From: Erythrobacter sp. 3-20A1M
GTDB taxonomy: Bacteria > Pseudomonadota > Alphaproteobacteria > Sphingomonadales > Sphingomonadaceae
Direction of reading: 5' to 3'
DNA: 64,000 nucleotides
Assembly (NCBI RefSeq): GCF_018636735.1
Contig: NZ_CP045200.1
Location: forward strand, 1,054,001-1,118,000
This document shows positions 1 to 64,000 of this stretch, piece by piece. The notes below the pieces were generated by a model. It saw only the letters and a list, made by a program, of their open reading frames with translations. It was not told the DNA's origin and made no database searches. Numbering within the stretch: the stretch's first letter is position 1; each line of letters begins with the position of its first letter. The position numbers and the translations under genes were made by a program.

Positions 1-2
1 CC

Positions 3-842
3 GGACGTCCCGGCATGGGCAAGACCTCGCTCGCGACCAATATCGCCTTTAATTGCGCCGACCGGCTGCTGCGCGATCGGCGCGACGGGATCGAGGAATC
101 GATCGGGGCGGGCGTCGCCTTCTTCAGCCTGGAAATGAGCGCCGACCAGCTCGCCACGCGTATCCTGGCCGAACAGGCGCAGATCAGTTCCGAGGCGCTG
201 CGCATGGGCAAGATTAGCCGCGACGATTTTCAGAAGCTCGCGATCGCCAGCCAGAAGCTGGCCGAGCTGCCGCTGTTCATCGACGACACCCCCGCCCTCA
301 CCATCGCGGGGCTGCGCACCCGTGCGCGGCGGCTGAAGAGGAAGCACGAGATCGGCCTGATCGTGGTCGACTACCTCCAGCTGCTGCAGGGTTCGGGCCG
401 CGCCAACGACAACCGCGTGAACGAGATTTCGGAGATCAGCCGGGGCCTGAAGACGCTGGCGAAGGAGCTGGAGGTGCCGGTGATCGCGCTTTCCCAGCTG
501 TCCCGCGCGGTCGAACAGCGCGACGACAAGCGCCCGATGCTGTCGGACCTGCGCGAATCGGGCTCGATCGAGCAGGACGCCGACATGGTCTGGTTCGTCT
601 ATCGCGAGGATTATTACGTCGCCGCGAAGGAGCCCAAGCGGCCCACCGAGGCGGACGATCAGGCGATCCACGAACAGCACGCGCAATGGGCGGCACAGAT
701 GGAACAGGTCTACGGCCTCGCCGAGCTGATCGTGGCGAAGCAGCGCCACGGTTCGACCGGCAAGGTGCGCCTGAAGTTCGAGCCGCGGATCACCCGCTTC
801 TCCGACCTCGCCGAGGACATGCGCGCCAGCGACTACGATTGA
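3..842 (+). CDS. dnaB: Replicative DNA helicase DnaB, C-terminal part (5' end outside window)
   Basis: This is the RecA-like ATPase half of the hexameric replicative helicase that unwinds DNA at the fork and binds DnaG primase. The reading frame is open from base 3, and the first residues visible are the Walker A loop GRPGMGKTS, so the N-terminal primase-binding domain and linker lie upstream of the window. Walker B appears as LIVVDYLQLL around bases 358-387, followed by the DnaB signature ALSQLSRAVE and the segment DLRESGSIEQDADMVWF. The protein ends normally near residues FSDLAEDMRA. Sequence and order of motifs are typical, with no sign of an intein in the visible part. The first ATG in frame (base 15) is inside the Walker A loop and is not the true start. 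Confidence 0.97.
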   Translation, partial: GRPGMGKTSLATNIAFNCADRLLRDRRDGIEESIGAGVAFFSLEMSADQLATRILAEQAQISSEALRMGKISRDDFQKLAIASQKLAELPLFIDDTPALTIAGLRTRARRLKRKHEIGLIVVDYLQLLQGSGRANDNRVNEISEISRGLKTLAKELEVPVIALSQLSRAVEQRDDKRPMLSDLRESGSIEQDADMVWFVYREDYYVAAKEPKRPTEADDQAIHEQHAQWAAQMEQVYGLAELIVAKQRHGSTGKVRLKFEPRITRFSDLAEDMRASDYD

Positions 843-902
843 CGATCGAAACCGGCGACTGATTCGCTTGCGCCCGGCCCGCCCGCCTGCGACGGTCGGG
901 CG

Positions 903-1673
903 ATGGCCAAGGGGGAAACCGACACCGCGCTGCGTTTCGAAGGCGTTTCCAAGCGCTTCGGCAGCGTCCGCGCGGTGGACGATGTCTCGATCGCCATAGC
1001 GCCGGGCAGTTTCGTCGCGCTGGTCGGTGCGTCGGGTTCGGGCAAATCGACGCTGATGAAGACGGTCAACCGGCTGGTGGTGCCCGATAGCGGGCGCGTC
1101 CTGCTGCGCGGCGAGGACGTCGCCAGCCTGCCGCCCGCGAAGCTGCGCCGCCGGATCGGCTACGTCTTCCAGTCGATCGGCCTGTTCCCTCATATGACCG
1201 TGGCCGAAAATATCGGCATCATTCCGCGCCTGGCAGGCGATCGGATCGGGTCCGACCGGATCGCCGAACTGCTCGAACTGGTGGAACTCGACGGCAGCTA
1301 TGCCACCCGGATGCCGAGCGAGCTGTCGGGCGGGCAGCGCCAGCGCATCGGCGTGGCGCGCGCCTTGGCGGGCGATCCGGTGCTGCTGCTGCTCGACGAG
1401 CCGTTCGGCGCGCTCGACCCCGTCACGCGCGACCAGCTGGGCGAGCGGGTGCGTAAGCTGCACCGCGATCTCGACCTCACCAGCGTGATGGTGACGCACG
1501 ATATGGCCGAGGCGCTGCTGCTCGCCGACCGCGTGCTGGTGATGGATGGCGGACGCGTCGTCGCCGACGAGGAACCGCGCGCACTGGTCAACGGCGCGGG
1601 CGGCGAGGTGGCGCAAGGCTTCGTCGCGGTGCCGCGCGCGCAGGCCGAACGGCTGGCGGAACTGGAGATTTGA
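903..1673 (+). CDS. ABC transporter ATP-binding protein, betaine/choline (OpuCA/ProV-like) type
   Basis: This is the cytoplasmic ATPase of an osmoprotectant-type importer, 256 residues. Walker A GASGSGKST lies at about residues 42-50, the Q-loop region reads YVFQSIGLFPHMTV, the signature is LSGGQRQRIGVARAL, Walker B is LLLLDEPFGALDP and the H-loop is VMVTHDMAEA. The protein stops soon after the ATPase core, so the paired CBS domains of many OpuCA/ProV proteins are missing. The next gene, a fused permease and binding protein, begins within its stop codon (TTGA), so the two form one operon. The substrate could be glycine betaine, choline, carnitine or ergothioneine; sequence alone does not decide. 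Confidence 0.92.
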   Translation: MAKGETDTALRFEGVSKRFGSVRAVDDVSIAIAPGSFVALVGASGSGKSTLMKTVNRLVVPDSGRVLLRGEDVASLPPAKLRRRIGYVFQSIGLFPHMTVAENIGIIPRLAGDRIGSDRIAELLELVELDGSYATRMPSELSGGQRQRIGVARALAGDPVLLLLDEPFGALDPVTRDQLGERVRKLHRDLDLTSVMVTHDMAEALLLADRVLVMDGGRVVADEEPRALVNGAGGEVAQGFVAVPRAQAERLAELEI

Positions 1674-3220
1674 GCGGGTTCTGGGCCACGCTGTTCGGGC
1701 TCGGCGACAAGCTCGCCGCGCATGTCGTGCTGGCCTCCGCCGCGATCGCGCTGGGCATCGCGGTGGCGCTGCCGCTGGCCCTGTGGGCGAGCCGCAATGC
1801 CGCCGTGGCGCGCCTTTCGCTGGGTTTCGCCAGTCTGGTCCAGACGATCCCCGCGCTGGCGCTGCTCGCCCTGTTCTTCCCCGTCCTGCTGTTCGCGCGC
1901 GGCATCTTCGGCGACGGCCTGCCCACGCTCGGCTTCCTGCCCGCCCTGCTGGCGCTGTCGCTCTACGCGCTGCTGCCGATCCTCAGGAACGCGGTCACCG
2001 CGCGCGAGCATATGGAGCCCGGCGTGCTGGAGGCGGCGGACGGCGTCGGCATGAGCGGGTGGCAGAAGCTGCGGCTGGTCGAGGCACCACTCGCCGCGCC
2101 CTATGTCATGGCAGGCATCCGCACCGCGGCGGTATGGACGATCGGCGCGGCGACGCTTTCCACCACCATCGGCCAGCCGAGCCTGGGCGATCCGATCTTC
2201 GCCGGGTTGCAGACGCAGAACTGGACGCTGGTGCTGGCGGGCTGCGTTGCCAGCGCGGCGCTGGCGATGGTGGCGGACGCCCTGCTGGGCACGATCGAGC
2301 GCGGCTTCGCCAGCCGCAGGCGCTGGCTGGTATGGACCGGGTTCGGCATCGCGGCGCTCGGCATCGCCGCCTCCGCCTGGGTCCTGTACGGCCCCAGCCC
2401 GCGCCGCGAAGGGCGAACGATCACCATCGCGGCCAAGCCGTTCAGCGAGCAATACATCCTCTCGCGCCTGATCGGCGACCGGCTGGAGGGCGCGGGCTAC
2501 CGGGTCGACTATCGCGACGGGCTCGGCTCGGCGGTGGTGCAGCAGGCGGTTGCGAGCGGCGCGATCGACATCGCGGCCGACTACACCGGTACGCTGTGGG
2601 CCAATGAGCTGAAGCGGGAGGACAATCCGGGGCGGGAGGCGATGTACCGCACCGTCGTGGACTGGGAACGGCGGAATGCGGGCGTGACCGTGCTCGGTCG
2701 GCTGGGCTTCGAGAACGCCTACGCGCTGGCGATGCGGCGAGACCGAGCTCGCGCGCTGGGCGTTTCGTCCATCGCCGACCTCGCGCCCGTGGCCTCGCGG
2801 CTGGTGATCGGCGGCGATCCCGAATGGTTCGAACGGCCCGAATGGTTGGCGGTCGAGAACGCCTACGGCCTGCGCTTCGCCGAGGCGCGGACCTTCTCCC
2901 CCACCTTCATGTACAACGCACTGAAATCGGGCGAGGCCGACGTCATCAGCGCCTACAGCTCCGACGGGCGGATCGCGGCGGATGCTCTGGTGACGCTGGC
3001 CGATCCGAAGGGCGCCTTGCCGAGCTACGATGCGCTGATCCTGCTCGCCCCGACCGTGGCCGACGATGCACGGTTGCGCGCCGCGCTGGAGCCGCTGCTG
3101 GGCGCGATCGACGTCGAAACGATGCGGCAGGCGAACCTATCGGTCGATCGCACCGACGCGAAAAAGGTCTCGCCCCAGCAGGCCGCGCAATGGCTCGCGC
3201 GGGAAATCGGGCTGGACTAG
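1670..3220 (+). CDS. Fused permease and substrate-binding protein of a betaine-type ABC importer
   Basis: This 516-residue protein joins two usually separate subunits. Residues about 1-215 are a BPD_transp_1-type permease with several membrane helices and an EAA-like loop (EAADGVGMSGWQKLRLVEAP). After a further helix near residue 225, an OpuAC-type binding domain starts around residue 245 (TITIAAKPFSEQYILSRLIG) and runs to the end. Because the binding domain follows a membrane helix it should face the periplasm while tethered. The start codon is TTG overlapping the stop of the ATPase gene. Fused proteins of this kind are known in the OpuF, BilE and EgtU families. The ligand is not assigned. 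The 3' end overlaps the convergent DUF2147 gene by four bases. Confidence 0.9.
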   Translation: MSGFWATLFGLGDKLAAHVVLASAAIALGIAVALPLALWASRNAAVARLSLGFASLVQTIPALALLALFFPVLLFARGIFGDGLPTLGFLPALLALSLYALLPILRNAVTAREHMEPGVLEAADGVGMSGWQKLRLVEAPLAAPYVMAGIRTAAVWTIGAATLSTTIGQPSLGDPIFAGLQTQNWTLVLAGCVASAALAMVADALLGTIERGFASRRRWLVWTGFGIAALGIAASAWVLYGPSPRREGRTITIAAKPFSEQYILSRLIGDRLEGAGYRVDYRDGLGSAVVQQAVASGAIDIAADYTGTLWANELKREDNPGREAMYRTVVDWERRNAGVTVLGRLGFENAYALAMRRDRARALGVSSIADLAPVASRLVIGGDPEWFERPEWLAVENAYGLRFAEARTFSPTFMYNALKSGEADVISAYSSDGRIAADALVTLADPKGALPSYDALILLAPTVADDARLRAALEPLLGAIDVETMRQANLSVDRTDAKKVSPQQAAQWLAREIGLD

Positions 3221-3645
3221 CGCGCGCGCTTCCAGGTCTGCGACTTGCAGAACGGACCGATACAGCCCTTCACCGTCAGCGTGTTGGCGTCCGCGCGTTC
3301 GAGGCGTGAGCTGTAGGTCTTACCCGCCTTGGGATCGTAGATCTCGCCCTTCCACTCGTTACCCTTGTAGGGGCGGAAGCCCGTCAGCACTGCCATACCG
3401 AGAAGGCGCCGGCTGCGCAGCTTGGGATCGGGATTGTTCACGTCGCGCTGGCCCGCACCCTGTGGCGGGGCCTTCAGGAATTTCACCACCTTGCCGCACA
3501 CGGTTTCGCCGCAGCGCCCGATCTCCACGATCGCATCGCCATCCTGCGTGATCCACCGCCCGGCGACCGATTCCTGCGCGAGAGCGGGGGCGGTCGGGGC
3601 CGCGAGCGAAAGCGCGAGCACGGCGGCGGCGACATGGGATCTCAT
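3217..3645 (-). CDS. DUF2147 family secreted protein
   Basis: This small exported protein of about 142 residues belongs to the DUF2147 family, whose biochemical role is unknown. The start chosen is the Met of MRSHVAAAVLALSLAAP, because a normal signal peptide then begins immediately and cleavage after PALAQ is likely; an in-frame start six codons upstream (3663) is possible. The mature part begins ESVAGRWITQDGDAIVEI and shows the family pattern GRWxTxDGxAxVEI, then CGETVCGKVVKF and LRSRRLLGMAVLTGF. Four cysteines (CGETVC and CIGPFC) could form two disulfides in the periplasm. It overlaps the end of the preceding convergent ABC gene by four bases. Confidence 0.88.
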   Translation of the reverse strand: MRSHVAAAVLALSLAAPTAPALAQESVAGRWITQDGDAIVEIGRCGETVCGKVVKFLKAPPQGAGQRDVNNPDPKLRSRRLLGMAVLTGFRPYKGNEWKGEIYDPKAGKTYSSRLERADANTLTVKGCIGPFCKSQTWKRAR

Positions 3646-3695
3646 CGACAATCCTTCCTGCAAAGAGGCGGGATGACGCTCCCGCTGCCGTTACC

Positions 3696-4769
3696 TTAGC
3701 CGAACCCTGCCCCTTGCGGCCAGTCGGGAGAAGCGAGCGCCATCACCTTGAACAGCGCGCCCATCTCCTCCGGATCGGTCAGCCGGCGGTGCGCTGCGCG
3801 GATTTCCTCGTCGCGGTTCGGGGCCGACTTGGCGAGCACCGCGGCGCGCGCGTCGATCCCCAGCGCGCGCAGCCATCGGCCCTGGTCCGTCGTGCCGTCC
3901 CAGCGCGCGCCATGCGCGTGGGCCACGTCGCGCAGCGCGGCGAAGTCCACATGCGCGGTCAGATCCGCCTCCCCCGGATGGGCGAAGACACCGACCTTCT
4001 CGTGCCGCTTCACCGCCTGCAGCGTGGAGCCGGTGCGCGGCGCGTCGTATCCGTAATCGATCAGCAGCGCCGCACCGCCCTGCGCCGCCAGTCGCCGCGC
4101 GATCTCCTGAACGCTCGCCGCCGCAGCGGGACTGGTTTCGATGATCGTGCCCTCGGGCGTGTCGCGGCGTTCCGGCGGCACGGCGCTGTCCATCGGACGG
4201 TCGCCAGCGACGAAGACGAAGGCCTCGCCATCGAGCCCCACCATCCGCTCGCGCCAGCCCGGCCCGGACCGGACCAGCTGGCGCACCGGCAGGGCATCGA
4301 GGAATTCGTTCGCGACCAGCAACAGCGGCGCATCCTCCGGCACGCCGGCGGGATCATCGTGGAAATGCGCCTCCGGCACGGCCTGCGCCTGCACCGCGCG
4401 CAAGGCGGGTGAGCCCTCCACCAGATGCACCTCTGGCGCGAGGCCGACCTGCCGCATCGCGCGCAGGGCATCCTTCGCCAGCGTTCCGCGTCCGGGGCCG
4501 AGCTCGACATAGAGCACGTGCTCCGGCTTGCCCGCGCGCATCCACAGATCGGCCAGCCACAACCCGATCAGCTCGCCGAACATCTGGCTGATTTCCGGCG
4601 CGGTGGTGAAATCGCCCGCTTCGCCCAGTGGGTCGCGCGCCGCGTAATAGCGCGCATTGCTCTCGCCCATGAACTGCGAGACCGGGATCGGCCCGTGGGT
4701 GCGGATCAGGCGGCGGAAGCGCGCTGCGGTATCGCGCACCCCTTCCTCCACGCCCGGCTCGTCAGGCAT
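3696..4769 (-). CDS. SAM-dependent methyltransferase, MidA/NDUFAF7 family
   Basis: This 357-residue protein matches the MidA family (COG1565), relatives of the mitochondrial complex I assembly methyltransferase NDUFAF7. Visible hallmarks are the N-terminal GDFTTAPEISQMFGELIGLW, the SAM-binding loop ELGPGRGTLAKDAL around residue 93, and VANEFLDALPVRQ. In mitochondria the relative methylates an arginine of NDUFS2; the bacterial substrate is not firmly established. The gene overlaps the end of lgt by eight bases and is co-directional with it, an arrangement that implies a shared transcript. No unusual features are seen. Confidence 0.9.
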   Translation of the reverse strand: MPDEPGVEEGVRDTAARFRRLIRTHGPIPVSQFMGESNARYYAARDPLGEAGDFTTAPEISQMFGELIGLWLADLWMRAGKPEHVLYVELGPGRGTLAKDALRAMRQVGLAPEVHLVEGSPALRAVQAQAVPEAHFHDDPAGVPEDAPLLLVANEFLDALPVRQLVRSGPGWRERMVGLDGEAFVFVAGDRPMDSAVPPERRDTPEGTIIETSPAAAASVQEIARRLAAQGGAALLIDYGYDAPRTGSTLQAVKRHEKVGVFAHPGEADLTAHVDFAALRDVAHAHGARWDGTTDQGRWLRALGIDARAAVLAKSAPNRDEEIRAAHRRLTDPEEMGALFKVMALASPDWPQGAGFG

Positions 4770-5655
4770 CGAGGCGCGTATCTCCCACGGGCTTGGTGAC
4801 GGTCGGGCGGCGCCAGAGCGACCACGCCATGATCGCCAGCCCGACCAGGATCATCGGGATCGACAGCCACTGCCCGCGCGACAGGCCGGTTTCCGTTACC
4901 ACATAGGCGAGGTAGCTGTCCGGCGCGCGGAAGAATTCGTTGATGAAGCGCGCACCCGCGACGAACACCGTGAACAGGCCGACCAGCAGGCCGGGCCGCC
5001 AGCGCGCCTTGGTGTACCAGAAGACGCATAGTAACACGATCGCGGGCACCAGCCCCTCCAGCGCCGCCTGGTAGAGCTGGCTGGGATGGCGCGGCACCTG
5101 CAGCGGGTCGGTCGGGAAGATCATCGCCCACGGCACATCGGTCGGGCGGCCGTAGAGCTCGCCATTGATGAAGTTCGCGATCCGGCCGAAGAACATGCCG
5201 AACGGGACATTGACCGCGATGTAGTCGCACACGCGGATCCAGTTGAGCTGGCCGCGCCAGCTGACGAAGGCGATCGCCGCAAGCACGCCCAGTACCCCGC
5301 CGTGGAAGCTCATCCCGCCGTCCCACAGCCGCAGCAGGCCCCAGGGCATCCAGCCGGAATGGCTGAAATCGGTGAACAGTTCGGGGCGGTAGAACAGCGC
5401 GAAGCCCAGCCGCCCGCCCAGGATGATGCCGAGCGTGCAGTAGAAGAACAAATCCTCCGCATGCCGCTGCGCCATCGGTGCGCCAGGGGCCTTCACCATC
5501 TTGCTGAGGTGCCAGTAACCCAGCACGATGCCCGCGATGTAGGCGAGCGAATAGAAGCGCAGCGTGAAGAAGCCGAGATCGATGCCGGGCCGCAGACCCA
5601 GATCGGCCCAGTAGATCGGATGCTGGGCCACAGCCCCGGCCAGTAGTGACAGCAC
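4762..5655 (-). CDS. lgt: Prolipoprotein diacylglyceryl transferase Lgt
   Basis: Lgt is an inner-membrane enzyme that moves a diacylglyceryl group from phosphatidylglycerol to the lipobox cysteine of prolipoproteins, the first step of lipoprotein maturation. The 297-residue product has several hydrophobic helices and the family signature GRIANFINGELYGR, preceded by the conserved FHGGVLG segment. The start is GTG (base 5655, read leftwards), giving an N-terminus of MLSLLAGAVAQHPIYW. Lipoproteins encoded in this window that would use it include the EpsD-like protein and the beta-helix lipoprotein. It is divergent from the acyl-CoA ligase gene and is followed by the MidA-type methyltransferase gene with an eight-base overlap. 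Confidence 0.96.
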   Translation of the reverse strand: MLSLLAGAVAQHPIYWADLGLRPGIDLGFFTLRFYSLAYIAGIVLGYWHLSKMVKAPGAPMAQRHAEDLFFYCTLGIILGGRLGFALFYRPELFTDFSHSGWMPWGLLRLWDGGMSFHGGVLGVLAAIAFVSWRGQLNWIRVCDYIAVNVPFGMFFGRIANFINGELYGRPTDVPWAMIFPTDPLQVPRHPSQLYQAALEGLVPAIVLLCVFWYTKARWRPGLLVGLFTVFVAGARFINEFFRAPDSYLAYVVTETGLSRGQWLSIPMILVGLAIMAWSLWRRPTVTKPVGDTRLDA

Positions 5656-5783
5656 GCGCGAGACCCCTTATCGGTAGCAGCAAGAAACCCGTCGGATTTG
5701 CTGGGGCGGGCTTTGGCACATGCCGGAGCCCGAAGAAACCCTGCGCGTTTACCGGACGGGGCGAACGACGACCAGGAGAGACC

Positions 5784-7471
<1,688 letters not shown>

Positions 7472-7475
<4 letters not shown>

Positions 7476-10231
7476 ATAATCTCAAAATCCCCAACCAGCG
7501 CGCCGTGATCGACCGGCGCGCCCTTTCCACCGCCATCGAACAGGTGATCGAGCGGGAGGGGAAGGACGCGCGGGCCGGCGTGCTCCATTTGTTGCGAAAC
7601 GCGCTCCATACCGGGCGGGTGGAGATGCGCACGCGGCTGGAACATCAGCCGTCCGCCGGGCACCAGATCACCGCCGGTTACGCCTTCCTGATCGACCAGA
7701 TCGTGCGCCTGATCCACGATTACGTGGTCCAGCACGTCCATCCGGTCGCCAACCCGTCCGCCTCCGAACGGATCGCGGTCATGGCGGTGGGTGGCTACGG
7801 CCGGGCGGAAATGGCGCCGCATTCGGACGTGGACATCGCCTTCCTCCACCCCGCCCGCCGCACGCCGTGGTGCGAGCAGGTGACCGAGGCGATGCTGTAC
7901 CTGCTGTGGGACCTGGGCCTGAAGGTCGGCCACTCCAGCCGCACCCCCGACGACGTGATCCGCATGTCGAAGGAAGACCTGACGATCCGCACCGCCTTGC
8001 TCGAAGGGCGCTTCCTGTGGGGCGATCGCGACCTCTACGATGCCGCCGCGGCGCGCTATCGGGCCGAGGTCGTCAAGGGCACCGAGCGCCAGTTCGTGTC
8101 AGAGAAGCTGGCCGAGCGGGACGCGCGGCACAAGCGGATGGGCGACACGCGCTATGTCGTCGAGCCCAATGTGAAGGAAGGCAAGGGCGGCCTGCGCGAC
8201 CTGCAGACGCTCTACTGGATCGGCAAGTATGTGCACGGCGTGCGCAGCGCGGCGGAACTGGTCGATGCGGGCCTGTTCACCGATGCGGAATACCGCTCCT
8301 TCCGCCGGGCGGAGGGATTCATGCTGGCGGTGCGGTGCCATTTGCACGACATCACCGGGCGGGCGGAGGACCGGCTGACTTTCGATCTGCAGAAACAGGT
8401 CGCGGGCCGAATGCAGTTCGCCGACCGGCGCGGGAAGAGTTCGGTCGAACGCTTCATGCAATATTACTTCCTGCAGGCGAAGCGGGTGGGCTCGCTGACC
8501 GGCGTATTCCTGGCGCAGATCGAGGACGGCTTCGCCAAAAAGACCGCGCGTAGCGGCTTCTTCGCCGGATTCCGCGCCCGTCCGCGCCAGGTGAAGGGCT
8601 ATCGCGTCGAGGGCGGGCGGATCGCCGCCCCGTCCGACGACTGGTTCGAGAAGGATCCGGTGCGCCTGATCGAAATCTTCCAGCTGGCCGAGGAGCACGA
8701 GCTGGAGGTCGACCCGCGCACCATGCGCCAGGCCGATCGCGAAAGCGGCTTCATCCGGGAAGAGACGCGAAACGACCCGCGCGCCAACGCGCTGTTTCTC
8801 GATCTGCTGGCAGGGAGGAACGACCCGGAAAAGGTCCTGCGCTGGATGAACGAGGCCGGCGTGTTCGGCCGTTTCGTGCCCGATTTCGGCCGCGTCAACG
8901 CGCAGATGCAGTTCAACATGTACCATCACTACACGGTGGACGAGCACACCATCCGCGCGATCGGCTTCCTCAGCCAGATCGAGAAGGGCGAGCTGGAGAA
9001 GGACCACCCCCGCGCCACCCGCCTGATCAAGAAGGTCGAGAACCGGCGCATCGCCTATGTCGCCACGCTGCTGCACGACATCGCCAAGGGGCGTGGCGGC
9101 GACCACTCGATTCTGGGTGCGGAAGTGGCCGAGGCGCTGTGCCCCCGCTTCGGCCTGACCGACGCGGAGACCGACCTCGTCGCCTGGCTGGTGCGCTATC
9201 ACCTGCTGATGAGCGAAACCGCGTTCAAGCGCGACCTGTCCGACCCCAAGACGGTGGAGGATTTCGTCGCCGAGGTGCAACGGGTGGAGCGGCTGCGCCA
9301 TCTCGCCATCCTGACCTCGGTCGATATTCGCGCGGTCGGGCCGGGCACCTGGAACAGCTGGAAGGGGCAATTGCTCGGCCAGCTCTACGATGCCTCGGTC
9401 GAGCGGATGCGGCTGGGCCACACCGTCAACCACCGGCAGGCGCGGGTGGATCAGCGCATGCGCGACGTGCGCGAGCTGCTGGGCGAGCGTGCGGACCTGC
9501 TCGAACAATATGAAGGGCTGCTGCCCGACGCCTACTGGATCGCCGAGCCGACCGACGTCATCGCGCGCAATCTGGTGCAATACGACGCGGCGCGCGATGC
9601 CAGCCACGAGCTGTCGATCCACACCGAGTTCGACGAGGAGCGGGGCGCGACGCTGGTCACCGTGATCGCCGCCGACCATCCAGGCCTGTTCACCCGCATC
9701 GCGGGCGGCATCCACCTCGCCGGCGCGAACATCATCGACGCGCGCATCCACACGACGCGCAGCGGCTGGGCGGTCGACAATTTCCTGGTGCAGGACCCGG
9801 TCGGACGCCCCTTCGGCGAGGAAGAACAACTCGCCCGGTTGAAGAAATCGATCGACGAGGCGCTGGCCAATCGCGGCGAGCTGGTGCCCCGGCTGGCGCA
9901 GCGCCCGCTACCCCGCAAACGCGCCGGTGCCTTCGACGTCGCGCCGCTGGTGACGGTCGACAACGAAGCCTCCAACCGCTTCACCGTGGTCGAGGTCAAC
10001 GCGCGCGACCGCTCGGCCCTGCTCAACCGACTTGGCCGCGCGTTGTTCGAACAACGCACCATCCTCCACTCCGCGCATATCACCGCCTATGGCGAGCGCG
10101 CTGCGGACACGTTCTACGTCACCGACCTGACCGGCGACAAGATCACCGCCAAGGCGCGGCTGGAGGCGATGAAGACCGCGCTGGCCGAAGCTGCCAGCGA
10201 CGAGCGGCAGGCGGAGCTGGAGACGGCCTGA
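7472..10231 (+). CDS. glnD: [Protein-PII] uridylyltransferase / uridylyl-removing enzyme GlnD
   Basis: GlnD senses glutamine and adds or removes UMP on PII proteins, controlling nitrogen assimilation. The 919-residue product shows the full domain order: a nucleotidyltransferase domain with GGYGRAEMAPHSDVDIAF near residue 106, the conserved NVKEGKGGLRDLQTLYWIG near 233, an HD hydrolase domain with ATLLHDIAKGRGGDH near 530, and two ACT domains (about residues 715-790 and 830-905) for glutamine sensing. The start is a TTG overlapping the stop of the ligase gene. No ribosome site is obvious other than translational coupling. Large minus-strand frames opposite it are composition shadows. Confidence 0.97.
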
Positions 10232-10270
10232 GCGGTACCGCCCTGCGTCCGACCGCGTTCGGGTCAGGCC

Positions 10271-10933
10271 CTAATCCCGCGCGCCGAACAGCGCGGTGCC
10301 GACCCGTACATGCGTTGCGCCCAGTTGCACGGCGGTTTCGTAGTCGCCGCTCATGCCCATGCTGCGCCCCTCCAGCCCGTGGTCGCGCGCCAGCTTGTCG
10401 AGCAGGGCGAAGAACGGGGCGGGCTCGATTTCCAGCGGGGGGATGCACATCAGCCCGACGACCGGTACGTCGAGCTCGCGTGCCTGCTGGAGCAGCGCGG
10501 GCAGATCCGCAATCGCGCAGCCGCCCTTCTGCTCCTCCTCCCCCACATCGACCTGCACGAAGCACGGAACGCGGCGTCCGGTCTTGTCGTATGCCTTGGC
10601 GAGCGCCGTCAGCAGACTTGGCCGGTCCAATGAGTGGATAAAGTCGAACTTCCGCGCCGCATCTTCGGCCTTGTTCGATTGGAGGGAGCCGATCATGTGG
10701 AGTTCGATATCGGGGTGCCGCTCACGCAGAGCGGGCCATTTCGCCTCCGTTTCCTGCACCCGATTCTCTCCGAAGACGCGCTGTCCTGCGTCGATCAGCG
10801 GCTGAATCGCCTGCGCGTCGTGGGTCTTGCTGACCGCTATTAGCGTCACCTCCTCGCGCGGGCGCCGGGCAATCTTGCATGCTTTTGCGATGCGGGACTC
10901 GACATCTTCGAGGCGGGAGGCTGCGCTTTCCAT
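10271..10933 (-). CDS. YggS/PROSC family pyridoxal-phosphate-binding protein
   Basis: This 220-residue protein belongs to the YggS (PLPBP) family, which binds pyridoxal 5'-phosphate and helps keep vitamin B6 and amino-acid pools balanced; no catalytic activity is known. The PLP lysine is in LIAVSKTHDAQAI at about residue 36. Other family segments are FGENRVQETEAKW, ELHMIGSLQSNKAEDAARKF and GLEGRSMGMSGDYETAVQLGATHVRVGTALFG. The length is normal. Its 5' end lies only 22 bases from the start of the divergent ThiE-like gene, so both promoters must overlap. Confidence 0.95.
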   Translation of the reverse strand: MESAASRLEDVESRIAKACKIARRPREEVTLIAVSKTHDAQAIQPLIDAGQRVFGENRVQETEAKWPALRERHPDIELHMIGSLQSNKAEDAARKFDFIHSLDRPSLLTALAKAYDKTGRRVPCFVQVDVGEEEQKGGCAIADLPALLQQARELDVPVVGLMCIPPLEIEPAPFFALLDKLARDHGLEGRSMGMSGDYETAVQLGATHVRVGTALFGARD

Positions 10934-10955
10934 CGCACGAGCCTATAGCCGCGCG

Positions 10956-11489
10956 ATGCCCGCGATCCACCCCCTGCCGATGCTGTGGCTGCTGACCGAT
11001 GTGCGCAACGATGCGCGGTTGGAACAGGCGATCGCGCGCTTGCCGACCGGGTCCGCCGTGGTGTTCCGGCATTACCACCTCGACGAAGCGGCACGGCGCA
11101 AACGGTTCGATGCGCGCGCGGCACTAGCCCGCAAGAACGGGCACGCGATGGTCCTCTCGGGCGGCGCGGAAACCGCCGCCGCATGGGGAGCCGACGGCGC
11201 TTACGCTCCCCCCGACCGTCTCGGCCCGCCGTCCGAACTGCTGCGGATCGCCACTGCGCACGATGCGGACGAGATAGCGCGGGCCGAAGCGGTGGAGGCC
11301 GATGCCATCATGCTTTCGCCGGTCTTCCCGACGCGATCGCATGCGGACGCCAAAACGCTGGGCATCGCCGGATTCCACGCCCTCGCCGAAGCCACGCGCC
11401 TCCCCGTCATCGCGCTGGGCGGCATGACGGCGGAGCGCGCGCGACAGCTCGACTGGTCTCGCTGGGCGGCGATCGACGGGCTGTCCTGA
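10956..11489 (+). CDS. Thiamine phosphate synthase-like protein (ThiE/TenI fold), short form
   Basis: The 177-residue product resembles thiamine phosphate synthase/TenI proteins, a TIM-barrel family acting in thiamine synthesis or aminopyrimidine salvage. Supporting segments are the N-terminal LPMLWLLTDVRND, a central EADAIMLSPVFPTRSHADAK (compare GPVFPTxTK in ThiE), and a C-terminal VIALGGMTAERARQL that matches the phosphate-binding GGI region. It is somewhat shorter than typical ThiE (about 205-210), and the N-terminal half lacks clear Mg-pyrophosphate residues, so it may not be a true ThiE. The ATG at 10956 is used because the frame upstream is antisense to the YggS gene. No thiamine riboswitch was recognised upstream. 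Confidence 0.75.
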   Translation: MPAIHPLPMLWLLTDVRNDARLEQAIARLPTGSAVVFRHYHLDEAARRKRFDARAALARKNGHAMVLSGGAETAAAWGADGAYAPPDRLGPPSELLRIATAHDADEIARAEAVEADAIMLSPVFPTRSHADAKTLGIAGFHALAEATRLPVIALGGMTAERARQLDWSRWAAIDGLS

Positions 11490-11567
11490 GCCCTCGCTCC
11501 GCCGCACCCAGCTTGACCCGGAGTCCGGCAGGACTCATGATGAGCGCCGAGACCTGCAAGGATCCCC

Positions 11568-13931
11568 ATGGCTACGCGTGCACTTTCGCCCCAATCCGCC
11601 GCCGACGTTCGCGCGGCCTTCCGTCGCAGCCTGCGCCGCGCGGCGCAGATGACGGGCGCGGGGGCATTGTTCTGCGCGATGCTGTTCCTCGGGCTCGCAT
11701 TGCTCAGCTACACCCAGACCGATCCGAGCCCCTCAACCGCGGCCGCCGCCGGCAACGTCTCCAACTGGATGGGCGGCGCTGGCGCTTGGGCGTCGGAACG
11801 CGTCCTGTTTCTGTTCGGCATCACCGGCGCGCTGTTGCTGCCGCTGCTCTATGTCGGCGCGCGCAAGCTGTGGCGCGATGTCGAGGAAGAAGACCGCGAC
11901 ACCGAAACGCGCTGGTGGCGCCCGGTGCTCACACTGGTCGCGGGCATGGCGCTGCTGTCGATCGTGCTGTCGCTCGCCTTCGATGGGCCGGGCGGTTCGC
12001 TCCCCGCCGGGCTCGGCGGCATCACGGGGCTGTTGGGGGCAAAGGCCACCGCGGCGATCGCCACGCGAGTGGCGGGCGGTGCGGCCGGCTGGGTGATCCT
12101 GGCCGTGGCGCTGCTGGCGTTGGGCGGCGGGCTGGCGCTGGTGACGCGCGTCTTCGCGATCGACTGGCGCGGGCTGCTGACCCTGCCGCTGTTCCTCCAT
12201 CGCCGGGCGCTCGACCGGGCCGCGAGCGATCCGGGCGAGAGCAAACCCCGCATGCCGCGCCGTGCGAAGCGGGCCACGCCGACAACGGATAGCGAAGAAG
12301 AGCGGGACGACGCGCCCTCCCTCGCCCCCGCGCGCCGCGCACCCGAGATCGCCGCCCCTAGCGCCGCGCCGCGCAAGGCCGATCCGGCAAAGGCAGCGAA
12401 ACAACGGGACATGTTCGCCAGCTTCGACCTCCCCAGCCTCGACCTGCTGGAAGAAGGCGATGGAAGCGCGGCGCCCAAGCTCGACAAGATGGCGCTGGAA
12501 AGAAACGCCCGCCTGCTGGAAACCGTGCTCGACGACTTCAACGTCAAGGGCGAGATCACCGCGGTCCGCACCGGACCCGTCGTCACCATGTACGAGCTGG
12601 AGCCCGCGCCCGGCATCAAGGCCAGCCGCGTCATCGGCCTGGCTGAAGACATCGCCCGCAATATGAGCGCGATCAGCGCCCGCGTCTCGCCCATCCCGGG
12701 CAAGACCGTGATGGGTATCGAACTGCCCAATGCGCACCGCCAGATGGTCAATTTCAAGGAGTTGGCGAGCTGCGCCGCCTTCGCCGATGCGAAGGGTGGC
12801 CTGCCGATGATCTTGGGCAAGGATATTTCGGGCGAGCCGATCGTCACCGACCTGGCAGCGATGCCGCACCTGCTGGTCGCGGGCACCACCGGTTCGGGCA
12901 AGTCGGTCGGGCTCAACGCGATCCTGCTGTCGTTCCTCTATCGCTTCACGCCCGACGAATGCCGCCTGATCCTGATCGATCCCAAGGTGCTGGAGCTCAA
13001 GACCTACGACGATATTCCCCACCTCCTCAGCCCCGTGGTGACCGAGCCGCACAAATCGGTGCGCGCGCTCAAATGGGCGGTCGAGGAGATGGAGCGGCGC
13101 TATCGGATGATGAGCAGCATCAATTCGCGCAACCTCTCCAGCTTCAACGAGAAGGTCCGCGCGGCGGCGGCGAAGGGCAAGCCGCTGGGCCGCCGCGTCT
13201 CCACCGGCTTCGATCCGGACACCGGCGAGGAATTGTACGAGGAGGAGCAGCTCGATTACCAGCCGCTACCCTTGATCGTGCTGATCGTGGACGAGCTGGC
13301 CGACCTCATGGTGACGGTGGGCAAGGAGATCGAGGTGCTTATCCAGCGCCTCTCTCAGAAAAGCCGCGCGGCTGGCATCCACCTGATCATGGCGACGCAG
13401 CGCCCCTCGGTCGATGTCATTACCGGCGTAATCAAGGCGAACCTGCCGACCCGCATCAGCTTCAAGGTGACGAGCCGGATCGACGCGCGCACCATCCTGG
13501 GCGAACAGGGTGCCGAGCAGCTGCTGGGCAAGGGCGATATGCTGTACAAGCCCAATACCGGCGCAATGATCCGCGTCCACGGCCCGTTCGTTTCCGACGA
13601 AGAGGTCGAGCGGGTTGCCGATCATTGGCGCGGCCAGGGCAAGCCCGAATATGTCGATGCCGTCACCGAAGAACCTGAGGACGGCGGTTTCGGCTTCGAC
13701 GACGAGCTGACCGCGAGCGACGATCCGGAAGAGCGCAAGTACCGCCAGGCATGCCAGATCGTGTTCGAGAACCAAAAGGCGAGCGGATCGTGGCTCCAGC
13801 GGCAGATGGGCGTGGGCTACAACACCGCCGCCAAGTGGATCGAGCGGATGGAGGGCGAAGGGCTGGTCGGTGCGGCCGATCACGTCGGCCGCCGCGAGAT
13901 TTTCCGCGACCGGGACGGCAGTCCGCTCTGA
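11568..13931 (+). CDS. ftsK: DNA translocase FtsK
   Basis: FtsK is the septal DNA pump that moves chromosome termini during division and activates XerCD at dif. The 787-residue product has hydrophobic helices in the first ~200 residues (for example FCAMLFLGLALLSYTQ), a short acidic and proline-alanine linker, then the motor: GTTGSGKSVGLNAILL near residue 440, LILIDPKVLELKTYDDIPHL, and LIVLIVDELADLMVTVGKEI. The C-terminal gamma winged helix that reads KOPS is present (KASGSWLQRQMGVGYNTAAK). The linker is short compared with E. coli, as usual in alphaproteobacteria. It is followed closely by fdhD. Confidence 0.97.
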   Translation: MATRALSPQSAADVRAAFRRSLRRAAQMTGAGALFCAMLFLGLALLSYTQTDPSPSTAAAAGNVSNWMGGAGAWASERVLFLFGITGALLLPLLYVGARKLWRDVEEEDRDTETRWWRPVLTLVAGMALLSIVLSLAFDGPGGSLPAGLGGITGLLGAKATAAIATRVAGGAAGWVILAVALLALGGGLALVTRVFAIDWRGLLTLPLFLHRRALDRAASDPGESKPRMPRRAKRATPTTDSEEERDDAPSLAPARRAPEIAAPSAAPRKADPAKAAKQRDMFASFDLPSLDLLEEGDGSAAPKLDKMALERNARLLETVLDDFNVKGEITAVRTGPVVTMYELEPAPGIKASRVIGLAEDIARNMSAISARVSPIPGKTVMGIELPNAHRQMVNFKELASCAAFADAKGGLPMILGKDISGEPIVTDLAAMPHLLVAGTTGSGKSVGLNAILLSFLYRFTPDECRLILIDPKVLELKTYDDIPHLLSPVVTEPHKSVRALKWAVEEMERRYRMMSSINSRNLSSFNEKVRAAAAKGKPLGRRVSTGFDPDTGEELYEEEQLDYQPLPLIVLIVDELADLMVTVGKEIEVLIQRLSQKSRAAGIHLIMATQRPSVDVITGVIKANLPTRISFKVTSRIDARTILGEQGAEQLLGKGDMLYKPNTGAMIRVHGPFVSDEEVERVADHWRGQGKPEYVDAVTEEPEDGGFGFDDELTASDDPEERKYRQACQIVFENQKASGSWLQRQMGVGYNTAAKWIERMEGEGLVGAADHVGRREIFRDRDGSPL

Positions 13932-13947
13932 CGGTTCACCTGCCAGC

Positions 13948-14748
13948 ATGAGCGGCAGCCGCGACTTCACCTTTCAAGAGATCGGCATGGCGGGCGCCGG
14001 TGCGGGCGACATTACGCGCGCGGTGCCGCTGGAGGTGCCGGTGGCGTTCGAATTCGCCGGTCTCGCCTACGCGGTGATGATGGCGACACCGACCGAGCTG
14101 GAGGATTTCGCGCTCGGCTTCGCCCTGTCCGAGGGGTTGGTCGAGACGCCGGATGAGCTGGGAGAGATTACGGTCGCGCAGATCGATGGCGGTGTGATCG
14201 TGCGGGCCGACTTGCCGCCGACCCGTGCCGAGCCGCTGCGAGACCGGGTCCGGCTGCGCGTGACCGAGGGCAGTTGCGGACTATGCGGCTTGCAAAGCAT
14301 CGAGGACGTGCTGCGACCTCTCCCTCCCCTCACCGCCAGACCACTAGCCAACCCAGAGGCACTAATCGCAGCCTTGGGTGCGTTGCGCAAACACCAGCCC
14401 CTATCGCGCGAAACGGGGGCGGTGCATGCCGCCGCCTTCGCCGATGCCGAAGGGACGATCCTCGCCGCGCGCGAGGATGTCGGGCGGCACAATGCGCTCG
14501 ACAAGCTGGTCGGCCATTGCGCGCAGGTTGGGCTCGACATGGCGGATGGCTTCGTCATCCTGAGCGCGCGCTGCTCCTACGAGTTGGTGGAGAAGACCGT
14601 TCGGGCCGGGTGCCCTTTGCTGGTGACCATCTCCGCCCCGACCAGCCTCGCGGTGGACCGCGCTCGCAGCGCCGGACTGACCCTGGTTGCGCTCGCCCGC
14701 GACGACACCGCGCTGGTGGCGCACGATCCGCACGGCCTGTTCGCATGA
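13948..14748 (+). CDS. fdhD: Formate dehydrogenase accessory sulfurtransferase FdhD
   Basis: FdhD carries sulfur from a cysteine desulfurase to the molybdenum cofactor of formate dehydrogenase, making the enzyme active. The 266-residue product has the conserved cysteine loop EGSCGLCGLQSI near residue 107 and the family segments FALGFALSEGLV, GAVHAAAFAD, AREDVGRHNALDKLVG and LSARCSYELVEKTVRAG. The ATG at 13948 gives the normal N-terminus; the frame is open further upstream inside ftsK but that is not needed. Its stop overlaps the mobA start (ATGA), and the two are clearly co-expressed. No formate dehydrogenase structural gene is in the window. Confidence 0.95.
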   Translation: MSGSRDFTFQEIGMAGAGAGDITRAVPLEVPVAFEFAGLAYAVMMATPTELEDFALGFALSEGLVETPDELGEITVAQIDGGVIVRADLPPTRAEPLRDRVRLRVTEGSCGLCGLQSIEDVLRPLPPLTARPLANPEALIAALGALRKHQPLSRETGAVHAAAFADAEGTILAAREDVGRHNALDKLVGHCAQVGLDMADGFVILSARCSYELVEKTVRAGCPLLVTISAPTSLAVDRARSAGLTLVALARDDTALVAHDPHGLFA

Positions 14749-15266
14749 ATATGCTCGGCGCGGTGCTTGCGGGTGGCCGGGCGAGCCGCTTCGGCAGCGA
14801 CAAGGCACTCGCCCGGTTGAACGGACAGACGCTGCTCGGTCATGCCGTCACTGCGCTCGCGATACAGTGTGAGCGCGTGGTGGTCGTCGGGCGAGAGATG
14901 GCCGACATTGCGTCCACGCCCGACTATCCGGGTCCCGGAATGGGGCCACTGGGCGGCATCGCCGGATCGCTGCGATACGCGCGCGAGCATGGCTTCGCCT
15001 GCGTGCTGACCTGTGGCGTCGACGCGCCGGGCCTGCCTGAAAACCTACGCAACATGCTCGCCCCGGCTCCTGCCTACCTCGCCAGCCAGCCGGTGATCGG
15101 ATGCTGGCCGGTCGAGGCGCTCGAAGCGGTCGAGGCGATCCTCGCAGGCGACGGGAAGCACTCGATGCGCGCATTGGCTCAGGCGTGCGGGGCGCGCGCT
15201 GTGGAGGGCGAAGTACCCGCCAATATCAACACCCGCGCCGATCTCGCGGCGCTGCAGGGCGATTGA
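14745..15266 (+). CDS. mobA: Molybdenum cofactor guanylyltransferase MobA
   Basis: MobA joins GMP from GTP to molybdopterin to form the guanine dinucleotide cofactor used by formate dehydrogenases and related enzymes. The 173-residue product begins with the nucleotide-binding motif LAGGRASRFGSDKALA, and shows PGPGMGPLGGIAGSL and the acidic metal site TCGVDAPGLP. It is slightly short for the family but has all recognisable motifs. It starts at an ATG overlapping the fdhD stop; a second in-frame ATG lies two codons later. With fdhD upstream it forms a cofactor-maturation pair. Confidence 0.93.
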   Translation: MNMLGAVLAGGRASRFGSDKALARLNGQTLLGHAVTALAIQCERVVVVGREMADIASTPDYPGPGMGPLGGIAGSLRYAREHGFACVLTCGVDAPGLPENLRNMLAPAPAYLASQPVIGCWPVEALEAVEAILAGDGKHSMRALAQACGARAVEGEVPANINTRADLAALQGD

Positions 15267-15268
15267 CC

Positions 15269-16120
15269 TCAACTGCCGAGTGTTGCTTCGCCCGTCACCG
15301 CGACGCCATCGCCGTGGGTGACGATCAACCGTGCCGCATCCCCGTCGATCGCCGCGCCCAACGTCAGATCCTCCCCTACGAAGCTGGGCGAGACGGCGCG
15401 GAAGGCGAATTCGGCAATCCGGCGCCCCCGGGCGATTGTCTCGAGATACTCGAAGAGTTTCGTCGCCAGCAGCGGACCATGGACCACGCAGTCACGATAG
15501 CCCTCGACCGACCGCGCATAATCCGCATCGTAATGGATTCGGTGCGAATTGAAGGTCAGCGCGCTGTAGCGGAACAGCTCGACCGGTCCGGGGGTGAACC
15601 CTGCGGTGTGCCTGGCTGCGAATTCGGGTTCCGGCGCGCGGCGCACGGCGAGGTCCGGGCTACGATGCGCCTCGCGATAGACGAGGTCCTGTTCCTCCAC
15701 GATCAGGGGGGCGTCCTGACCCTCCGCCCGGATCGAATGTTCGACGGTGCAGAAGGCCATGTCGCCCGAGCGACCGCGCTTCGCCACAGCCTTCGTCAAC
15801 CGGGACGTCCGCACCAGCGCCATGCCGGTGGTCAGCGGCGCTTCGAACCGGATACGGCTGCCCGCCCACATGCGACGCGGGAGCGAAATCGCGGGCAGCA
15901 TGCCCTCCGCCTCGCGCACCGGATGTCCGTCCACCCCCAGCCGCGACTCGCGCGCATCGGGGCGGAACAGGACGAAATGCGCCAGCGGCGGGGGCGTATC
16001 GCTCTCCTCCCAGTCGCGATCGAGCAAAGCGGCGAGCCGCCGCATCCGCTCGGGGTCGACCTGGTCCCAGGTGGTTTCTTCGCGGCCGATGTGGCGCTCC
16101 AGGATTTCCTCGTCGGTCAT
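15269..16120 (-). CDS. MaoC/FAS1-like dehydratase (mesaconyl-C4-CoA hydratase-like)
   Basis: The 283-residue product looks like a double hot-dog dehydratase of the MaoC family. The N-terminal half has the FAS1-like dehydratase pattern (WDQVDPERMRRLAALLDRDW), and the C-terminal half carries the hydratase catalytic region RYSALTFNSHRIHYDADYAR, where Asn, His and nearby residues match the YSALTFNxHRIHYD motif of mesaconyl-C4-CoA hydratases and HTD2-like proteins. It probably adds water to, or removes it from, an enoyl-CoA. The ATG at 16120 follows a run of non-conserved in-frame sequence, so the longer frame is not used. The gene converges on mobA with two bases between the stops and diverges from xdhC. 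Confidence 0.85.
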   Translation of the reverse strand: MTDEEILERHIGREETTWDQVDPERMRRLAALLDRDWEESDTPPPLAHFVLFRPDARESRLGVDGHPVREAEGMLPAISLPRRMWAGSRIRFEAPLTTGMALVRTSRLTKAVAKRGRSGDMAFCTVEHSIRAEGQDAPLIVEEQDLVYREAHRSPDLAVRRAPEPEFAARHTAGFTPGPVELFRYSALTFNSHRIHYDADYARSVEGYRDCVVHGPLLATKLFEYLETIARGRRIAEFAFRAVSPSFVGEDLTLGAAIDGDAARLIVTHGDGVAVTGEATLGS

Positions 16121-16223
16121 ACTTCCGGAACTAGCCCCCGCGATGGGTGAAGACCAGCATGGGCTTGGCGGAGGCCGCGCAAGGCCTACATCGGGCACTC
16201 CAACCGCCGAGGCTTCCCTACCC

Positions 16224-17054
16224 ATGACACCGATCGAAGACGACCACGCCGCGCTGGCCGCCGCTTGCGAGCCGGGCGTCGCGCTGTGTACCATCGTCGG
16301 GATCGAGGGCAGCTTCTCGCGCCGCATCGGTGCACAGCTCGCCATCCGGCCGGACGGGAGCGTCACCGGCAGCCTCGCCGATGGATGCCTGGAGCGTCAG
16401 CTGGCCAGCGATATCGCCGCTATGCCCCGGCACGATGTGCGCCGCTACGGCCATGGCTCGCCGCAGATCGACTTTCGCCTGCCATGCGGGGGCGGGCTCG
16501 ATATACTGCTCGATCCGGCGCCCGATCGCGACGCCTGTCGGGCGGTGCTGGCCAAGCTCGAGCAACGCGAGCCGGCGAACCTGACCCTGCCCGCCAACGA
16601 TCTTTTGTCGCAGCGCGCATATCAGCCCGCCCTGCGCGTGCGCGGCTATGGCGAGGACCCTGAGCTTGGCGCGCTCGAAACACTGTCGGCTGCGTGCGGC
16701 ATCGGCTTCGAGCGGGTCGAGACCGGCTCGCTGTCGCTCGGGCAGATGCCCGACCTGCCGCCGCCCGACCACAGGACCGCGACGGTGCTGCTATTCCACG
16801 ATCACGAGTGGGAGGTACCGCTCCTGTGCCACGCGGTGACCGGGCCGGGCTTCTATATCGGGGCCCAGGGCGGCGCGACGGCGCGGGGAGCTCGCGAGGA
16901 GAAGCTGAGGCTGGCCGGAGTGGGCGAGGCCGAGATCAAGCGCATCCACGGGCCCATCGGGATCATTCCGGGATCACGGACGCCGCGCACTCTGGCGCTG
17001 TCCATCCTGGGCGAGATCGTGGGAGAATACGAAGCGCTCCATCCGCATGGATGA
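16224..17054 (+). CDS. XdhC family protein (molybdenum hydroxylase maturation)
   Basis: XdhC proteins bind and sulfurate the molybdenum cofactor before its insertion into xanthine-dehydrogenase-type enzymes. The 276-residue product has the N-terminal domain with IVGIEGSFSRRIGAQLAI and SLADGCLERQLA, including the conserved cysteine. A C-terminal Rossmann-like domain ends with IHGPIGIIPGSRTPRTLALS. The chosen ATG (16224) gives MTPIEDDHAALAAACEPGVA, which aligns with the usual N-terminus. Its last bases overlap the next gene by eight, and that gene is a MobA-like nucleotidyltransferase of the type often found beside xdhC. No coxL/xdhAB-type enzyme gene is in view. Confidence 0.9.
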   Translation: MTPIEDDHAALAAACEPGVALCTIVGIEGSFSRRIGAQLAIRPDGSVTGSLADGCLERQLASDIAAMPRHDVRRYGHGSPQIDFRLPCGGGLDILLDPAPDRDACRAVLAKLEQREPANLTLPANDLLSQRAYQPALRVRGYGEDPELGALETLSAACGIGFERVETGSLSLGQMPDLPPPDHRTATVLLFHDHEWEVPLLCHAVTGPGFYIGAQGGATARGAREEKLRLAGVGEAEIKRIHGPIGIIPGSRTPRTLALSILGEIVGEYEALHPHG

Positions 17055-17649
17055 GCGTCCCCGTATCCTTATGGTGTTGCTGGCGGCTGGTGCCGCGCGG
17101 CGCTTCGGAGGTGGCAAGCTGGATGCGTCGGTCGCAGGCAGGCCGCTCGGCGCATGGGCGGCGTCAGCCTTGCAGCAGTTACCGGCGACGGGGCGGCTGA
17201 TCGTCGTTCCTCCAGCCGCGCCAGCCTTCGTCGCGGATCTTGCGGGGTGGGACCTCGCCGTAAATCCGGCGGCCGAGCGAGGGATCGGCGGGTCGATCGC
17301 CGTCGCCGCCCGCCATGCCGCCACGCACGGATTCGACCGGATGGTGATCGCACTGGCGGATATGCCGCTGGTCCCGTCCGAGCACCTTATTGCCCTTGCG
17401 GATGGGGACGCCATTGCCTTCACCCGCTACCCCGATGGCCGACCGGGTGTTCCCGCGGCTTTCCCGGCGCGCTGTTTCGCGGCGCTTTCCCAACTCTCGG
17501 CTGGTGGCGCGGCCCAGCACGACTGGGGCGAGGAGATCGAACTGGTCGAGTCGCCGGAGCCGGAGGCGCTGTGCGATGTCGATGTTTCCGCCGATCTAGC
17601 GCCCGTCGAGTGCCTCTTGCTCGAAAGGATGCGGCGGACGTCCCCTTAG
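17047..17649 (+). CDS. MobA/MocA-like nucleotidyltransferase
   Basis: The 200-residue product is an NTP-transferase-fold protein of the MobA/MocA group. It starts with LLAAGAARRFGGGKLDAS, the nucleotide-binding loop, and has IALADMPLVPSEHL as the metal-site motif and a DVDVSADL segment near the end that is typical of MocA-like proteins. Coupled to xdhC by an eight-base overlap, it most likely makes the cytosine dinucleotide form of the cofactor for molybdenum hydroxylases, in contrast to MobA upstream, which makes the guanine form. The CTP preference is inferred from context. The 3' end overlaps the convergent sugar-transferase gene by four bases, the border of the EPS region. Confidence 0.82.
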   Translation: MDERPRILMVLLAAGAARRFGGGKLDASVAGRPLGAWAASALQQLPATGRLIVVPPAAPAFVADLAGWDLAVNPAAERGIGGSIAVAARHAATHGFDRMVIALADMPLVPSEHLIALADGDAIAFTRYPDGRPGVPAAFPARCFAALSQLSAGGAAQHDWGEEIELVESPEPEALCDVDVSADLAPVECLLLERMRRTSP

Positions 17650-19046
17650 TAGGCGTTCTGGTGAATCAGCACGCGCACGGTCCGCAGCAGGATCGCAAGG
17701 TCCAGCCAGATCGACCATTGGGTGGAATAGGCAAGGTCGGCGCGCAGACGGTGTGTCAGGTCTTCCTTGCGCTCCGTGGCACCGCGATAACCTTGCACTT
17801 GGGCGAGGCCGGTAATGCCCGGCTTGATCGCGTGGCGCAGGAAATAGCGGTTGTCGATTTCCCAGAACAACAGCTCTTGCGCGCGGCTCTGCACCGCATG
17901 AGGGCGAGGCCCGACCAGGCTCATATCGCCCAGCAACACGTTGATGAGCTGGGGAATTTCGTCGATGCTGGTCTTGCGGATGAAACGTCCGATCGTGGTG
18001 ATTCGGTCGTCGTCTCGCCCGGTGGATCGCGCGCCGTCTCCGTCGCAGCTTTCGACCCGCATGCTGCGAAACTTGAAGATTTCGAACATATGGTTGTGCT
18101 GGCCGATCCGCTTCTGGCGGAAGATTACGGGGCCAGGACTGTCCAGCCGGATCAGCAGCGCGACGATGGCCATCGGAATGGCCAGTGCTATCAGAATCGG
18201 CACCGTGATCGCGAGATCGAGCGCACGCTTCATCGCGCGGTTGCGCAGGCTGAGGGGTCCCTTGCTGACCAGCACCACCGGATAACCGGGAGCCAGCGAG
18301 GAATATTGCATGCCGAGATTGCCGAATTCGGGAACCAGTATGCCGCCATCGCGCCCCAGCCCCTTGAGCACGACCGACCACCTCTCGCGCCGCTCGGGCG
18401 GGCACGACACGATGATCTGATCGGTGTGGGAGAGTATGGCGGCGATCCGCGCGAGCATCACCGGATCGCTGCACGAAGGCGCAAGGTCCGTCGATCCGCA
18501 GTCGAGCAGCGTATAGCCCGGCGGGGCGTCGCGCAGGTCCGTTCCATCGACGACGTAAACGCGGGAAATAATCGGACGGGCCAGAACGCGATGAACGACC
18601 ACGTTGATCGCCGCGCGTCCCGCCAGAACGAGAATGAGAGCCATCGCCAGACCTGCCCAGGCGGCTCGCGGTGGCATGGGCACGCTTTGCTGGATCGCGC
18701 CGACCACCAACATACCGAGCAGCAGGGTGAGGGCGATGCCCTTGAACGCCCGCGACCAGCTCACATGCAGGGCGACCAGCGCCTCGTGCGAATAGGCCCC
18801 GGCGAAAAGGCCGCAAGTGACGTAAATCGGTACCGTGAAGGCGAGGGGCAACCACAAGGTCGCAGCGTGCAAACCCTGCGATAGCGCGGCGGCGAGAAAC
18901 ATGCCCGCGGACAGCGCGACCAAATCGGTGACAGCCATCACGGTGTAGAGCAGGAAGCGCAATTTCGCGGAATTACGCAGATTCGAAGGTCGATAACCCG
19001 CAACCGGCTCTGGAGAGGGATCGGCTTTGTCGACGCTTAGATACAT
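17646..19046 (-). CDS. Polyprenyl-phosphate sugar-1-phosphate transferase (EPS priming enzyme)
   Basis: This 466-residue membrane protein starts EPS repeat-unit assembly by moving a sugar 1-phosphate from a UDP-sugar to undecaprenyl phosphate. Four to five hydrophobic helices fill the first ~130 residues, a CoA-binding-like central domain follows, and the C-terminal catalytic domain has the family motifs DSPGPVIFRQKRIG, FEIFKFRSM, TSIDEIPQLINVLLGDMSLV and GPRPH. Architecture and length match WbaP/GumD/SpsB-type enzymes; in sphingans this step adds glucose. The ATG at 19046 has GGAAGG seven bases upstream and is preferred over an in-frame GTG at 19061. It is transcribed away from the rest of the cluster. 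Confidence 0.93.
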   Translation of the reverse strand: MYLSVDKADPSPEPVAGYRPSNLRNSAKLRFLLYTVMAVTDLVALSAGMFLAAALSQGLHAATLWLPLAFTVPIYVTCGLFAGAYSHEALVALHVSWSRAFKGIALTLLLGMLVVGAIQQSVPMPPRAAWAGLAMALILVLAGRAAINVVVHRVLARPIISRVYVVDGTDLRDAPPGYTLLDCGSTDLAPSCSDPVMLARIAAILSHTDQIIVSCPPERRERWSVVLKGLGRDGGILVPEFGNLGMQYSSLAPGYPVVLVSKGPLSLRNRAMKRALDLAITVPILIALAIPMAIVALLIRLDSPGPVIFRQKRIGQHNHMFEIFKFRSMRVESCDGDGARSTGRDDDRITTIGRFIRKTSIDEIPQLINVLLGDMSLVGPRPHAVQSRAQELLFWEIDNRYFLRHAIKPGITGLAQVQGYRGATERKEDLTHRLRADLAYSTQWSIWLDLAILLRTVRVLIHQNAY

Positions 19047-19494
19047 GATGGAGCCTTCCACCTCCGTCGATTTACGCTGCGTGGCAACGGTGCTTCCTGC
19101 TCAAAAACGAGCAGTTTTCGTCCTATCCTCGGTTGTCGGTATTGGCTAACGCTGCGTTGCTTCGGTCTCAAAGCGGAACAGGCTGCCCGGCAATCTTAAC
19201 ATTCCCTAAGCTTATTCATAGACCCCATATCGCAACGCAGCGATTCCGGTTTCGCGACTCGCTAGCGGTTTTACCGCGCCGAGTATTAACCCTGTATATG
19301 TTGCACGAATACCCACGCGAAAGTGGTGTGGCAGCCCATTGATCGTGTTAACGCTCGGCCGTCGGCAAATCCGAAAAGGGCACAGCTATGTGTCGCGTCG
19401 TTGACTCGCTCTTCGGTGCAAACAATGCCACAGCACACCCGATTCGGGATGTTAGGCAAGCTGGCGGTTGGTGCCGGCCAAGGGAAATGAGACC
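19047..19494 (+). promoter_or_regulatory. Divergent intergenic region with a widely spaced inverted repeat
   Basis: This 448-base gap separates the priming transferase gene (leftward) from the oxygenase gene (rightward) and must hold promoters for both. No protein-coding frame in it is convincing. An 11-base perfect inverted repeat, CGCTGCGTTGC at 19150-19160 and GCAACGCAGCG at 19232-19242, is separated by 71 bases and could be paired operator half-sites. The segment between the arms is AT-richer than its surroundings (TTAACATTCCCTAAGCTTAT). A small palindrome, GCGGT-TTT-ACCGC, is at 19265-19277. I could not identify convincing -35 and -10 boxes. Confidence 0.5.
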
Positions 19495-20334
19495 ATGTTG
19501 AATCTCTCTCCGTCCGACGTAGCAGCGTCGCCCTTCCCCCACGCGGTGAAACAGGGAATCCTGCCCGATGATCTCTATCGCGAACTGCGCCGGGATTTTC
19601 CCCAGACACGTGCTTTCGCGGAGCAAGGCGAAACGAGCGGAGGCGTTGGCAGCCGGGTCGGCAAGGGAACCGGCTTCGACATCTATCGCGGCGATGCGGC
19701 CTATGCGCAGCTGATCGAAAGTTCTCCCGCTTGGAAGCGCTTCGACGCCTGGATCAATTCCCCCGAGTTCGTGCGCAAGTTCAACGAACTCTTCGGCGAT
19801 CGACTGGACGCGCTCGGGTGCAAGGTGAATGTCGACCCCGAGGCTTACGACAGGGAGCGCGTAGAAGGGCGCGAGGTGTTGACGGAAACGCAGACCCTCG
19901 CCGATCGCGCCAAATCCCTCGGGCGCAAGCTGTTCAAGCACGGCGACGGCGGACGAAAGGAGGCGGTTCGGCTCTTCTCCCGCCTCGATGTCGAGAAAAG
20001 CATCGGCGGCTATGCGAAGCCACCGCATTGCGACCGCCGCAATCGACTGTGCTCCCTGATTATCTACTTCACGGACCTGGAAGAGGCGGGAACGACGGGC
20101 GGCGAACTCAATATCTACGCGCTGAAGGATGAAAAAGCGCCCCAGGATCATGCGCGGCACCCCCACCCGGAGGAGGTCGAGGTGGTCGCCACCATCGTAC
20201 CAAAGGAAAATCTCGGTGTGTTCTTTCCGTGCTCCAACAACAGCTATCACGGGGTGAATGCCTTGCAGAGCCAGGACGTGGAGCGCGACTTTCTCTACAT
20301 CAATATTTCCACCGACAATTTCTCCGCCTGGTAG
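19495..20334 (+). CDS. 2-oxoglutarate/Fe(II)-dependent oxygenase (prolyl-4-hydroxylase-like)
   Basis: The 279-residue product is a 2OG-Fe(II) oxygenase. The iron ligands are readable as HxD in KPPHCDRRNRLCSLIIYF (about residue 180) and the distal His in CSNNSYHGVNAL, followed by a likely 2OG-binding basic residue in VERDFLYINIS. This arrangement resembles prolyl 4-hydroxylase-type enzymes, but the substrate may be a protein, sugar or lipid. The ATG at 19495 has AGGGA upstream; a TTG nine codons earlier is less likely. It is followed, 112 bases later, by the rhamnose genes, so a role in modifying the EPS, its precursor or a secreted protein is possible but unproven. No signal peptide, so cytoplasmic. 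Confidence 0.8.
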   Translation: MLNLSPSDVAASPFPHAVKQGILPDDLYRELRRDFPQTRAFAEQGETSGGVGSRVGKGTGFDIYRGDAAYAQLIESSPAWKRFDAWINSPEFVRKFNELFGDRLDALGCKVNVDPEAYDRERVEGREVLTETQTLADRAKSLGRKLFKHGDGGRKEAVRLFSRLDVEKSIGGYAKPPHCDRRNRLCSLIIYFTDLEEAGTTGGELNIYALKDEKAPQDHARHPHPEEVEVVATIVPKENLGVFFPCSNNSYHGVNALQSQDVERDFLYINISTDNFSAW

Positions 20335-20346
20335 TTCGCCCATCGC

Positions 20347-20360
20347 CGGACTTCGGTCCG
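20347..20360 (+). other. Small UUCG-loop hairpin between oxygenase and rfbC genes
   Basis: The sequence CGGAC-TTCG-GTCCG forms a five-pair stem closed by the very stable UUCG tetraloop, 12 bases after the oxygenase stop. No T run follows, so it is not a standard terminator; it may stabilise the upstream mRNA end or attenuate reading into rfbC. Confidence 0.35.
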
Positions 20361-20446
20361 CCGTGACATCCCATGCGGTGGACGGCACGCTGCCACGCCG
20401 GGCATAACGCCCTCCCCACGCCGCACAGAAAGAGGTTTCCACTACC

Positions 20447-21028
20447 GTGCAATTGCCCGTCTGCTTCACCCACCGGCGCTTCGGCGATTCGCGGGGATGG
20501 TTCACTGAAAGCTACAATGCGAAGGCCTTGGCCGAACAGGGGATCGAGGACCGGTTCGTCCAGGACAATCACTCCTACTCGGCGGCGCGCGGTACGCTTC
20601 GTGGAATCCATCTCCAGGCGCCGCCCTCCGCGCAGGCAAAGCTCGTCCGGTGCGTGCGCGGCGCGATCTGGGACGTGGTCGTCGATCTGCGCGCCGAGTC
20701 CCCGACATACGGGCGCTGGGAGGGTACCAACCTCGACAGCGACGAAGGTCGCCAGCTCTACGTTCCCGTGGGTTTCGGGCATGCCTTCGTCACGCTGACA
20801 CCCGATTGCGAGGTGATCTACAAGGTCAGCGATTACTACGCGCCGGATTGCGAAATCGGCGTGATCTGGAACGATCGCGAGCTGGCCATCGACTGGCCGC
20901 TCGACGGCGAGCCCGAACTATCGGCAAAGGATCGCGAGCTGTCGACGCTGGCCGCATTCGACAGCCCTTTCAGCTATGACGGGCAGCCATTCGAGAAAAT
21001 CCTGGGCACCGGGCCCGATTCCCAATGA
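20447..21028 (+). CDS. rfbC: dTDP-4-dehydrorhamnose 3,5-epimerase
   Basis: RfbC (RmlC) epimerises dTDP-4-keto-6-deoxyglucose at C3 and C5, the third step of dTDP-L-rhamnose synthesis. The 193-residue cupin has the catalytic segment [21 protein letters not shown] with its conserved His and the segments [16 protein letters not shown] and [12 protein letters not shown]. It starts at GTG 20447; AGAGG lies about 11 bases upstream. Length is normal. Its stop overlaps the rfbB start by four bases. Rhamnose made here would feed the EPS glycosyltransferases of the locus. The usual first gene of the set, rfbA, is missing from the window. Confidence 0.95.
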
Positions 21029-22107
21029 CGGAGGCGACACTGATCGACCAACGACGTATCCTCGTTACCGGCGGCGCGGGCTTCATCGGCTCGGCGCTGG
21101 TGCGCCACCTGATCGGCGAAACGCAGGCGGAGGTGCTGAACCTCGACAAGCTGACCTATGCCGGCAACCTCGCATCGCTGAAGGATGTGGCCGACGATCC
21201 GCGCTATCGCTTCGTCCAGGCCGATATCTGCGACGGTGAAGCGGTTGCCGCGGCCATCGAGGATTTCCGGCCCGATGCAATCATGCATCTGGCGGCGGAG
21301 AGCCATGTCGATCGCTCGATCGACGGGCCGGCGCAGTTCATCCAGACCAACATCGTCGGCACGTTCGAGATGCTGCAGGCCGCCACGCGGTACTGGAAGG
21401 GGCTGGAAGGGGCGCAGAAGGACACCTTCCGGTTCCATCATATCTCGACCGACGAGGTCTACGGTGCGCTGGGCGACGAGGGGTACTTCACCGAAAGCAC
21501 GGCCTACGATCCGCGTTCGCCCTATTCGGCGTCCAAGGCGGGGTCCGATCATCTGGTCAGCGCGTGGCACCACACCCATGGCCTGCCGACGATCATCACC
21601 AATTGCTCGAACAATTACGGGCCCTACCACTTCCCGGAAAAGCTGATCCCGCTGGTCATCATTCGCGCGGTCGGGGGCGAGGCACTGCCTGTCTATGGGG
21701 ATGGCAGCAACGTGCGCGACTGGCTGTTCGTCGACGACCACGCCCGCGCGCTGACGCTGGCCATGGATCGCGGCACGCCGGGCGAAACATACATGATCGG
21801 CGGTCATTCAGAGCGGACCAATCTGCAGGTGGTGCATGGCATCTGCGATGTGCTGGACAATCTTTCCCCCCGCGCCGACGGGGCCAGCTATCGCGAGCAG
21901 ATCACGTTCGTGTCCGACCGCCCAGGCCACGATTTCCGCTACGCCATCGATCCGTCGAAGATCGAGCGCGAGCTTGGTTGGAAGCCTGCCGAGAACTTCG
22001 AGAGCGGGCTGCGTCGCACGGTAGAGTGGTATCTCGATAACCGCGATTGGTGGGAAGACATCCTGTCGGGCGGATATCGTGCGGAAAGGGTGGGCATTGG
22101 CGGCTGA
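21025..22107 (+). CDS. rfbB: dTDP-glucose 4,6-dehydratase
   Basis: RfbB (RmlB) converts dTDP-glucose to dTDP-4-keto-6-deoxyglucose with bound NAD. The 360-residue protein is an extended SDR enzyme with the NAD loop [16 protein letters not shown], the active-site [13 protein letters not shown] containing Asp-Glu, and the YxxxK pair in [12 protein letters not shown]. The segment [18 protein letters not shown] is diagnostic. It lies second in the rfbC-rfbB-rfbD operon, overlapping both neighbours, and no truncation is seen. The acceptor of the rhamnose is expected to be the lipid-linked EPS repeat. Confidence 0.97.
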
Positions 22108-23005
22108 TCCGCAAGCTGTGGGGCAAACCTGGCTCGTAACCGGGGGGAGCGGGCAGGTCGGCTCCGCCCTGCGCGAACTCGCCCCGGCTGCTTCGGTCCA
22201 AATTTGCGCGCCGGACCGTTCCGAACTGGACCTTGCGCAGCCGGGCGATGTCGACGAACTCCTTCGCCGGACCAATGCCGAACTGATCGTCAATTGCGGC
22301 GCCTACACCGCCGTCGATGCCGCGGAGGGCGAGGAGGACCTCGCCCGGCGCATCAACGCGGATGCCCCGGGCGTACTCGCGCAGGCGGCGGCGAGCGCGG
22401 GAATCGGTATGGTCCACATCTCGACCGACTATGTCTTCGACGGCGAATTGACCGGGCGCGCCTATCGTGAGGAGGACGATGTCGGTCCGACCGGCGCATA
22501 TGGCCGCACCAAGCTGGCGGGGGAACAAGCCGTTCTGGCCAGCGCCTGTCGCAGCGTGATCTTGCGTACCGCCTGGGTGGTAAGCCCGTTCGGAAAGAAC
22601 TTCGTGAAGACCATGCTGCGACTCGCGGAAGAGCGGGATGAATTGCGCGTGGTCGCTGACCAGTTCGGCAATCCGACATCCGCGCATGATATCGCCCGCG
22701 CCATTCTGACGGTTGGGAAGCGGCTGGCGGGCGACGCCGATTCGCCGACCGGAGTCTATCATTTCACCAACTCCGGTTCGACGAGCTGGCATGGGCTGGC
22801 CCGGCATGTTGTGGACCGGGCGACCCGGTCCACGGGCAGGACGGTCACCGTCGAGCCTATCGCCACTTCGGACTATCCCACGCCCGCGAAACGCCCGGCC
22901 AATTCACGGCTGGATACCGGGAAATTCGCTAGGGACTTCGGCTTTTCTCCGACCCCTTGGGAAGAAGCGGTAGATGACATCGTGGATCGTTTGACCGCCG
23001 ACTGA
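22097..23005 (+). CDS. rfbD: dTDP-4-dehydrorhamnose reductase
   Basis: RfbD (RmlD) reduces dTDP-4-keto-L-rhamnose to dTDP-L-rhamnose with NAD(P)H. The ~302-residue SDR protein has [17 protein letters not shown] at its N-terminus, [17 protein letters not shown] in the middle and the catalytic [13 protein letters not shown]. Start choice is uncertain: TTG at 22097 has a good GGAAAGGG site upstream and is preferred, while an in-frame GTG at 22079 lies in the end of rfbB. It overlaps rfbB by about ten bases. It is the last gene of the rhamnose operon and converges on the TolC gene with about 100 bases between. Confidence 0.95.
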
Positions 23006-23106
23006 CCGCTCGACACCGAAGTGATCGAACTCGGCCACGACCGGATTCGATTACCTTCGGGCCCCGACGGGCATCGAAATCGAGGGAGCCGGCGGACTAT
23101 CTCTGC

Positions 23107-24669
23107 CTAAGGCTGATAAGACGGGCCTTGCGGCACCGTTGCGGGAGCGCTCGGATCCTCCGAAATGTGCGGGTTCGGAATGACCGCCGAAGGCATCGTC
23201 TGCCCGTTCGCGCCGACCGGAGGCGATGCGTAGGTTCCGTCGTTCTCCTCCACCACATCGGGCATATCGCGGCCATCGTCGAGCACCAGGCTGTCGAGGG
23301 GATCGACCAGGGGACGCAGCGGCAGGCCAGCAAGGTCAGACAGGGCCGGATCGTAGGCCAGCGGATCGTAGGGCGCGACATCGGCCCCGAACTGCGCGAC
23401 ATCGAGCAGACCCGCCTCGGCGAGCGCGAGGACGGTCGCCGCGTAGCCGTTCGCCGCCGAACCGATCGCGGCGACGCGCGATTCCAGCAGGTCGTTGGTC
23501 GCAATCAGAACGTCGCGCGAGGTGCGCGTGCCCGCCTGCTCCTGCCGACGCACACCTTCCAGCGCCCGTTGCGCCGCGAGGATGGAGTTCTCGTAGATCG
23601 GGGTCGCCGAGGTGGCGGCCTCTGCCTGCGCCCAGCGCGCCCCGATGGTACTGCGCACCGATCGCCGCGCCTGCTCGACATCGAAAATATCCGCCTCGTT
23701 CAGCTCGCGCGCTTCGCGCACGCGCGATGTCAGCGCACCGCCGGTATAAAGCGGCATACGGACTGACACGCCCACGAAAAAGGCCTGCGATCGCGACAGG
23801 TCGCTGAATTGCGACAGGGGCGAACGCTGCGCCGACGCCGTACCGGAAATTACCGGCCCCCTCTCCGCCCGGCGGAGTGCCAGCGTCTCGCGCGAGGCGA
23901 GCTCGTTGTACCGCGAGGCGAGGATTTGCGGGCTGTGCTGTTCGGCCAGGGCGTAGAGCGGTTGCAGCCCCGGCAGTTCCGGCGGCATGGGCAGCGGGGC
24001 CAGGTCGGTGGGGTAATTGCCGACCAGCCGACGGTAATTCGCCGCGCTTCCCTGTAGCGAAGCGAGCGCTTCGCGCGCCTGCGCCAAGGCGACCTGTCGG
24101 CGATTGTCGGTCTGTTCGAGATCGCTGATCGTCACGTCGCGCAAGCGCAGGCGTTCCGATGTCGTTGCGAACTGTTCGTCCAGCAGCTGCGCGATCTGCG
24201 TCCGCACGCGATAGATCGCCAGATCGCGCTGCACCGCGACGTAGGCGATCACCACATCGGCGATCATATTCTGTTCGGTGAAACGCAACTGTTCGAGCGA
24301 CGCGAGCCGCCCCGCTTCGGCCGAATTGAGATTGGCGGCGAGCTGGCCCGACGTGAAGAGAGGCTGATCGAGCGTCACCTCGTATGTGTGCGTGGCCCCG
24401 TCGCGTTCGCCGCCAAACACGCCATTCGTGCGCTCCGCGGCATAGACATAGCTGCCGCTGGCAGAGATCTGGGGGCCAAATTGCGCCTTAGCCTGCGTGA
24501 CGACCTCGTCCGACGCGCGGGTGCGCGCGCGCTGAGCCTCCAGCTCCGGGTTGCTCTGATACGCTTTCGCCAGCGCGTCTGCGAGCGTTTCGGCGTGAAG
24601 CGGGGCTGCGACCAGGGCGACGGTCAGCAACAAACCCCGCCGGATCGCTCGCCTTGTTATACTGGGCAT
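23107..24669 (-). CDS. TolC family outer membrane channel protein
   Basis: This 520-residue protein is an outer-membrane efflux/secretion duct of the TolC family and is the likely exit channel of the adjacent type I secretion system. A signal peptide (RRGLLLTVALVAAPLHAE) precedes two OEP repeats; the first opens with TLADALAKAYQSNPELEAQR, a family hallmark, and long helices follow with segments such as YNELASRETLALRRAERGP and RREQEQAGTRTSRDVL-like spacing. The C-terminal ~70 residues are an acidic proline-rich extension beyond the usual barrel-helix core. It is divergent from the ABC gene, with a shared 154-160 base promoter region that holds several TTAA-rich patches. Confidence 0.92.
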   Translation of the reverse strand: MPSITRRAIRRGLLLTVALVAAPLHAETLADALAKAYQSNPELEAQRARTRASDEVVTQAKAQFGPQISASGSYVYAAERTNGVFGGERDGATHTYEVTLDQPLFTSGQLAANLNSAEAGRLASLEQLRFTEQNMIADVVIAYVAVQRDLAIYRVRTQIAQLLDEQFATTSERLRLRDVTISDLEQTDNRRQVALAQAREALASLQGSAANYRRLVGNYPTDLAPLPMPPELPGLQPLYALAEQHSPQILASRYNELASRETLALRRAERGPVISGTASAQRSPLSQFSDLSRSQAFFVGVSVRMPLYTGGALTSRVREARELNEADIFDVEQARRSVRSTIGARWAQAEAATSATPIYENSILAAQRALEGVRRQEQAGTRTSRDVLIATNDLLESRVAAIGSAANGYAATVLALAEAGLLDVAQFGADVAPYDPLAYDPALSDLAGLPLRPLVDPLDSLVLDDGRDMPDVVEENDGTYASPPVGANGQTMPSAVIPNPHISEDPSAPATVPQGPSYQP

Positions 24670-24829
24670 GGTCCCCCCGACACGTGCATGGTTAACTCTG
24701 TTTAAGTATATACCAGCTAGGTCGCTGGTCGAAAGTTCTTCGAAGCGGGTGATTCGATCTTATGCACGGCGTAAACGCACCCTCGCCTAAGAGAAGCTGG
24801 CAGAGGCCGAAAGTGCGGATTATTTGAGG
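24670..24829. promoter_or_regulatory. Divergent promoter region of the type I secretion genes
   Basis: This gap lies between the TolC gene (leftward) and the secretion ABC gene (rightward). It contains the AT-rich stretch GTTAACTCTGTTTAAGTATA near 24690-24710, which stands out from the high-GC background and is a plausible promoter core for one or both genes. No clear operator or terminator was found. Confidence 0.4.
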
Positions 24830-26539
24830 ATGACACTCGGCAAGGAACTGAAACAGGCTTTGCGGCCGCTGCGGCCCGCGCTGGTGCCGATCGTCCTCAT
24901 CAGCGCGGTCTTGAACGTGCTGATGCTGGGCGGCTCGTTCTTCATGCTGTTGGTCTATGACGAGGTTCTGCCGAGCCGCAGCGTACCGACTCTCATAGGC
25001 CTGCTCGGGATCATCATCGTGGTCTATCTGTTCCTGGGCGGGCTAGACTACATCCGCTCTCGGATCATGGTGCAACTGGGCACGCTGGCCTCAAGCCGCC
25101 TGAGCAAGCGGGTGCTGGATTTGGTATCGCGCTACGAACTGTCGGTCGGCCCCCTGCGCAATGCCAGCCAGCCGATCCGCGACCTCGACCAGATTCGCAG
25201 TTTCCTCTCGAGTGCCGGTCCGCTCGCGTTTCTCGACCTGCCTTGGGTGCTCCTCTTCCTGGGGGTCCTGTTCCTGTTCCACTGGAGCCTTGGGCTGCTG
25301 GCCCTGTTCGGCGTGATAACCCTCGTCATCCTGATGATCGCGACCGACCGCATGACCTCGCGCCGGGTGCGGGAAGTGGCCGAACTTTCCGCCAGCCGGT
25401 ACACCGCCGCGGAAAATATTAGGCGGGGTTCCGAAACGCTGCAGGCCATGGGCATGATGCGCAACCAGGAGCGCGGCTGGCTCGAACTGGAGCGCGACAA
25501 TACGGTGCTCAGCGACAAGCTGGCCCGCACCTCCGGCGGGATGACCAGCCTGACCAAGGGGCTGCGGATGTTTCTCCAGTCGCTTGTCCTAGCGCTCGGT
25601 GCCTATCTGGTGATCCAGGGGGAGGCGACCGGAGGTATCATCATTGCCGGCTCGATCCTGTCGGCACGGGCGCTCGCTCCTATCGAACAGACCATCGCCC
25701 AGTGGAAAAGCGCGGTCAGCAGCGTGCAGGCCCTGCGGCGGCTGGGCGGCATGTTCGACCAGGTGCCCGAGCGGACGGACCCGACTCCACTGCCCCTGCC
25801 GACCGAAAAGCTGGAAGTGATCTCGCTGGTTTCCGGCCCGCCGGGGATGAAGAAGGTCACGATCGGCAATATCAGCTTCTCGCTGCAGAAGGGGGACGCA
25901 CTGGCGGTCGTCGGCCGCAGCGGGTCCGGCAAATCCTCGCTCGTCAGGGCGATTTGCGGAATCTGGCCCGCTTTGCAGGGACACATCCGGCTGGACGGCG
26001 CGACTCTCGACCAGTGGGCACCCGAAACGCTGGGAAGCACGATCGGTTATGTCCCGCAATCGATCGACATGTTTCCGGGTACCGTGGCGCAGAATATCTC
26101 CCGGTTCGAGCCTGATGCCGCGATGGAAGATATTCTCGCCGCGGCCCGCGAGGCCGGATTGCACGATTTCATCGTCCGGCTCGACGGCGGTTACGATCAC
26201 ATGCTCGGCCCCCAAGGCGGCACGCTTTCGGCGGGGCAGATGCAAAGGCTCGCACTGGCCCGCGCGCTCTACAAGAACCCCTTCCTGCTGGTGCTGGACG
26301 AACCCAACAGCAATCTGGATGCCGACGGCGAACGCGCGCTCGTCGCGGCGATAGAGGGTGCCCGGGCGCGCGGCGCTATCGTGATCGTCGTCGCCCACCG
26401 GCCCAGCATTCTGACCTACATGAGCCACGTATTGGTGATGAATGCCGGCCGGCTCGAGCGGTTCAGCACGACCGAAGAATCGCAGTTCAACGTCCGCAAG
26501 ATTTCGGCCAACGAAAAGCAGCTGAGAGGCCAGGCATGA
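24830..26539 (+). CDS. Type I secretion ABC permease/ATPase (PrtD-like)
   Basis: This ~569-residue inner-membrane protein is the energy component of a type I secretion system. Five or six helices occupy residues about 20-290 (for example VLNVLMLGGSFFMLLVYDEV), followed by an ATPase domain with Walker A GRSGSGKSSLVRAI near residue 361, the signature LSAGQMQRLALARAL and Walker B LLVLDEPNSNLDADGE. The order and the VYDEVLPSRSVPTLIGL segment match PrtD-type exporters of RTX proteins. A TTG two codons upstream is an alternative start; neither has an ideal ribosome site. The stop overlaps the HlyD gene by four bases. Its likely substrate is the RTX-tailed beta-helix protein downstream. Confidence 0.93.
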   Translation: MTLGKELKQALRPLRPALVPIVLISAVLNVLMLGGSFFMLLVYDEVLPSRSVPTLIGLLGIIIVVYLFLGGLDYIRSRIMVQLGTLASSRLSKRVLDLVSRYELSVGPLRNASQPIRDLDQIRSFLSSAGPLAFLDLPWVLLFLGVLFLFHWSLGLLALFGVITLVILMIATDRMTSRRVREVAELSASRYTAAENIRRGSETLQAMGMMRNQERGWLELERDNTVLSDKLARTSGGMTSLTKGLRMFLQSLVLALGAYLVIQGEATGGIIIAGSILSARALAPIEQTIAQWKSAVSSVQALRRLGGMFDQVPERTDPTPLPLPTEKLEVISLVSGPPGMKKVTIGNISFSLQKGDALAVVGRSGSGKSSLVRAICGIWPALQGHIRLDGATLDQWAPETLGSTIGYVPQSIDMFPGTVAQNISRFEPDAAMEDILAAAREAGLHDFIVRLDGGYDHMLGPQGGTLSAGQMQRLALARALYKNPFLLVLDEPNSNLDADGERALVAAIEGARARGAIVIVVAHRPSILTYMSHVLVMNAGRLERFSTTEESQFNVRKISANEKQLRGQA

Positions 26540-27887
26540 ACGAGCTGGTGACCCGCCCCACGCAGAGCACGGCGCTGTCGACCTATTCGCAGTTCGTCGA
26601 GGAGACGACGCAGCCGCAACTGCAACGCACCATTCGCATCGGCCTGATCGCGATCGCGGTGCTGGTATTCGGGTTGGGCGGCATGGCCGCCTTCATTCCG
26701 ATGACCGGCGCGGTGATCGCCAGCGGCGCGGTCGCGGTAGAAGGATCGGTGAAACACATCGGCCATCCCTTCGGCGGAGTGGTGTCCGATATCCTTGTCG
26801 CCGATGGCGACCGGGTCGAGAAGAACCAGCCGCTGCTGCGGCTCGATACCACCGTCAGCGGCGCGACCTCCGACCTTGCGGGACAGAGCGTCGACCAATT
26901 GCTGGCGCTCGAAGCGCGGTTGAAGGCGGAACGCGACGGAACCGGGCTGGTCTTCCCCGCCGAGCTTACCAGTCGCGCGGACGACCCGGAAGTCGCCGCC
27001 ATCATGCGCAACGAGCGGCGCAATTTCCAGGTCGGACGCGAATCGCGGGGGCGCAGGTCGCGCAGTTGAGCCAACGCAGCCGACAGGCCGCCGCCGATAT
27101 TCAGGCCTATCGCAGCCAGCTCAACTCCTATGCCCGCCAGTCCGCCCTGATCGACGAGGAACTGGAACAGACTCGCGAGCTCTATCGCGACAAGCTGACG
27201 ACGCTGGACCGGCTCAACGCGCTGGAACGGTCCGCCGCCAGCCTCGATGCGAATCGGCAGACTGCCTCGGCCAACATCCAGCAAGCACAGGCGCGGATCA
27301 GCGAATTCCGGGCACAGGCGGGCACTGTCGGAGCCACGGACAAGAGTGCGGCGGCCGAGGAACTCGTTCGGGTCCAGTCGGCGCTCGCCGATCTCAAGAA
27401 GCAGAAGGTGGCGGCGGACGACACGCTCGACCGCACGGTGATCCGCGCGCCGGAAGCGGGAATCGTCGACAAGATGTCGGTGAAGACCATCGGCGCGGTC
27501 ATCCCGGCAGGCGAAACCCTGCTGGAGATCGTGCCCGATGCCGACGATCTGACCGTCCAGGCCCGCATCCTGCCGAACGATATCGACCAGATCGATGAGG
27601 GGCAGAAGGCCGTCCTGCTGTTCAGCGGACTGAACCGACAGACAACCCCGGAGATCGAGGGCGTGGTGTCCTTCGTTTCTCCGGACAGCGCGACCGACGA
27701 TGCAGGCCACACCTTCTATCGCGTGACGATCGAAATCCCCGAAGACCAGCTGCGCAGGCTGGGCAATGTGAAGCTGCGAGTCGGGATGCCGGTGGAGGCG
27801 TTCATCCAGACCAACGAGCGCACGATGCTGAGCTTTTTCCTGCGCCCCTTGACGGATCAGCTGCGGCGCTCTTTCCGCTCCAATTGA
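26536..27887 (+). pseudogene. HlyD-type membrane fusion protein of the type I secretion system, frameshifted
   Basis: The periplasmic adaptor that should link the ABC exporter to TolC is split into two frames. The first (26536-27069) encodes an N-terminal cytoplasmic tail, one membrane helix (IGLIAIAVLVFGLGGMAAFI) and the first lipoyl half (GGVVSDILVADGDRVEKNQP). The second, open through 27887, encodes the coiled-coil hairpin, the second lipoyl half (DRTVIRAPEAGIVDKM) and the C-terminal beta-barrel, ending LSFFLRPLTDQLRRSFR. Together they give about 450 residues, normal for the family. Adding one G to the G run at 27047-27051 restores a single frame through RGAQVAQLSQR, a segment typical of the hairpin. 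The second frame has only a TTG at 27066 and no ribosome site, so it is not a separate gene. A sequencing error is possible. Confidence 0.85.
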
Positions 27888-28127
27888 AGTACATGGTTAC
27901 GCTCGAGTAAATCTTAAGCCGCGTAACCGGGCGCGCGATAGCCCCGATCATCGGATTCGCGGCGATTCCCGCAATCGCCGCTGACTGTGTGTCTGCTCGA
28001 GCAGGCGTCACGCGTTAACCCTAGCTTTTGGGCCGTCGTTACAAATCGCGGGGTATTCAAGAGCCTGAATCGAAACAGGGGCGACCGTCCTCAAAGGGAC
28101 CGGTCCGGTCGACACCAGGAGCTTGAA
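27888..28127 (+). promoter_or_regulatory. Intergenic region with hairpin upstream of the RTX gene
   Basis: The 240-base gap between the adaptor gene and the RTX gene has a perfect nine-base stem at 27959-27981 (GCGGCGATT, loop CCCGC, AATCGCCGC). No T run follows, so if it ends the secretion transcript it does so weakly. The stretch after it (CGTTAACCCTAGC near 28012) is relatively AT-rich and may be the promoter of the RTX gene. The gene start has a clear AGGAG site at about 28117-28121. Confidence 0.45.
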
Positions 28128-29837
28128 ATGACCGACTTTTACGTGGGCGATACGAAACAGCTGGAACAGGCGATTGCAAACTCGTCGCCCGGTGACACGA
28201 TATACCTTGCGCCGGGCAGGTACGATAACGTGTCCATCAAGGACATCCAGCAGGCGGGTCTTCGCATCACCTCGCTCGATCCAAACGATCCGGCAACGAT
28301 TACCAGCATGTCGATCAAGAGCGCGTCTGGCATCGACTTCTCCAACATCGACTTTCACGCCGTCGAGGGTGGGAACAATGTCTTCCTGCTCTACGCGACC
28401 GACGACATAAGCTTCGATCATATCACGGTGCACGGCCCCGCCGGCCTGGGTTCGGCGCAGGAATCCTCAGCATTCATGATTCGCGAAAGCACGAATGTCA
28501 GCGTTACCAATTCCGAATTCTACGATCTCCAGCACGCACTCAAATTGCTAGACGTGACCGGCGCGGTAATCGACGGCAACAGCTTTCACGACATCCGCAC
28601 CGACGGCATCCGGGGCGGCGGCGTCTCCGAAGCCGTCATCTCGAACAACCACTTCACCAATTTCAATCCCGCGGAAAACGACCATCCGGACGGTATCCAG
28701 CTGTGGTCGACCCATCAGGACACCGCCGCGCACGATATCACCATCACCGGCAATGTGGTGGTGCGCGGCGACGGCGACCCGATCCAGGGTATCTTCATCC
28801 GCGATACGCACAAGGAACTGCCGTTCGAGAATGTGACGATCACGGACAATATCGTCCTTGGCGGTCTGTACAACGGCATCGCCATCGGAGGCGTCGTGGG
28901 CGGCACACTGTCGGACAACATCGTCGCGGGATATCCGGACCAGCGTTCCTGGATTCGCGTCAACCGCGAGAAGGACTTCACGATCGTCGATAACGAGGCG
29001 ACCAGATATTCCTTCGACGATCGGGATAGTCCGCATTTTGACCATAACACCCTGTTGCCGGAAGGCGCCGATTACGCCTCGATGGCGGATGCGGTTCCGC
29101 CCGGGTCCAGCGCCGCGGAGTACATTGCCGCGTTCGAGAGCGGGCAAGCTCCGGCTCCCGCGCCCGAACCGACCCCCGAGCCAACTCCTGCGCCGGAACC
29201 CGACAACGCACCGGATCCGGGCTCGATCCACATTCCCACCCCCCAACCCGATACGGACGTGCCGCTTGAGTCCGATGGGAAGGGACCTGCTGGCGAAGGC
29301 ACCGTGGATGTGCCTGTAGATGGCGGTCCGTCGTTCGTGGATATCCATGGGACGGACGCCGGAGAGTCGCTTTTCGGTACCTATGCGAGAACGGCCAATG
29401 ATCGCATCATGGGTGGGGACGGCGACGATTCGCTCTTCGGTCGCGATGGCGACGACTTCCTGATCGGCGGCAACGGCTCGGATCTTCTGCGAGGCGGAGA
29501 GGGTGCCGACACGCTTACCGGGGGGGCGGGCAACGACCGATTCGCCTTCCTCGATGGCGATCTGACGCGCGACGCCTACGATACGATCACGGATTTCACG
29601 ACCGGAGAAGATCGGCTCAATTTCAAGGCGATGGATGCCAACGCCCTGATGTCAGGAAACCAGAACTTCACCTTCATCGGTGCCGCGGCTTTCACTGGCC
29701 GCGCGGGTGAATTGAATTACACCGATCACGCGGACGGTCTGCTCATGGGCGGAGACCTAGACGGCGATGGTGTCGCCGATTTCTTCCTCAAGCTCGAAGG
29801 CGTGCACACGTTGAGCAAGGCCGATATGTGGCTGTGA
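28128..29837 (+). CDS. Secreted RTX protein with right-handed parallel beta-helix domain
   Basis: This 569-residue protein has no Sec signal and ends in features of type I secretion substrates. Residues about 1-330 form a right-handed beta-helix, opening with SSPGDTIYLAPGRYDNVSIK and containing RTDGIRGGGVSEAVISNNHF, DHPDGIQLWSTHQD and PFENVTITDN repeats. A proline-rich linker follows (about residues 341-370), then a cluster of calcium-binding RTX nonapeptides near residue 430 (GGDGDDSLFG, GRDGDDFLIG, GGNGSDLLRG) and a C-terminal region with ITDFTTGEDRLNF that ends in hydrophobic residues. Parallel beta-helices opening this way are common in polysaccharide lyases and epimerases, so an EPS-cutting or EPS-modifying enzyme is likely; the activity is inferred. 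AGGAG precedes the ATG. The type I genes lie just upstream. Confidence 0.88.
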   Translation: MTDFYVGDTKQLEQAIANSSPGDTIYLAPGRYDNVSIKDIQQAGLRITSLDPNDPATITSMSIKSASGIDFSNIDFHAVEGGNNVFLLYATDDISFDHITVHGPAGLGSAQESSAFMIRESTNVSVTNSEFYDLQHALKLLDVTGAVIDGNSFHDIRTDGIRGGGVSEAVISNNHFTNFNPAENDHPDGIQLWSTHQDTAAHDITITGNVVVRGDGDPIQGIFIRDTHKELPFENVTITDNIVLGGLYNGIAIGGVVGGTLSDNIVAGYPDQRSWIRVNREKDFTIVDNEATRYSFDDRDSPHFDHNTLLPEGADYASMADAVPPGSSAAEYIAAFESGQAPAPAPEPTPEPTPAPEPDNAPDPGSIHIPTPQPDTDVPLESDGKGPAGEGTVDVPVDGGPSFVDIHGTDAGESLFGTYARTANDRIMGGDGDDSLFGRDGDDFLIGGNGSDLLRGGEGADTLTGGAGNDRFAFLDGDLTRDAYDTITDFTTGEDRLNFKAMDANALMSGNQNFTFIGAAAFTGRAGELNYTDHADGLLMGGDLDGDGVADFFLKLEGVHTLSKADMWL

Positions 29838-29865
29838 AGGCCCACTCGACAGATTTACTGATGCG

Positions 29866-29897
29866 ATTGCGCCGGGTGTCATACCCGGCGCAATTGT
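29866..29897. terminator. Bidirectional intrinsic terminator
   Basis: A perfect 12-base stem, ATTGCGCCGGGT and ACCCGGCGCAAT with a five-base GTCAT loop, sits between two convergent genes. It is followed by TGTTTA on the plus strand. Position and symmetry suit a terminator for both the RTX gene and the beta-helix lipoprotein gene, whose stop codon lies immediately after it. Confidence 0.8.
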
Positions 29898-31067
29898 TTA
29901 TCGGGACTGCAGCAGCTTTTTAAGAACTGGGCCGCGGTATTCGGCAAAGCCAGGCTTCGTCGCGACCCATTGCTGAATTCGCGCACCGAGGTCGCTAGAC
30001 GTCGGTTCGGTTTCGCGATTCTCGCTCTGTTCGATGCGGCCGACATTATCGCGAATGACATATTTAGACGCGCGATTGCCCGTCATTCGCACATCGCCCG
30101 AATTGCCTATCCGGATCCAGCTCTTTCGATCGGGATAGGCGATAACCTCGTTATCTCTCATCACGCCGCCGCGAACACCTCCCATGGCGATCCCATTATA
30201 GAGACTGCCGATCACCAGATTTCCGGACACCTCGACATTCTCGAACGGCATCTTCTTCTTCGTGTCGCGGATGAAGACCCCTTGCGTCGGCCCGCCCTCG
30301 CCCCGCACCACCAGATTGTCGCGGATGACGATGTTGCGCCCGGGTTCGTCCTGATGCGTCGACCACAGCTGTATCCCGTCGGGATGGTCCTTCGGCGCGG
30401 GATGATAGCCCGTCATCACGTTGTTCTCGATAATCGCATCGCTCACGCCGCCGCCCCGAATCGCGTCGGTCTGAAGATTATCGAATTCATTCTGGGCGAT
30501 GATCAGGTTCTTCAGGTCGAGCATCGCCAATCCGTGCCGGAAGAATGCGAAATTGCTTCGCAGGAACCGGATATTGCTGGAACTGCGCAGCATGACTGCT
30601 GGGCCGATGCTCCGGTTGATTCGGTCGCCTGCCCCGCGAAAGGTCAGATTTCTGAATTCGACGTCCTGACAATTAAGCGCCAGCAAGGCGTAACGCTCTG
30701 AAACACCTTCGTCCGGGATGATCGAAAGGTGGGAAAGTGTCAGGCCGGAAACGTCGCGCAATGACAGGCGCGAGAAAATCGCGGGGTTGGCGGGATCAGC
30801 GGACATAATCGTAACGTTGCCGTTCTTGCGGATGTCTTTCAGCGAAACCGCCGGATAGCGGCCGCTGGAGATACGGATCACGCTTCCCGGCGTCGCACTC
30901 GCGACCGCCCGTTCCAATTGCGCGACCGAGGATACGACCGTTTCGCCCACGCTTTCGGACGCCTGGTCGTTGGCTTGCGCTGCGGGCTGTCCGCAGGCCG
31001 CACTTGCGAGAAGGAGGCCCATCGCGATCGCGATGCGGCGTGTGGTGCTCTTGGCGAAGGTCGGCAT
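29898..31067 (-). CDS. Beta-helix lipoprotein, paralogue of the RTX beta-helix protein
   Basis: The 389-residue product has a lipoprotein-type signal peptide (RRIAIAMGLLLASAAC, Cys 25) and a right-handed beta-helix that parallels the RTX protein across its whole helix domain. Shared segments include TDAIRGGGVSDAIIENN, DHPDGIQLWSTHQDEPG, TQGVFIRDTKKKMPFENV and GSLYNGIAMGGVRGG. It lacks the proline linker and RTX repeats, so it would stay anchored in the cell envelope rather than be exported by type I secretion. It probably acts on the same polysaccharide in the periplasm, as lyase or epimerase. The start at 31067 has GAGGAA upstream. It faces its paralogue tail to tail, which suggests an inverted duplication followed by changed localisation. 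Confidence 0.85.
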   Translation of the reverse strand: MPTFAKSTTRRIAIAMGLLLASAACGQPAAQANDQASESVGETVVSSVAQLERAVASATPGSVIRISSGRYPAVSLKDIRKNGNVTIMSADPANPAIFSRLSLRDVSGLTLSHLSIIPDEGVSERYALLALNCQDVEFRNLTFRGAGDRINRSIGPAVMLRSSSNIRFLRSNFAFFRHGLAMLDLKNLIIAQNEFDNLQTDAIRGGGVSDAIIENNVMTGYHPAPKDHPDGIQLWSTHQDEPGRNIVIRDNLVVRGEGGPTQGVFIRDTKKKMPFENVEVSGNLVIGSLYNGIAMGGVRGGVMRDNEVIAYPDRKSWIRIGNSGDVRMTGNRASKYVIRDNVGRIEQSENRETEPTSSDLGARIQQWVATKPGFAEYRGPVLKKLLQSR

Positions 31068-31182
31068 GGTTGAATTCCTCACTCGCGGCGGGTGCTCGCA
31101 CAGGTGTGAACCGAAGCTGGCGGCAGCGTATATTGCCGCAGAGTGTGGGCATTCCACCCGCGCCCGGCAAGCCCGGTTATCG

Positions 31183-31220
31183 GACGGGGCGTGTTACGGG
31201 ACCGACACGCACGCCCCGTC
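31183..31220. repeat. Hairpin upstream of the beta-helix lipoprotein gene
   Basis: The arms GACGGGGCGTG (31183-31193) and CACGCCCCGTC (31210-31220) are perfect complements with a 16-base loop; the loop ends also pair partly (TGT with ACA). It lies between the glycosyltransferase stop and the lipoprotein gene on the minus strand. No T run follows on the minus strand, so it may be a regulatory or mRNA-stabilising structure rather than a terminator. Confidence 0.5.
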
Positions 31221-31234
31221 AGCGGGTCAGCGCC

Positions 31235-32272
31235 TCAGTCGAGCGGGAGTCCGAAGGTCGCACGCAGAACCGCCCGCGCCTGCGCCGGCTGCCGCCGCGC
31301 CACCCGTCGCGCTAGAATTGCAAGGTTCTGCGCAAAATAGAGCGGCAGCAATGCCGGGAAGTGCTTGCGGCAGAAGATCATCTTGCTGCGGATATGATGG
31401 TACTCCGACAGCGGAGACCGCGCGCGGCGCGACAACCGACTGGCGGAACCGGCGGATGCCCCTTCCTTGTGATAGACGACCGCCTGGTCGGCGAAGCCCG
31501 TCTGGTGACGGCCCCGGGCCCGCATCGCCCAGTCGATTTCCTCGTAATAGAGGAAGAAGCGCTCTTCGAGCAGTCCCACATCCTCCACAAAGTCGCGTGT
31601 GACCGCTAGCGAGGCACCGCATACGAAGTCGCTCTGGGCGATAACGGCATCGCGATCGAACGGGCCGTCGATCGGCGACCCACCCCCAATGCCAGCCGCA
31701 GCGCCGGTCCATTTGTCGAAGCGCATTCCGTTCAGCAACTGATGGCGATCGCGGTCGTGATACAGCCGGATCGGGGTGCCGAGCATGGCATGTTGGGGGG
31801 CGCTGACGAATGCTTCCCGCAGCTTCCTAACAGTGTCGGCCTCGACGATGGTATCGTTGTTCAACAGCCAGAGAATGTCGATTTCGGGATTGTTGAGCGC
31901 CAGTTCGAGCCCGCGATTGTTCCCCCCCGCGAAGCCGAGATTACCTCCGGTTTCGATCACCGTGAGGGGCTTCCGGACGCCTTCCTGCAACTCGTCCGGC
32001 CCCAGCACTTCATACGCGATCGGTCGCTCGATTCGATCGTAGGCCTCGTTCGCATGCGCAGGGTTGGCGACCGGAACGCTCCCCTCCCCGTCAGCCCATG
32101 CCGTTATCCTGTCCACCGACCCATCGCCCGAGGCATTGTCGGCGACGATCACGTAAGGGATGGTGTCACCGGAAAACAGAGAGGCCAGACATTCGATCGT
32201 GTCGTGCGCCCCCCGATAGTTGACCAGTATGACCGCCATTCCGGGGTCACGGGTGCTCGATACCATCACCAT
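31235..32272 (-). CDS. Glycosyltransferase family 2 (rhamnosyltransferase-like)
   Basis: The 345-residue GT-A enzyme begins with MAVILVNYRGAHDTIECL and has the nucleotide-sugar segment VIVADNASGDGS, then GGNLGFAGGNNRG and the metal motif ILWLLNNDTIVE. This layout, with NYR at the start and NND as the metal motif, is typical of WbbL-type GT2 enzymes, many of which transfer rhamnose. Given the rfb genes nearby, rhamnosyl transfer to the lipid-linked EPS repeat is a reasonable inference. A hydrophobic-basic C-terminal tail may touch the membrane. The ATG at 32272 is followed by a second ATG two codons later. Confidence 0.87.
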   Translation of the reverse strand: MVMVSSTRDPGMAVILVNYRGAHDTIECLASLFSGDTIPYVIVADNASGDGSVDRITAWADGEGSVPVANPAHANEAYDRIERPIAYEVLGPDELQEGVRKPLTVIETGGNLGFAGGNNRGLELALNNPEIDILWLLNNDTIVEADTVRKLREAFVSAPQHAMLGTPIRLYHDRDRHQLLNGMRFDKWTGAAAGIGGGSPIDGPFDRDAVIAQSDFVCGASLAVTRDFVEDVGLLEERFFLYYEEIDWAMRARGRHQTGFADQAVVYHKEGASAGSASRLSRRARSPLSEYHHIRSKMIFCRKHFPALLPLYFAQNLAILARRVARRQPAQARAVLRATFGLPLD

Positions 32273-32356
32273 TATCGCAAACGCCTTTCCTACAGATAAC
32301 CATATAGGTTACGCCCCGCGTCGTTGCTCATATGCACTAACCGCAGGAGGTTTTTG

Positions 32357-32620
32357 ATGACAGACCGTTTTGGAAATTATGGTGATTCGGTAACCGCCCC
32401 GGCGCGACAGGCTTTCGCGATCACGCCAAGTGACGAAGAAGCGCTTCCACTCTTGCCCAAGGCGTTGCTGATCGGACAGCCTGGCACGGTCGTGTTGCGC
32501 GCCACCGACAGCGATCACGACGTGGCCGTCACGGCCCAGGCGGGGCAATTGTTGCCCATCCGGGCCAGTCATGTTCGCGCCAACGGCACCACTGCCGGAA
32601 CCATCGTGGGGCTCGCGTGA
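32357..32620 (+). CDS. Small protein resembling phage/GTA head-spike base (RCAP_rcc01079 family)
   Basis: The 87-residue product starts at ATG 32357, behind a very strong GCAGGAGG ribosome site. It has no signal peptide. Its layout (TAPARQAFAITPSDEEAL, then LPKALLIGQPGTVVLRAT, then LLPIRASHVRANGTTAGT and a VGLA end) fits my memory of spike base proteins of the Rhodobacter capsulatus rcc01079 (GhsA) family, short beta-rich proteins seen next to spike-fibre genes in phages and gene transfer agents. The call rests on remembered family pattern, not on a search. The next gene starts within its stop codon (GTGA), so the two are translationally coupled. Such proteins are unexpected inside an EPS operon. 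Confidence 0.6.
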   Translation: MTDRFGNYGDSVTAPARQAFAITPSDEEALPLLPKALLIGQPGTVVLRATDSDHDVAVTAQAGQLLPIRASHVRANGTTAGTIVGLA

Positions 32621-34080
32621 GCATGGTGCTGGACTGCAGCTTGAACACGGCGGCCCTCCATAGACCTGGAGGTGGGCCGCCCCCGCCCCCCAAGCCCGAT
32701 CGTCCCGATTTCTCGAGCACCGGCCTACTGCCGGCGTTTCTCTACCATCCCGACAGCGAGGAAACGACCAAATCGGGCGACCGCATAACCCGGGTCGTCG
32801 CCGCGCCCGGTTCCCCCGATCTTCTTACGACCGGAACCGGCCCGGTAGAGAGAATCGACGGTGCCGGTACGAAGTGCTGGCGGTTCGAGGACGGGGCAAG
32901 CCTGGACCTGCCTGACAGCTTCACCGTGACGCCCAGATCCTTCACCCTATTCATTGTCGGACGGCACCACGAACGCACCAATAGCTGCAGCTTCTTCTCC
33001 ACGAAGTATCAGAGCGACGGGGTTACTCGCGCGAATACGCTGGGCGCGCTGTTCGCAACCACCGGATCGGGCGGCGCGGCTCCATGGCTTCGCTGTACCA
33101 ACAGGGCAGGATATAATGCGACCACAAACGCCGCCCATATGGCCGCGGGATCGCAACTGGCATGCTTCGGCGTGGCTTCCCGGACTGGCGGTAATGGGGG
33201 CCTGCTCTATTATATGAACGGAGTCCGGGGCGCGGATTCCGCCTCAGGGTCCACCCATACCGATTGCAAAGGGGGGCGCTTCGGCGGGTATGCCTATAAT
33301 GATTCGAACCTGTCGGGGTTCGACCTCTATTGCGCCGTCCTCTTCACCGGAGAACTGAGCACGGAACAGGCGGACAGCGTCTCAAGGGTGCTGATGGATT
33401 TCTATTCCTTAACGCCTCTCGTCAGAAATCTCATTCTCGAAGGCGACAGCATTACCGCCGGGGGCTCGGAGATACCGACCGGCGACAACACGGCCATGGC
33501 GCTTACCGAACCGGGGATGGGATTGGTTGCTGGCAACGTGCGGGTCATCAACATGGCGATCGCCGGAGCCATGACGAGCGATGCGGTAAACCGTCGCGAC
33601 ACCGCCAATGGGTGGCCCTCTGCCAAGCTGGGCGACCGGGTGGGCGACAATATCCTGGCATTCCAGGTCGGGCGTAACGACACCTCTTCCGGCGGACTTT
33701 CGCCCGAACAGACGTATCAGGCCATCCTTTCCTATTGGAATGCGAACTCAAACGGGGTGGTCGCTCGCGGCTGGCGCCCATACCAGATGGCGAATATCGC
33801 GTGCGATGCGGGAGAGACGTCGGTCGACCTGCATGACCGCATTCTCGACAGCTTCTCTACCGATGTCTTGGGTGGAACCGCTATCGATCTGCAACGCATC
33901 CGCGATAGCGGCGGCGGGCACGGCGATGATTTTGCGCCCTTCGCCTTCGACGCGCAAAACGCCACCTACTTCCAAACCGTCGGCGGCGTACTCGATACCA
34001 CCCACCCGAGTATCTACGGCACGAAGGTCATGGCGAGCGGTGGCGACACGCCGCAGTACGGCTACGCGGCGATCGCGTAG
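32617..34080 (+). CDS. SGNH/GDSL hydrolase with N-terminal lectin-like region, probable spike-fibre protein
   Basis: This 487-residue protein has no signal peptide. It begins with a short variable segment and a polyproline stretch (PGGGPPPPPKPDRPDFSSTG), then a beta-rich region of about 220 residues that resembles LamG/concanavalin-like modules (DGASLDLPDSFTVTPRSFTL). The C-terminal half is an SGNH esterase: block I LILEGDSITAGG, block III VGRNDT and block V DTTHPSIYG supply Ser, Asn and Asp-His. SGNH enzymes often remove acetyl groups from polysaccharides. Coupled to the spike-base-like gene, it is plausibly a receptor-binding spike that deacetylates surface polysaccharide; a non-phage role in EPS processing is the alternative. 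GTG 32617 and ATG 32623 are both possible starts. Confidence 0.75.
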   Translation: MSMVLDCSLNTAALHRPGGGPPPPPKPDRPDFSSTGLLPAFLYHPDSEETTKSGDRITRVVAAPGSPDLLTTGTGPVERIDGAGTKCWRFEDGASLDLPDSFTVTPRSFTLFIVGRHHERTNSCSFFSTKYQSDGVTRANTLGALFATTGSGGAAPWLRCTNRAGYNATTNAAHMAAGSQLACFGVASRTGGNGGLLYYMNGVRGADSASGSTHTDCKGGRFGGYAYNDSNLSGFDLYCAVLFTGELSTEQADSVSRVLMDFYSLTPLVRNLILEGDSITAGGSEIPTGDNTAMALTEPGMGLVAGNVRVINMAIAGAMTSDAVNRRDTANGWPSAKLGDRVGDNILAFQVGRNDTSSGGLSPEQTYQAILSYWNANSNGVVARGWRPYQMANIACDAGETSVDLHDRILDSFSTDVLGGTAIDLQRIRDSGGGHGDDFAPFAFDAQNATYFQTVGGVLDTTHPSIYGTKVMASGGDTPQYGYAAIA

Positions 34081-34086
34081 GCGCGT

Positions 34087-35133
34087 TCACGCCTTCTCTT
34101 CTATCCACTCCCGGAGATAGGCGATCAGATCGCTCGGGTCCGTGGTCGCGCGCAAGGGTTCGCGGCCACGCACCCGCTCGAGCGCCTGCGCGAACTCCTC
34201 AGGGGTATCGGCAGTTTCCAGCAGCCCGCGCTGGCGGAAGGTTTCCGTGATTTCCGCCTGGTGGTTGTCGTAATGCTCGCCCTGCTCGAACCGGCGCGGG
34301 ACGGCGATCACGCGGCACCCGGCCCGCAACGCGGTGATGAGCGAACCCGTACCGCCATGGCAGACAACCAGGTCGGCCTTGTCCAGCAGGCTCCTGACCT
34401 CGTCGAAGGGCAGCGTCTCGACACAGCGCAAATTCTCATCGTCGCTCTCGCAGTCCGCACCCTTCCCGACCTGCAGCACGATGCGTTCGGGGATCTGCCC
34501 CTTGGCTCGTGCGCCCCGGACGAGATCGACCAGGCGGGGAAAGGGCAGGGTCGCACCCACCGTCGCGAACATCAGCGGTTCCTTGGCAGGGCGCGGCGTA
34601 TCGATCATCTTGAACGGATCGAAGGCGAGCGCGCCCTTCCACTTCTCGGCAGATCGCTTCGACTGGGCGATGCGCAGATCGGCCAGCGGTGCGGCGAGCC
34701 GCGCGAAGGCCGATGGTTCCTCGAACCGGGCAAAAGAATCGACCAGGATCGTGCGCGCGCCCAACAGCTTGGCCCACATCATGACGAAGATCATCGATCC
34801 CGCTCCGGTGGTGATCACGACATCGGGCCGCGTTCGCCGGATGATGGAAAACGAAGTACCGATGCTACGCAGCGCGCCCATCAGCATCGCCAGCGGATTG
34901 CCCAGCTTCGCCTGGCCGAGCGCGACATGGGGCACGAAATAGCATTCGCGATCTGCCGCGATCGATTCTCCAAGCGCGGTATCCTCGGTCACGAAGAAGC
35001 TGCGATAGTCGCGCCATAACGGCTCGAGATCCAGCAGCTGGCGCACATGGCCGCCACCCGAAGCGGCCAAGCACAGTCTGAGACTGCTGCCTACGGGCTC
35101 TTCGCCGGATGCACGTGAAATCTGCGATCGCAT
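34087..35133 (-). CDS. Glycosyltransferase, fused Alg14/Alg13-like (PssDE/GelK type)
   Basis: The 348-residue protein combines what are two subunits in many bacteria and eukaryotes. The N-terminal half (LCLAASGGGHVRQLLDLEPL, VVITTGAGSMIFVMMWAKLL) matches the Alg14/PssD membrane-associated part. The C-terminal half (FATVGATLPFPRLVDLV, KADLVVCHGGTGSLITALRA, VIAVPRRFEQGEHYDNHQ) matches the Alg13/PssE donor-binding part. In sphingans the fused GelK/SpsK enzyme adds glucuronic acid to glucosyl-diphospho-undecaprenol, and that is the most likely role. It should act at the cytoplasmic face of the inner membrane. It is convergent with the SGNH gene (six bases apart) and divergent from the EpsD-like gene. 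Confidence 0.85.
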   Translation of the reverse strand: MRSQISRASGEEPVGSSLRLCLAASGGGHVRQLLDLEPLWRDYRSFFVTEDTALGESIAADRECYFVPHVALGQAKLGNPLAMLMGALRSIGTSFSIIRRTRPDVVITTGAGSMIFVMMWAKLLGARTILVDSFARFEEPSAFARLAAPLADLRIAQSKRSAEKWKGALAFDPFKMIDTPRPAKEPLMFATVGATLPFPRLVDLVRGARAKGQIPERIVLQVGKGADCESDDENLRCVETLPFDEVRSLLDKADLVVCHGGTGSLITALRAGCRVIAVPRRFEQGEHYDNHQAEITETFRQRGLLETADTPEEFAQALERVRGREPLRATTDPSDLIAYLREWIEEKA

Positions 35134-35281
35134 CTTGACCCCTGTCCCGCTCCGAACCGCTTAGGCAAAAAGCTGTTCATTCTCCGGCCAATCTTGCTAG
35201 GGAAGCGGCTCTTTACTCGTGCGGTCCAGCTTCCATCGCAACCTTCGCAATGCGGCGCAATACAGGCTGTTGGAGAATTAT

Positions 35282-36178
35282 ATGCGTTTCGTCCGACTAA
35301 CCCCTGCAATCATGATACTGGGCCTGCTCAGCGCCTGCGGATCCGACGCCGAACCGGAGGGGCAGGTGGCCGCGACGATGGACGGGCAAGAGATCACCCA
35401 GACGCAGGTGAATGCCGAAATGGCCGGATTCGGCCAAGTCGATCCCAGCCAGCGGCAGGCAGCGGCGAACCAGGCACTCGACCAGATCCTCGGCCGGGTC
35501 GCACTGGCCGACGAAGCGCGGGAGCGCGGGCTCGACAAGACGCCGGCTGGTGCGATCGAGTTGCAAAAGGCGCAGGACGTCGCGCTCATCAACATGCTGC
35601 GGCAGGATATCCGGGACAAGGTTCCCAAACCCTCCGCGGACGAGGCGCAGCAGTTCGTGTCGGACAATCCGGGCATGTTCCAGAACCGCTTCGTGACGAT
35701 CGTGGAGCAGCTGGTCGTGCCGCAGATTTCACCCGACCTTGTGAAGAAGATGGAGCCTATCGACGATCTGCCCGGCATCAAGGCGTTGCTCGACTCTAAC
35801 GGAGTGACCTATCGTACGACCATGGGGGCGGTGGATTCCGTCACTCTGGCGCCGGAGGTGGTCAAGGCGATCTCCGGCATGGGCGTCGGCGCGGTCTATA
35901 TCATGCCGCAGGGGAACGGCGTGCGGATCAACGCCATTCGGTCGCGTCAGACGATTCCGATCACCGGTGCCGATGCGACGAAGCTCGCCAGCGAGATGGT
36001 GTTCGAACAACGCGTCAACGGCCAGACGGCGAACGCGTTCGGGAAGGCCGTCGAAAGTCGCAAAGGCGACGTGAAGTACGCGAAGGAATTCCAGCCGCCC
36101 AAGACCAAGCCGGGCGCGACGTCCGCATCTGCGGCAAACGCTCCCGCCGGCGCTGCCGGTTCTACCAACACCCCCTGA
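35282..36178 (+). CDS. EpsD-like peptidyl-prolyl isomerase lipoprotein
   Basis: The 298-residue lipoprotein has a short signal peptide ending in the lipobox LSAC (Cys near residue 18). It resembles SurA/PrsA-type proteins of the EpsD family found in exosortase-EPS loci: an N-terminal helical chaperone region (GQEITQTQVNAEMAGFG, ALDQILGRVALADEARERG) and a degenerate parvulin domain. The C-terminal tail is proline-alanine-rich. Its role is probably folding or assembly of outer-membrane EPS export parts. GGAG lies seven bases before the ATG. It is the first gene of a long rightward operon continuing into the pyruvyl transferase gene. Confidence 0.8.
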   Translation: MRFVRLTPAIMILGLLSACGSDAEPEGQVAATMDGQEITQTQVNAEMAGFGQVDPSQRQAAANQALDQILGRVALADEARERGLDKTPAGAIELQKAQDVALINMLRQDIRDKVPKPSADEAQQFVSDNPGMFQNRFVTIVEQLVVPQISPDLVKKMEPIDDLPGIKALLDSNGVTYRTTMGAVDSVTLAPEVVKAISGMGVGAVYIMPQGNGVRINAIRSRQTIPITGADATKLASEMVFEQRVNGQTANAFGKAVESRKGDVKYAKEFQPPKTKPGATSASAANAPAGAAGSTNTP

Positions 36179-36219
36179 TCGCTGACCATCGTACAATCGC
36201 CAAACCAGTCGGAGATCCG

Positions 36220-37404
36220 ATGAGCCAGGATAACACGACCATCCGGGTTGGACTGCTGTGGCATTCCCTCCGGGCGGGCAATCTCGGGATCGGGGCGTTG
36301 ACCCTCGCCAACATGGCCATCGTGCAAGACGTGGCGCGGGATTTGGGGGTGACGGTCCGCTTCGTGGTCGTTTCGATGCGCGAAGCGTTCACCGAATCGA
36401 TCGCTCCCGGTGTCGAGCAGTTCGAGATCGATACGCGCACCCTGTTGAAGCCGGACGGCTATGCGCGCCTGCTGGATCGGCTCGACTGCGTCATCGACAT
36501 CGGGGCCGGGGACAGCTTTGCCGACATATACGGCGCGAAGCGGTTCGCTTTCCTGTGGCTGTCGAAATTCATCGCCTTGCGGAAAAGAAAGCCCCTCATC
36601 TTCGCCCCGCAGACGATCGGCCCCTTCACCAAGCCTGCGTACAAGCCCTTCGCTAGCAAGGTCATGCGCGATGCCGCGGCAGTGGTGGCCAGAGACCCGA
36701 CCTCGCTGCAGGCGATCAACGACATCGCGCCGGGCGCCGACGCCCATCTGGCCGTCGACGTCGCCTTCATGCTGCCGTTCGAGGATCGCTCGCACGAGCG
36801 GAGACCGGACAAGGTCCGGGTCGGTATCAACGCCTCGGGCCTGCTGTGCGAACAGGCCGAAAGCGGTCAGAATCGGTTCGGGCTTTCCTATGATTACCTT
36901 GCACTGCAACGCCGGCTTATCGCGCACTGGCAAGAGGCCGACGGGGTGGAAGTCCACCTGATCACCCACGCCAACAGCGCCGGGGACAAGCGGGACGACG
37001 ACGGCCACCGTGCCGATCTCTTGGCGAAGGAGTTCCCGGGGACCGTCCGCGTGCCGAATTTCGCTGGGCCGAGCGAGGCGAAGAGTTACATATCCGGCCT
37101 CGACTTTCTGGTGGCCGGACGCATGCATGCCTGCATTGGCGCATTCTCTTCGCTGACGCCGGTCGTTCCCATCGCCTATAGTCGCAAGTTCAGCGGGTTG
37201 TTCGATCTTTTGGGCTATCCCTGGTATACCCCGGTGACCGGGATAGACGAAGACGCAGCGTTCGCTTTCGTGCTCGACGCCTTTGCCCGGCGCGACACGT
37301 TGCGAGCGGACGAACAGGCCGGGCTCGCGAAGGTCGACGCGCTGATGGACGGCTACAGGGATGTGCTGGGCCGCGAGTTCGCGGCACTGGTGCCTGCCGC
37401 CTGA
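36220..37404 (+). CDS. Polysaccharide pyruvyl transferase family protein
   Basis: The 394-residue product belongs to the family that transfers pyruvate from phosphoenolpyruvate to sugar hydroxyls as ketals (CsaB/WcaK-like). Supporting motifs are GLLWHSLRAGNLGIGALTLA near the N-terminus, IDIGAGDSFADIYG, IFAPQTIGPFTKP and the C-terminal VAGRMHACIGAFSSLTPVV. Pyruvate ketals give EPS negative charge. A GGAG site precedes the ATG, and its stop overlaps the next gene start (TGATG). The following F420-hydrogenase-beta-like gene is a frequent neighbour of this family in capsule loci. Confidence 0.88.
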   Translation: MSQDNTTIRVGLLWHSLRAGNLGIGALTLANMAIVQDVARDLGVTVRFVVVSMREAFTESIAPGVEQFEIDTRTLLKPDGYARLLDRLDCVIDIGAGDSFADIYGAKRFAFLWLSKFIALRKRKPLIFAPQTIGPFTKPAYKPFASKVMRDAAAVVARDPTSLQAINDIAPGADAHLAVDVAFMLPFEDRSHERRPDKVRVGINASGLLCEQAESGQNRFGLSYDYLALQRRLIAHWQEADGVEVHLITHANSAGDKRDDDGHRADLLAKEFPGTVRVPNFAGPSEAKSYISGLDFLVAGRMHACIGAFSSLTPVVPIAYSRKFSGLFDLLGYPWYTPVTGIDEDAAFAFVLDAFARRDTLRADEQAGLAKVDALMDGYRDVLGREFAALVPAA

Positions 37405-38630
37405 TGAAGACGTCCCCGGCCTTGCAACGGGTGGAGAAGGGTTCGCTCTGTTCCGGCTGCGGCTTGTGCGCGGGGGTGAGCGATGGGGCCATTGCCATGA
37501 TCACGCGGGCCCCCGGTTACAGCCGGCCGTTGCAGACCGCCCCAATCCCGGACAAGACCGAAGCGATCATTCGCGAATGTTGTCCAGGTCTTGAAATCGC
37601 CCGCTGGGACGAACCGATCTTCGCCGACACGACCGTCGAGCCATCCTGGGGGCCCTATCGCCGCTGCCTGACCGGCTTCGCCACCGATCCCGAGGTTCGC
37701 CACCGCGGCTCATCCGGAGGTGCAATATCGGCGCTTGCCATTCACGCACTGAAGAGCGGACTGGTCGAACGCGTGCTTCACGTCGCACCCGATCCCGCAC
37801 GCCCGACCCGCAACCTTATCACCATCTCGGATACGCCTGAAGACGTGCTGGCGGGGTCGGGATCGCGCTACGCCGCATCGTCACCACTGGAACGGATCGA
37901 GGATCATTTGTCCGGCGGACGGCCGACCGTTTTCATCGGCAAGCCGTGCGATGTTTCCGCGCTGCGACGTCTCGCCAGGAAGGACGAGCGCGTCGATCAC
38001 GTTTTTCCGATCAAGCTGTCCTTCTTTTGCGGTGGTTTGCCAAGCCATGCCGGGGCCGACCGCATCACCCGGGCCATGGGCCTCGATCCAGAGCGATTGG
38101 TCCATTTCCGTTATCGCGGCGAAGGTTGGCCCGGTCTGACGGTTGCGCGCGACGATCAGGGCAATAGCGGGAAAATGCTGTACGAGGATAGCTGGGGTGG
38201 GCATCTCTCGAAAGAGGTCCAATTCCGCTGCAAAATTTGCCCCGATGCGGTGGGTGGGACCGCCGATATCGCTTGTGCCGACGCATGGTACGGCGGCGAG
38301 AGCGGCTACCCGCAGTTCGAAGAGGCGGACGGGCGCAGCCTCATCATGAGCCGAACGGCTGTCGGGGATGCGTTGCTGGACGCGGTCGTCCAGGCTGGTG
38401 CGATGGAAGTTTCTTCGCTCCCGGTTGGCGAGATCGATTTGATGCAGCCGTCACAAGCCCGTCGCAAGCGGCGGGTCGCGGCGCGTACCTTCGCCGCCCG
38501 GGCACTGGCGCGACCTGTACCGGCTATGGATGGGCTGTTGGTGGGCAAAGCGGCCACCCGAGAAAAGATCGCAGCGCAGCTCAAGGAAGCGATCGGCACT
38601 GCGCGTCGTATCGTAATGAAGCGCACTTGA
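37404..38630 (+). CDS. Coenzyme F420 hydrogenase/dehydrogenase beta-subunit family protein
   Basis: The 408-residue protein has an N-terminal ferredoxin-like cluster CSGCGLC (Cys 16, 19, 22), the FrhB/FdhB N-domain segment RHRGSSGGAISALAIHAL, and the FrhB C-domain segment VFIGKPCDVSALRRLARK followed by FFCGGLPSH. A further pair, FRCKICPD, and CADAWYGG complete likely iron-sulfur ligands. F420 itself is not expected in this group, so the family probably uses flavin here. Members occur in polysaccharide loci beside pyruvyl transferases, as here, but the reaction is unknown; a redox step on a sugar nucleotide or lipid-linked intermediate is possible. Start overlaps the previous stop. Confidence 0.85.
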   Translation: MKTSPALQRVEKGSLCSGCGLCAGVSDGAIAMITRAPGYSRPLQTAPIPDKTEAIIRECCPGLEIARWDEPIFADTTVEPSWGPYRRCLTGFATDPEVRHRGSSGGAISALAIHALKSGLVERVLHVAPDPARPTRNLITISDTPEDVLAGSGSRYAASSPLERIEDHLSGGRPTVFIGKPCDVSALRRLARKDERVDHVFPIKLSFFCGGLPSHAGADRITRAMGLDPERLVHFRYRGEGWPGLTVARDDQGNSGKMLYEDSWGGHLSKEVQFRCKICPDAVGGTADIACADAWYGGESGYPQFEEADGRSLIMSRTAVGDALLDAVVQAGAMEVSSLPVGEIDLMQPSQARRKRRVAARTFAARALARPVPAMDGLLVGKAATREKIAAQLKEAIGTARRIVMKRT

Positions 38631-38735
38631 AACGCACCTAAATAGAACAGGCTGCGCGGAGTTCTTCCCAAGGCGAAATGGTTCCTATAAGAGCCGCACC
38701 GTTGAGATTTCAGGATTAACGCGAGGGACGTGCGA

Positions 38736-39959
38736 GTGAACAGACCGATCCTGAGAGCGACGGTGGCAACGCTTGCACTGTCCGTTGCAACCGCCGCGCA
38801 TGCACAGAGCGTCAAGGACGATATGCTCTCGCTCGGCTTCGAGCTCCAGCTTCGGCACGACAGCAATGTCGCCAATTCGAGCGACGAACGGACCGCCCAG
38901 CGCGGCCTGGTGAAGGCAGAGCAGGTCATAAGCCCGGCGGCGACGATCGCGCTGCGCCGCGCTTTCGGGCCACATTCGGTGCAGCTGAGCGCCTATGCCG
39001 GGTACGATTTCCATACGCGCAACACACGGCTCGACAGCGAGCGAATTTCGTTGGACGCGACCGGCGATATCAAGGCCAGCCTCTGCCGGGTCAGCCCGAC
39101 GATTTCCTATTCGCGCGCGCAGAGCGAGCTGGGATATCAGTTGCTCGACCCCGATCCCACGCTGGTGGTGGACAACACGCAAGCTGAACAGACCTACTCG
39201 GCGAACATTTCCTGCGGCCCGCCCGTTGGTCTGCGGGCGCAGGGCGGGTTTGGATACAGCCGCGGCGACAACAGCAATCCGCGGCGCCAGACATCGGATT
39301 ATGAGACCTACAACTATCGCACCGGGGTGGGGTACACCCAGCCCTCGATCGGCGAGATATCCCTGTATGTCTCGAAGCAGGATACGACGTTCCCCAACCG
39401 CCTGTTCAGCAATGGCGAGCAGGATGGATATTCGGTCCGTCGCTACGGCGCTTCGTTCGCGCGCGACATCGGGGCCCGCTTGTCGGGTTCGTTAGGATAT
39501 TATTACATCGACGTGGATTCCCGGGCGCCGGTCAGCCGCGACTTCCAGGGTTCGGGTTACAATCTCGATCTGAGCCTGGTCGCAACGCCCCGCACACGGC
39601 TGCGCTTCAACATCAACAAGGACGTTCAGACTGCGCTAAACAACGATGCGCTTTATACGCGCACCGGGTCCTATGGCGTGGCCGCGGATTACGCCGTCAA
39701 TGAAAGGCTGACCATCGATGCGGGCTACCGGTTCGAAAATCGGCGCTATGTGTACAGCGGTTTCCTGGCCCCGGTCGCCGACCGGGCGCTGCTGAACGAC
39801 AAGTTCCAGACGGTCACGGCCAATGCGACCTATCGGCCAAGTCAGAAGTTGAGTTTCACGCTGTTCGGAGGATACGAAAATCGTAACGCGAATGGCACCT
39901 TTTTCGATTACGACGGATATTTCGTCGGTTTGACCGGTCGCATCGCGCTGGTCCGCTGA
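38736..39959 (+). CDS. Outer-membrane beta-barrel protein of the EPS export system
   Basis: The ~407-residue product has a signal peptide (RATVATLALSVATAAHAQS) and then alternating strands rich in aromatic and polar residues ending in Arg, for example VQLSAYAGYDFHTRNTRLDS and YDGYFVGLTGRIALVR. This is the pattern of a 14-18-stranded outer-membrane barrel related to the BBP2/EpsL-type proteins in exosortase-EPS clusters. It probably forms or supports the EPS exit pore next to the Wza-like protein. The start is GTG; 38736 fits the AGGGAC ribosome site better than the in-frame GTG at 38730. Downstream gene spacing is 15 bases. Confidence 0.8.
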   Translation: MNRPILRATVATLALSVATAAHAQSVKDDMLSLGFELQLRHDSNVANSSDERTAQRGLVKAEQVISPAATIALRRAFGPHSVQLSAYAGYDFHTRNTRLDSERISLDATGDIKASLCRVSPTISYSRAQSELGYQLLDPDPTLVVDNTQAEQTYSANISCGPPVGLRAQGGFGYSRGDNSNPRRQTSDYETYNYRTGVGYTQPSIGEISLYVSKQDTTFPNRLFSNGEQDGYSVRRYGASFARDIGARLSGSLGYYYIDVDSRAPVSRDFQGSGYNLDLSLVATPRTRLRFNINKDVQTALNNDALYTRTGSYGVAADYAVNERLTIDAGYRFENRRYVYSGFLAPVADRALLNDKFQTVTANATYRPSQKLSFTLFGGYENRNANGTFFDYDGYFVGLTGRIALVR

Positions 39960-39974
39960 GCAAGGAGCATTTAC

Positions 39975-40817
39975 GTGATTGCTAGCATCTTTCGCGCCTT
40001 TGCGTCGTGTGCGCTGCTGCTGACGGCTGTCGGCGCGGCCACTTCGCCGCTCGCCGCGCAGGACCAGCCTGCCCCCGCCACGAGTGGTGCAGTACCTCTG
40101 CCGGACGGCTATGTCCTCGGCGAAGGCGATGCGATCCAGGTCTCGATTCCGGGGCGAGCCGATTTCAACACGCAAGTCCAGATCCAGCCCGACGGCACGG
40201 TACAACTCCCCTATGTGCGCAGCATCCGCGCCACCGGACTCTCACCCCAGGGCCTGCAGGATGCGATCGCGGCGAAGCTCATGGCCGGCGGATATTTTAC
40301 CAATCCGATCGTCAATGTCGTGGTGACCGGATATTCCAGCAGCTACGTGACGGTGCTTGGCCAGGTGAATCAGCCCGGCCTCTTGCCCATCAACCGCAAT
40401 TTCCGCCTGTCCGAGATCATCGCCCGCGCCGGCGGGATCGGGCCCAACGGATCGGAAACGGTCTCACTGACCCGACAGAACGGCGAACAGCTGTCCTTCA
40501 CGGTCGAGCAGATGGCTACCGGCGGTGCGGCGATGGACCCCTATGTCGAGTCCGGCGACAAGATCTATGTCGCCCGGGTCGAGGAGGGCGAGCGTCCGGT
40601 CTTCTACATCTACGGTCAGGTAAATGCCCCCGGCAGCTACCCCGTCGTGGAAGGCATGTCGCTGCGCATGGCACTGGCACGCGGTGGCGGTCTGACCTCG
40701 CTCGGATCGGAGAAGAAAGTCGACGTCTATCGCAACGGCGTCGAACTAGATCACACCAAGCTCGACGACATCGTCCAGGCGGGCGACGTCGTCAAAGTAG
40801 GCGAGCGGTTCTTCTGA
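39975..40817 (+). CDS. Wza/GelD-type polysaccharide export protein
   Basis: The 280-residue periplasmic protein has a signal peptide ending near ASPLAAQ, a Poly_export domain (YVLGEGDAIQVSIPGRADF) and two SLBB repeats (SSYVTVLGQVNQPGLLPI and VFYIYGQVNAPGSYPVVE). It lacks a lipobox and a long C-terminal amphipathic helix, so it is a short OPX protein that may depend on the barrel protein encoded just upstream. The start is GTG with AAGGAG nine bases upstream. It precedes the chain-length protein gene, the standard wza-wzz-wzb order. Confidence 0.92.
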   Translation: MIASIFRAFASCALLLTAVGAATSPLAAQDQPAPATSGAVPLPDGYVLGEGDAIQVSIPGRADFNTQVQIQPDGTVQLPYVRSIRATGLSPQGLQDAIAAKLMAGGYFTNPIVNVVVTGYSSSYVTVLGQVNQPGLLPINRNFRLSEIIARAGGIGPNGSETVSLTRQNGEQLSFTVEQMATGGAAMDPYVESGDKIYVARVEEGERPVFYIYGQVNAPGSYPVVEGMSLRMALARGGGLTSLGSEKKVDVYRNGVELDHTKLDDIVQAGDVVKVGERFF

Positions 40818-40844
40818 CCGCTCCAGATTGAACGGATTTCCTGC

Positions 40845-42167
40845 ATGAGCGTCGTCCAATTTTTCCGCATCCTCTGGTCGAAGCGTCTTCTGATCGCCTT
40901 CACGACCTTCGGGGCCCTGTTCGCTGCGCTGTTCGTGGCATGGATGATGCCGCCGCGCTACGTCGCGACCTCGCGCGTCATGCTGGACATCGTGAAGCCC
41001 GACCCCGTCACCGGTGAAGTGATCGCCTCTCAATGGGCGCGCGCCTTCGTGAAGACGCAGATCGAACTGATCAGCGATTACCGCGTCGCCGGAATAGTCG
41101 CCGACAAGCTGGGGTGGAGCGATTCGCCCATCCTGGCAGCCGAGTACAAGGAAAGCGGCGCGAGTGAGGATATGGATTTCCGCCGATGGCTGGCCCAGCG
41201 CGTCATCAATCGGACTTCGGCGCGACTGGTCGAAGGCAGCAACATCCTGGAAATCCAGAATTCCAGCACGTCGCCCGAACCGGCGGCGCGAATGGCCGAT
41301 CTCGTGCGCGACGCCTATGTCGAACAGACGCTGGCGTTCCGGCGCGAAGCCGCCCGCCGCAATGCCGAGTGGTTCGAGCAGCAGACGCAGAAGGTGGGCG
41401 AGGAACTCGCGGCGGCCCAGGCGGCAAAGAACGATTTCGAGAAGGCCAATGGCGTCATCCTGACCGACGATCTCGTCGATACCGACATTGCCCGTCTTGC
41501 CGCACTAGCGGGCTCCGCCCCTGCCGGCGAGACGCAGATGATGACCGGCGGAACCGTTGCGCCCTCGTCCGCGCAACTGTCGCAGATCGACGCAGCGATC
41601 GCCGCCGCCTCGCAGACGCTTGGCCCCAACCACCCAGACCTTCAGCAATTGCGCCAGCAGCGCACCGCGCTGGCCGCTGCGGTGGCCCGCGAAACGCAGG
41701 CCGCGCCCAAGGTCGTCACCAGCGGGCGTTCGCTCGATTCGCTCTATAACGAGCAGCAGGCGAAGGTGCTGCGCAAGGCGGGCGCGGCCGATCAGGCCCG
41801 CCGCCTGGCGACGAACGTCGCGGTCCTGCGCGACCAGTACCAGAAGACGGCGGCCCGGGCGGCCGAGCTCGAGCAGGAAGCGCAGTCGACCGAATCCGGG
41901 CTGACTCTTCTCGGCGATGCGGTCGTGCCCCAGTCGCGCGAATTTCCTAAATATCCGCTCATCGTCGTGGGTGCGCTCGCAGCCGGCTTCGCATTCGGCG
42001 TCCTGCTGTCGCTGCTGATCGAACTGCTGCGCCGCAAGGTGCGCGGGGTCGAGGAACTGCAATTGATCGACGCCCCCATTCTGGGCGCGATGGGCCGGGA
42101 GCCGGAAGAAGACGAACGACGCGGTCCGCGCCTGTTGACCTTCCAGCCCCGCCTCGCCGCACCCTAG
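40845..42167 (+). CDS. EPS chain-length/co-polymerase protein, GumC/EpsF type (first of two)
   Basis: The 440-residue inner-membrane protein has a Wzz domain at its N-terminus (helix LIAFTTFGALFAALFVAWMM), a long periplasmic coiled-coil region (residues about 170-350, with ARRNAEWFEQQTQKVGEELA) and a second helix near residue 375 (LIVVGALAAGFAFGVLLSL). This is the GumC/EpsF type that sets polymer length and contacts the Wza-like channel. It is followed by a P-loop protein in place of a fused kinase domain. It shares domain order with a second chain-length protein at 54.3 kb but the two sequences differ clearly. Confidence 0.92.
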   Translation: MSVVQFFRILWSKRLLIAFTTFGALFAALFVAWMMPPRYVATSRVMLDIVKPDPVTGEVIASQWARAFVKTQIELISDYRVAGIVADKLGWSDSPILAAEYKESGASEDMDFRRWLAQRVINRTSARLVEGSNILEIQNSSTSPEPAARMADLVRDAYVEQTLAFRREAARRNAEWFEQQTQKVGEELAAAQAAKNDFEKANGVILTDDLVDTDIARLAALAGSAPAGETQMMTGGTVAPSSAQLSQIDAAIAAASQTLGPNHPDLQQLRQQRTALAAAVARETQAAPKVVTSGRSLDSLYNEQQAKVLRKAGAADQARRLATNVAVLRDQYQKTAARAAELEQEAQSTESGLTLLGDAVVPQSREFPKYPLIVVGALAAGFAFGVLLSLLIELLRRKVRGVEELQLIDAPILGAMGREPEEDERRGPRLLTFQPRLAAP

Positions 42168-42180
42168 GTCATATACGAGC

Positions 42181-42903
42181 ATGAACATGGAAAATACCAA
42201 CATGGGTGAGCTGGTGGACGAGCGTTCCGGCGCGGCCGCGATACCTGTCGATCAGGACGTAGCGCCGGGGCACGAGTTGTCCGATCGGCTCGTCATGCTG
42301 TCGCGCACCGGCTCGACACAGGCCGAATCGATCTCGATGCTGCATTCGCAGCTCCTGTCGCGCCATGTGCACGACTATCGGCGCGGCATCGCGTTCTGTT
42401 CGGCGAGCGACGGCACCGGCTGTTCTTACATGGCGGCGAACATCGCATGCGCTATGGCGATGTCCGGCATCCGCACGCTGCTGCTCGACGCCAATTTGCG
42501 CGATCCGGAGATCGACGGGTATTTTACCCCCCGCGAGGACCGCGGCGGCCTACTAGACTGCCTGGGGACCGATCAGCGCGACCCCGGTTCCGTGGTCCAT
42601 CGTGAAGTGATCCCCAACCTGTCGATCATCTACAGCGGCGGCAGTTCGCGGGAGTCGGGCCTACTTTCCTCGACCCGGTTCGCCGATATCGTCGGCGCTT
42701 GCATGCGCGATTACGAACTCACGATCATCGACACGCCGCCCGCCAACAAGAGCTCCGACGCGCTGCGGATCGCCAACGTCCTGCGCTATGCCCTGATCGT
42801 GGCGCGCAAGGACCGCAGCTATGTGAAGGATATTCGCAAGCTGGTGGACGATCTTAGGGTCAATCGCGCGGAAGTGCTCGGCACCTATCTCAATGATTTC
42901 TGA
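42181..42903 (+). CDS. CpsD/BY-kinase-like P-loop protein with altered Walker A
   Basis: The 240-residue cytoplasmic protein has the fold and position of the ATPase partner of GumC-type chain-length proteins. However, its P-loop reads SASDGTGCSYMAANIA, in which the lysine expected after the last glycine is a cysteine. Walker A' (LLLDANLRDPEID) and Walker B (LTIIDTPP) are kept. There is no tyrosine-rich tail; the protein ends VLGTYLNDF. It is thus probably a non-kinase or weakly active regulator rather than an autokinase. Its stop lies inside the exosortase start region (11-base overlap). Confidence 0.85.
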   Translation: MNMENTNMGELVDERSGAAAIPVDQDVAPGHELSDRLVMLSRTGSTQAESISMLHSQLLSRHVHDYRRGIAFCSASDGTGCSYMAANIACAMAMSGIRTLLLDANLRDPEIDGYFTPREDRGGLLDCLGTDQRDPGSVVHREVIPNLSIIYSGGSSRESGLLSSTRFADIVGACMRDYELTIIDTPPANKSSDALRIANVLRYALIVARKDRSYVKDIRKLVDDLRVNRAEVLGTYLNDF

Positions 42904-43798
42904 CACGATCGACCGGCCGGCGCGGGGGGGTGTCGGCAGGGCGGCTCTGTTTGTCCGCCAGCACGCGATCATCATCGTCGCGGTACTGCTGTTCCTGATC
43001 CCGACGTTCTATCGCATGGCGACTCAGGCGTGGTCGACCGAGGCCGGTGCCCATGCTCCCATCGTCCTTGCGACCGGCGTGTGGCTCTTGAGCCAGGGCG
43101 ATTTCAGCACCGCTTCCTCTCCAGGAAAGGATCACCGCACCACGGCCGGGTTCTGGTTCTTCATCGCGCTGGAAGTAATTGCGCTGGCCGCCTACACCTT
43201 CGCGCGCGCCTATGATTTTCTGAGCGTCGAGGCGGCGGCGGCCTATGGTGCGGTGCTGGCGATCGCGGCGGCTTTCATCGGCCTCGCGCCGTTGCGGCGA
43301 AACGCCTTTCCCCTGTTCTACCTGTGCTTTCTCATTCCCCTGCCGGGATGGGTCATCGACAGAACGACCGCGCCCCTGCAGCAATTCATCTCATACTCGG
43401 CCACCAGCCTGCTGCAGATGTTCGATTATCCCGTCATGCGCAGCGGGGTGACGATCTACATCGCGCAATACCAGCTGCTGGTTGAGCAGGCCTGTTCGGG
43501 AATGAACTCGATCATCGGCCTGATCTCGGTAACGCTGTTCTATATCTACATTCTCCACCGGTCGAGCTGGCGCTACGCCGCGCTGCTCGTGCTCCTGATC
43601 CTGCCGATCGCGATCTTCGCGAACTTCATTCGCGTGGTGGTGCTGATCCTCCTCACCTATCATTACGGCGACGCGGTTGCGCAGGGCTTCCTCCACAACA
43701 CCGCCGGCATCGCGCTGTTCGCGATGGCGCTGTTCATGATGATCGCGATCGACGCGCTGTTACAGCGCACGCTGTTCCGCAAAGGGCCCCCGGCATGA
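42893..43798 (+). CDS. Exosortase, probably XrtV class
   Basis: The 301-residue membrane protein is an exosortase, a transpeptidase-like enzyme that cuts PEP-CTERM proteins at the membrane. Eight or so helices are visible and the catalytic triad is readable: Cys in VEQACSGMNSIIGL (near residue 200), Arg in ANFIRVVVL (near 246) and His in LHNTAGIALFAM (near 267). The class is suggested by neighbours: an EpsI gene directly after, a small XrtV-accessory-like gene at 47.35 kb and a PEP-x-x-W substrate at 50.3 kb. A class A assignment cannot be excluded. It overlaps the upstream P-loop gene and the downstream epsI gene. Confidence 0.9.
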   Translation: MISDTIDRPARGGVGRAALFVRQHAIIIVAVLLFLIPTFYRMATQAWSTEAGAHAPIVLATGVWLLSQGDFSTASSPGKDHRTTAGFWFFIALEVIALAAYTFARAYDFLSVEAAAAYGAVLAIAAAFIGLAPLRRNAFPLFYLCFLIPLPGWVIDRTTAPLQQFISYSATSLLQMFDYPVMRSGVTIYIAQYQLLVEQACSGMNSIIGLISVTLFYIYILHRSSWRYAALLVLLILPIAIFANFIRVVVLILLTYHYGDAVAQGFLHNTAGIALFAMALFMMIAIDALLQRTLFRKGPPA

Positions 43799-44490
43799 GC
43801 ATGGCGCGCAGAGAGATGCTGGCCGGCGGGCTGCTGTTCGGGGCGCTGGGCATGGCGACCTGGCTGACCCCGCGCACCCGCATGAACCTGCTCGGTCGGC
43901 AGGACCTGGAAGCTCTTGTGCCGGAGAACTTCGGTGCCTGGAAATCAAGCTACGACCCCAGCCTTGTCGTTCCGATCAAGGAAGGAAGCCTGACCGACAC
44001 GCTGTACGACGAGCTGTTGACCCGGCGTTACGTCAATGCGGCCACCGGCGCGCAGATTTACCTCATGATCGCCTATGGGGGGACGCAGACCGACGCGTTG
44101 CAGCTCCACCGTCCGGAAACCTGCTACCCCGCCGTGGGCATGCGCATCGTGGAGCGCGAACGCTTCACCCTGCCTGTCGCCGGGCGCGAGATACCGTCCG
44201 TCGCCCTGGTGGCGCAGGCCCCCGGGCGGACGGAGGACATCGTCTATTGGACGCGAATGGGGCCGCGCTTCCCTCAGACCGCTGGGGCGCAACGGTCGGA
44301 CAAGCTGCAACTGGCGATGAAGGGGATCATCCCCGACGGTGTCCTGATCCGCGCGTCGCTCATCCGCGACGACGGCGAGACGCATTTCGAGGAGCTCGGC
44401 GCTTTCCTGAGCGGGCTTGTCTCGGCCGTGCCCCCCTCCAAGCGCGCAGTCCTGATCGGGCCTCGCCCTGTGGAGCCTTCGGCAGGCTGA
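43795..44490 (+). CDS. epsI: Exosortase-associated protein EpsI
   Basis: The 231-residue protein has one N-terminal membrane helix (MLAGGLLFGALGMATWL) and a periplasmic domain with the family motif LQLHRPETCYPAVGM. EpsI proteins occur directly after, or fused to, exosortases and are needed with them for EPS export or PEP-CTERM processing; their exact activity is unknown. The ATG overlaps the exosortase stop. The last residues (RPVEPSAG) lie beyond the conserved region. The exosortase, EpsI and the small gene that follows form one transcript unit by spacing. Confidence 0.9.
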   Translation: MSMARREMLAGGLLFGALGMATWLTPRTRMNLLGRQDLEALVPENFGAWKSSYDPSLVVPIKEGSLTDTLYDELLTRRYVNAATGAQIYLMIAYGGTQTDALQLHRPETCYPAVGMRIVERERFTLPVAGREIPSVALVAQAPGRTEDIVYWTRMGPRFPQTAGAQRSDKLQLAMKGIIPDGVLIRASLIRDDGETHFEELGAFLSGLVSAVPPSKRAVLIGPRPVEPSAG

Positions 44491-44574
44491 GGCGCTCCGG
44501 CCAGCCATCCGCTGATCCCTTAACCGGTTCTAAACGCCTTTGCCGCAAGCTCCGATTGAAAAGGAGTTACGGCG

Positions 44575-44859
44575 ATGGCGCTTCCCCAACCACGATACGA
44601 TATCGATGACGCGGTCGATCAGGCGCCCCGCCCCGCCCCGGCAAGGCCCGCAGGCGATTTCTCTGCAAGCGGCGGCCCGGTCGGCGACATGCATGCGCTG
44701 ATCGAATCGCGTCTGCGCGTCGATCAAGCGAACGCGGCCTTCATCTTCGAGCAGCAGGGAGCCACCTCCCCCTACGCGATCGAGCGGGCGATCTCCGCCG
44801 CAGTCGGTATCGCCGCGCTCATCGGCGGCGTCGTGGGTGTCGCCGCTCTCATTTTTTAG
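44575..44859 (+). CDS. Small tail-anchored membrane protein of unknown function
   Basis: I do not recognise this 94-residue protein. It has a good AAGGAG ribosome site eight bases upstream of its ATG. The N-terminal ~45 residues are proline- and alanine-rich and acidic, then a short helix (MHALIESRLRVDQANAAFIF), and the last ~25 residues are one hydrophobic helix rich in Gly, Ala, Val and Ile ending in IF with no tail. This predicts a tail-anchored or C-terminal single-pass membrane protein. Position after epsI suggests a link to the exosortase or EPS machinery. Codon use is normal for the region. Confidence 0.65.
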   Translation: MALPQPRYDIDDAVDQAPRPAPARPAGDFSASGGPVGDMHALIESRLRVDQANAAFIFEQQGATSPYAIERAISAAVGIAALIGGVVGVAALIF

Positions 44860-44864
44860 GTATC

Positions 44865-44885
44865 GAAGCGGCTTCGAACCGCTTC
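44865..44885. other. Short hairpin at the small-gene/pgm convergence
   Basis: The arms GAAGCGG and CCGCTTC are perfect with a seven-base loop, lying between the stop of the small membrane protein gene and the stop of pgm. T residues precede it on the plus strand (ATTTTTTAG) but none follow, so it is at best a weak terminator. Confidence 0.35.
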
Positions 44886-46524
44886 AGGTCACCACGTCGG
44901 GCGCATCGCGCCCTGTTCGCGACCTGATACCCGCCAGTTCATCCACCGCATTCGCCAGCGGGACGAGCACCTCCCCGACATCCCGGTCGAGCTGTCCGCT
45001 CGGGGGCTCGTACCGCTCTAGATAGACGCGCAGCGTCGCACCTTGCGTACCGGTCCCCGAAAGCCGCAAGACGGCACGCGAGCCATCGGTGAAGACCAGG
45101 CGCAAACCCTGGTTTTCCGACACCGAGCCGTCGACCGGGTCGGTGTAGCTGAAACTGTCGGCACGCTCGACGGTCAGCTCGCCCGCGCGCGTCTCCGCCA
45201 GATCAGCCAGTCGCTCCTTCAGATCGCCCATCAGGGCCTGCGCCGTTTTGGTGTCCAGCGCCTCGTAATCGTGGCGCGCGTAATAATCGCGCCCATAGCG
45301 CTGCCAATGGTCGGCCATTATCTGCGCCACCGGCTCGCGGCGCGCTGCGATGACGTTGAGCCAGAACAGAATCGCCCAAAGGCCATCCTTCTCGCGCACG
45401 TGATCGCCACCCGTGCCGGCGCTCTCCTCGCCGCAGATCGACACCTTCCCCGCATCGAGCAGGGTTCCGAAGAACTTCCACCCCGTCGGCGTTTCGTAGG
45501 CCTCTACGCCCAGCCGCTCGGCCACGCGATCTGCCGCCCGGCTCGTTGGCATCGACCGTGCGAGACCCGCGATGCCGCGCGCAAAGGCCGGAATTAGATG
45601 GGCGTTGGCCGCCAGAACCGCCAGCGAATCGGACGGGCTGACATAGATGCCCTTGCCCAAGATCAGATTGCGATCCCCGTCCCCGTCGGAGGCCGCGCCG
45701 AAATCAGGCCCATCGGCGGACATCATCGTGTCGTGCAGTTGCTCTGCGTGGACCAGATTGGGGTCGGGATGCCCGCCCCCGAAATCGGGTAGCGGCTCCG
45801 CATTGATAACGCTGCCCGCAGGCGCTCCCAGGCGCCTTTCCAGTATTTCCATTGCGTATGGCCCGGTGATCGCATGCATCGCGTCCATGCAGATGGTGAA
45901 GCCATCTGCGAGCAACGCGGCGATCGCGGGAAAGTCGAACAGGCTTTCCATCAGATCCGCATAGTCCGCGACCGGATCGACCACGTCGATCGTGGTCTCG
46001 TTAAGGTCGTGCGATCCCAGCTGCGTCAGATCCAGCTCGGGCGAATCGATCAGGCGATATTGTGCGATGGATTCGCTGCGCGAATGGATGGCCTGCGTCA
46101 CCGCCTCGGGTGCCGGGCCACCATTCGCGATATTGAACTTTATGCCGAAATCCCCGTCGGGACCGCCGGGGTTGTGGCTTGCCGACAGGATCAGGCCCCC
46201 GATCGCATCGTGTTTACGAATGAGATGCGAGGCCGCGGGGGTCGAAAGCCAGGCGTTGCGCCCCACTACGACACGCCCGAATCCATTGGCGACTGCCATG
46301 CGAATCGCGGTCTGCGCCACCGTCTGGTTATGGAACCGGCCATCGCCGCCGATGACCAGCGTGGCTCCCTTACGATCCTTGATCGTGTCGAAGACCGACT
46401 GGATGAAGTTCTCCGCGTAATGCTTTTGCCGGAACACCTCGGTCTGCTTGCGCAGGCCGGAGGTTCCCGGCTTCTGCCCTTCGAACGGGGTGGTCGAAAC
46501 TGTTATCGGCTGGAAATGCGTCAT
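44884..46524 (-). CDS. pgm: Phosphoglucomutase (alpha-D-glucose phosphate-specific)
   Basis: The 546-residue enzyme interconverts glucose 6-phosphate and glucose 1-phosphate, feeding UDP-glucose and dTDP-glucose, precursors of the EPS. The N-terminus [19 protein letters not shown], catalytic serine loop LSASHNPGG, metal loop [10 protein letters not shown] and sugar-binding [16 protein letters not shown] are all present. The ATG at 46524 gives the normal family N-terminus; the open frame extends upstream without conserved sequence. The gene is convergent with the small membrane protein gene and divergent from the acyltransferase gene. Confidence 0.94.
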
Positions 46525-46708
46525 CGATCGGTCTTCCTCGATACAAGCGGAGCGCCATTCCGCCTGCGGTGACAGCCCTCGGGGAATGGCGCAACCGGTT
46601 CGCTTTGGGGCAGCGCCCGACACCGCTTTTGCTCAGTCGTCGACATGGATATATCGCGGTGGCGAAAGGTTGGCGAAGGCCAGTCGCGCAGGGGCGGTCG
46701 GGATCGAT

Positions 46709-47146
46709 ATGGTGCTGAAGAAAATACGGACTTTCCTTCATCGCAGGATGAGCGGAACACGGCGGCTGTACCTGACGAAGGTCTGGGGCATGACGCTGGG
46801 CGAAGGTTCGCGAATCTCGCTGAAGGCCGATCTCGATTTCACGAATCCTTCGGGCATCCATATCGGCGCCTACACCATGGTGACGCCCCGGGTGCAGATC
46901 TTCACCCACGATTTCGTGCGCGCACGCCATGTCGACACCTATATCGGCGACAATTGCTTCATCGGAGCAGGCGCGATCATCCTTCCCGGCGTAAGGATCG
47001 GCGACCGCTGCATCGTCGCGGCGGGGTCCGTCGTCTCGCGCGACGTGCCGCAAAGATCGCTGGTGGCCGGCAATCCGGCCCGCGTGATCCGGTCTGATAT
47101 CCGCGTTGGCCATTACGGCATGATGGTCGGCCGCACCGTGGCCTAG
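46709..47146 (+). CDS. Hexapeptide-repeat (LbH) acyltransferase
   Basis: The 145-residue protein has the left-handed beta-helix repeats of acetyltransferases such as WcaF/Nod[59 protein letters not shown] and VAGNPARVI. The His in FTHD is the expected catalytic residue. It probably acetylates an EPS sugar or precursor in the cytoplasm. The start is uncertain; ATG 46709 gives a short basic N-terminus and is the simplest choice, with a weak ribosome site. It lies alone on the plus strand, between pgm and the XrtV-accessory-like gene. Confidence 0.82.
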
Positions 47147-47351
47147 TTGGCGAGCCCGCCCGCGTATCGGCGACGCGCCACCCTTCCCGACACCGCCCCA
47201 CGCTGCTAAATGGCCTGACCGACGTTTTCTGATATTGTGTCATATCCCGGTACGCGGCGAGCATTACGCTATCTTCGCCCGCCGCGTATCTCTACTGACC
47301 CCGGCGGTCGCGATGGCGACCCGTCCATGAGCCTTTTTGGAGCGCCGACCC

Positions 47352-47591
47352 TTGGAAACTGTTTACGACTGGGTCTCCGTCCTGGTGTTCGCAGGGTTGA
47401 TCACCCTGTTCCTGCAGCGCTCCTCGATGGAGAATCCGCCAGACACGATCTGGCACTATCTGCCGCCCGCGGTGGGCTGTGCGCTGGCGAACTATGTCGG
47501 CAACGAAGGCTACATGATCCCAGCCGTTGCGCTGCTGGTCGCCGTTCTGGCTTACACCCACATCGTTCTGAAGCCGTTCCGATCGCGCTAG
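47352..47591 (+). CDS. Small membrane protein resembling the XrtV sorting-system accessory protein
   Basis: The 79-residue product (TTG start at 47352, with GGAG ten bases upstream) has two hydrophobic segments, YDWVSVLVFAGLITLFLQRS and a C-terminal one (PAVALLVAVLAYTHIVLKPF), with a conserved-looking middle (PAVGCALANYVGNEGYMIPA). From memory this matches the short proteins annotated as XrtV sorting-system accessory protein in sphingomonads; the match was not tested by search. An in-frame TTG at 47337 is less likely. It is followed eight bases later by the acyltransferase-ATPase fusion gene, so the two are co-transcribed. Confidence 0.65.
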   Translation: METVYDWVSVLVFAGLITLFLQRSSMENPPDTIWHYLPPAVGCALANYVGNEGYMIPAVALLVAVLAYTHIVLKPFRSR

Positions 47592-47598
47592 CGGTGCG

Positions 47599-50169
47599 AT
47601 GCCGAGCGCCCCGAACGCCATCCTAGCAGGGGCACCGCAGGCAAACGGATCGCGGCCGAAGCTTACCACGCTGGAAATGGCGCGCGGTCTGGCCGCGCTT
47701 TGCGTGGTGGCGTTTCACGCGAACGTTTCGTGCAGGCTCGCGGGAGCGCCGACCTTCCGGTGGATGGACAGCCTCGCCTATGGCGTGGACTTCTTCTTCG
47801 TCCTCTCCGGCTTCGTCGTCATGCGGGCGTATCACCGCGATATCGGGAAGCCCCGGGCGATTGCTCCCTATCTCGCGAAACGGGCAATCCGCCTGTTTCC
47901 GATGCTCTGGCTGACTGTGCTGGTCGCCGCGGTCGCGCAGATGGCGAGCGGTGTGCCGATCGCGGGTGCCGCGATCCTGCGATCCCTCCTTCCCTACCCC
48001 TCGCTCCAACCTGCACTGCCCAAGGTGATCTGGGCCTTACGCCACGGTCTGCTGTTCTACGGCGGCTTCGCCACTCTGCTTCTTTCGCGCCGGGCGGGTT
48101 CGGCGTTGGGCGCGATGTGGCTGTTGCTGATCCTCGCGCAGCTTCTGGCGTCCGTGGCGGGCTCGCCCGTCGGGGGACTGCCGGCCTTTTTCCTCTCGAC
48201 CTACCAGCTTGATTTCGTCCTGGGCATTGCGCTGGCGATGATCCATCGAGAGCGGACTTTTGCCCGCACGCCAATTCCCTTGCTGGCGGGTTTGGCTGCG
48301 CTGACCCTATATTTGGCACTACGGGACGATCTCGGTCTCGGCCGGGTGGGGGAATACGACTACATTTCGCCGGGCGCGACGCTGGGCGTGGCGATCATGG
48401 GATCGATCTTCGCACTGATCCTGCACGGCCTGCTACGCGTCGAAGGCATTCCTGCCCCCAGGGGCTTCGTCGCGCTGGGCGGTGCATCATACGTCCTTTA
48501 CCTCATCCATCTGCCGCTCAACGCCTTTCTTCATAGCGGGATAGGACAGCTTCCATCGATATTCCTGGATCGGGGACTGGGGCAGATCATCCTGATCGCA
48601 GCGGCTGTGGCGATTTCATTGCCCATTCACTATTTGGTGGAAAAACCGCTTCTCGTTCGATTGCGCAGATTGTTGGCTGGCAGGAAGTTCGCGCGCGGAG
48701 ATACAAAACACCCTATGCGCACCGAAGAAGAGGAAACGGGCACTCTTCACGATCGTTACCGCACGACGGCAACCCTTAATCCGGATGAAAAGACAGTGGG
48801 CTGGTTTTCAAGCATATTTCGAAACAACGCATCCAACGATACCGGAGCGGCAGAGTCTTCCGATCCCGTCGATGAGGAAGGGGCCGAAGACCGGGTTCAC
48901 TGGCGCCTCGCCGGCGTGCCGTCGCGGCAGGCACGCGATCGCGACCGCCGGGCTCGGTTTCCACAGTTCGCAGCCGTCGCCGGCGGCAATGCTTCGGGCC
49001 ACGCGGCCATCGCCCGGCTGGGACGGGCATTTACGCCGTCGCACCCGATTTCCGATCCCGACTTGTTTGCCGGGCGGCACGATATCCTCGCCCGGCTGAT
49101 CGACCTGATCGAGCTGCAGGGGCTTCACGTCGTGCTGTATGGCGATCGCGGCATCGGCAAGACCTCGATTCTGCGCATGGTTTCCGATCTGGCCGAAAGC
49201 GCCAATTATCGCGTCGTGTACGCGTCATGCGGGTCCGACACGACGTTCGACAGCCTGATGCGCAGCCAGGCGCGCAAGGTGCCGTTGCTGTTCCACCGCG
49301 ATTTCGGTCCGACGAGCACGCAGGTGGAAGAGGGGCGAACCTTCGCTGACGAACTGGGCGAAGGCCCGGTGACAGTGGCCGACATGACCGGCCTGCTCGA
49401 GAAGCTGGACGGAACGCAGCTGCTGATCGTCATCGACGAATTCGACCGCGTCGAATCGGAGCGGATGCGCGAACAGCTCGCCGAGCTGATCAAGAACCTG
49501 TCGGATCGCAACGTTACGATCCAGTTCCTGATCGCCGGCGTCGCATCGAACCTTAACAGCCTGATATCCCACATTCCGTCCATTCGCCGCAATCTTACCG
49601 GACTGCAAGTCGACCCGCTGGGTGCCAAGGAGGTCGAAGAATTGCTGGAGAACGGGGCGGCGAAGTCCGGCGTTCGATTCGACGACAAGGCGCGCGAACG
49701 CCTGATCGCCTATTCGCAGGGGCTGCCCTATCTCGCGCAGCTCCTGGGGCTGCATGCCAGTGTGGCAGCACGTCAGGACGGTCGCGATGTGGTCAACGAG
49801 GCCGACATCGTCGAGGCGGGAAAGCTGGCGGCGGGGGAATTGCGGCTCCGTGTCTCCGCGAAAGGGGTGCGGGCGGTGCAGGCCGCCGCCGACCGAATCG
49901 GTTGGGCGACGCTCGGCGAGGTCGCCGGAAAGGCGATGCAATCGCTCGGGATGCTCGACGAACCCGCTCTCTCCGAGGTTGATGAAGCGACAAAATCGTC
50001 CCTATTCGAGACAGCTCCGGAAGAGCTCAAATTGGGCAATGCGCCCGAATGGCAGTTCGTCGAAGAGGCGCTGGCTCCTTATATTTGGCTTGAAAGCTTG
50101 GATAGCGCGCGTCTGACCCACCTATCAGGCACCCAAACGACTTCAGAGCCCCTCCGCTCAAGCTGGTGA
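47599..50169 (+). CDS. Fusion of membrane acyltransferase-3 and AAA/Orc1-like ATPase
   Basis: This 856-residue frame joins two unrelated domains with no stop between. Residues about 20-355 are an acyltransferase-3 (OafA-type) membrane domain with RGLAALCVVAFHANVS and VDFFFVLSGFVVMRAYH. A polar linker (residues ~370-480) follows. The C-terminal part is a P-loop ATPase with GDRGIGKTSILRMVSDLA, LLIVIDEFDRVESERM and a sensor-like FLIAGVASNLNSLI, then a helical lid. A methionine at 48715 could start a separate ATPase, but its nearest GGAG is 14 bases away. The first part probably O-acylates EPS; the ATPase role is unknown. The last helix of the membrane domain would put the ATPase in the cytoplasm. 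Confidence 0.8.
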   Translation: MPSAPNAILAGAPQANGSRPKLTTLEMARGLAALCVVAFHANVSCRLAGAPTFRWMDSLAYGVDFFFVLSGFVVMRAYHRDIGKPRAIAPYLAKRAIRLFPMLWLTVLVAAVAQMASGVPIAGAAILRSLLPYPSLQPALPKVIWALRHGLLFYGGFATLLLSRRAGSALGAMWLLLILAQLLASVAGSPVGGLPAFFLSTYQLDFVLGIALAMIHRERTFARTPIPLLAGLAALTLYLALRDDLGLGRVGEYDYISPGATLGVAIMGSIFALILHGLLRVEGIPAPRGFVALGGASYVLYLIHLPLNAFLHSGIGQLPSIFLDRGLGQIILIAAAVAISLPIHYLVEKPLLVRLRRLLAGRKFARGDTKHPMRTEEEETGTLHDRYRTTATLNPDEKTVGWFSSIFRNNASNDTGAAESSDPVDEEGAEDRVHWRLAGVPSRQARDRDRRARFPQFAAVAGGNASGHAAIARLGRAFTPSHPISDPDLFAGRHDILARLIDLIELQGLHVVLYGDRGIGKTSILRMVSDLAESANYRVVYASCGSDTTFDSLMRSQARKVPLLFHRDFGPTSTQVEEGRTFADELGEGPVTVADMTGLLEKLDGTQLLIVIDEFDRVESERMREQLAELIKNLSDRNVTIQFLIAGVASNLNSLISHIPSIRRNLTGLQVDPLGAKEVEELLENGAAKSGVRFDDKARERLIAYSQGLPYLAQLLGLHASVAARQDGRDVVNEADIVEAGKLAAGELRLRVSAKGVRAVQAAADRIGWATLGEVAGKAMQSLGMLDEPALSEVDEATKSSLFETAPEELKLGNAPEWQFVEEALAPYIWLESLDSARLTHLSGTQTTSEPLRSSW

Positions 50170-50228
50170 TGCCAGCATAATTCTTAGGAACCGGCATCAC
50201 TCCAGCGTATTGGCACCTTGCACTGTAG

Positions 50229-50247
50229 CCTTAAAATGGTATTAAGG
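50229..50247. promoter_or_regulatory. Small inverted repeat upstream of the PEP-CTERM gene
   Basis: CCTTAA and TTAAGG are separated by seven bases within an AT-rich stretch, 91 bases before the PEP-CTERM start codon. The position suits an operator or promoter element. The whole 169-base gap (50170-50338) is AT-richer than its surroundings and carries the likely promoter. Confidence 0.35.
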
Positions 50248-50338
50248 TTGTTGCGGTGTTAATAAATCGCCTTGGGGAAGATTGTTGCGTTGGTGGATCG
50301 CGGCAGTCGGAATTGGGGCCTCAACAGGAGCTTCCGCC

Positions 50339-50866
50339 ATGAATCTTATGAAGAAATGCGCGCTTGCAGCCTCGACCGTAGCTCTGGGCCTCGGCCTGAG
50401 CGGTACGGCGACTGCGGCACCTTACATCGATGCGCCGACGTTGGGCGACCCGACGGGCGAATACGGGAATAACGATCCTGAATCGCGTTTTAGCGACGTG
50501 TTCACGTTCAATCTGCCGACCTACGGCGTGCTGACCGTCACCCTTCAGTCGGTTTACCAGACTATCGATCAGAACGTGAATTTCATCGTGAACGGCGTGA
50601 AGCTGAATTCCGAGAACTTCACCGTGATCAACAAGGGTAATCCCGAAGTACAGACGATCACCCAGCGGGTTTCGCCCGGCAAGCAAACCATTCAGGTTGC
50701 TGGCGCTTCGGGCCCGAACGGTGCCTATAACGGTGCGATCATCTTCGCCGCCGGCGGCGTTCCCGAACCGGCCACCTGGATGATGCTGATCCTCGGCTTC
50801 GGCGCGATCGGCTTCGGCATGCGTCGCAAGGCCGCCAACGTCGCGACCCGCGTGACCTACGCCTGA
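50339..50866 (+). CDS. PEP-CTERM (PEP-x-x-W type) exosortase substrate protein
   Basis: This 175-residue secreted protein is the only exosortase substrate found in the window. It has a Sec signal peptide (AASTVALGLGLSGTATAA), a mature domain of about 115 residues rich in Asn, Thr and Val (VFTFNLPTYGVLTVTLQSVY) without cysteine, and a C-terminal sorting signal: VPEPATWMMLILGFGAIGFG followed by MRRK. The motif PEPATW plus a glycine-rich helix and an RRK cluster match the sphingomonad PEP-x-x-W-A class, here with Met in place of Ala. AGGAG lies nine bases before the ATG. It is followed by a strong terminator, so it is a single-gene transcript. Function of the mature domain is unknown. Confidence 0.92.
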   Translation: MNLMKKCALAASTVALGLGLSGTATAAPYIDAPTLGDPTGEYGNNDPESRFSDVFTFNLPTYGVLTVTLQSVYQTIDQNVNFIVNGVKLNSENFTVINKGNPEVQTITQRVSPGKQTIQVAGASGPNGAYNGAIIFAAGGVPEPATWMMLILGFGAIGFGMRRKAANVATRVTYA

Positions 50867-50908
50867 TAGACTTTCGGTCCACCAGGACCGGGATTGTCAG
50901 AATTCTAA

Positions 50909-50939
50909 GGGGCTCCGGACTTGTTCGGGGCCCCTTTTT
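50909..50939 (+). terminator. Intrinsic terminator of the PEP-CTERM gene
   Basis: An 11-pair stem (GGGGCTCCGGA with TTCGGGGCCCC, two G-U pairs), a four-base loop and a run of five T residues lie 42 bases after the PEP-CTERM stop codon. Confidence 0.9.
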
Positions 50940-51063
50940 CCTTTGCGGCCTCTTCATCTAATCGCAATGGATGCAGGGCTAAGGATTCATCGCTTATCCA
51001 AATCATCCGGCTTCCGTACCGCCGGCTCAAACCGGAAGTCCGGTATCCGACAATGGGTGCCTC

Positions 51064-51726
51064 ATGTTTGGAACGTTGATCGAGAAGCTGAAGATCAGGC
51101 TCTGGTCGCGCAACCAGACCACTAGTACAGAATTACGCAGCTATTTTTGTGATAAGTTTCGGATCGACGTTGGCATGCACAGCTACGGCTGCTTCGACCA
51201 ATGGCGCATGCCTGGCCCGATGAAGATCGGCCGGTTTTGTTCGATCGCGCGCACGGTGCGATACACGCCGATCAATCATCCCTACCATGCGTTGACGACC
51301 AATCCCTTATCCTACGAGCGTAGATTCGGCGTAGTGGATGAGGACCTCACGTCCGACGATTGTCTCGTCATCGAGGATGACGTTTGGATCGGACATCATG
51401 CGATCATTCTTCCGTCCTGCAAATTCATCGGTAGAGGAGCGGTAATCGGTGCGGGATCGATCGTAACAAAGGATGTGGCGCCCTACTCCATCGTGGTTGG
51501 CAATCCGGCGCGGAAATTGAAGGATCGCTTTCCGCCGGACGTGATCGACCAGATCGAGGCCTCGCAATGGTGGACCCTCTCGATTCCCGAGTTGAGAGCG
51601 CTCGCCGAATTTGATCCCACACTTCTCTTGCGACCAACGCGCGAAAGTTTGCGTCGCTGGAACGAGCGCGAGAGGAAAGTGGCTCCCACGTTCGCACGCA
51701 CGCACTTACGACAGGCGCAGGCTTGA
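51064..51726 (+). CDS. CatB-type hexapeptide-repeat O-acetyltransferase
   Basis: The 220-residue protein has left-handed beta-helix repeats of the CatB/Vat type: [61 protein letters not shown] and [13 protein letters not shown]. The NHP segment carries the expected catalytic His. It is probably an acetyltransferase acting on an EPS sugar. The C-terminal ~60 residues are helical and basic. Its stop overlaps the in-frame TTG start region of the following glycosyltransferase gene, so the two are coupled. Confidence 0.85.
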
Positions 51727-51728
51727 CC

Positions 51729-52604
51729 ATGCAACCCGAGATAAGTGTTATCATTCCTCACTATCAGGACCTCGAGGCGCTAGATAAGTGCCTGGAAGCG
51801 CTGCGTTTGCAAACTATAACGCCAGCGCGCGAGTTCGAGATAATAGTGGCCGACAACAATTCGCCCGTAGGGCTCGAGGCGGTCGCGGAAGTTGTCGGTG
51901 ACCGGGCACGCGTCGTCGTCGCCATGGACAAGGGTGCCGGACCAGCGCGCAATGCCGGGATTGGCGCAGCGCGCGGATCGCTTCTCGCTTTCACCGATAG
52001 CGACTGCGTCCCCGAACCCGGCTGGCTGGAGGCTGGGCTCAGCCGCCTAAACGATTTCGACCTGGTCGGGGGGCGGGTAGTCGTGCTGGTCGAACACGAA
52101 AGCAGGATGAACGGCGTCGAAGCATTCGAAAGGGTCTTCGCCTTCAACAACGCCCGATATGTAGCGGAAGAGGGCTTCACGGGGGCCGGCAATCTTTTCT
52201 GTAGAGCGGAAACCGCAGCGACGATCGGCCCGTTCGAAGCAGTGGTTTCCGAAGACAAGGAATGGTGCAAGCGAGCGACGAAACTCGGGTTTACCTTGGG
52301 CTACGCGCACGATGCCGTCGTTGGCCATCCTGCGCGTACCAACTGGCGGGATTTCCTGCAGAAGTGGAAACGCATCAATCGCGAAAGCTACGCCCTGTGG
52401 CGGGCAGAGGGAAAATCAGTCGCCGGATGGCTCGGAAGGACCTGGTTGCTTCCCGCGTCGATCGGACCACACGCCGTGAAGGTCTTGACGTCCAAATCGC
52501 TATCGGGGACGGGAAACCGGGCGCGGGCGTTCGGAACGCTCGCTGCGCAGCGAATATGGCGCTTCTGGGACCAACAAAGACTGATCTTCACTTCGAAGCG
52601 ATAA
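51729..52604 (+). CDS. Glycosyltransferase family 2
   Basis: The 291-residue GT-A enzyme starts with ISVIIPHYQDLEALDKCLEA and has IIVADNNSPVG, GAGPARNAGIGAARGSLLAF and the metal motif FTDSDCVPEPGWLE. A membrane-associating C-terminal segment is likely. It is the fourth sugar transferase of the locus and sits directly before the polymerase gene, so it probably adds a late sugar of the repeat unit. ATG 51729 is used; an in-frame TTG lies two codons earlier. Donor sugar is not determined. Confidence 0.87.
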   Translation: MQPEISVIIPHYQDLEALDKCLEALRLQTITPAREFEIIVADNNSPVGLEAVAEVVGDRARVVVAMDKGAGPARNAGIGAARGSLLAFTDSDCVPEPGWLEAGLSRLNDFDLVGGRVVVLVEHESRMNGVEAFERVFAFNNARYVAEEGFTGAGNLFCRAETAATIGPFEAVVSEDKEWCKRATKLGFTLGYAHDAVVGHPARTNWRDFLQKWKRINRESYALWRAEGKSVAGWLGRTWLLPASIGPHAVKVLTSKSLSGTGNRARAFGTLAAQRIWRFWDQQRLIFTSKR

Positions 52605-52736
52605 GTCGGCGTTCGATTGAACTGGCGCGATGCCATCTTTCGCTCGTCCTATTAACCTCCGCTCATTACGGTGTCGCGCCCGCCCAGGCGCATGGCCTAA
52701 CGATCGGAACGGGCTGGAAAGGAATGCAGGACTGAA
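52605..52736 (+). other. Short intergenic stretch before the polymerase gene
   Basis: This 132-base gap has no convincing gene. It contains a short open frame, but without a ribosome site. The stretch GTCCTATTAACCTCCGCTCA near 52645-52665 is slightly AT-rich and may hold a promoter for the polymerase gene. Confidence 0.3.
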
Positions 52737-54314
52737 ATGAAGCTGCCCTCGCTTCCTTTTATCGGGCGCTCTGCCCGAGGCCCGGTCCTGGCCGGCTATC
52801 ACGTGCCCGTCAGATTTCGTGCCGGCACAATCCTGGGTGTTCTTGCCTATACCGGCATCCTGATCGTCTACGGGGTGGCGCTGACCTATTTCGGGCCGAG
52901 CGTGCTCATGCCGCTGACAGCACCGCTTGCCATCCTGGCGCTGGTCGTGATCTGGGCGCTTCCCGACAGCGCACGCCCGCCGACACGATGGTTGAACGCG
53001 CTCGTGTTCGCGTTCCTCGTCGCCCTGCTCGTCTGGCCCGATTATCTTGCCCTTGCGCTGCCCGGAACACCTTGGATCACCGCGTTACGGCTGACCGGTG
53101 TGCCGCTTGCCGTGTTTCTGTTCATATGCCTTTCGGTATCGCGGGCGTTCCGCGCGCGATTGTTCGAAATCGTCGGAGCGACGCGGATAACCACCGGACT
53201 GGTCGTCGGATTTGCGGCTATCGCTACCCTCAGCGTCGCTCTCTCGAACGACCCGGCGACATCGCTCAACAAGCTGGTGGTCGCGTATCTCTATTGGATC
53301 ATCATCTTCTTCGCGTCCGCGTGGGTATTCTCCAAGCCTGGGAACGTACGCAAACTCGCGTGGATCGTCTGGCTTTTCGTGCTGATTACCTCGGTCATCG
53401 GTCTGCAGGAATGGCGGTTGCAGTCCGTTCCCTGGGCAGGCCATATTCCAAGCTTCCTGCGCATCGAGGACCCGGTCGTCCAGCATATCCTGTCCGCCAA
53501 ATCGCGATCGACGACGGGCATATACCGGGTGCAGAGCAAGTTCACTACGCCGCTCGGCTTTGCGGAGTTCCTCGCGCTCGCCACCCCCTTCATCATCTTC
53601 TTCTTCGTCTTTGCGCGGAACTGGCTGCTGAAAGGGGCCGCGGTCGCCACGCTTGTACTTATTTTCATATCGATATCGCGAACCGACTCGCGGTTGGGAG
53701 CAGCCGGCTTCTTCATGTCGTTCATGCTCTTCCTTGCGGCCTGGGCGGCATTGCGGTGGTGGCGCGAGCGCACAAGCCTCTTCGGCCCCGCACTGACCCT
53801 TGCGTACCCGGCCGTCTTCGCAGCCTTCATCGCCTCGACATTCTTGATCGGCCGGATGCGAGCAATGGTCTGGGGCACGAAGGCCCAGTCGTTCAGCAGC
53901 CAGGCGCGCGAGGCGCAGGTCGAGCGCGGCCTGCCCCTGATCTGGTCGGAGCCCTGGGGGCGCGGGATCGGGCGTGGCGCGTTAGAGCTCGGGTACCGAA
54001 ATCTGGCAGGCGGACTGACGATCGATTCCTATTTCCTGCTGATCGGGCTGGAATTCGGCGTCATCGGCTTCCTGGTCTATTTCGGCATATTCCTCAGCTC
54101 GGCATCGTATGGTGCCAGGAACCTGTTCAATTACCGGACAAGCGAGCAGCTGTTGCTCATACCCCTGATGATTTCGGTAACGAATTTCGTGATCATCAAG
54201 ACGGTGTTCGCGCAGCAGGAAAATCATCCTCTGCTGTTCATGTTTCTGGGTGCCATCACGGCACTATGCTGGCAAATTCGCAAGGCGCAGCAGCAGGACG
54301 GGATACCGGGGTAG
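52737..54314 (+). CDS. O-antigen ligase/Wzy-like EPS polymerase
   Basis: The 525-residue polytopic protein has about 11 helices and a large loop near the middle (residues ~225-275, GLQEWRLQSVPWAGHIPSFL). The segment YRVQSKFTTPLGFAEFLALA, the WSEPWGRGIGRGALELGYRN loop and ITIDSYFLLIGLEFGVIGF-type end match O-antigen ligase/polymerase-fold proteins (Wzy_C). It is the only polymerase candidate in the locus and is followed 12 bases later by a second Wzz-like gene, so it should link EPS repeat units at the periplasmic face. Confidence 0.83.
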   Translation: MKLPSLPFIGRSARGPVLAGYHVPVRFRAGTILGVLAYTGILIVYGVALTYFGPSVLMPLTAPLAILALVVIWALPDSARPPTRWLNALVFAFLVALLVWPDYLALALPGTPWITALRLTGVPLAVFLFICLSVSRAFRARLFEIVGATRITTGLVVGFAAIATLSVALSNDPATSLNKLVVAYLYWIIIFFASAWVFSKPGNVRKLAWIVWLFVLITSVIGLQEWRLQSVPWAGHIPSFLRIEDPVVQHILSAKSRSTTGIYRVQSKFTTPLGFAEFLALATPFIIFFFVFARNWLLKGAAVATLVLIFISISRTDSRLGAAGFFMSFMLFLAAWAALRWWRERTSLFGPALTLAYPAVFAAFIASTFLIGRMRAMVWGTKAQSFSSQAREAQVERGLPLIWSEPWGRGIGRGALELGYRNLAGGLTIDSYFLLIGLEFGVIGFLVYFGIFLSSASYGARNLFNYRTSEQLLLIPLMISVTNFVIIKTVFAQQENHPLLFMFLGAITALCWQIRKAQQQDGIPG

Positions 54315-54326
54315 GACGGAACGGGA

Positions 54327-55565
54327 ATGGGTATCGACCAGCTCTTCGGCAGGATTTGGAGGCTTCGGTGGTTCATACTCGCTTCGAGTATGATCAGCGG
54401 GATGGCAGCCATTGGCGCCACCTATCTCCTGCCCCACCGATACGCCGGAATCGCGGAAGTATCGATGGATTCCCAGATAAATTCCGAGCAGCGGAGCTAC
54501 TCGATATCGAACAAGCAAGTCGATACCTATGTCCGCTCACAGGCTGAACTGGTGAAGGACTACCGCGTCACCGGCAGGGTCGTCGACAAACTCAACTGGA
54601 CTTCTTCCAACGAGCTTGCCCAGCAATACAACACCTACGGGCGCCGTACCGGGCTCGACTTCAGAACCTGGCTTGCCTCACGTATCAGTGCCAACACCTC
54701 CCTCCAGTTCGAGGAAGGCAGTTCCGGCTTCGCCATCATTTACGCCGGCTTCGATCCGCAAGAAGCCAAGTCGATGGCTGGGCTGCTGCGCGACGCCTAT
54801 ATCGAGTACCTGCTCGACCGGCGACGCGCCGACGCGCGCGGCCAGGTCGACTGGGTAGGGAAGCGCAAAGCCTATCTCGAGGAACAGATCCGCACGCTGG
54901 AGAAACGATCGGCCGAGTTCAGCAAGAAAACCGGCGTCGTTCTAACGCAGGATGGTCTGGCACTGGCTGAAATCAGGCTGCGCAACGCAGCGTCAGCAGT
55001 CGAGATCGAGCAGCCAACGACCCTGCCTGGCCCGATCGTGTCGCTCGAGCGCAAGAACCTGACCGCAGTGGAAGGTCAGCTGGCGGCCCTTTCCCAAACC
55101 CTCGGGCCGAACCATCCGCAAATAAAGGATCTTGAGGAGAAGCGCGACGCCCTTCAGCAATCGGTAGCGGCCGCCGAACGCGCTCGCGTAGTCCCAACCC
55201 CACCGCCCACAGGTCCCTCGCTGGAAAAAATCCGCTCGGAATTTCTCGCGAAGGCGAACGACATAGCGACGGCCAAGCGGTATTTTACCGAACTTCAGGC
55301 GCTGCAACAACAGTATCAGGCGTTGCAGCAATCTTCGTCCAACGCACAACTCGACTCCAACACCATCCAATCCGGCGCGCAGGCTGACGACGAACCGACC
55401 GCGACCGGAAATGTCTATTATCCCGATTACCGGTTCTCGATCCCTATGGCTTTCGCTCTGGGGGCGGTGCTGGCGATACTCGCTGGCCTGCTATATTCTC
55501 TGCTGAATATGCGCGTTCGCACCGTGAAGGACCTAAGGATCATGAACATCCCCACCTTCGACTAA
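54327..55565 (+). CDS. Second Wzz/GumC-like chain-length protein
   Basis: The 412-residue inner-membrane protein has a helix near residue 20 (WFILASSMISGMAAIGATYL), a periplasmic region with coiled coil (residues about 170-340, including YLEEQIRTLEKRSAEFSKKT) and a second helix near residue 380 (SIPMAFALGAVLAILAGLLYSL). It resembles the protein at 40.8 kb in architecture, including NHPQIKDLEEKRDALQ versus NHPDLQQLRQQRTALA, so the two probably come from an old duplication. Its position just after the polymerase suggests it is the partner of Wzy, while the other pairs with the Wza-like exporter. Confidence 0.88.
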   Translation: MGIDQLFGRIWRLRWFILASSMISGMAAIGATYLLPHRYAGIAEVSMDSQINSEQRSYSISNKQVDTYVRSQAELVKDYRVTGRVVDKLNWTSSNELAQQYNTYGRRTGLDFRTWLASRISANTSLQFEEGSSGFAIIYAGFDPQEAKSMAGLLRDAYIEYLLDRRRADARGQVDWVGKRKAYLEEQIRTLEKRSAEFSKKTGVVLTQDGLALAEIRLRNAASAVEIEQPTTLPGPIVSLERKNLTAVEGQLAALSQTLGPNHPQIKDLEEKRDALQQSVAAAERARVVPTPPPTGPSLEKIRSEFLAKANDIATAKRYFTELQALQQQYQALQQSSSNAQLDSNTIQSGAQADDEPTATGNVYYPDYRFSIPMAFALGAVLAILAGLLYSLLNMRVRTVKDLRIMNIPTFD

Positions 55566-55592
55566 CCCGCGCGGGAGGCTGCTCGGACTCGA

Positions 55593-56891
55593 TCAAAGAG
55601 GATGGTACCGGCCTGTCAGAATGGAAACACCGGTCAACCTCCTGACTGCCACGAGACTCGCAATGTTGCGCAGCACCAGGATCGCCGACATCGTGAGGGA
55701 AAGGGCCAGCAGGCCGGAGTACTCTGCTGCAAGCGGCAATCCGATGAGCAGTGCTACGAGGCTTACCATGGTGAACAGCAAATTGACGCGCTCGTTTCCG
55801 GTCATCGCGAGTACGAGCCCGGAAGGGCCCGTGCAGACATAGCAGATCTGACCGAGGATCAGCACCTGCAGGACAGTCGCGCCGCTGCGGAACTCGGGAC
55901 CGATCACCGCCAGCGCCTCTGGCGCAAACAGCAGAACGATCAGTCCGGACGGAATGACCAGCACGGTGGAAAGCAGCGTCGCGGATCGCGCCAGCCTGGC
56001 AATCGCCCCATAATCCTCGCGTGCATGAGCGGCACCGATCTGGGGCGAAAACACGCTGAAGATGCCGATGGTGATGATCGGCAGCGCGGTGGCCACCTGC
56101 ATCGCCACGCGGAACACGCCCGCATCGTAGAGCGAGAGGCTCGCGGCCACCACCGCCAAGCTGTACCAGTCGCTCAGGTTCTTGGACACCGCCACGCCCC
56201 ATAGCGGCCCTGCACGCTTCAGCAGGGGGCGCATCGGAATATCCAGCGCGCCGGGTGCCGCGCTCGTCTTGCGATAGGACGCCGCCACCCCGATCGCCGC
56301 CGCGATAAGGCCTGCGACCGCGGTGGACGCGAGAATCTCGTAGAGCGTTCGCGTGACGCCGAGGACGACCCCGGCGATGACGAGGCCAGGAATGATCAGG
56401 ACCTCCACGACCTGGCCGAAGATGTAGACCTTCTGCGAACGCAGGATGCTGCTGGTCAGCCTGGTCGCCGCGCGGGAGAACAGGATCGCGCACAGGAACA
56501 GCAGCGCGCCCGGCACTGCGGAATTGTCGAGCAGCCGCTGGGTAACGACGTCGTGCAGGATCAGGATCGCGGCGCACAGGACGGCGATCAGCGCGAGGCT
56601 GTAGCCGAACAGGCGATTGAGGGAGTGCCGCGACGGGAGCGTGCCGTGGGCCGTGGCAGCGGAGAAACTGCGTACCACCGACAGGTCGATCCCTCCGACG
56701 CACACGATCGAGAGGAACATGCCGGTTTGCGCGATTATGCCGTACTGGCCGTTCGCCTCCGGTCCCATGGTCCGCCCGATGAAGAAGGTGACGACGAACC
56801 CGAGCCCCACCCCGGCCACGCGAATGGCGATCGAGATCAAGGAATCTAAATGATTTCTGACATAGGCTATCGCTGATTTCTTCATCGCCAT
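55593..56891 (-). CDS. Wzx-type EPS flippase (MATE/oligosaccharide exporter fold)
   Basis: The 432-residue protein has about 12 helices with no large soluble domain and the N-terminal pattern GLGFVVTFFIGRTMGPEANGQYGI, typical of polysaccharide flippases that move lipid-linked repeat units across the inner membrane. It is read leftwards, convergent with the second Wzz gene and divergent from a sulfotransferase gene. It is the only flippase in the window and so probably serves this EPS. ATG 56891 is followed by another ATG two codons later. Confidence 0.88.
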   Translation of the reverse strand: MAMKKSAIAYVRNHLDSLISIAIRVAGVGLGFVVTFFIGRTMGPEANGQYGIIAQTGMFLSIVCVGGIDLSVVRSFSAATAHGTLPSRHSLNRLFGYSLALIAVLCAAILILHDVVTQRLLDNSAVPGALLFLCAILFSRAATRLTSSILRSQKVYIFGQVVEVLIIPGLVIAGVVLGVTRTLYEILASTAVAGLIAAAIGVAASYRKTSAAPGALDIPMRPLLKRAGPLWGVAVSKNLSDWYSLAVVAASLSLYDAGVFRVAMQVATALPIITIGIFSVFSPQIGAAHAREDYGAIARLARSATLLSTVLVIPSGLIVLLFAPEALAVIGPEFRSGATVLQVLILGQICYVCTGPSGLVLAMTGNERVNLLFTMVSLVALLIGLPLAAEYSGLLALSLTMSAILVLRNIASLVAVRRLTGVSILTGRYHPL

Positions 56892-57015
56892 TTCAGCTCA
56901 TTCGTCCGATCCAGCCTCGATTTGCGTTGAATGGCCCTTCATCAGCGCCACGGCTCGCGATAACCGCATGCGAGCCGTTACAGCGCTCGCGCTTGAAATC
57001 CAGTTAGGATTGAAA

Positions 57016-57957
57016 ATGACCCTTCTGATTCATCCCGGGTTTCACAAGACCGGCACCAGCTGGCTCCAGACGGAGGTCTACACCGACCGCCGCCTGTTCC
57101 ACATGACGCTGTCTCACGAAGAGGCATTCCAGGCCATCGTGAAACCGCACGATTTCGACTTCGAGCCGGAGGTGGCGCGCGCGGTGCTCGACCGCAGTCG
57201 CAGCCGGCGGAACGACGGTCTGGTCGATGTCCTCTCGTCGGAGGTTTTGTGCGGAACACGCACCACCGGCCAGCGCGAGAGCCGCACCATCGCCGACCGC
57301 CTGGGGGCGATTACCGGCCCGGCGAAGATCCTTTTCACCATTCGGTCGCAACCGGGAACCTTGCGCGCTTCCTACATGCAGTTCGTGAAGCGGGGCGGCA
57401 GGAAATCGTTCGCCGATTTCCTGACGTTCGAACCGGAGCCGGGCTATACCTTTTTCGACATCAGGCAGCTCGCCTATCACCACCTGATCGAACACTACGC
57501 CATGCTTTACGGAGAGGAGAACGTGCTCGTCCTGCCGCAGGAAGTGCTCGCCCGCGATCCGGACGCGTTTTTCGAAGCGCTGGTCCGCTTCGCCACCGGG
57601 AATGCTCCTCCCGCGGGCGTATCGATATCGCGCGCCAAGCGCGCCGGGGGCAGCCCTCCCGCGAGCGGCTTGCCCATACTGCGCTTTGCCTCGCACTTCC
57701 GCCGCAGTCCGATGGACAACGATCCCGTATTGCCGTTCAAGCCTCTGGGTTCGGCGCTGATGAGCCTGGGCTATCGCTGGACGCTCGGCAATGAGCGAGC
57801 GACGCGGATCCTGCGAAGCCAGGTGAATGAACAGGTCCGCGGGCGCTTCGGATCGTCGAATGCGCGTGTGCAGCGGTTCTGCCCCTTCGCTCTGGAGGAA
57901 CTGGGCTACGAGGTCGAGGGGGAGGCATCGCCTCGCCAACTGGCTACGGTCGGTTAG
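57016..57957 (+). CDS. Sulfotransferase family protein
   Basis: The 313-residue protein has the PAPS 5'-phosphosulfate-binding loop HPGFHKTGTSWLQTEVY at its N-terminus and the 3'-phosphate segment ILFTIRSQPGTLRASYMQFV near residue 110. It is predicted to move sulfate from PAPS to a sugar hydroxyl in the cytoplasm. Chemistry and location suggest sulfation of the EPS, common in marine alphaproteobacteria. TTAGGATT lies just upstream of the ATG (57016). It converges on a second sulfotransferase-like gene with a four-base overlap. No PAPS synthesis genes are in the window. Confidence 0.8.
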   Translation: MTLLIHPGFHKTGTSWLQTEVYTDRRLFHMTLSHEEAFQAIVKPHDFDFEPEVARAVLDRSRSRRNDGLVDVLSSEVLCGTRTTGQRESRTIADRLGAITGPAKILFTIRSQPGTLRASYMQFVKRGGRKSFADFLTFEPEPGYTFFDIRQLAYHHLIEHYAMLYGEENVLVLPQEVLARDPDAFFEALVRFATGNAPPAGVSISRAKRAGGSPPASGLPILRFASHFRRSPMDNDPVLPFKPLGSALMSLGYRWTLGNERATRILRSQVNEQVRGRFGSSNARVQRFCPFALEELGYEVEGEASPRQLATVG

Positions 57958-58694
57958 CCGCGCCGATAGACCGGCGGCAGCCGCTCCATCTCGTCATACA
58001 CTTCGCCGTAGATCGCACGCAGGGCATCGCGGGTCGCATCGTCGACCTGCGATACCGAGGACAGGCGCTTGCGTTGCGGCGGGAAGGCCGCACGCTGCTC
58101 CTCGGTCAGCTCGAGGAAATCGAAGAACGCCGGAAGGTTTTCGTAAAGGTGTTCGAACCGCACGAACAGCGTGGGGAAGCGAACCGGAATGTCGTTCCAG
58201 TTGCGCCAGTGCCTGATGATGCCGAACCTGTCCTCGCCCGCATCCAGCATTTCCTCCAGCGTGAAGCTCTCGCCCTGCCCCTTGGTCCGGCGGTTGTATT
58301 CGCGGACCGAAGAATATCCCTCGTCGGTCAGTTTCAGCGACATGTGCGACTGAAACTCGCGCCGGAACAGCGAGAGGACCGCCTGGATCGGGTCGCTGTA
58401 GACATAGACGCATTTGCCGATCTGCAACGGCTCGAAAATCGGATGATCGGGGCGGTTCGCGTGCTTTATCCCGTCGTTGTGGCTGTCCCAGCTGTTCACC
58501 GCGAGATATTGCGAGAGATATTGCAGGATGAAGGTCGTGCCGCTCCCGCCATAGGATACCATGATCGCATCGTAGGCATCGCGGCTGGTCAGCCCGTAAC
58601 GAAAACGCTCGTTGAGTTCGCGATATTTGGATCGCACTCGTCTTATTGCAGTTCGCACTTCGGCGGTGCCCCTTCGGCCTTTGGCTGTCGCCAT
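57954..58694 (-). CDS. Second sulfotransferase-like protein
   Basis: The ~246-residue product has a PAPS-type loop IMVSYGGSGTTFILQYLSQY near residue 47 and a second segment VYVYSDPIQAVLSLFRREF that fits the 3'-phosphate-binding element, with the Ser in AVLSLF. Its central part (GESFTLEEMLDAGEDRFGII) is not recognised. It differs from the neighbouring sulfotransferase and from most family members in replacing the usual RDP with SDP. The start is uncertain; ATG 58694 is chosen because upstream sequence looks non-coding in frame. An EPS- or lipid-modifying role is inferred from the locus. Confidence 0.7.
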   Translation of the reverse strand: MATAKGRRGTAEVRTAIRRVRSKYRELNERFRYGLTSRDAYDAIMVSYGGSGTTFILQYLSQYLAVNSWDSHNDGIKHANRPDHPIFEPLQIGKCVYVYSDPIQAVLSLFRREFQSHMSLKLTDEGYSSVREYNRRTKGQGESFTLEEMLDAGEDRFGIIRHWRNWNDIPVRFPTLFVRFEHLYENLPAFFDFLELTEEQRAAFPPQRKRLSSVSQVDDATRDALRAIYGEVYDEMERLPPVYRRG

Positions 58695-58955
58695 TGCACG
58701 AGGTCGTTCATCCGACAAGGGTGGGCGAGCAGATGTTCGCGATCGGGACTGACGGACACTAATTTGTCGACAGAGCCTCGCCAAACGAAATAAGGCGATA
58801 CTTGGCTGGACCACCGCATTAGGCGGATTTCTCGAAGGGTAGATTGCGCCGGATGCTGCGAAGCGGTTCCGGTTCTATGACAAGTTATCTTGACGGTCGC
58901 TAACTTGCGATCGGGCGACACGGCGAAGCACGAATTGGGGGCACGCGGTACGGGT

Positions 58956-61549
58956 ATGACGCACTAGCCCGATCTTAGTGACCTTACCCGTTTCGGCAGC
59001 AGGATCGCGCTGATCGCCGGAGACGGGCGCGAGTTGACCTATGCAGAACTGGCGCAAGCGGTGGAGGACACCGCGCGGGCGCTGGGGCCTGACCGCCGGC
59101 TGCTACTGCTCGAAGCGAAGAACGACGTTGGCACGGTCGTCTCGCTCCTCGCCGCCTTGCAAACCGGGCATCCTGTCATCCTGACCGGAAGCGGCGGAAC
59201 GGGAGCCGCGATCGCATCCACCTACCATCCGAGTGCCATCATCCGCGCCGGCTCCGACGATGATCTGCCGCCCATCGCCGAGCATACCGGTGCCCCGCCG
59301 GTCGCACTGCACGACGAGCTCGCGCTGATGCTGTCCACGTCGGGTTCCACCGGTTCGCCAAAGCTGGTCCGCCTGTCGCTGGCCTCGCTTCAGGCGAACG
59401 CAGTGTCGATCGCGACCTATCTCGAATTGGGGGCGGGGTCGCGCGCGATCACGTCGCTGCCACTGCATTACAGCTATGGGCTGTCTGTCATAACCTCGCA
59501 CTTGGTCGCCGGTGGCTCGATCGTCCTGACCGACGCATCCGTGGCCGACGCCGCGTTTCGTTCTCTCTGCGAGCGCCACGAAGTGACCGGCGTCGCGGGC
59601 GTGCCCTACAGCTACGAGTTGATGGAGCAGAGCGGCTTCCTCGACCGGCTGCCGCCATCCATCGATACCCTGACCCAGGCCGGGGGACGTCTCGGGCCGG
59701 AGAAAGTCCAGAGCGTGGCGGCGCGCGCGCGTGACCAGGGGGCAAGGCTGTTCGTGATGTACGGGCAGACCGAAGCCACCGCGCGCATGGCCTATCTGCC
59801 GCCCGACTCGCTTTGCAAAATCCGGCCGCCATCGGTCGCGCGATCCCCGGCGGGGAATTTCGCCTCGCCGACGGCAGTGGCGGAACGATCGAGCGGGCAG
59901 GCGAAGCGGGGGAACTGGTATATAGCGGCCCGAACGTCATGCTGGGATATGCGCAAGGTCCCCAGGATCTGGCGCGGGGTCGCGAGATCGAGGAACTGCA
60001 TACCGGCGACATCGCCATGCGGGACGAGGCCGGGCTTTATCGCATCGTCGGGCGGATGAGCCGCTTCGTGAAGCTGTTCGGCCTGCGGATCGGGCTCGAC
60101 GACGTGGAAGCACTCTACCGCGATCGCGGGATCGAAGCTGTCGCGGCGGGCGACGATCGCATGCTGGCGATGGTATTGCCCGCCGGCCACGACGCCGGGG
60201 CAGAGCGCGCGTGGCTCGCCAGTCGGCTCAAGCTGCCGGAAACCGCGATCCACGTCGCAACCGGCGAGATACCGCGCCTGCCCACCGGGAAACCGGATTA
60301 CGGAACCATCATCGCCGCGGCGAGCGAACGAGCGGATCAATCGGAGCCGCAAGACAACCGGACCGTTCGCGAGCTGTTCGCCGACATCTTCCCCGGCAGA
60401 TCGCTGTCCGGTGACGACACCTTCGTCAGTCTGGGCGGCGATTCGCTGACTTACGTTCAGGCATCGATCGGATTGGAGGAAATCCTCCGCCAGCTTCCGC
60501 TGGAGTGGCAGGACAAGACGATCGACGAACTTTCGGCGCTCCCTCGGGCCGGGCAAGGCACCCGTTCGTGGTGGACGCCGCGAACCTTCGGATCGGATAT
60601 CCTGGTGCGCGCCGCTGCGATCCTCGCGGTGGTAATCAATCACGCTTCCGATACCTGGCTGGTCGGCGGGGGTGCGAATGTCCTGCTCGTCCTGTTCGGG
60701 CTAAACTTCCTGCGGTATCAAGGTGCCCATCTGACCGGCCTCGATCGGCTGGTGCCGCTGCGCAACTACCTGTTGCGGATCATCCTGCCCTATTACGCTC
60801 TGCTGATCGCTTACAGTGTCGGCACCGGTCAGTACGACTGGCCCGCTTTTTTTCTCGTAAGCAATTTCACCGGCCGGTTCGGCAATCTGATGGAACCGTA
60901 CTGGTTTCTGGAGCTGGTCGCACAATGTCTGCTGATCCTGACGGTGCTGTTTTCCCTTAAGCCGGTTCGCACCCTCGCCGCGCGATCGCCATGGACATTC
61001 GGGCTGGGCTTCTTCACTGTGGCAAGCGCCGTCGGCCTCGTCTCGCAAATCGCCTTTCCGCGACCGGATCTCGCCTTCCGCCTGCCCGAATTCCTGTTCT
61101 GGTTCATCGCCTTCGGGTGGTGCGTGGGGCTGGCGAAAGATCGCACGCAGAAGACGATACTCAGCGTCCTCGCCATCGCGATGGCCGTCGCCATCGCCAC
61201 GATTTCCCAGGGGCAATCCGGCGCCTATCTCAAGATGCCCCAACAGATCGTCTGGTTCGTCGGATCGGCCCTGATCCTGCTATGGCTGCCGCGCCTCGCG
61301 CTGCCCGGCATCGCACGCCGCGTCGTGACCGAAATCGCCGGAGCCGTCTTCCAGATCTACCTGGCACACAACATCGTCGTGCACATGTTCCTGTTCGTCT
61401 GGCACTACGACAATCTGGCGGTGATCCTGCTCCTGTCGGTACTGGCGGGCGTCGCCTTGCGGTACGCGCAGGCGTTCACCGCGTCGCTCTATTCCCGCTA
61501 CGTCCCGCTGGTGCTGCCGTCACGGAGCGCCGTCGCGATCGATACCTAG
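58956..61549 (+). pseudogene. Adenylation-carrier-acyltransferase NRPS-like gene, disrupted by stop and frameshift
   Basis: The intact form would be about 860 residues. First comes an AMP-binding adenylation domain (LMLSTSGSTGSPKLVRL near 59330, VMYGQTEATARMAYLP near 59757), then its C-terminal subdomain (GELVYSGPNVMLGYAQG, RMSRFVKLFGLRIGLDDV), then a phosphopantetheine carrier domain (FVSLGGDSLTYVQASIGLEE, Ser at about 60441), then a membrane acyltransferase-3 domain (SDILVRAAAILAVVINHASD). Two lesions are seen: the ATG at 58956 is followed three codons later by an in-frame TAG (58965-58967), after which coding similarity continues (RFGSRIALIAGDGRELTYAE), and one base is missing near the T run 59812-59814. 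The product might load an amino or other acid and pass it to EPS. Its end overlaps the next gene by 30 bases. Confidence 0.8.
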
Positions 61550-62599
61550 CGGGGGGCCGCGGACGGCGCGTGAAGCATGCTCCGGTTGCCATCCCACTTT
61601 CTCCAGCGCAGCGCCCAACAGGCGGGTCCGGAGGCTTTCGGCGGGCCTGTCCACCAGGACGTAGAAGGCGATCGCGACCATCAGTATCGCGCCCAGCACC
61701 ACCACCTTTCCAGCCAGTCCATAGGCGGCGAGCGATGGCAGCAGCAAGGCGACAACCGGCCAATGGATGATGTAGAGCGGGTAGGAGAAGTTGCCGAGCG
61801 TCCGATCGATGGGCCCGCTCTGCTGTCGCACGTTCCAGGCGACGAAGGGCAACAGGAACACGACCCACAGCTGCCCGAAGATATCTTCGTCGATCGGGCC
61901 CGGATCACTCTTGATCAACAGGGCCGATAGCGTGGGCGAAAGGAACACCAGCACACCCACCGCTCCAAAGGCCAGCAAGCCCGCGAGCACGAGGCCCCGC
62001 GAAGGTGCCCAGCGCGTGGCGTAGATCGCCATGCCGAGTACGAACGACGGGGCATAGGCGAGGGCCGTCCACAGGCCGGGCCCTTCGCGCAAAAACCAGC
62101 CGAAGGCGGTGACGGCGATCACGCCCGCGGCGATGACCGCCCGGCTGCGGATGCGCGCCCCGAGGAGCCACAGCAGAGGGAATAGGAGGTAGAACTGCAT
62201 TTCTAGGTCGAGCGACCACGCGGTTCCCAATACGTCGAGCCGGTTGGACGCGATGCCGAACAGCGCCAGCCCCGCCAGGGTGATGGGCGGACGGGGCTCT
62301 CCGACCAGCGCGAATACGCCCAGCGCCAACACGAAAGCGGCGGCGAAACTCAGCCAGATGCGCAGGAAGCGCGAGAGGTAGAATATCCAGAGCGTCGGAT
62401 ATTTGCTGTAGCGCCGGTCGTAGATGGCGCTGATCCAGTATCCGGACAGCGAGAAGAACACGAACACCGCCGGACGCCCGATCTCGAAGTTCGAAAGATG
62501 GCTCGCCACCACGAATGCGGCGAGGATCACCCGGAAGGTACCGGGACCGATGGCGAGGCCGTGTGGGAGGGACAGCGGGCCTGTCACAACGTGACGCAT
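61520..62599 (-). CDS. Membrane O-acyltransferase, acyltransferase-3 (OafA) family
   Basis: The ~359-residue protein has about ten helices and family segments TFRVILAAFVVASHLSNFEI (with the conserved His), VFFSLSGYWISAIYDRRY, LGTAWSLDLEMQFYLLFPLL and FSYPLYIIHWPVVALLL. Such enzymes acylate surface polysaccharides from the periplasmic or membrane side. The start at 62599 is an ATG; a TTG at 62632 is the longest alternative, and neither has a clear ribosome site. It overlaps the tail of the broken adenylation gene, from the opposite strand, by 30 bases, and is the last EPS-type gene before the ribonucleotide reductase gene. Confidence 0.85.
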   Translation of the reverse strand: MRHVVTGPLSLPHGLAIGPGTFRVILAAFVVASHLSNFEIGRPAVFVFFSLSGYWISAIYDRRYSKYPTLWIFYLSRFLRIWLSFAAAFVLALGVFALVGEPRPPITLAGLALFGIASNRLDVLGTAWSLDLEMQFYLLFPLLWLLGARIRSRAVIAAGVIAVTAFGWFLREGPGLWTALAYAPSFVLGMAIYATRWAPSRGLVLAGLLAFGAVGVLVFLSPTLSALLIKSDPGPIDEDIFGQLWVVFLLPFVAWNVRQQSGPIDRTLGNFSYPLYIIHWPVVALLLPSLAAYGLAGKVVVLGAILMVAIAFYVLVDRPAESLRTRLLGAALEKVGWQPEHASRAVRGPPLGIDRDGAP

Positions 62600-62811
62600 C
62601 CCATCGAACGGCAACCGACGTCGTTCATGCAAATCCCCAGACTGACTCGCGCCCTATACCGGGGTCGCCCGCATCGACGCTGTTCCTGTCCTGTCGGGGA
62701 CGAGCATGCAACGAATGATCGGACGGCCGCACGAATTCGAGACAGGTTGGCGCAATGGTCGTGCGGGTATTCGCATCGGCTTGGACTGAAAGTCGTGCAC
62801 CCAAACGAAAC

Positions 62812-62839
62812 CCCCCGCATCCTGTCCGGAGTGCGAGGG
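62812..62839 (-). terminator. Probable terminator of the ribonucleotide reductase gene
   Basis: Read leftwards, the stem CCCTCGCA (62839-62832) pairs with TGCGGGGG (62819-62812), with one G-U pair and a 12-base loop, and is followed by TTTCGTTT. It lies 37 bases after the stop codon of the reductase gene. T residues also follow on the other strand, so it may work both ways. The remaining gap (62600-62811) shows nothing else of note. Confidence 0.55.
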
Positions 62840-62875
62840 TCTTTAATTTGAACCCGCTTGGGGACTACCGAAATC

Positions 62876-64000
62876 TCACTGGCAGCTGAGGCATTCCTCG
62901 TAATCGGTTTCCGCACCATCACCCGCGGCGAGTTCGTATTTCGCCGCGTCGGGGGTGTTGTCGGTTTCCACCCCGCCCGCGAAGCCGGCGCGCTGCACGC
63001 TCTTCGAGCGCAGGTAGTAAAGCGACTTGATGCCCTTCTCCCACGCGCGGAAGTGCAGCATCATCAGGTCCCATTTGTCTACATCGGCGGGGATGAACAG
63101 GTTCAGCGACTGCGCCTGGTCGATATAGGGCGACCGGTCGGCCGCGAATTCCAGCAGATAGCGCTGATCGATCTCGAAGCTGGTCTTGTAGACCGCCTTT
63201 TCCTCGGCCGTGAGGAAATCGAGATGCTGCACCGATCCACCGCGCTCGAGGATCGAATTCCACACCGCGGTCGAATCCTTGCTCTTCTTGCGCAGCAGTT
63301 TTTCGAGATACGGGTTCTTCACGATGAAGCTGCCCGACAGCGTCTTGTGAGTGTAGATATTCGCCGGGATCGGTTCGATGCAGGCGCTGGTGCCGCCGCA
63401 GATGATGCTGATCGACGCGGTCGGGGCGATCGCCATCTTGCAGGAAAAGCGCTCCATCGCGCCCATTTCCTCGGCGTCGGGGCACGGTCCACGCTCCTTC
63501 GCCAGCACCATCGATGCTTCGTCTGCCTTGGCGCTGATGTGCTGGAACATCTTCAGGTTCCAAGCCTTCGCCATCGGCCCTTCGAGCGGCAGCCCCTTCA
63601 TCTGGAGGAAGGAGTGGAAGCCCATCACGCCCATGCCGACGCTGCGTTCGCGCGCGGCGGAGTATTTCGCCCGCGCCATCTCGTCCGGCGCACGATCGAT
63701 ATAGTCCTGCAGCACGTTGTCGAGGAAGCGCATGACGTCTTCCACGAACCGCTTGTCCCCGTTCCACTCGTCCCACTTTTCGAGGTTGAGCGAAGAGAGG
63801 CAGCACACCGCGGTGCGATCGTTGCCGAGATGGTCGCGGCCCGTCGGCAGGGTGATTTCGCTGCACAGGTTCGAGGTCGATACCTTCAGCCCCAGCTCCC
63901 GGTGATGTTTGGGCATCATGCGGTTCACCGTGTCGTTGAACACGATGTAGGGCTCGCCCGTCGCCAGCCGCGTTTCGACCAGCTTCTGGAACAGGCTGCG
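62876..64000 (-). CDS. nrdA: Ribonucleoside-diphosphate reductase alpha subunit, C-terminal part (5' end outside window)
   Basis: This is the large subunit of class I ribonucleotide reductase, which makes deoxyribonucleotides with a radical from the beta subunit. The visible ~374 residues include LCSEITLPTGRDHLGNDRTAVC-like active-site strands, NLEKWDEWNGD, the segment GVMGFHSFLQMKGLPLEGPM, MAIAPTASISIICGGTSAC, and RSKSVQRAGFAGGVETDN. The tail ends YEECLSCQ, with the redox-active Cys pair that re-reduces the active site. The frame is open to the window edge, so the N-terminal part with the ATP cone is missing. The GTG at 63943 is internal, not the start. Confidence 0.95.
   Translation of the reverse strand, partial: RSLFQKLVETRLATGEPYIVFNDTVNRMMPKHHRELGLKVSTSNLCSEITLPTGRDHLGNDRTAVCCLSSLNLEKWDEWNGDKRFVEDVMRFLDNVLQDYIDRAPDEMARAKYSAARERSVGMGVMGFHSFLQMKGLPLEGPMAKAWNLKMFQHISAKADEASMVLAKERGPCPDAEEMGAMERFSCKMAIAPTASISIICGGTSACIEPIPANIYTHKTLSGSFIVKNPYLEKLLRKKSKDSTAVWNSILERGGSVQHLDFLTAEEKAVYKTSFEIDQRYLLEFAADRSPYIDQAQSLNLFIPADVDKWDLMMLHFRAWEKGIKSLYYLRSKSVQRAGFAGGVETDNTPDAAKYELAAGDGAETDYEECLSCQ

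Follow-up and report, generated by a model that had tools for sequence, protein, structure and literature searches.

The closest described systems to the locus reported here are the head spikes of RcGTA, the gene transfer agent (GTA) of Rhodobacter capsulatus; GTAs are virus-like particles that deliver DNA. RcGTA spikes bind the capsule (PMC10218006), fibre residues IALGLGLGL dock on a base pentamer (PMC7296036), and the spike genes are expressed late with the GTA via GafA/CtrA (PMC9638019). The spike genes rcc01079-80 directly precede the capsule genes rcc01081-86, and both lie in a single 22-kb cosmid insert spanning rcc01067-rcc01088 (PMC10218006). RcGTA has further ectopically encoded parts that bind receptors or act on polysaccharide, namely the TspA tailspike and the tail fibre rcc00171. 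These resemble the present pair in that respect but are tail-borne, and TspA has a beta-helix domain and belongs to a conserved module beside lysS (PMC13420450). Across the accessible parts of the GTA literature (PMC10218006, PMC7296036, PMC9836097, PMC10883770, PMC6209664, PMC13420450, PMC8601537, PMC9638019, PMC6363796), spikes are described as separately encoded or are unmentioned. We found there no comment on spike–capsule linkage as a general pattern, although Westbye 2016, Brimacombe 2013 and Hynes 2016 may contain one.

Here we describe a gene pair in a 64,000-nucleotide stretch of the Erythrobacter sp. 3-20A1M genome (hereafter the window) that is very probably the spike of an RcGTA-type element. 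The first gene (32357..32620, plus strand; ATG start with AGGAGG directly 5') encodes an 87-residue protein of the RCAP_Rcc01079 (GhsA) head-spike base family. A profile search against NCBIfam matched it to NF048002.1 over positions 1-85 of 85 (E 1.3e-27); at 95.8 bits against a curated cut-off of 28 bits, the match is more than chance. The protein also matches phrog_12296, labelled tail fiber protein (7.5e-18, PHROG), and over residues 3-84 the solved RcGTA spike base, 6tb9_E3 (E 1.2e-10, PDB). It is the only spike base in the complete 3.1-Mb genome. The first-pass annotation had proposed this GhsA identity; the NCBIfam profile and the RcGTA structure now supply the similarity to spike base families on which that assignment depended.

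The second gene (32617..34080, plus strand) starts with GTG, overlaps the base gene by four bases (GTGA) and encodes a 487-residue protein in the GhsB position. Its role as fibre is assigned by gene position and coupling. Neither protein has a signal-peptide-like N-terminus: the maximum hydropathy of 12-residue windows near the N-terminus is 1.63 for the 87-residue and 1.26 for the 487-residue protein, against 1.9-2.5 for five apparently exported neighbours. The pair is translationally coupled and without apparent signal peptides, as originally described.

The fibre begins with a short candidate docking peptide and a Gly/Pro linker, followed by a probable lectin-like beta sandwich (residues ~40-245) and an SGNH-type domain (~270-480). 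The latter contains the expected motifs in order: the Ser block GDS at 276-278, the oxyanion Gly/Asn block GRND at 352-355 and the Asp–His block DTTH at 460-463. Its Pfam Lipase_GDSL (PF00657) match (1.1e-4) scores 22.9 bits, just below the cut-off of 23.6, and we therefore term the domain SGNH-like only. The fibre had been proposed to carry an SGNH esterase; the motif blocks are intact, but the profile score falls short of the family threshold, and esterase (deacetylation) action is putative. The likeness of the pair to GhsA/GhsB extends to base family, base–fibre order, position away from the GTA cluster and location beside capsule genes. The fibre, in contrast, is longer than GhsB (487 versus 325 residues), has the SGNH-type domain, and found no NCBIfam, PDB or meaningful PHROG family match in the libraries searched.

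Five proteins are homologous to the fibre (31-37% identity). All are encoded in polysaccharide loci, directly 3' of a spike base, in Sphingobium, Sphingomonas and an unclassified member of the Sphingomonadales. All six fibres have GDSIT and the final TH unchanged, while GRND varies in two and one lacks the Asp that precedes the His. A six-fibre profile weakly matches GDSL-family structures (3rjt, 0.0025). In a low-confidence AlphaFold model (pLDDT 52), a lectin-like sandwich seems to precede an alpha/beta domain. Comparison of the model with the PDB retrieved lectin-fold domains from many unrelated proteins, with low TM-scores, which we take to indicate a jelly-roll fold and no more. Phage records, viral contigs and the other sampled family genomes yielded no fibre relatives, and a Loktanella plasmid gave one 31% match.

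Many fibre N-termini resemble the RcGTA docking peptide IALGLGLGL. Of 91 fibre genes, 74 begin on the final base of the stop codon of the base gene, and 63 of the fibres show an alternating hydrophobic–small pattern within their first 15 residues, against 63 of 2064 other genes (3%). The N-terminus of the window fibre, MSMVLDCSLNTAAL, fits the alternating GFGFG pattern only loosely, and the fibres of two near relatives (L049 and L052) also deviate from it.

A GTA that could carry such a spike is encoded in the same genome. The first-pass annotation had proposed scanning the genome for a GTA capsid cluster, and we found a full RcGTA-type cluster at contig positions ~1,480,055 to 1,495,050, about 0.39 Mb beyond the spike pair. 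It comprises genes for a TerS-like protein, TerL, portal, protease, capsid, connector, major tail, tape measure, distal tail (Rcc01695 family), hub, peptidase and a short megatron, of which TerS, protease, tape measure and peptidase were named by inspection and gene order. The families TIGR01537, TIGR01554, TIGR02215, TIGR02217, TIGR02218 and the N-terminus of NF048004 match collinearly (locus L032, 4056-18477), and the capsid protein matches RcGTA Rcc01687 at 3.7e-83. The megatron is short (762 aa; L032 4056-6344) and scores below cut-off, and a GTA TIM-barrel domain (GTA_TIM) was not found in the genome. By analogy with the RcGTA structure, a base pentamer would be bound at the capsid vertex. 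In a sample of 250 genomes of the family, a GTA hub is present in 34 of 39 genomes with an above-cut-off spike base and in 134 of 211 without (p 0.002). Two genomes with spikes in EPS loci (G042, locus L053; G080, locus L052) have ectopic spike pairs and no TIGR02218 hub match; their spikes may be relics or parts of a diverged GTA.

A palindromic box links the spike to the GTA. The sequence TAACCATATAGGTTA (32297..32311) lies 45 bp 5' of the spike ATG; it was first noticed by eye and then sought at the GTA, where a copy, TAACCGATACGGTTA, lies upstream of the terminase genes. An exact pattern search of the whole 3.1-Mb genome found TAACC-N5-GGTTA exactly twice, at the spike promoter and at the GTA terminase promoter. 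We propose that this GTA box is an operator common to the two promoters, with GafA, by analogy with R. capsulatus, as the candidate binding protein (PMC6363796, PMC9638019). The accessible parts of the GTA regulation literature hold no description of a TAACC-N5-GGTTA operator that we could find.

Other genomes show the same association. Many ectopic spike bases have a similar palindrome 46-104 bp upstream, whereas bases within GTA clusters do not. We trained a matrix on 33 spike-upstream sites, a set containing no GTA promoters; in 17 of 19 genomes its best match within 20 kb lay upstream of TerL, usually near -600. For 22 loci with the spike inside the GTA, the box of the GTA promoter was the top-ranked match in 18. 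A box above the 99% null level precedes 34 of 83 ectopic spikes and none of 36 in-GTA spikes, so a spike outside the GTA operon tends to carry a GTA box of its own, although a clear box is absent at more than half of the ectopic spikes. We counted 16 exact copies of the 12-mer TAACCTATTTGG across 26 genomes, the majority of them at GTA or spike promoters. Among 300 control matrices with permuted columns, 6 attained the real count (mean 2.6 of 20); we take these 6 to be permutations that hardly alter the motif. In-cluster spike pairs of Sphingomonas and Hephaestia (L139, L151, L156, L182) share the base family and have the same box at the GTA promoter, but differ in lying inside the GTA operon, lacking a separate spike box and having mostly shorter fibres. 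None of 13 in-cluster fibres has a Pfam domain match, whereas at least 7 of 30 EPS-class fibres have an SGNH domain.

These data bear on the idea that the pair is a remnant of a GTA-like siphophage prophage whose spike genes survived by chance. Related bases do occur in the phages RcapNL, RcWaterboi and Pben1. A prophage remnant, however, accounts poorly for an operator common to the resident GTA, for the box upstream of many other ectopic copies, or for the mutual exclusion of ectopic and in-GTA copies. Moreover, the flanking ORFs are glycosyltransferase and export genes, and no other phage genes were recognised. We judge this origin unlikely, to the point of being very improbable.

The box itself lies within an 84-base gap (32273-32356) between the spike pair and a divergent glycosyltransferase gene whose ATG is 24 bases away, so that one regulator could act on both. 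Perfect palindromes TAACCTATTTGGTTA also occur away from GTA and spike genes, at L212 (G014 C1:1091604) and L227 (G014 C4:26723); these are possible further members of a GTA regulon. At L221 (G077 C3:31341), a box-like site lies about 290 bases 5' of a gene resembling those for LuxR-type autoinducer-binding proteins.

The spike pair is embedded in a polysaccharide locus. To its left is the divergent GT2 glycosyltransferase gene (31235..32272, minus strand; PF00535, 4.1e-7), and to its right, convergent with the fibre gene, a GT28/Alg14-like glycosyltransferase gene (34087..35133, minus strand; PF04101, 1.6e-16). Beyond these, on the plus strand (35219..44490), are polysaccharide modification and export genes for SurA-like, pyruvyl transferase, FrhB-like, OMP, Wza-like, Wzc-like, kinase, exosortase and EpsI-like proteins; those at 35219-38630 were identified by Pfam and the remaining ORFs to 44490 named by inspection. 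The position between glycosyltransferase and export genes is therefore as the first-pass annotation gave it, and it recurs elsewhere, as described below. By analogy with R. capsulatus, the polysaccharide made by this locus would be the receptor of the spike.

The surroundings contain several other features. A type I secretion system lies at 24824-27887, in which the HlyD-like membrane fusion gene (26536-27887) is split into two overlapping ORFs of 177 and 273 aa, possibly by a frameshift or a sequencing error. Two related beta-helix proteins are encoded facing each other at 27987-29837 and 29898-31157; they resemble polysaccharide epimerases or lyases and would belong to the same locus, and one has RTX-like repeats and adjoins the type I secretion system. 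Another Wzc-like gene (54327-55565) is 30% identical to the first and has flippase and glycosyltransferase genes close by, suggesting that the window contains a second polysaccharide system.

Such a setting, together with the SGNH motifs and the type I secretion system at 24824-27887, would suit an EPS tailoring enzyme, in which the 487-residue protein would be an esterase exported to act in the EPS pathway, with the 87-residue protein as its partner. This reading does not explain why the partner belongs to a structural virion family or why homologues of the fibre always follow a spike base. The putative esterase also lacks a signal-peptide-like N-terminus, and no RTX-like repeats were seen in its sequence. 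We judge it unlikely as well, and if anything slightly less credible than a prophage origin.

We next consider how widely spikes share this placement with the window pair. We collected 20-kb neighbourhoods from 250 evenly drawn genomes of the family, two genus mates, 38 random regions and 80 named loci, and scored them with profiles of GTA genes and of the polysaccharide genes found in the window. The contig scan for bases used a closer alignment, the initial base alignment having been too diverse. After removal of duplicates and remote members, 110 strong members remained. Of these, 59 lie in polysaccharide loci and 33 in GTA clusters, with no member assigned to both; the other 18 have different surroundings. 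Only 2 of 38 random regions scored as polysaccharide loci (Fisher 4.7e-14 against the spikes). The even draw alone gave 19 in polysaccharide loci, 10 in GTA clusters and 3 elsewhere; counts from the named scan are not estimates of prevalence because that scan was seeded with conserved stretches. Outside the Sphingomonadales, spikes lie in EPS loci in Frigidibacter, Defluviimonas, other Rhodobacterales and two genomes of other families, and other genomes there have in-GTA or unclear contexts. Placement in polysaccharide loci is recurrent across many alphaproteobacteria. The first-pass annotation had seen no description of the linkage of spike and receptor genes, but rcc01079-80 adjoin rcc01081-86, and the linkage thus has a precedent in R. 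capsulatus (PMC10218006). What is new is the recurrent placement and the shared box.

A base tree splits into a mostly in-GTA group and a mostly ectopic group, with 4 changes between the two placements, many forks being unresolved. The tree placed the window base apart from those of its genus mates, which raised the possibility of independent base replacement; we dropped this because a single clade with the genus mates was not rejected by an AU test (p 0.66). Within the genus (10 genomes), three have a spike base.

Fibre type covaries with the surrounding polysaccharide genes. Among pairs of 56 EPS-class loci, stratified by base identity, flanking-gene sharing was 0.156 for related against 0.020 for unrelated fibres where base identity was below 50%, and 0.127 against 0.038 at 50-60%; the covariation may be due to host kinship. 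All five loci with related fibres (L114, L125, L137, L164, L183) have a GT28 homologue (58-65% identity) and in part also share pyruvyl transferase, FrhB, Wza and Wzc genes. L049 and L052, which have the most similar bases, share none of these genes, and the window's GT28 and Wzc genes occur in no other of the 10 genomes of the genus. Two observations tell against a strict lock-and-key coupling: loci such as L180 have EPS genes in common with the window without the fibre, and some Sphingobium loci have unrelated fibres in nearly identical EPS backbones. The matched variation of spike and EPS genes anticipated by the first-pass annotation is therefore found in part: fibre type tracks flanking genes, but some Sphingobium backbones carry different fibres and kinship may confound the comparison.

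The pair could also be a GTA spike whose placement has no functional meaning, through insertion into a variable, insertion-prone region, passive linkage or a single frozen ancestral event. With only 4 changes on the base tree, the spike may have entered an EPS locus once, long ago, and stayed there by descent; EPS loci are highly diverse within the genus, and 18 ectopic spikes lie outside any recognised EPS locus. A frozen event, however, would not explain how the pair stays with EPS genes amid turnover of both EPS genes and fibres, nor the fibre–EPS covariation within base-identity strata. Spikes of Rhodobacterales (L153, L161, L168, L172) and of R. capsulatus itself (PMC10218006) are likewise in EPS loci. 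We regard a meaningless placement as unlikely, though a serious contender.

Combining the NF048002 base, the coupled fibre, the resident GTA and the shared box, we read the pair as the head spike of the resident GTA. In the mechanism that we propose, a GafA-like GTA regulator would bind the box and switch on spike and GTA together. Following the RcGTA structure, base pentamers would sit on capsid vertices, the fibre N-terminus would dock into the base, and the docked fibre would display its lectin-like and SGNH-type domains. The spikes could then hold the particle on the polysaccharide of the surrounding locus or trim acyl groups from it, as RcGTA spikes bind capsule. Encoded inside the locus that makes its receptor, the spike could be inherited or replaced with it as one block, so that a lineage changing its coat would keep GTA delivery to its kin. 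We consider it likely that the pair is the head spike of the cell's own GTA, is switched on with that GTA, acts on the local polysaccharide and keeps delivery among kin.

Since the same placement is found across many alphaproteobacteria, key and lock may be inherited together. Our more tentative proposal, which we hold as a possibility of slightly less than even weight, is that the spike genes make up, with the polysaccharide genes, a co-inherited recognition cassette under a GTA operator; swapping the coat locus would at the same time redirect the particle to new kin, in a greenbeard-like manner. Two open questions about GTAs are how they confine DNA delivery to relatives and why their genes are dispersed. 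Searching for the palindromic box is a simple route to listing the GTA regulon of sphingomonads, for which we found no described regulator site in the accessible literature. A receptor-binding protein encoded in its receptor's own locus, in Sphingomonadales and Rhodobacterales, provides a direct genetic test of kin-restricted transfer.
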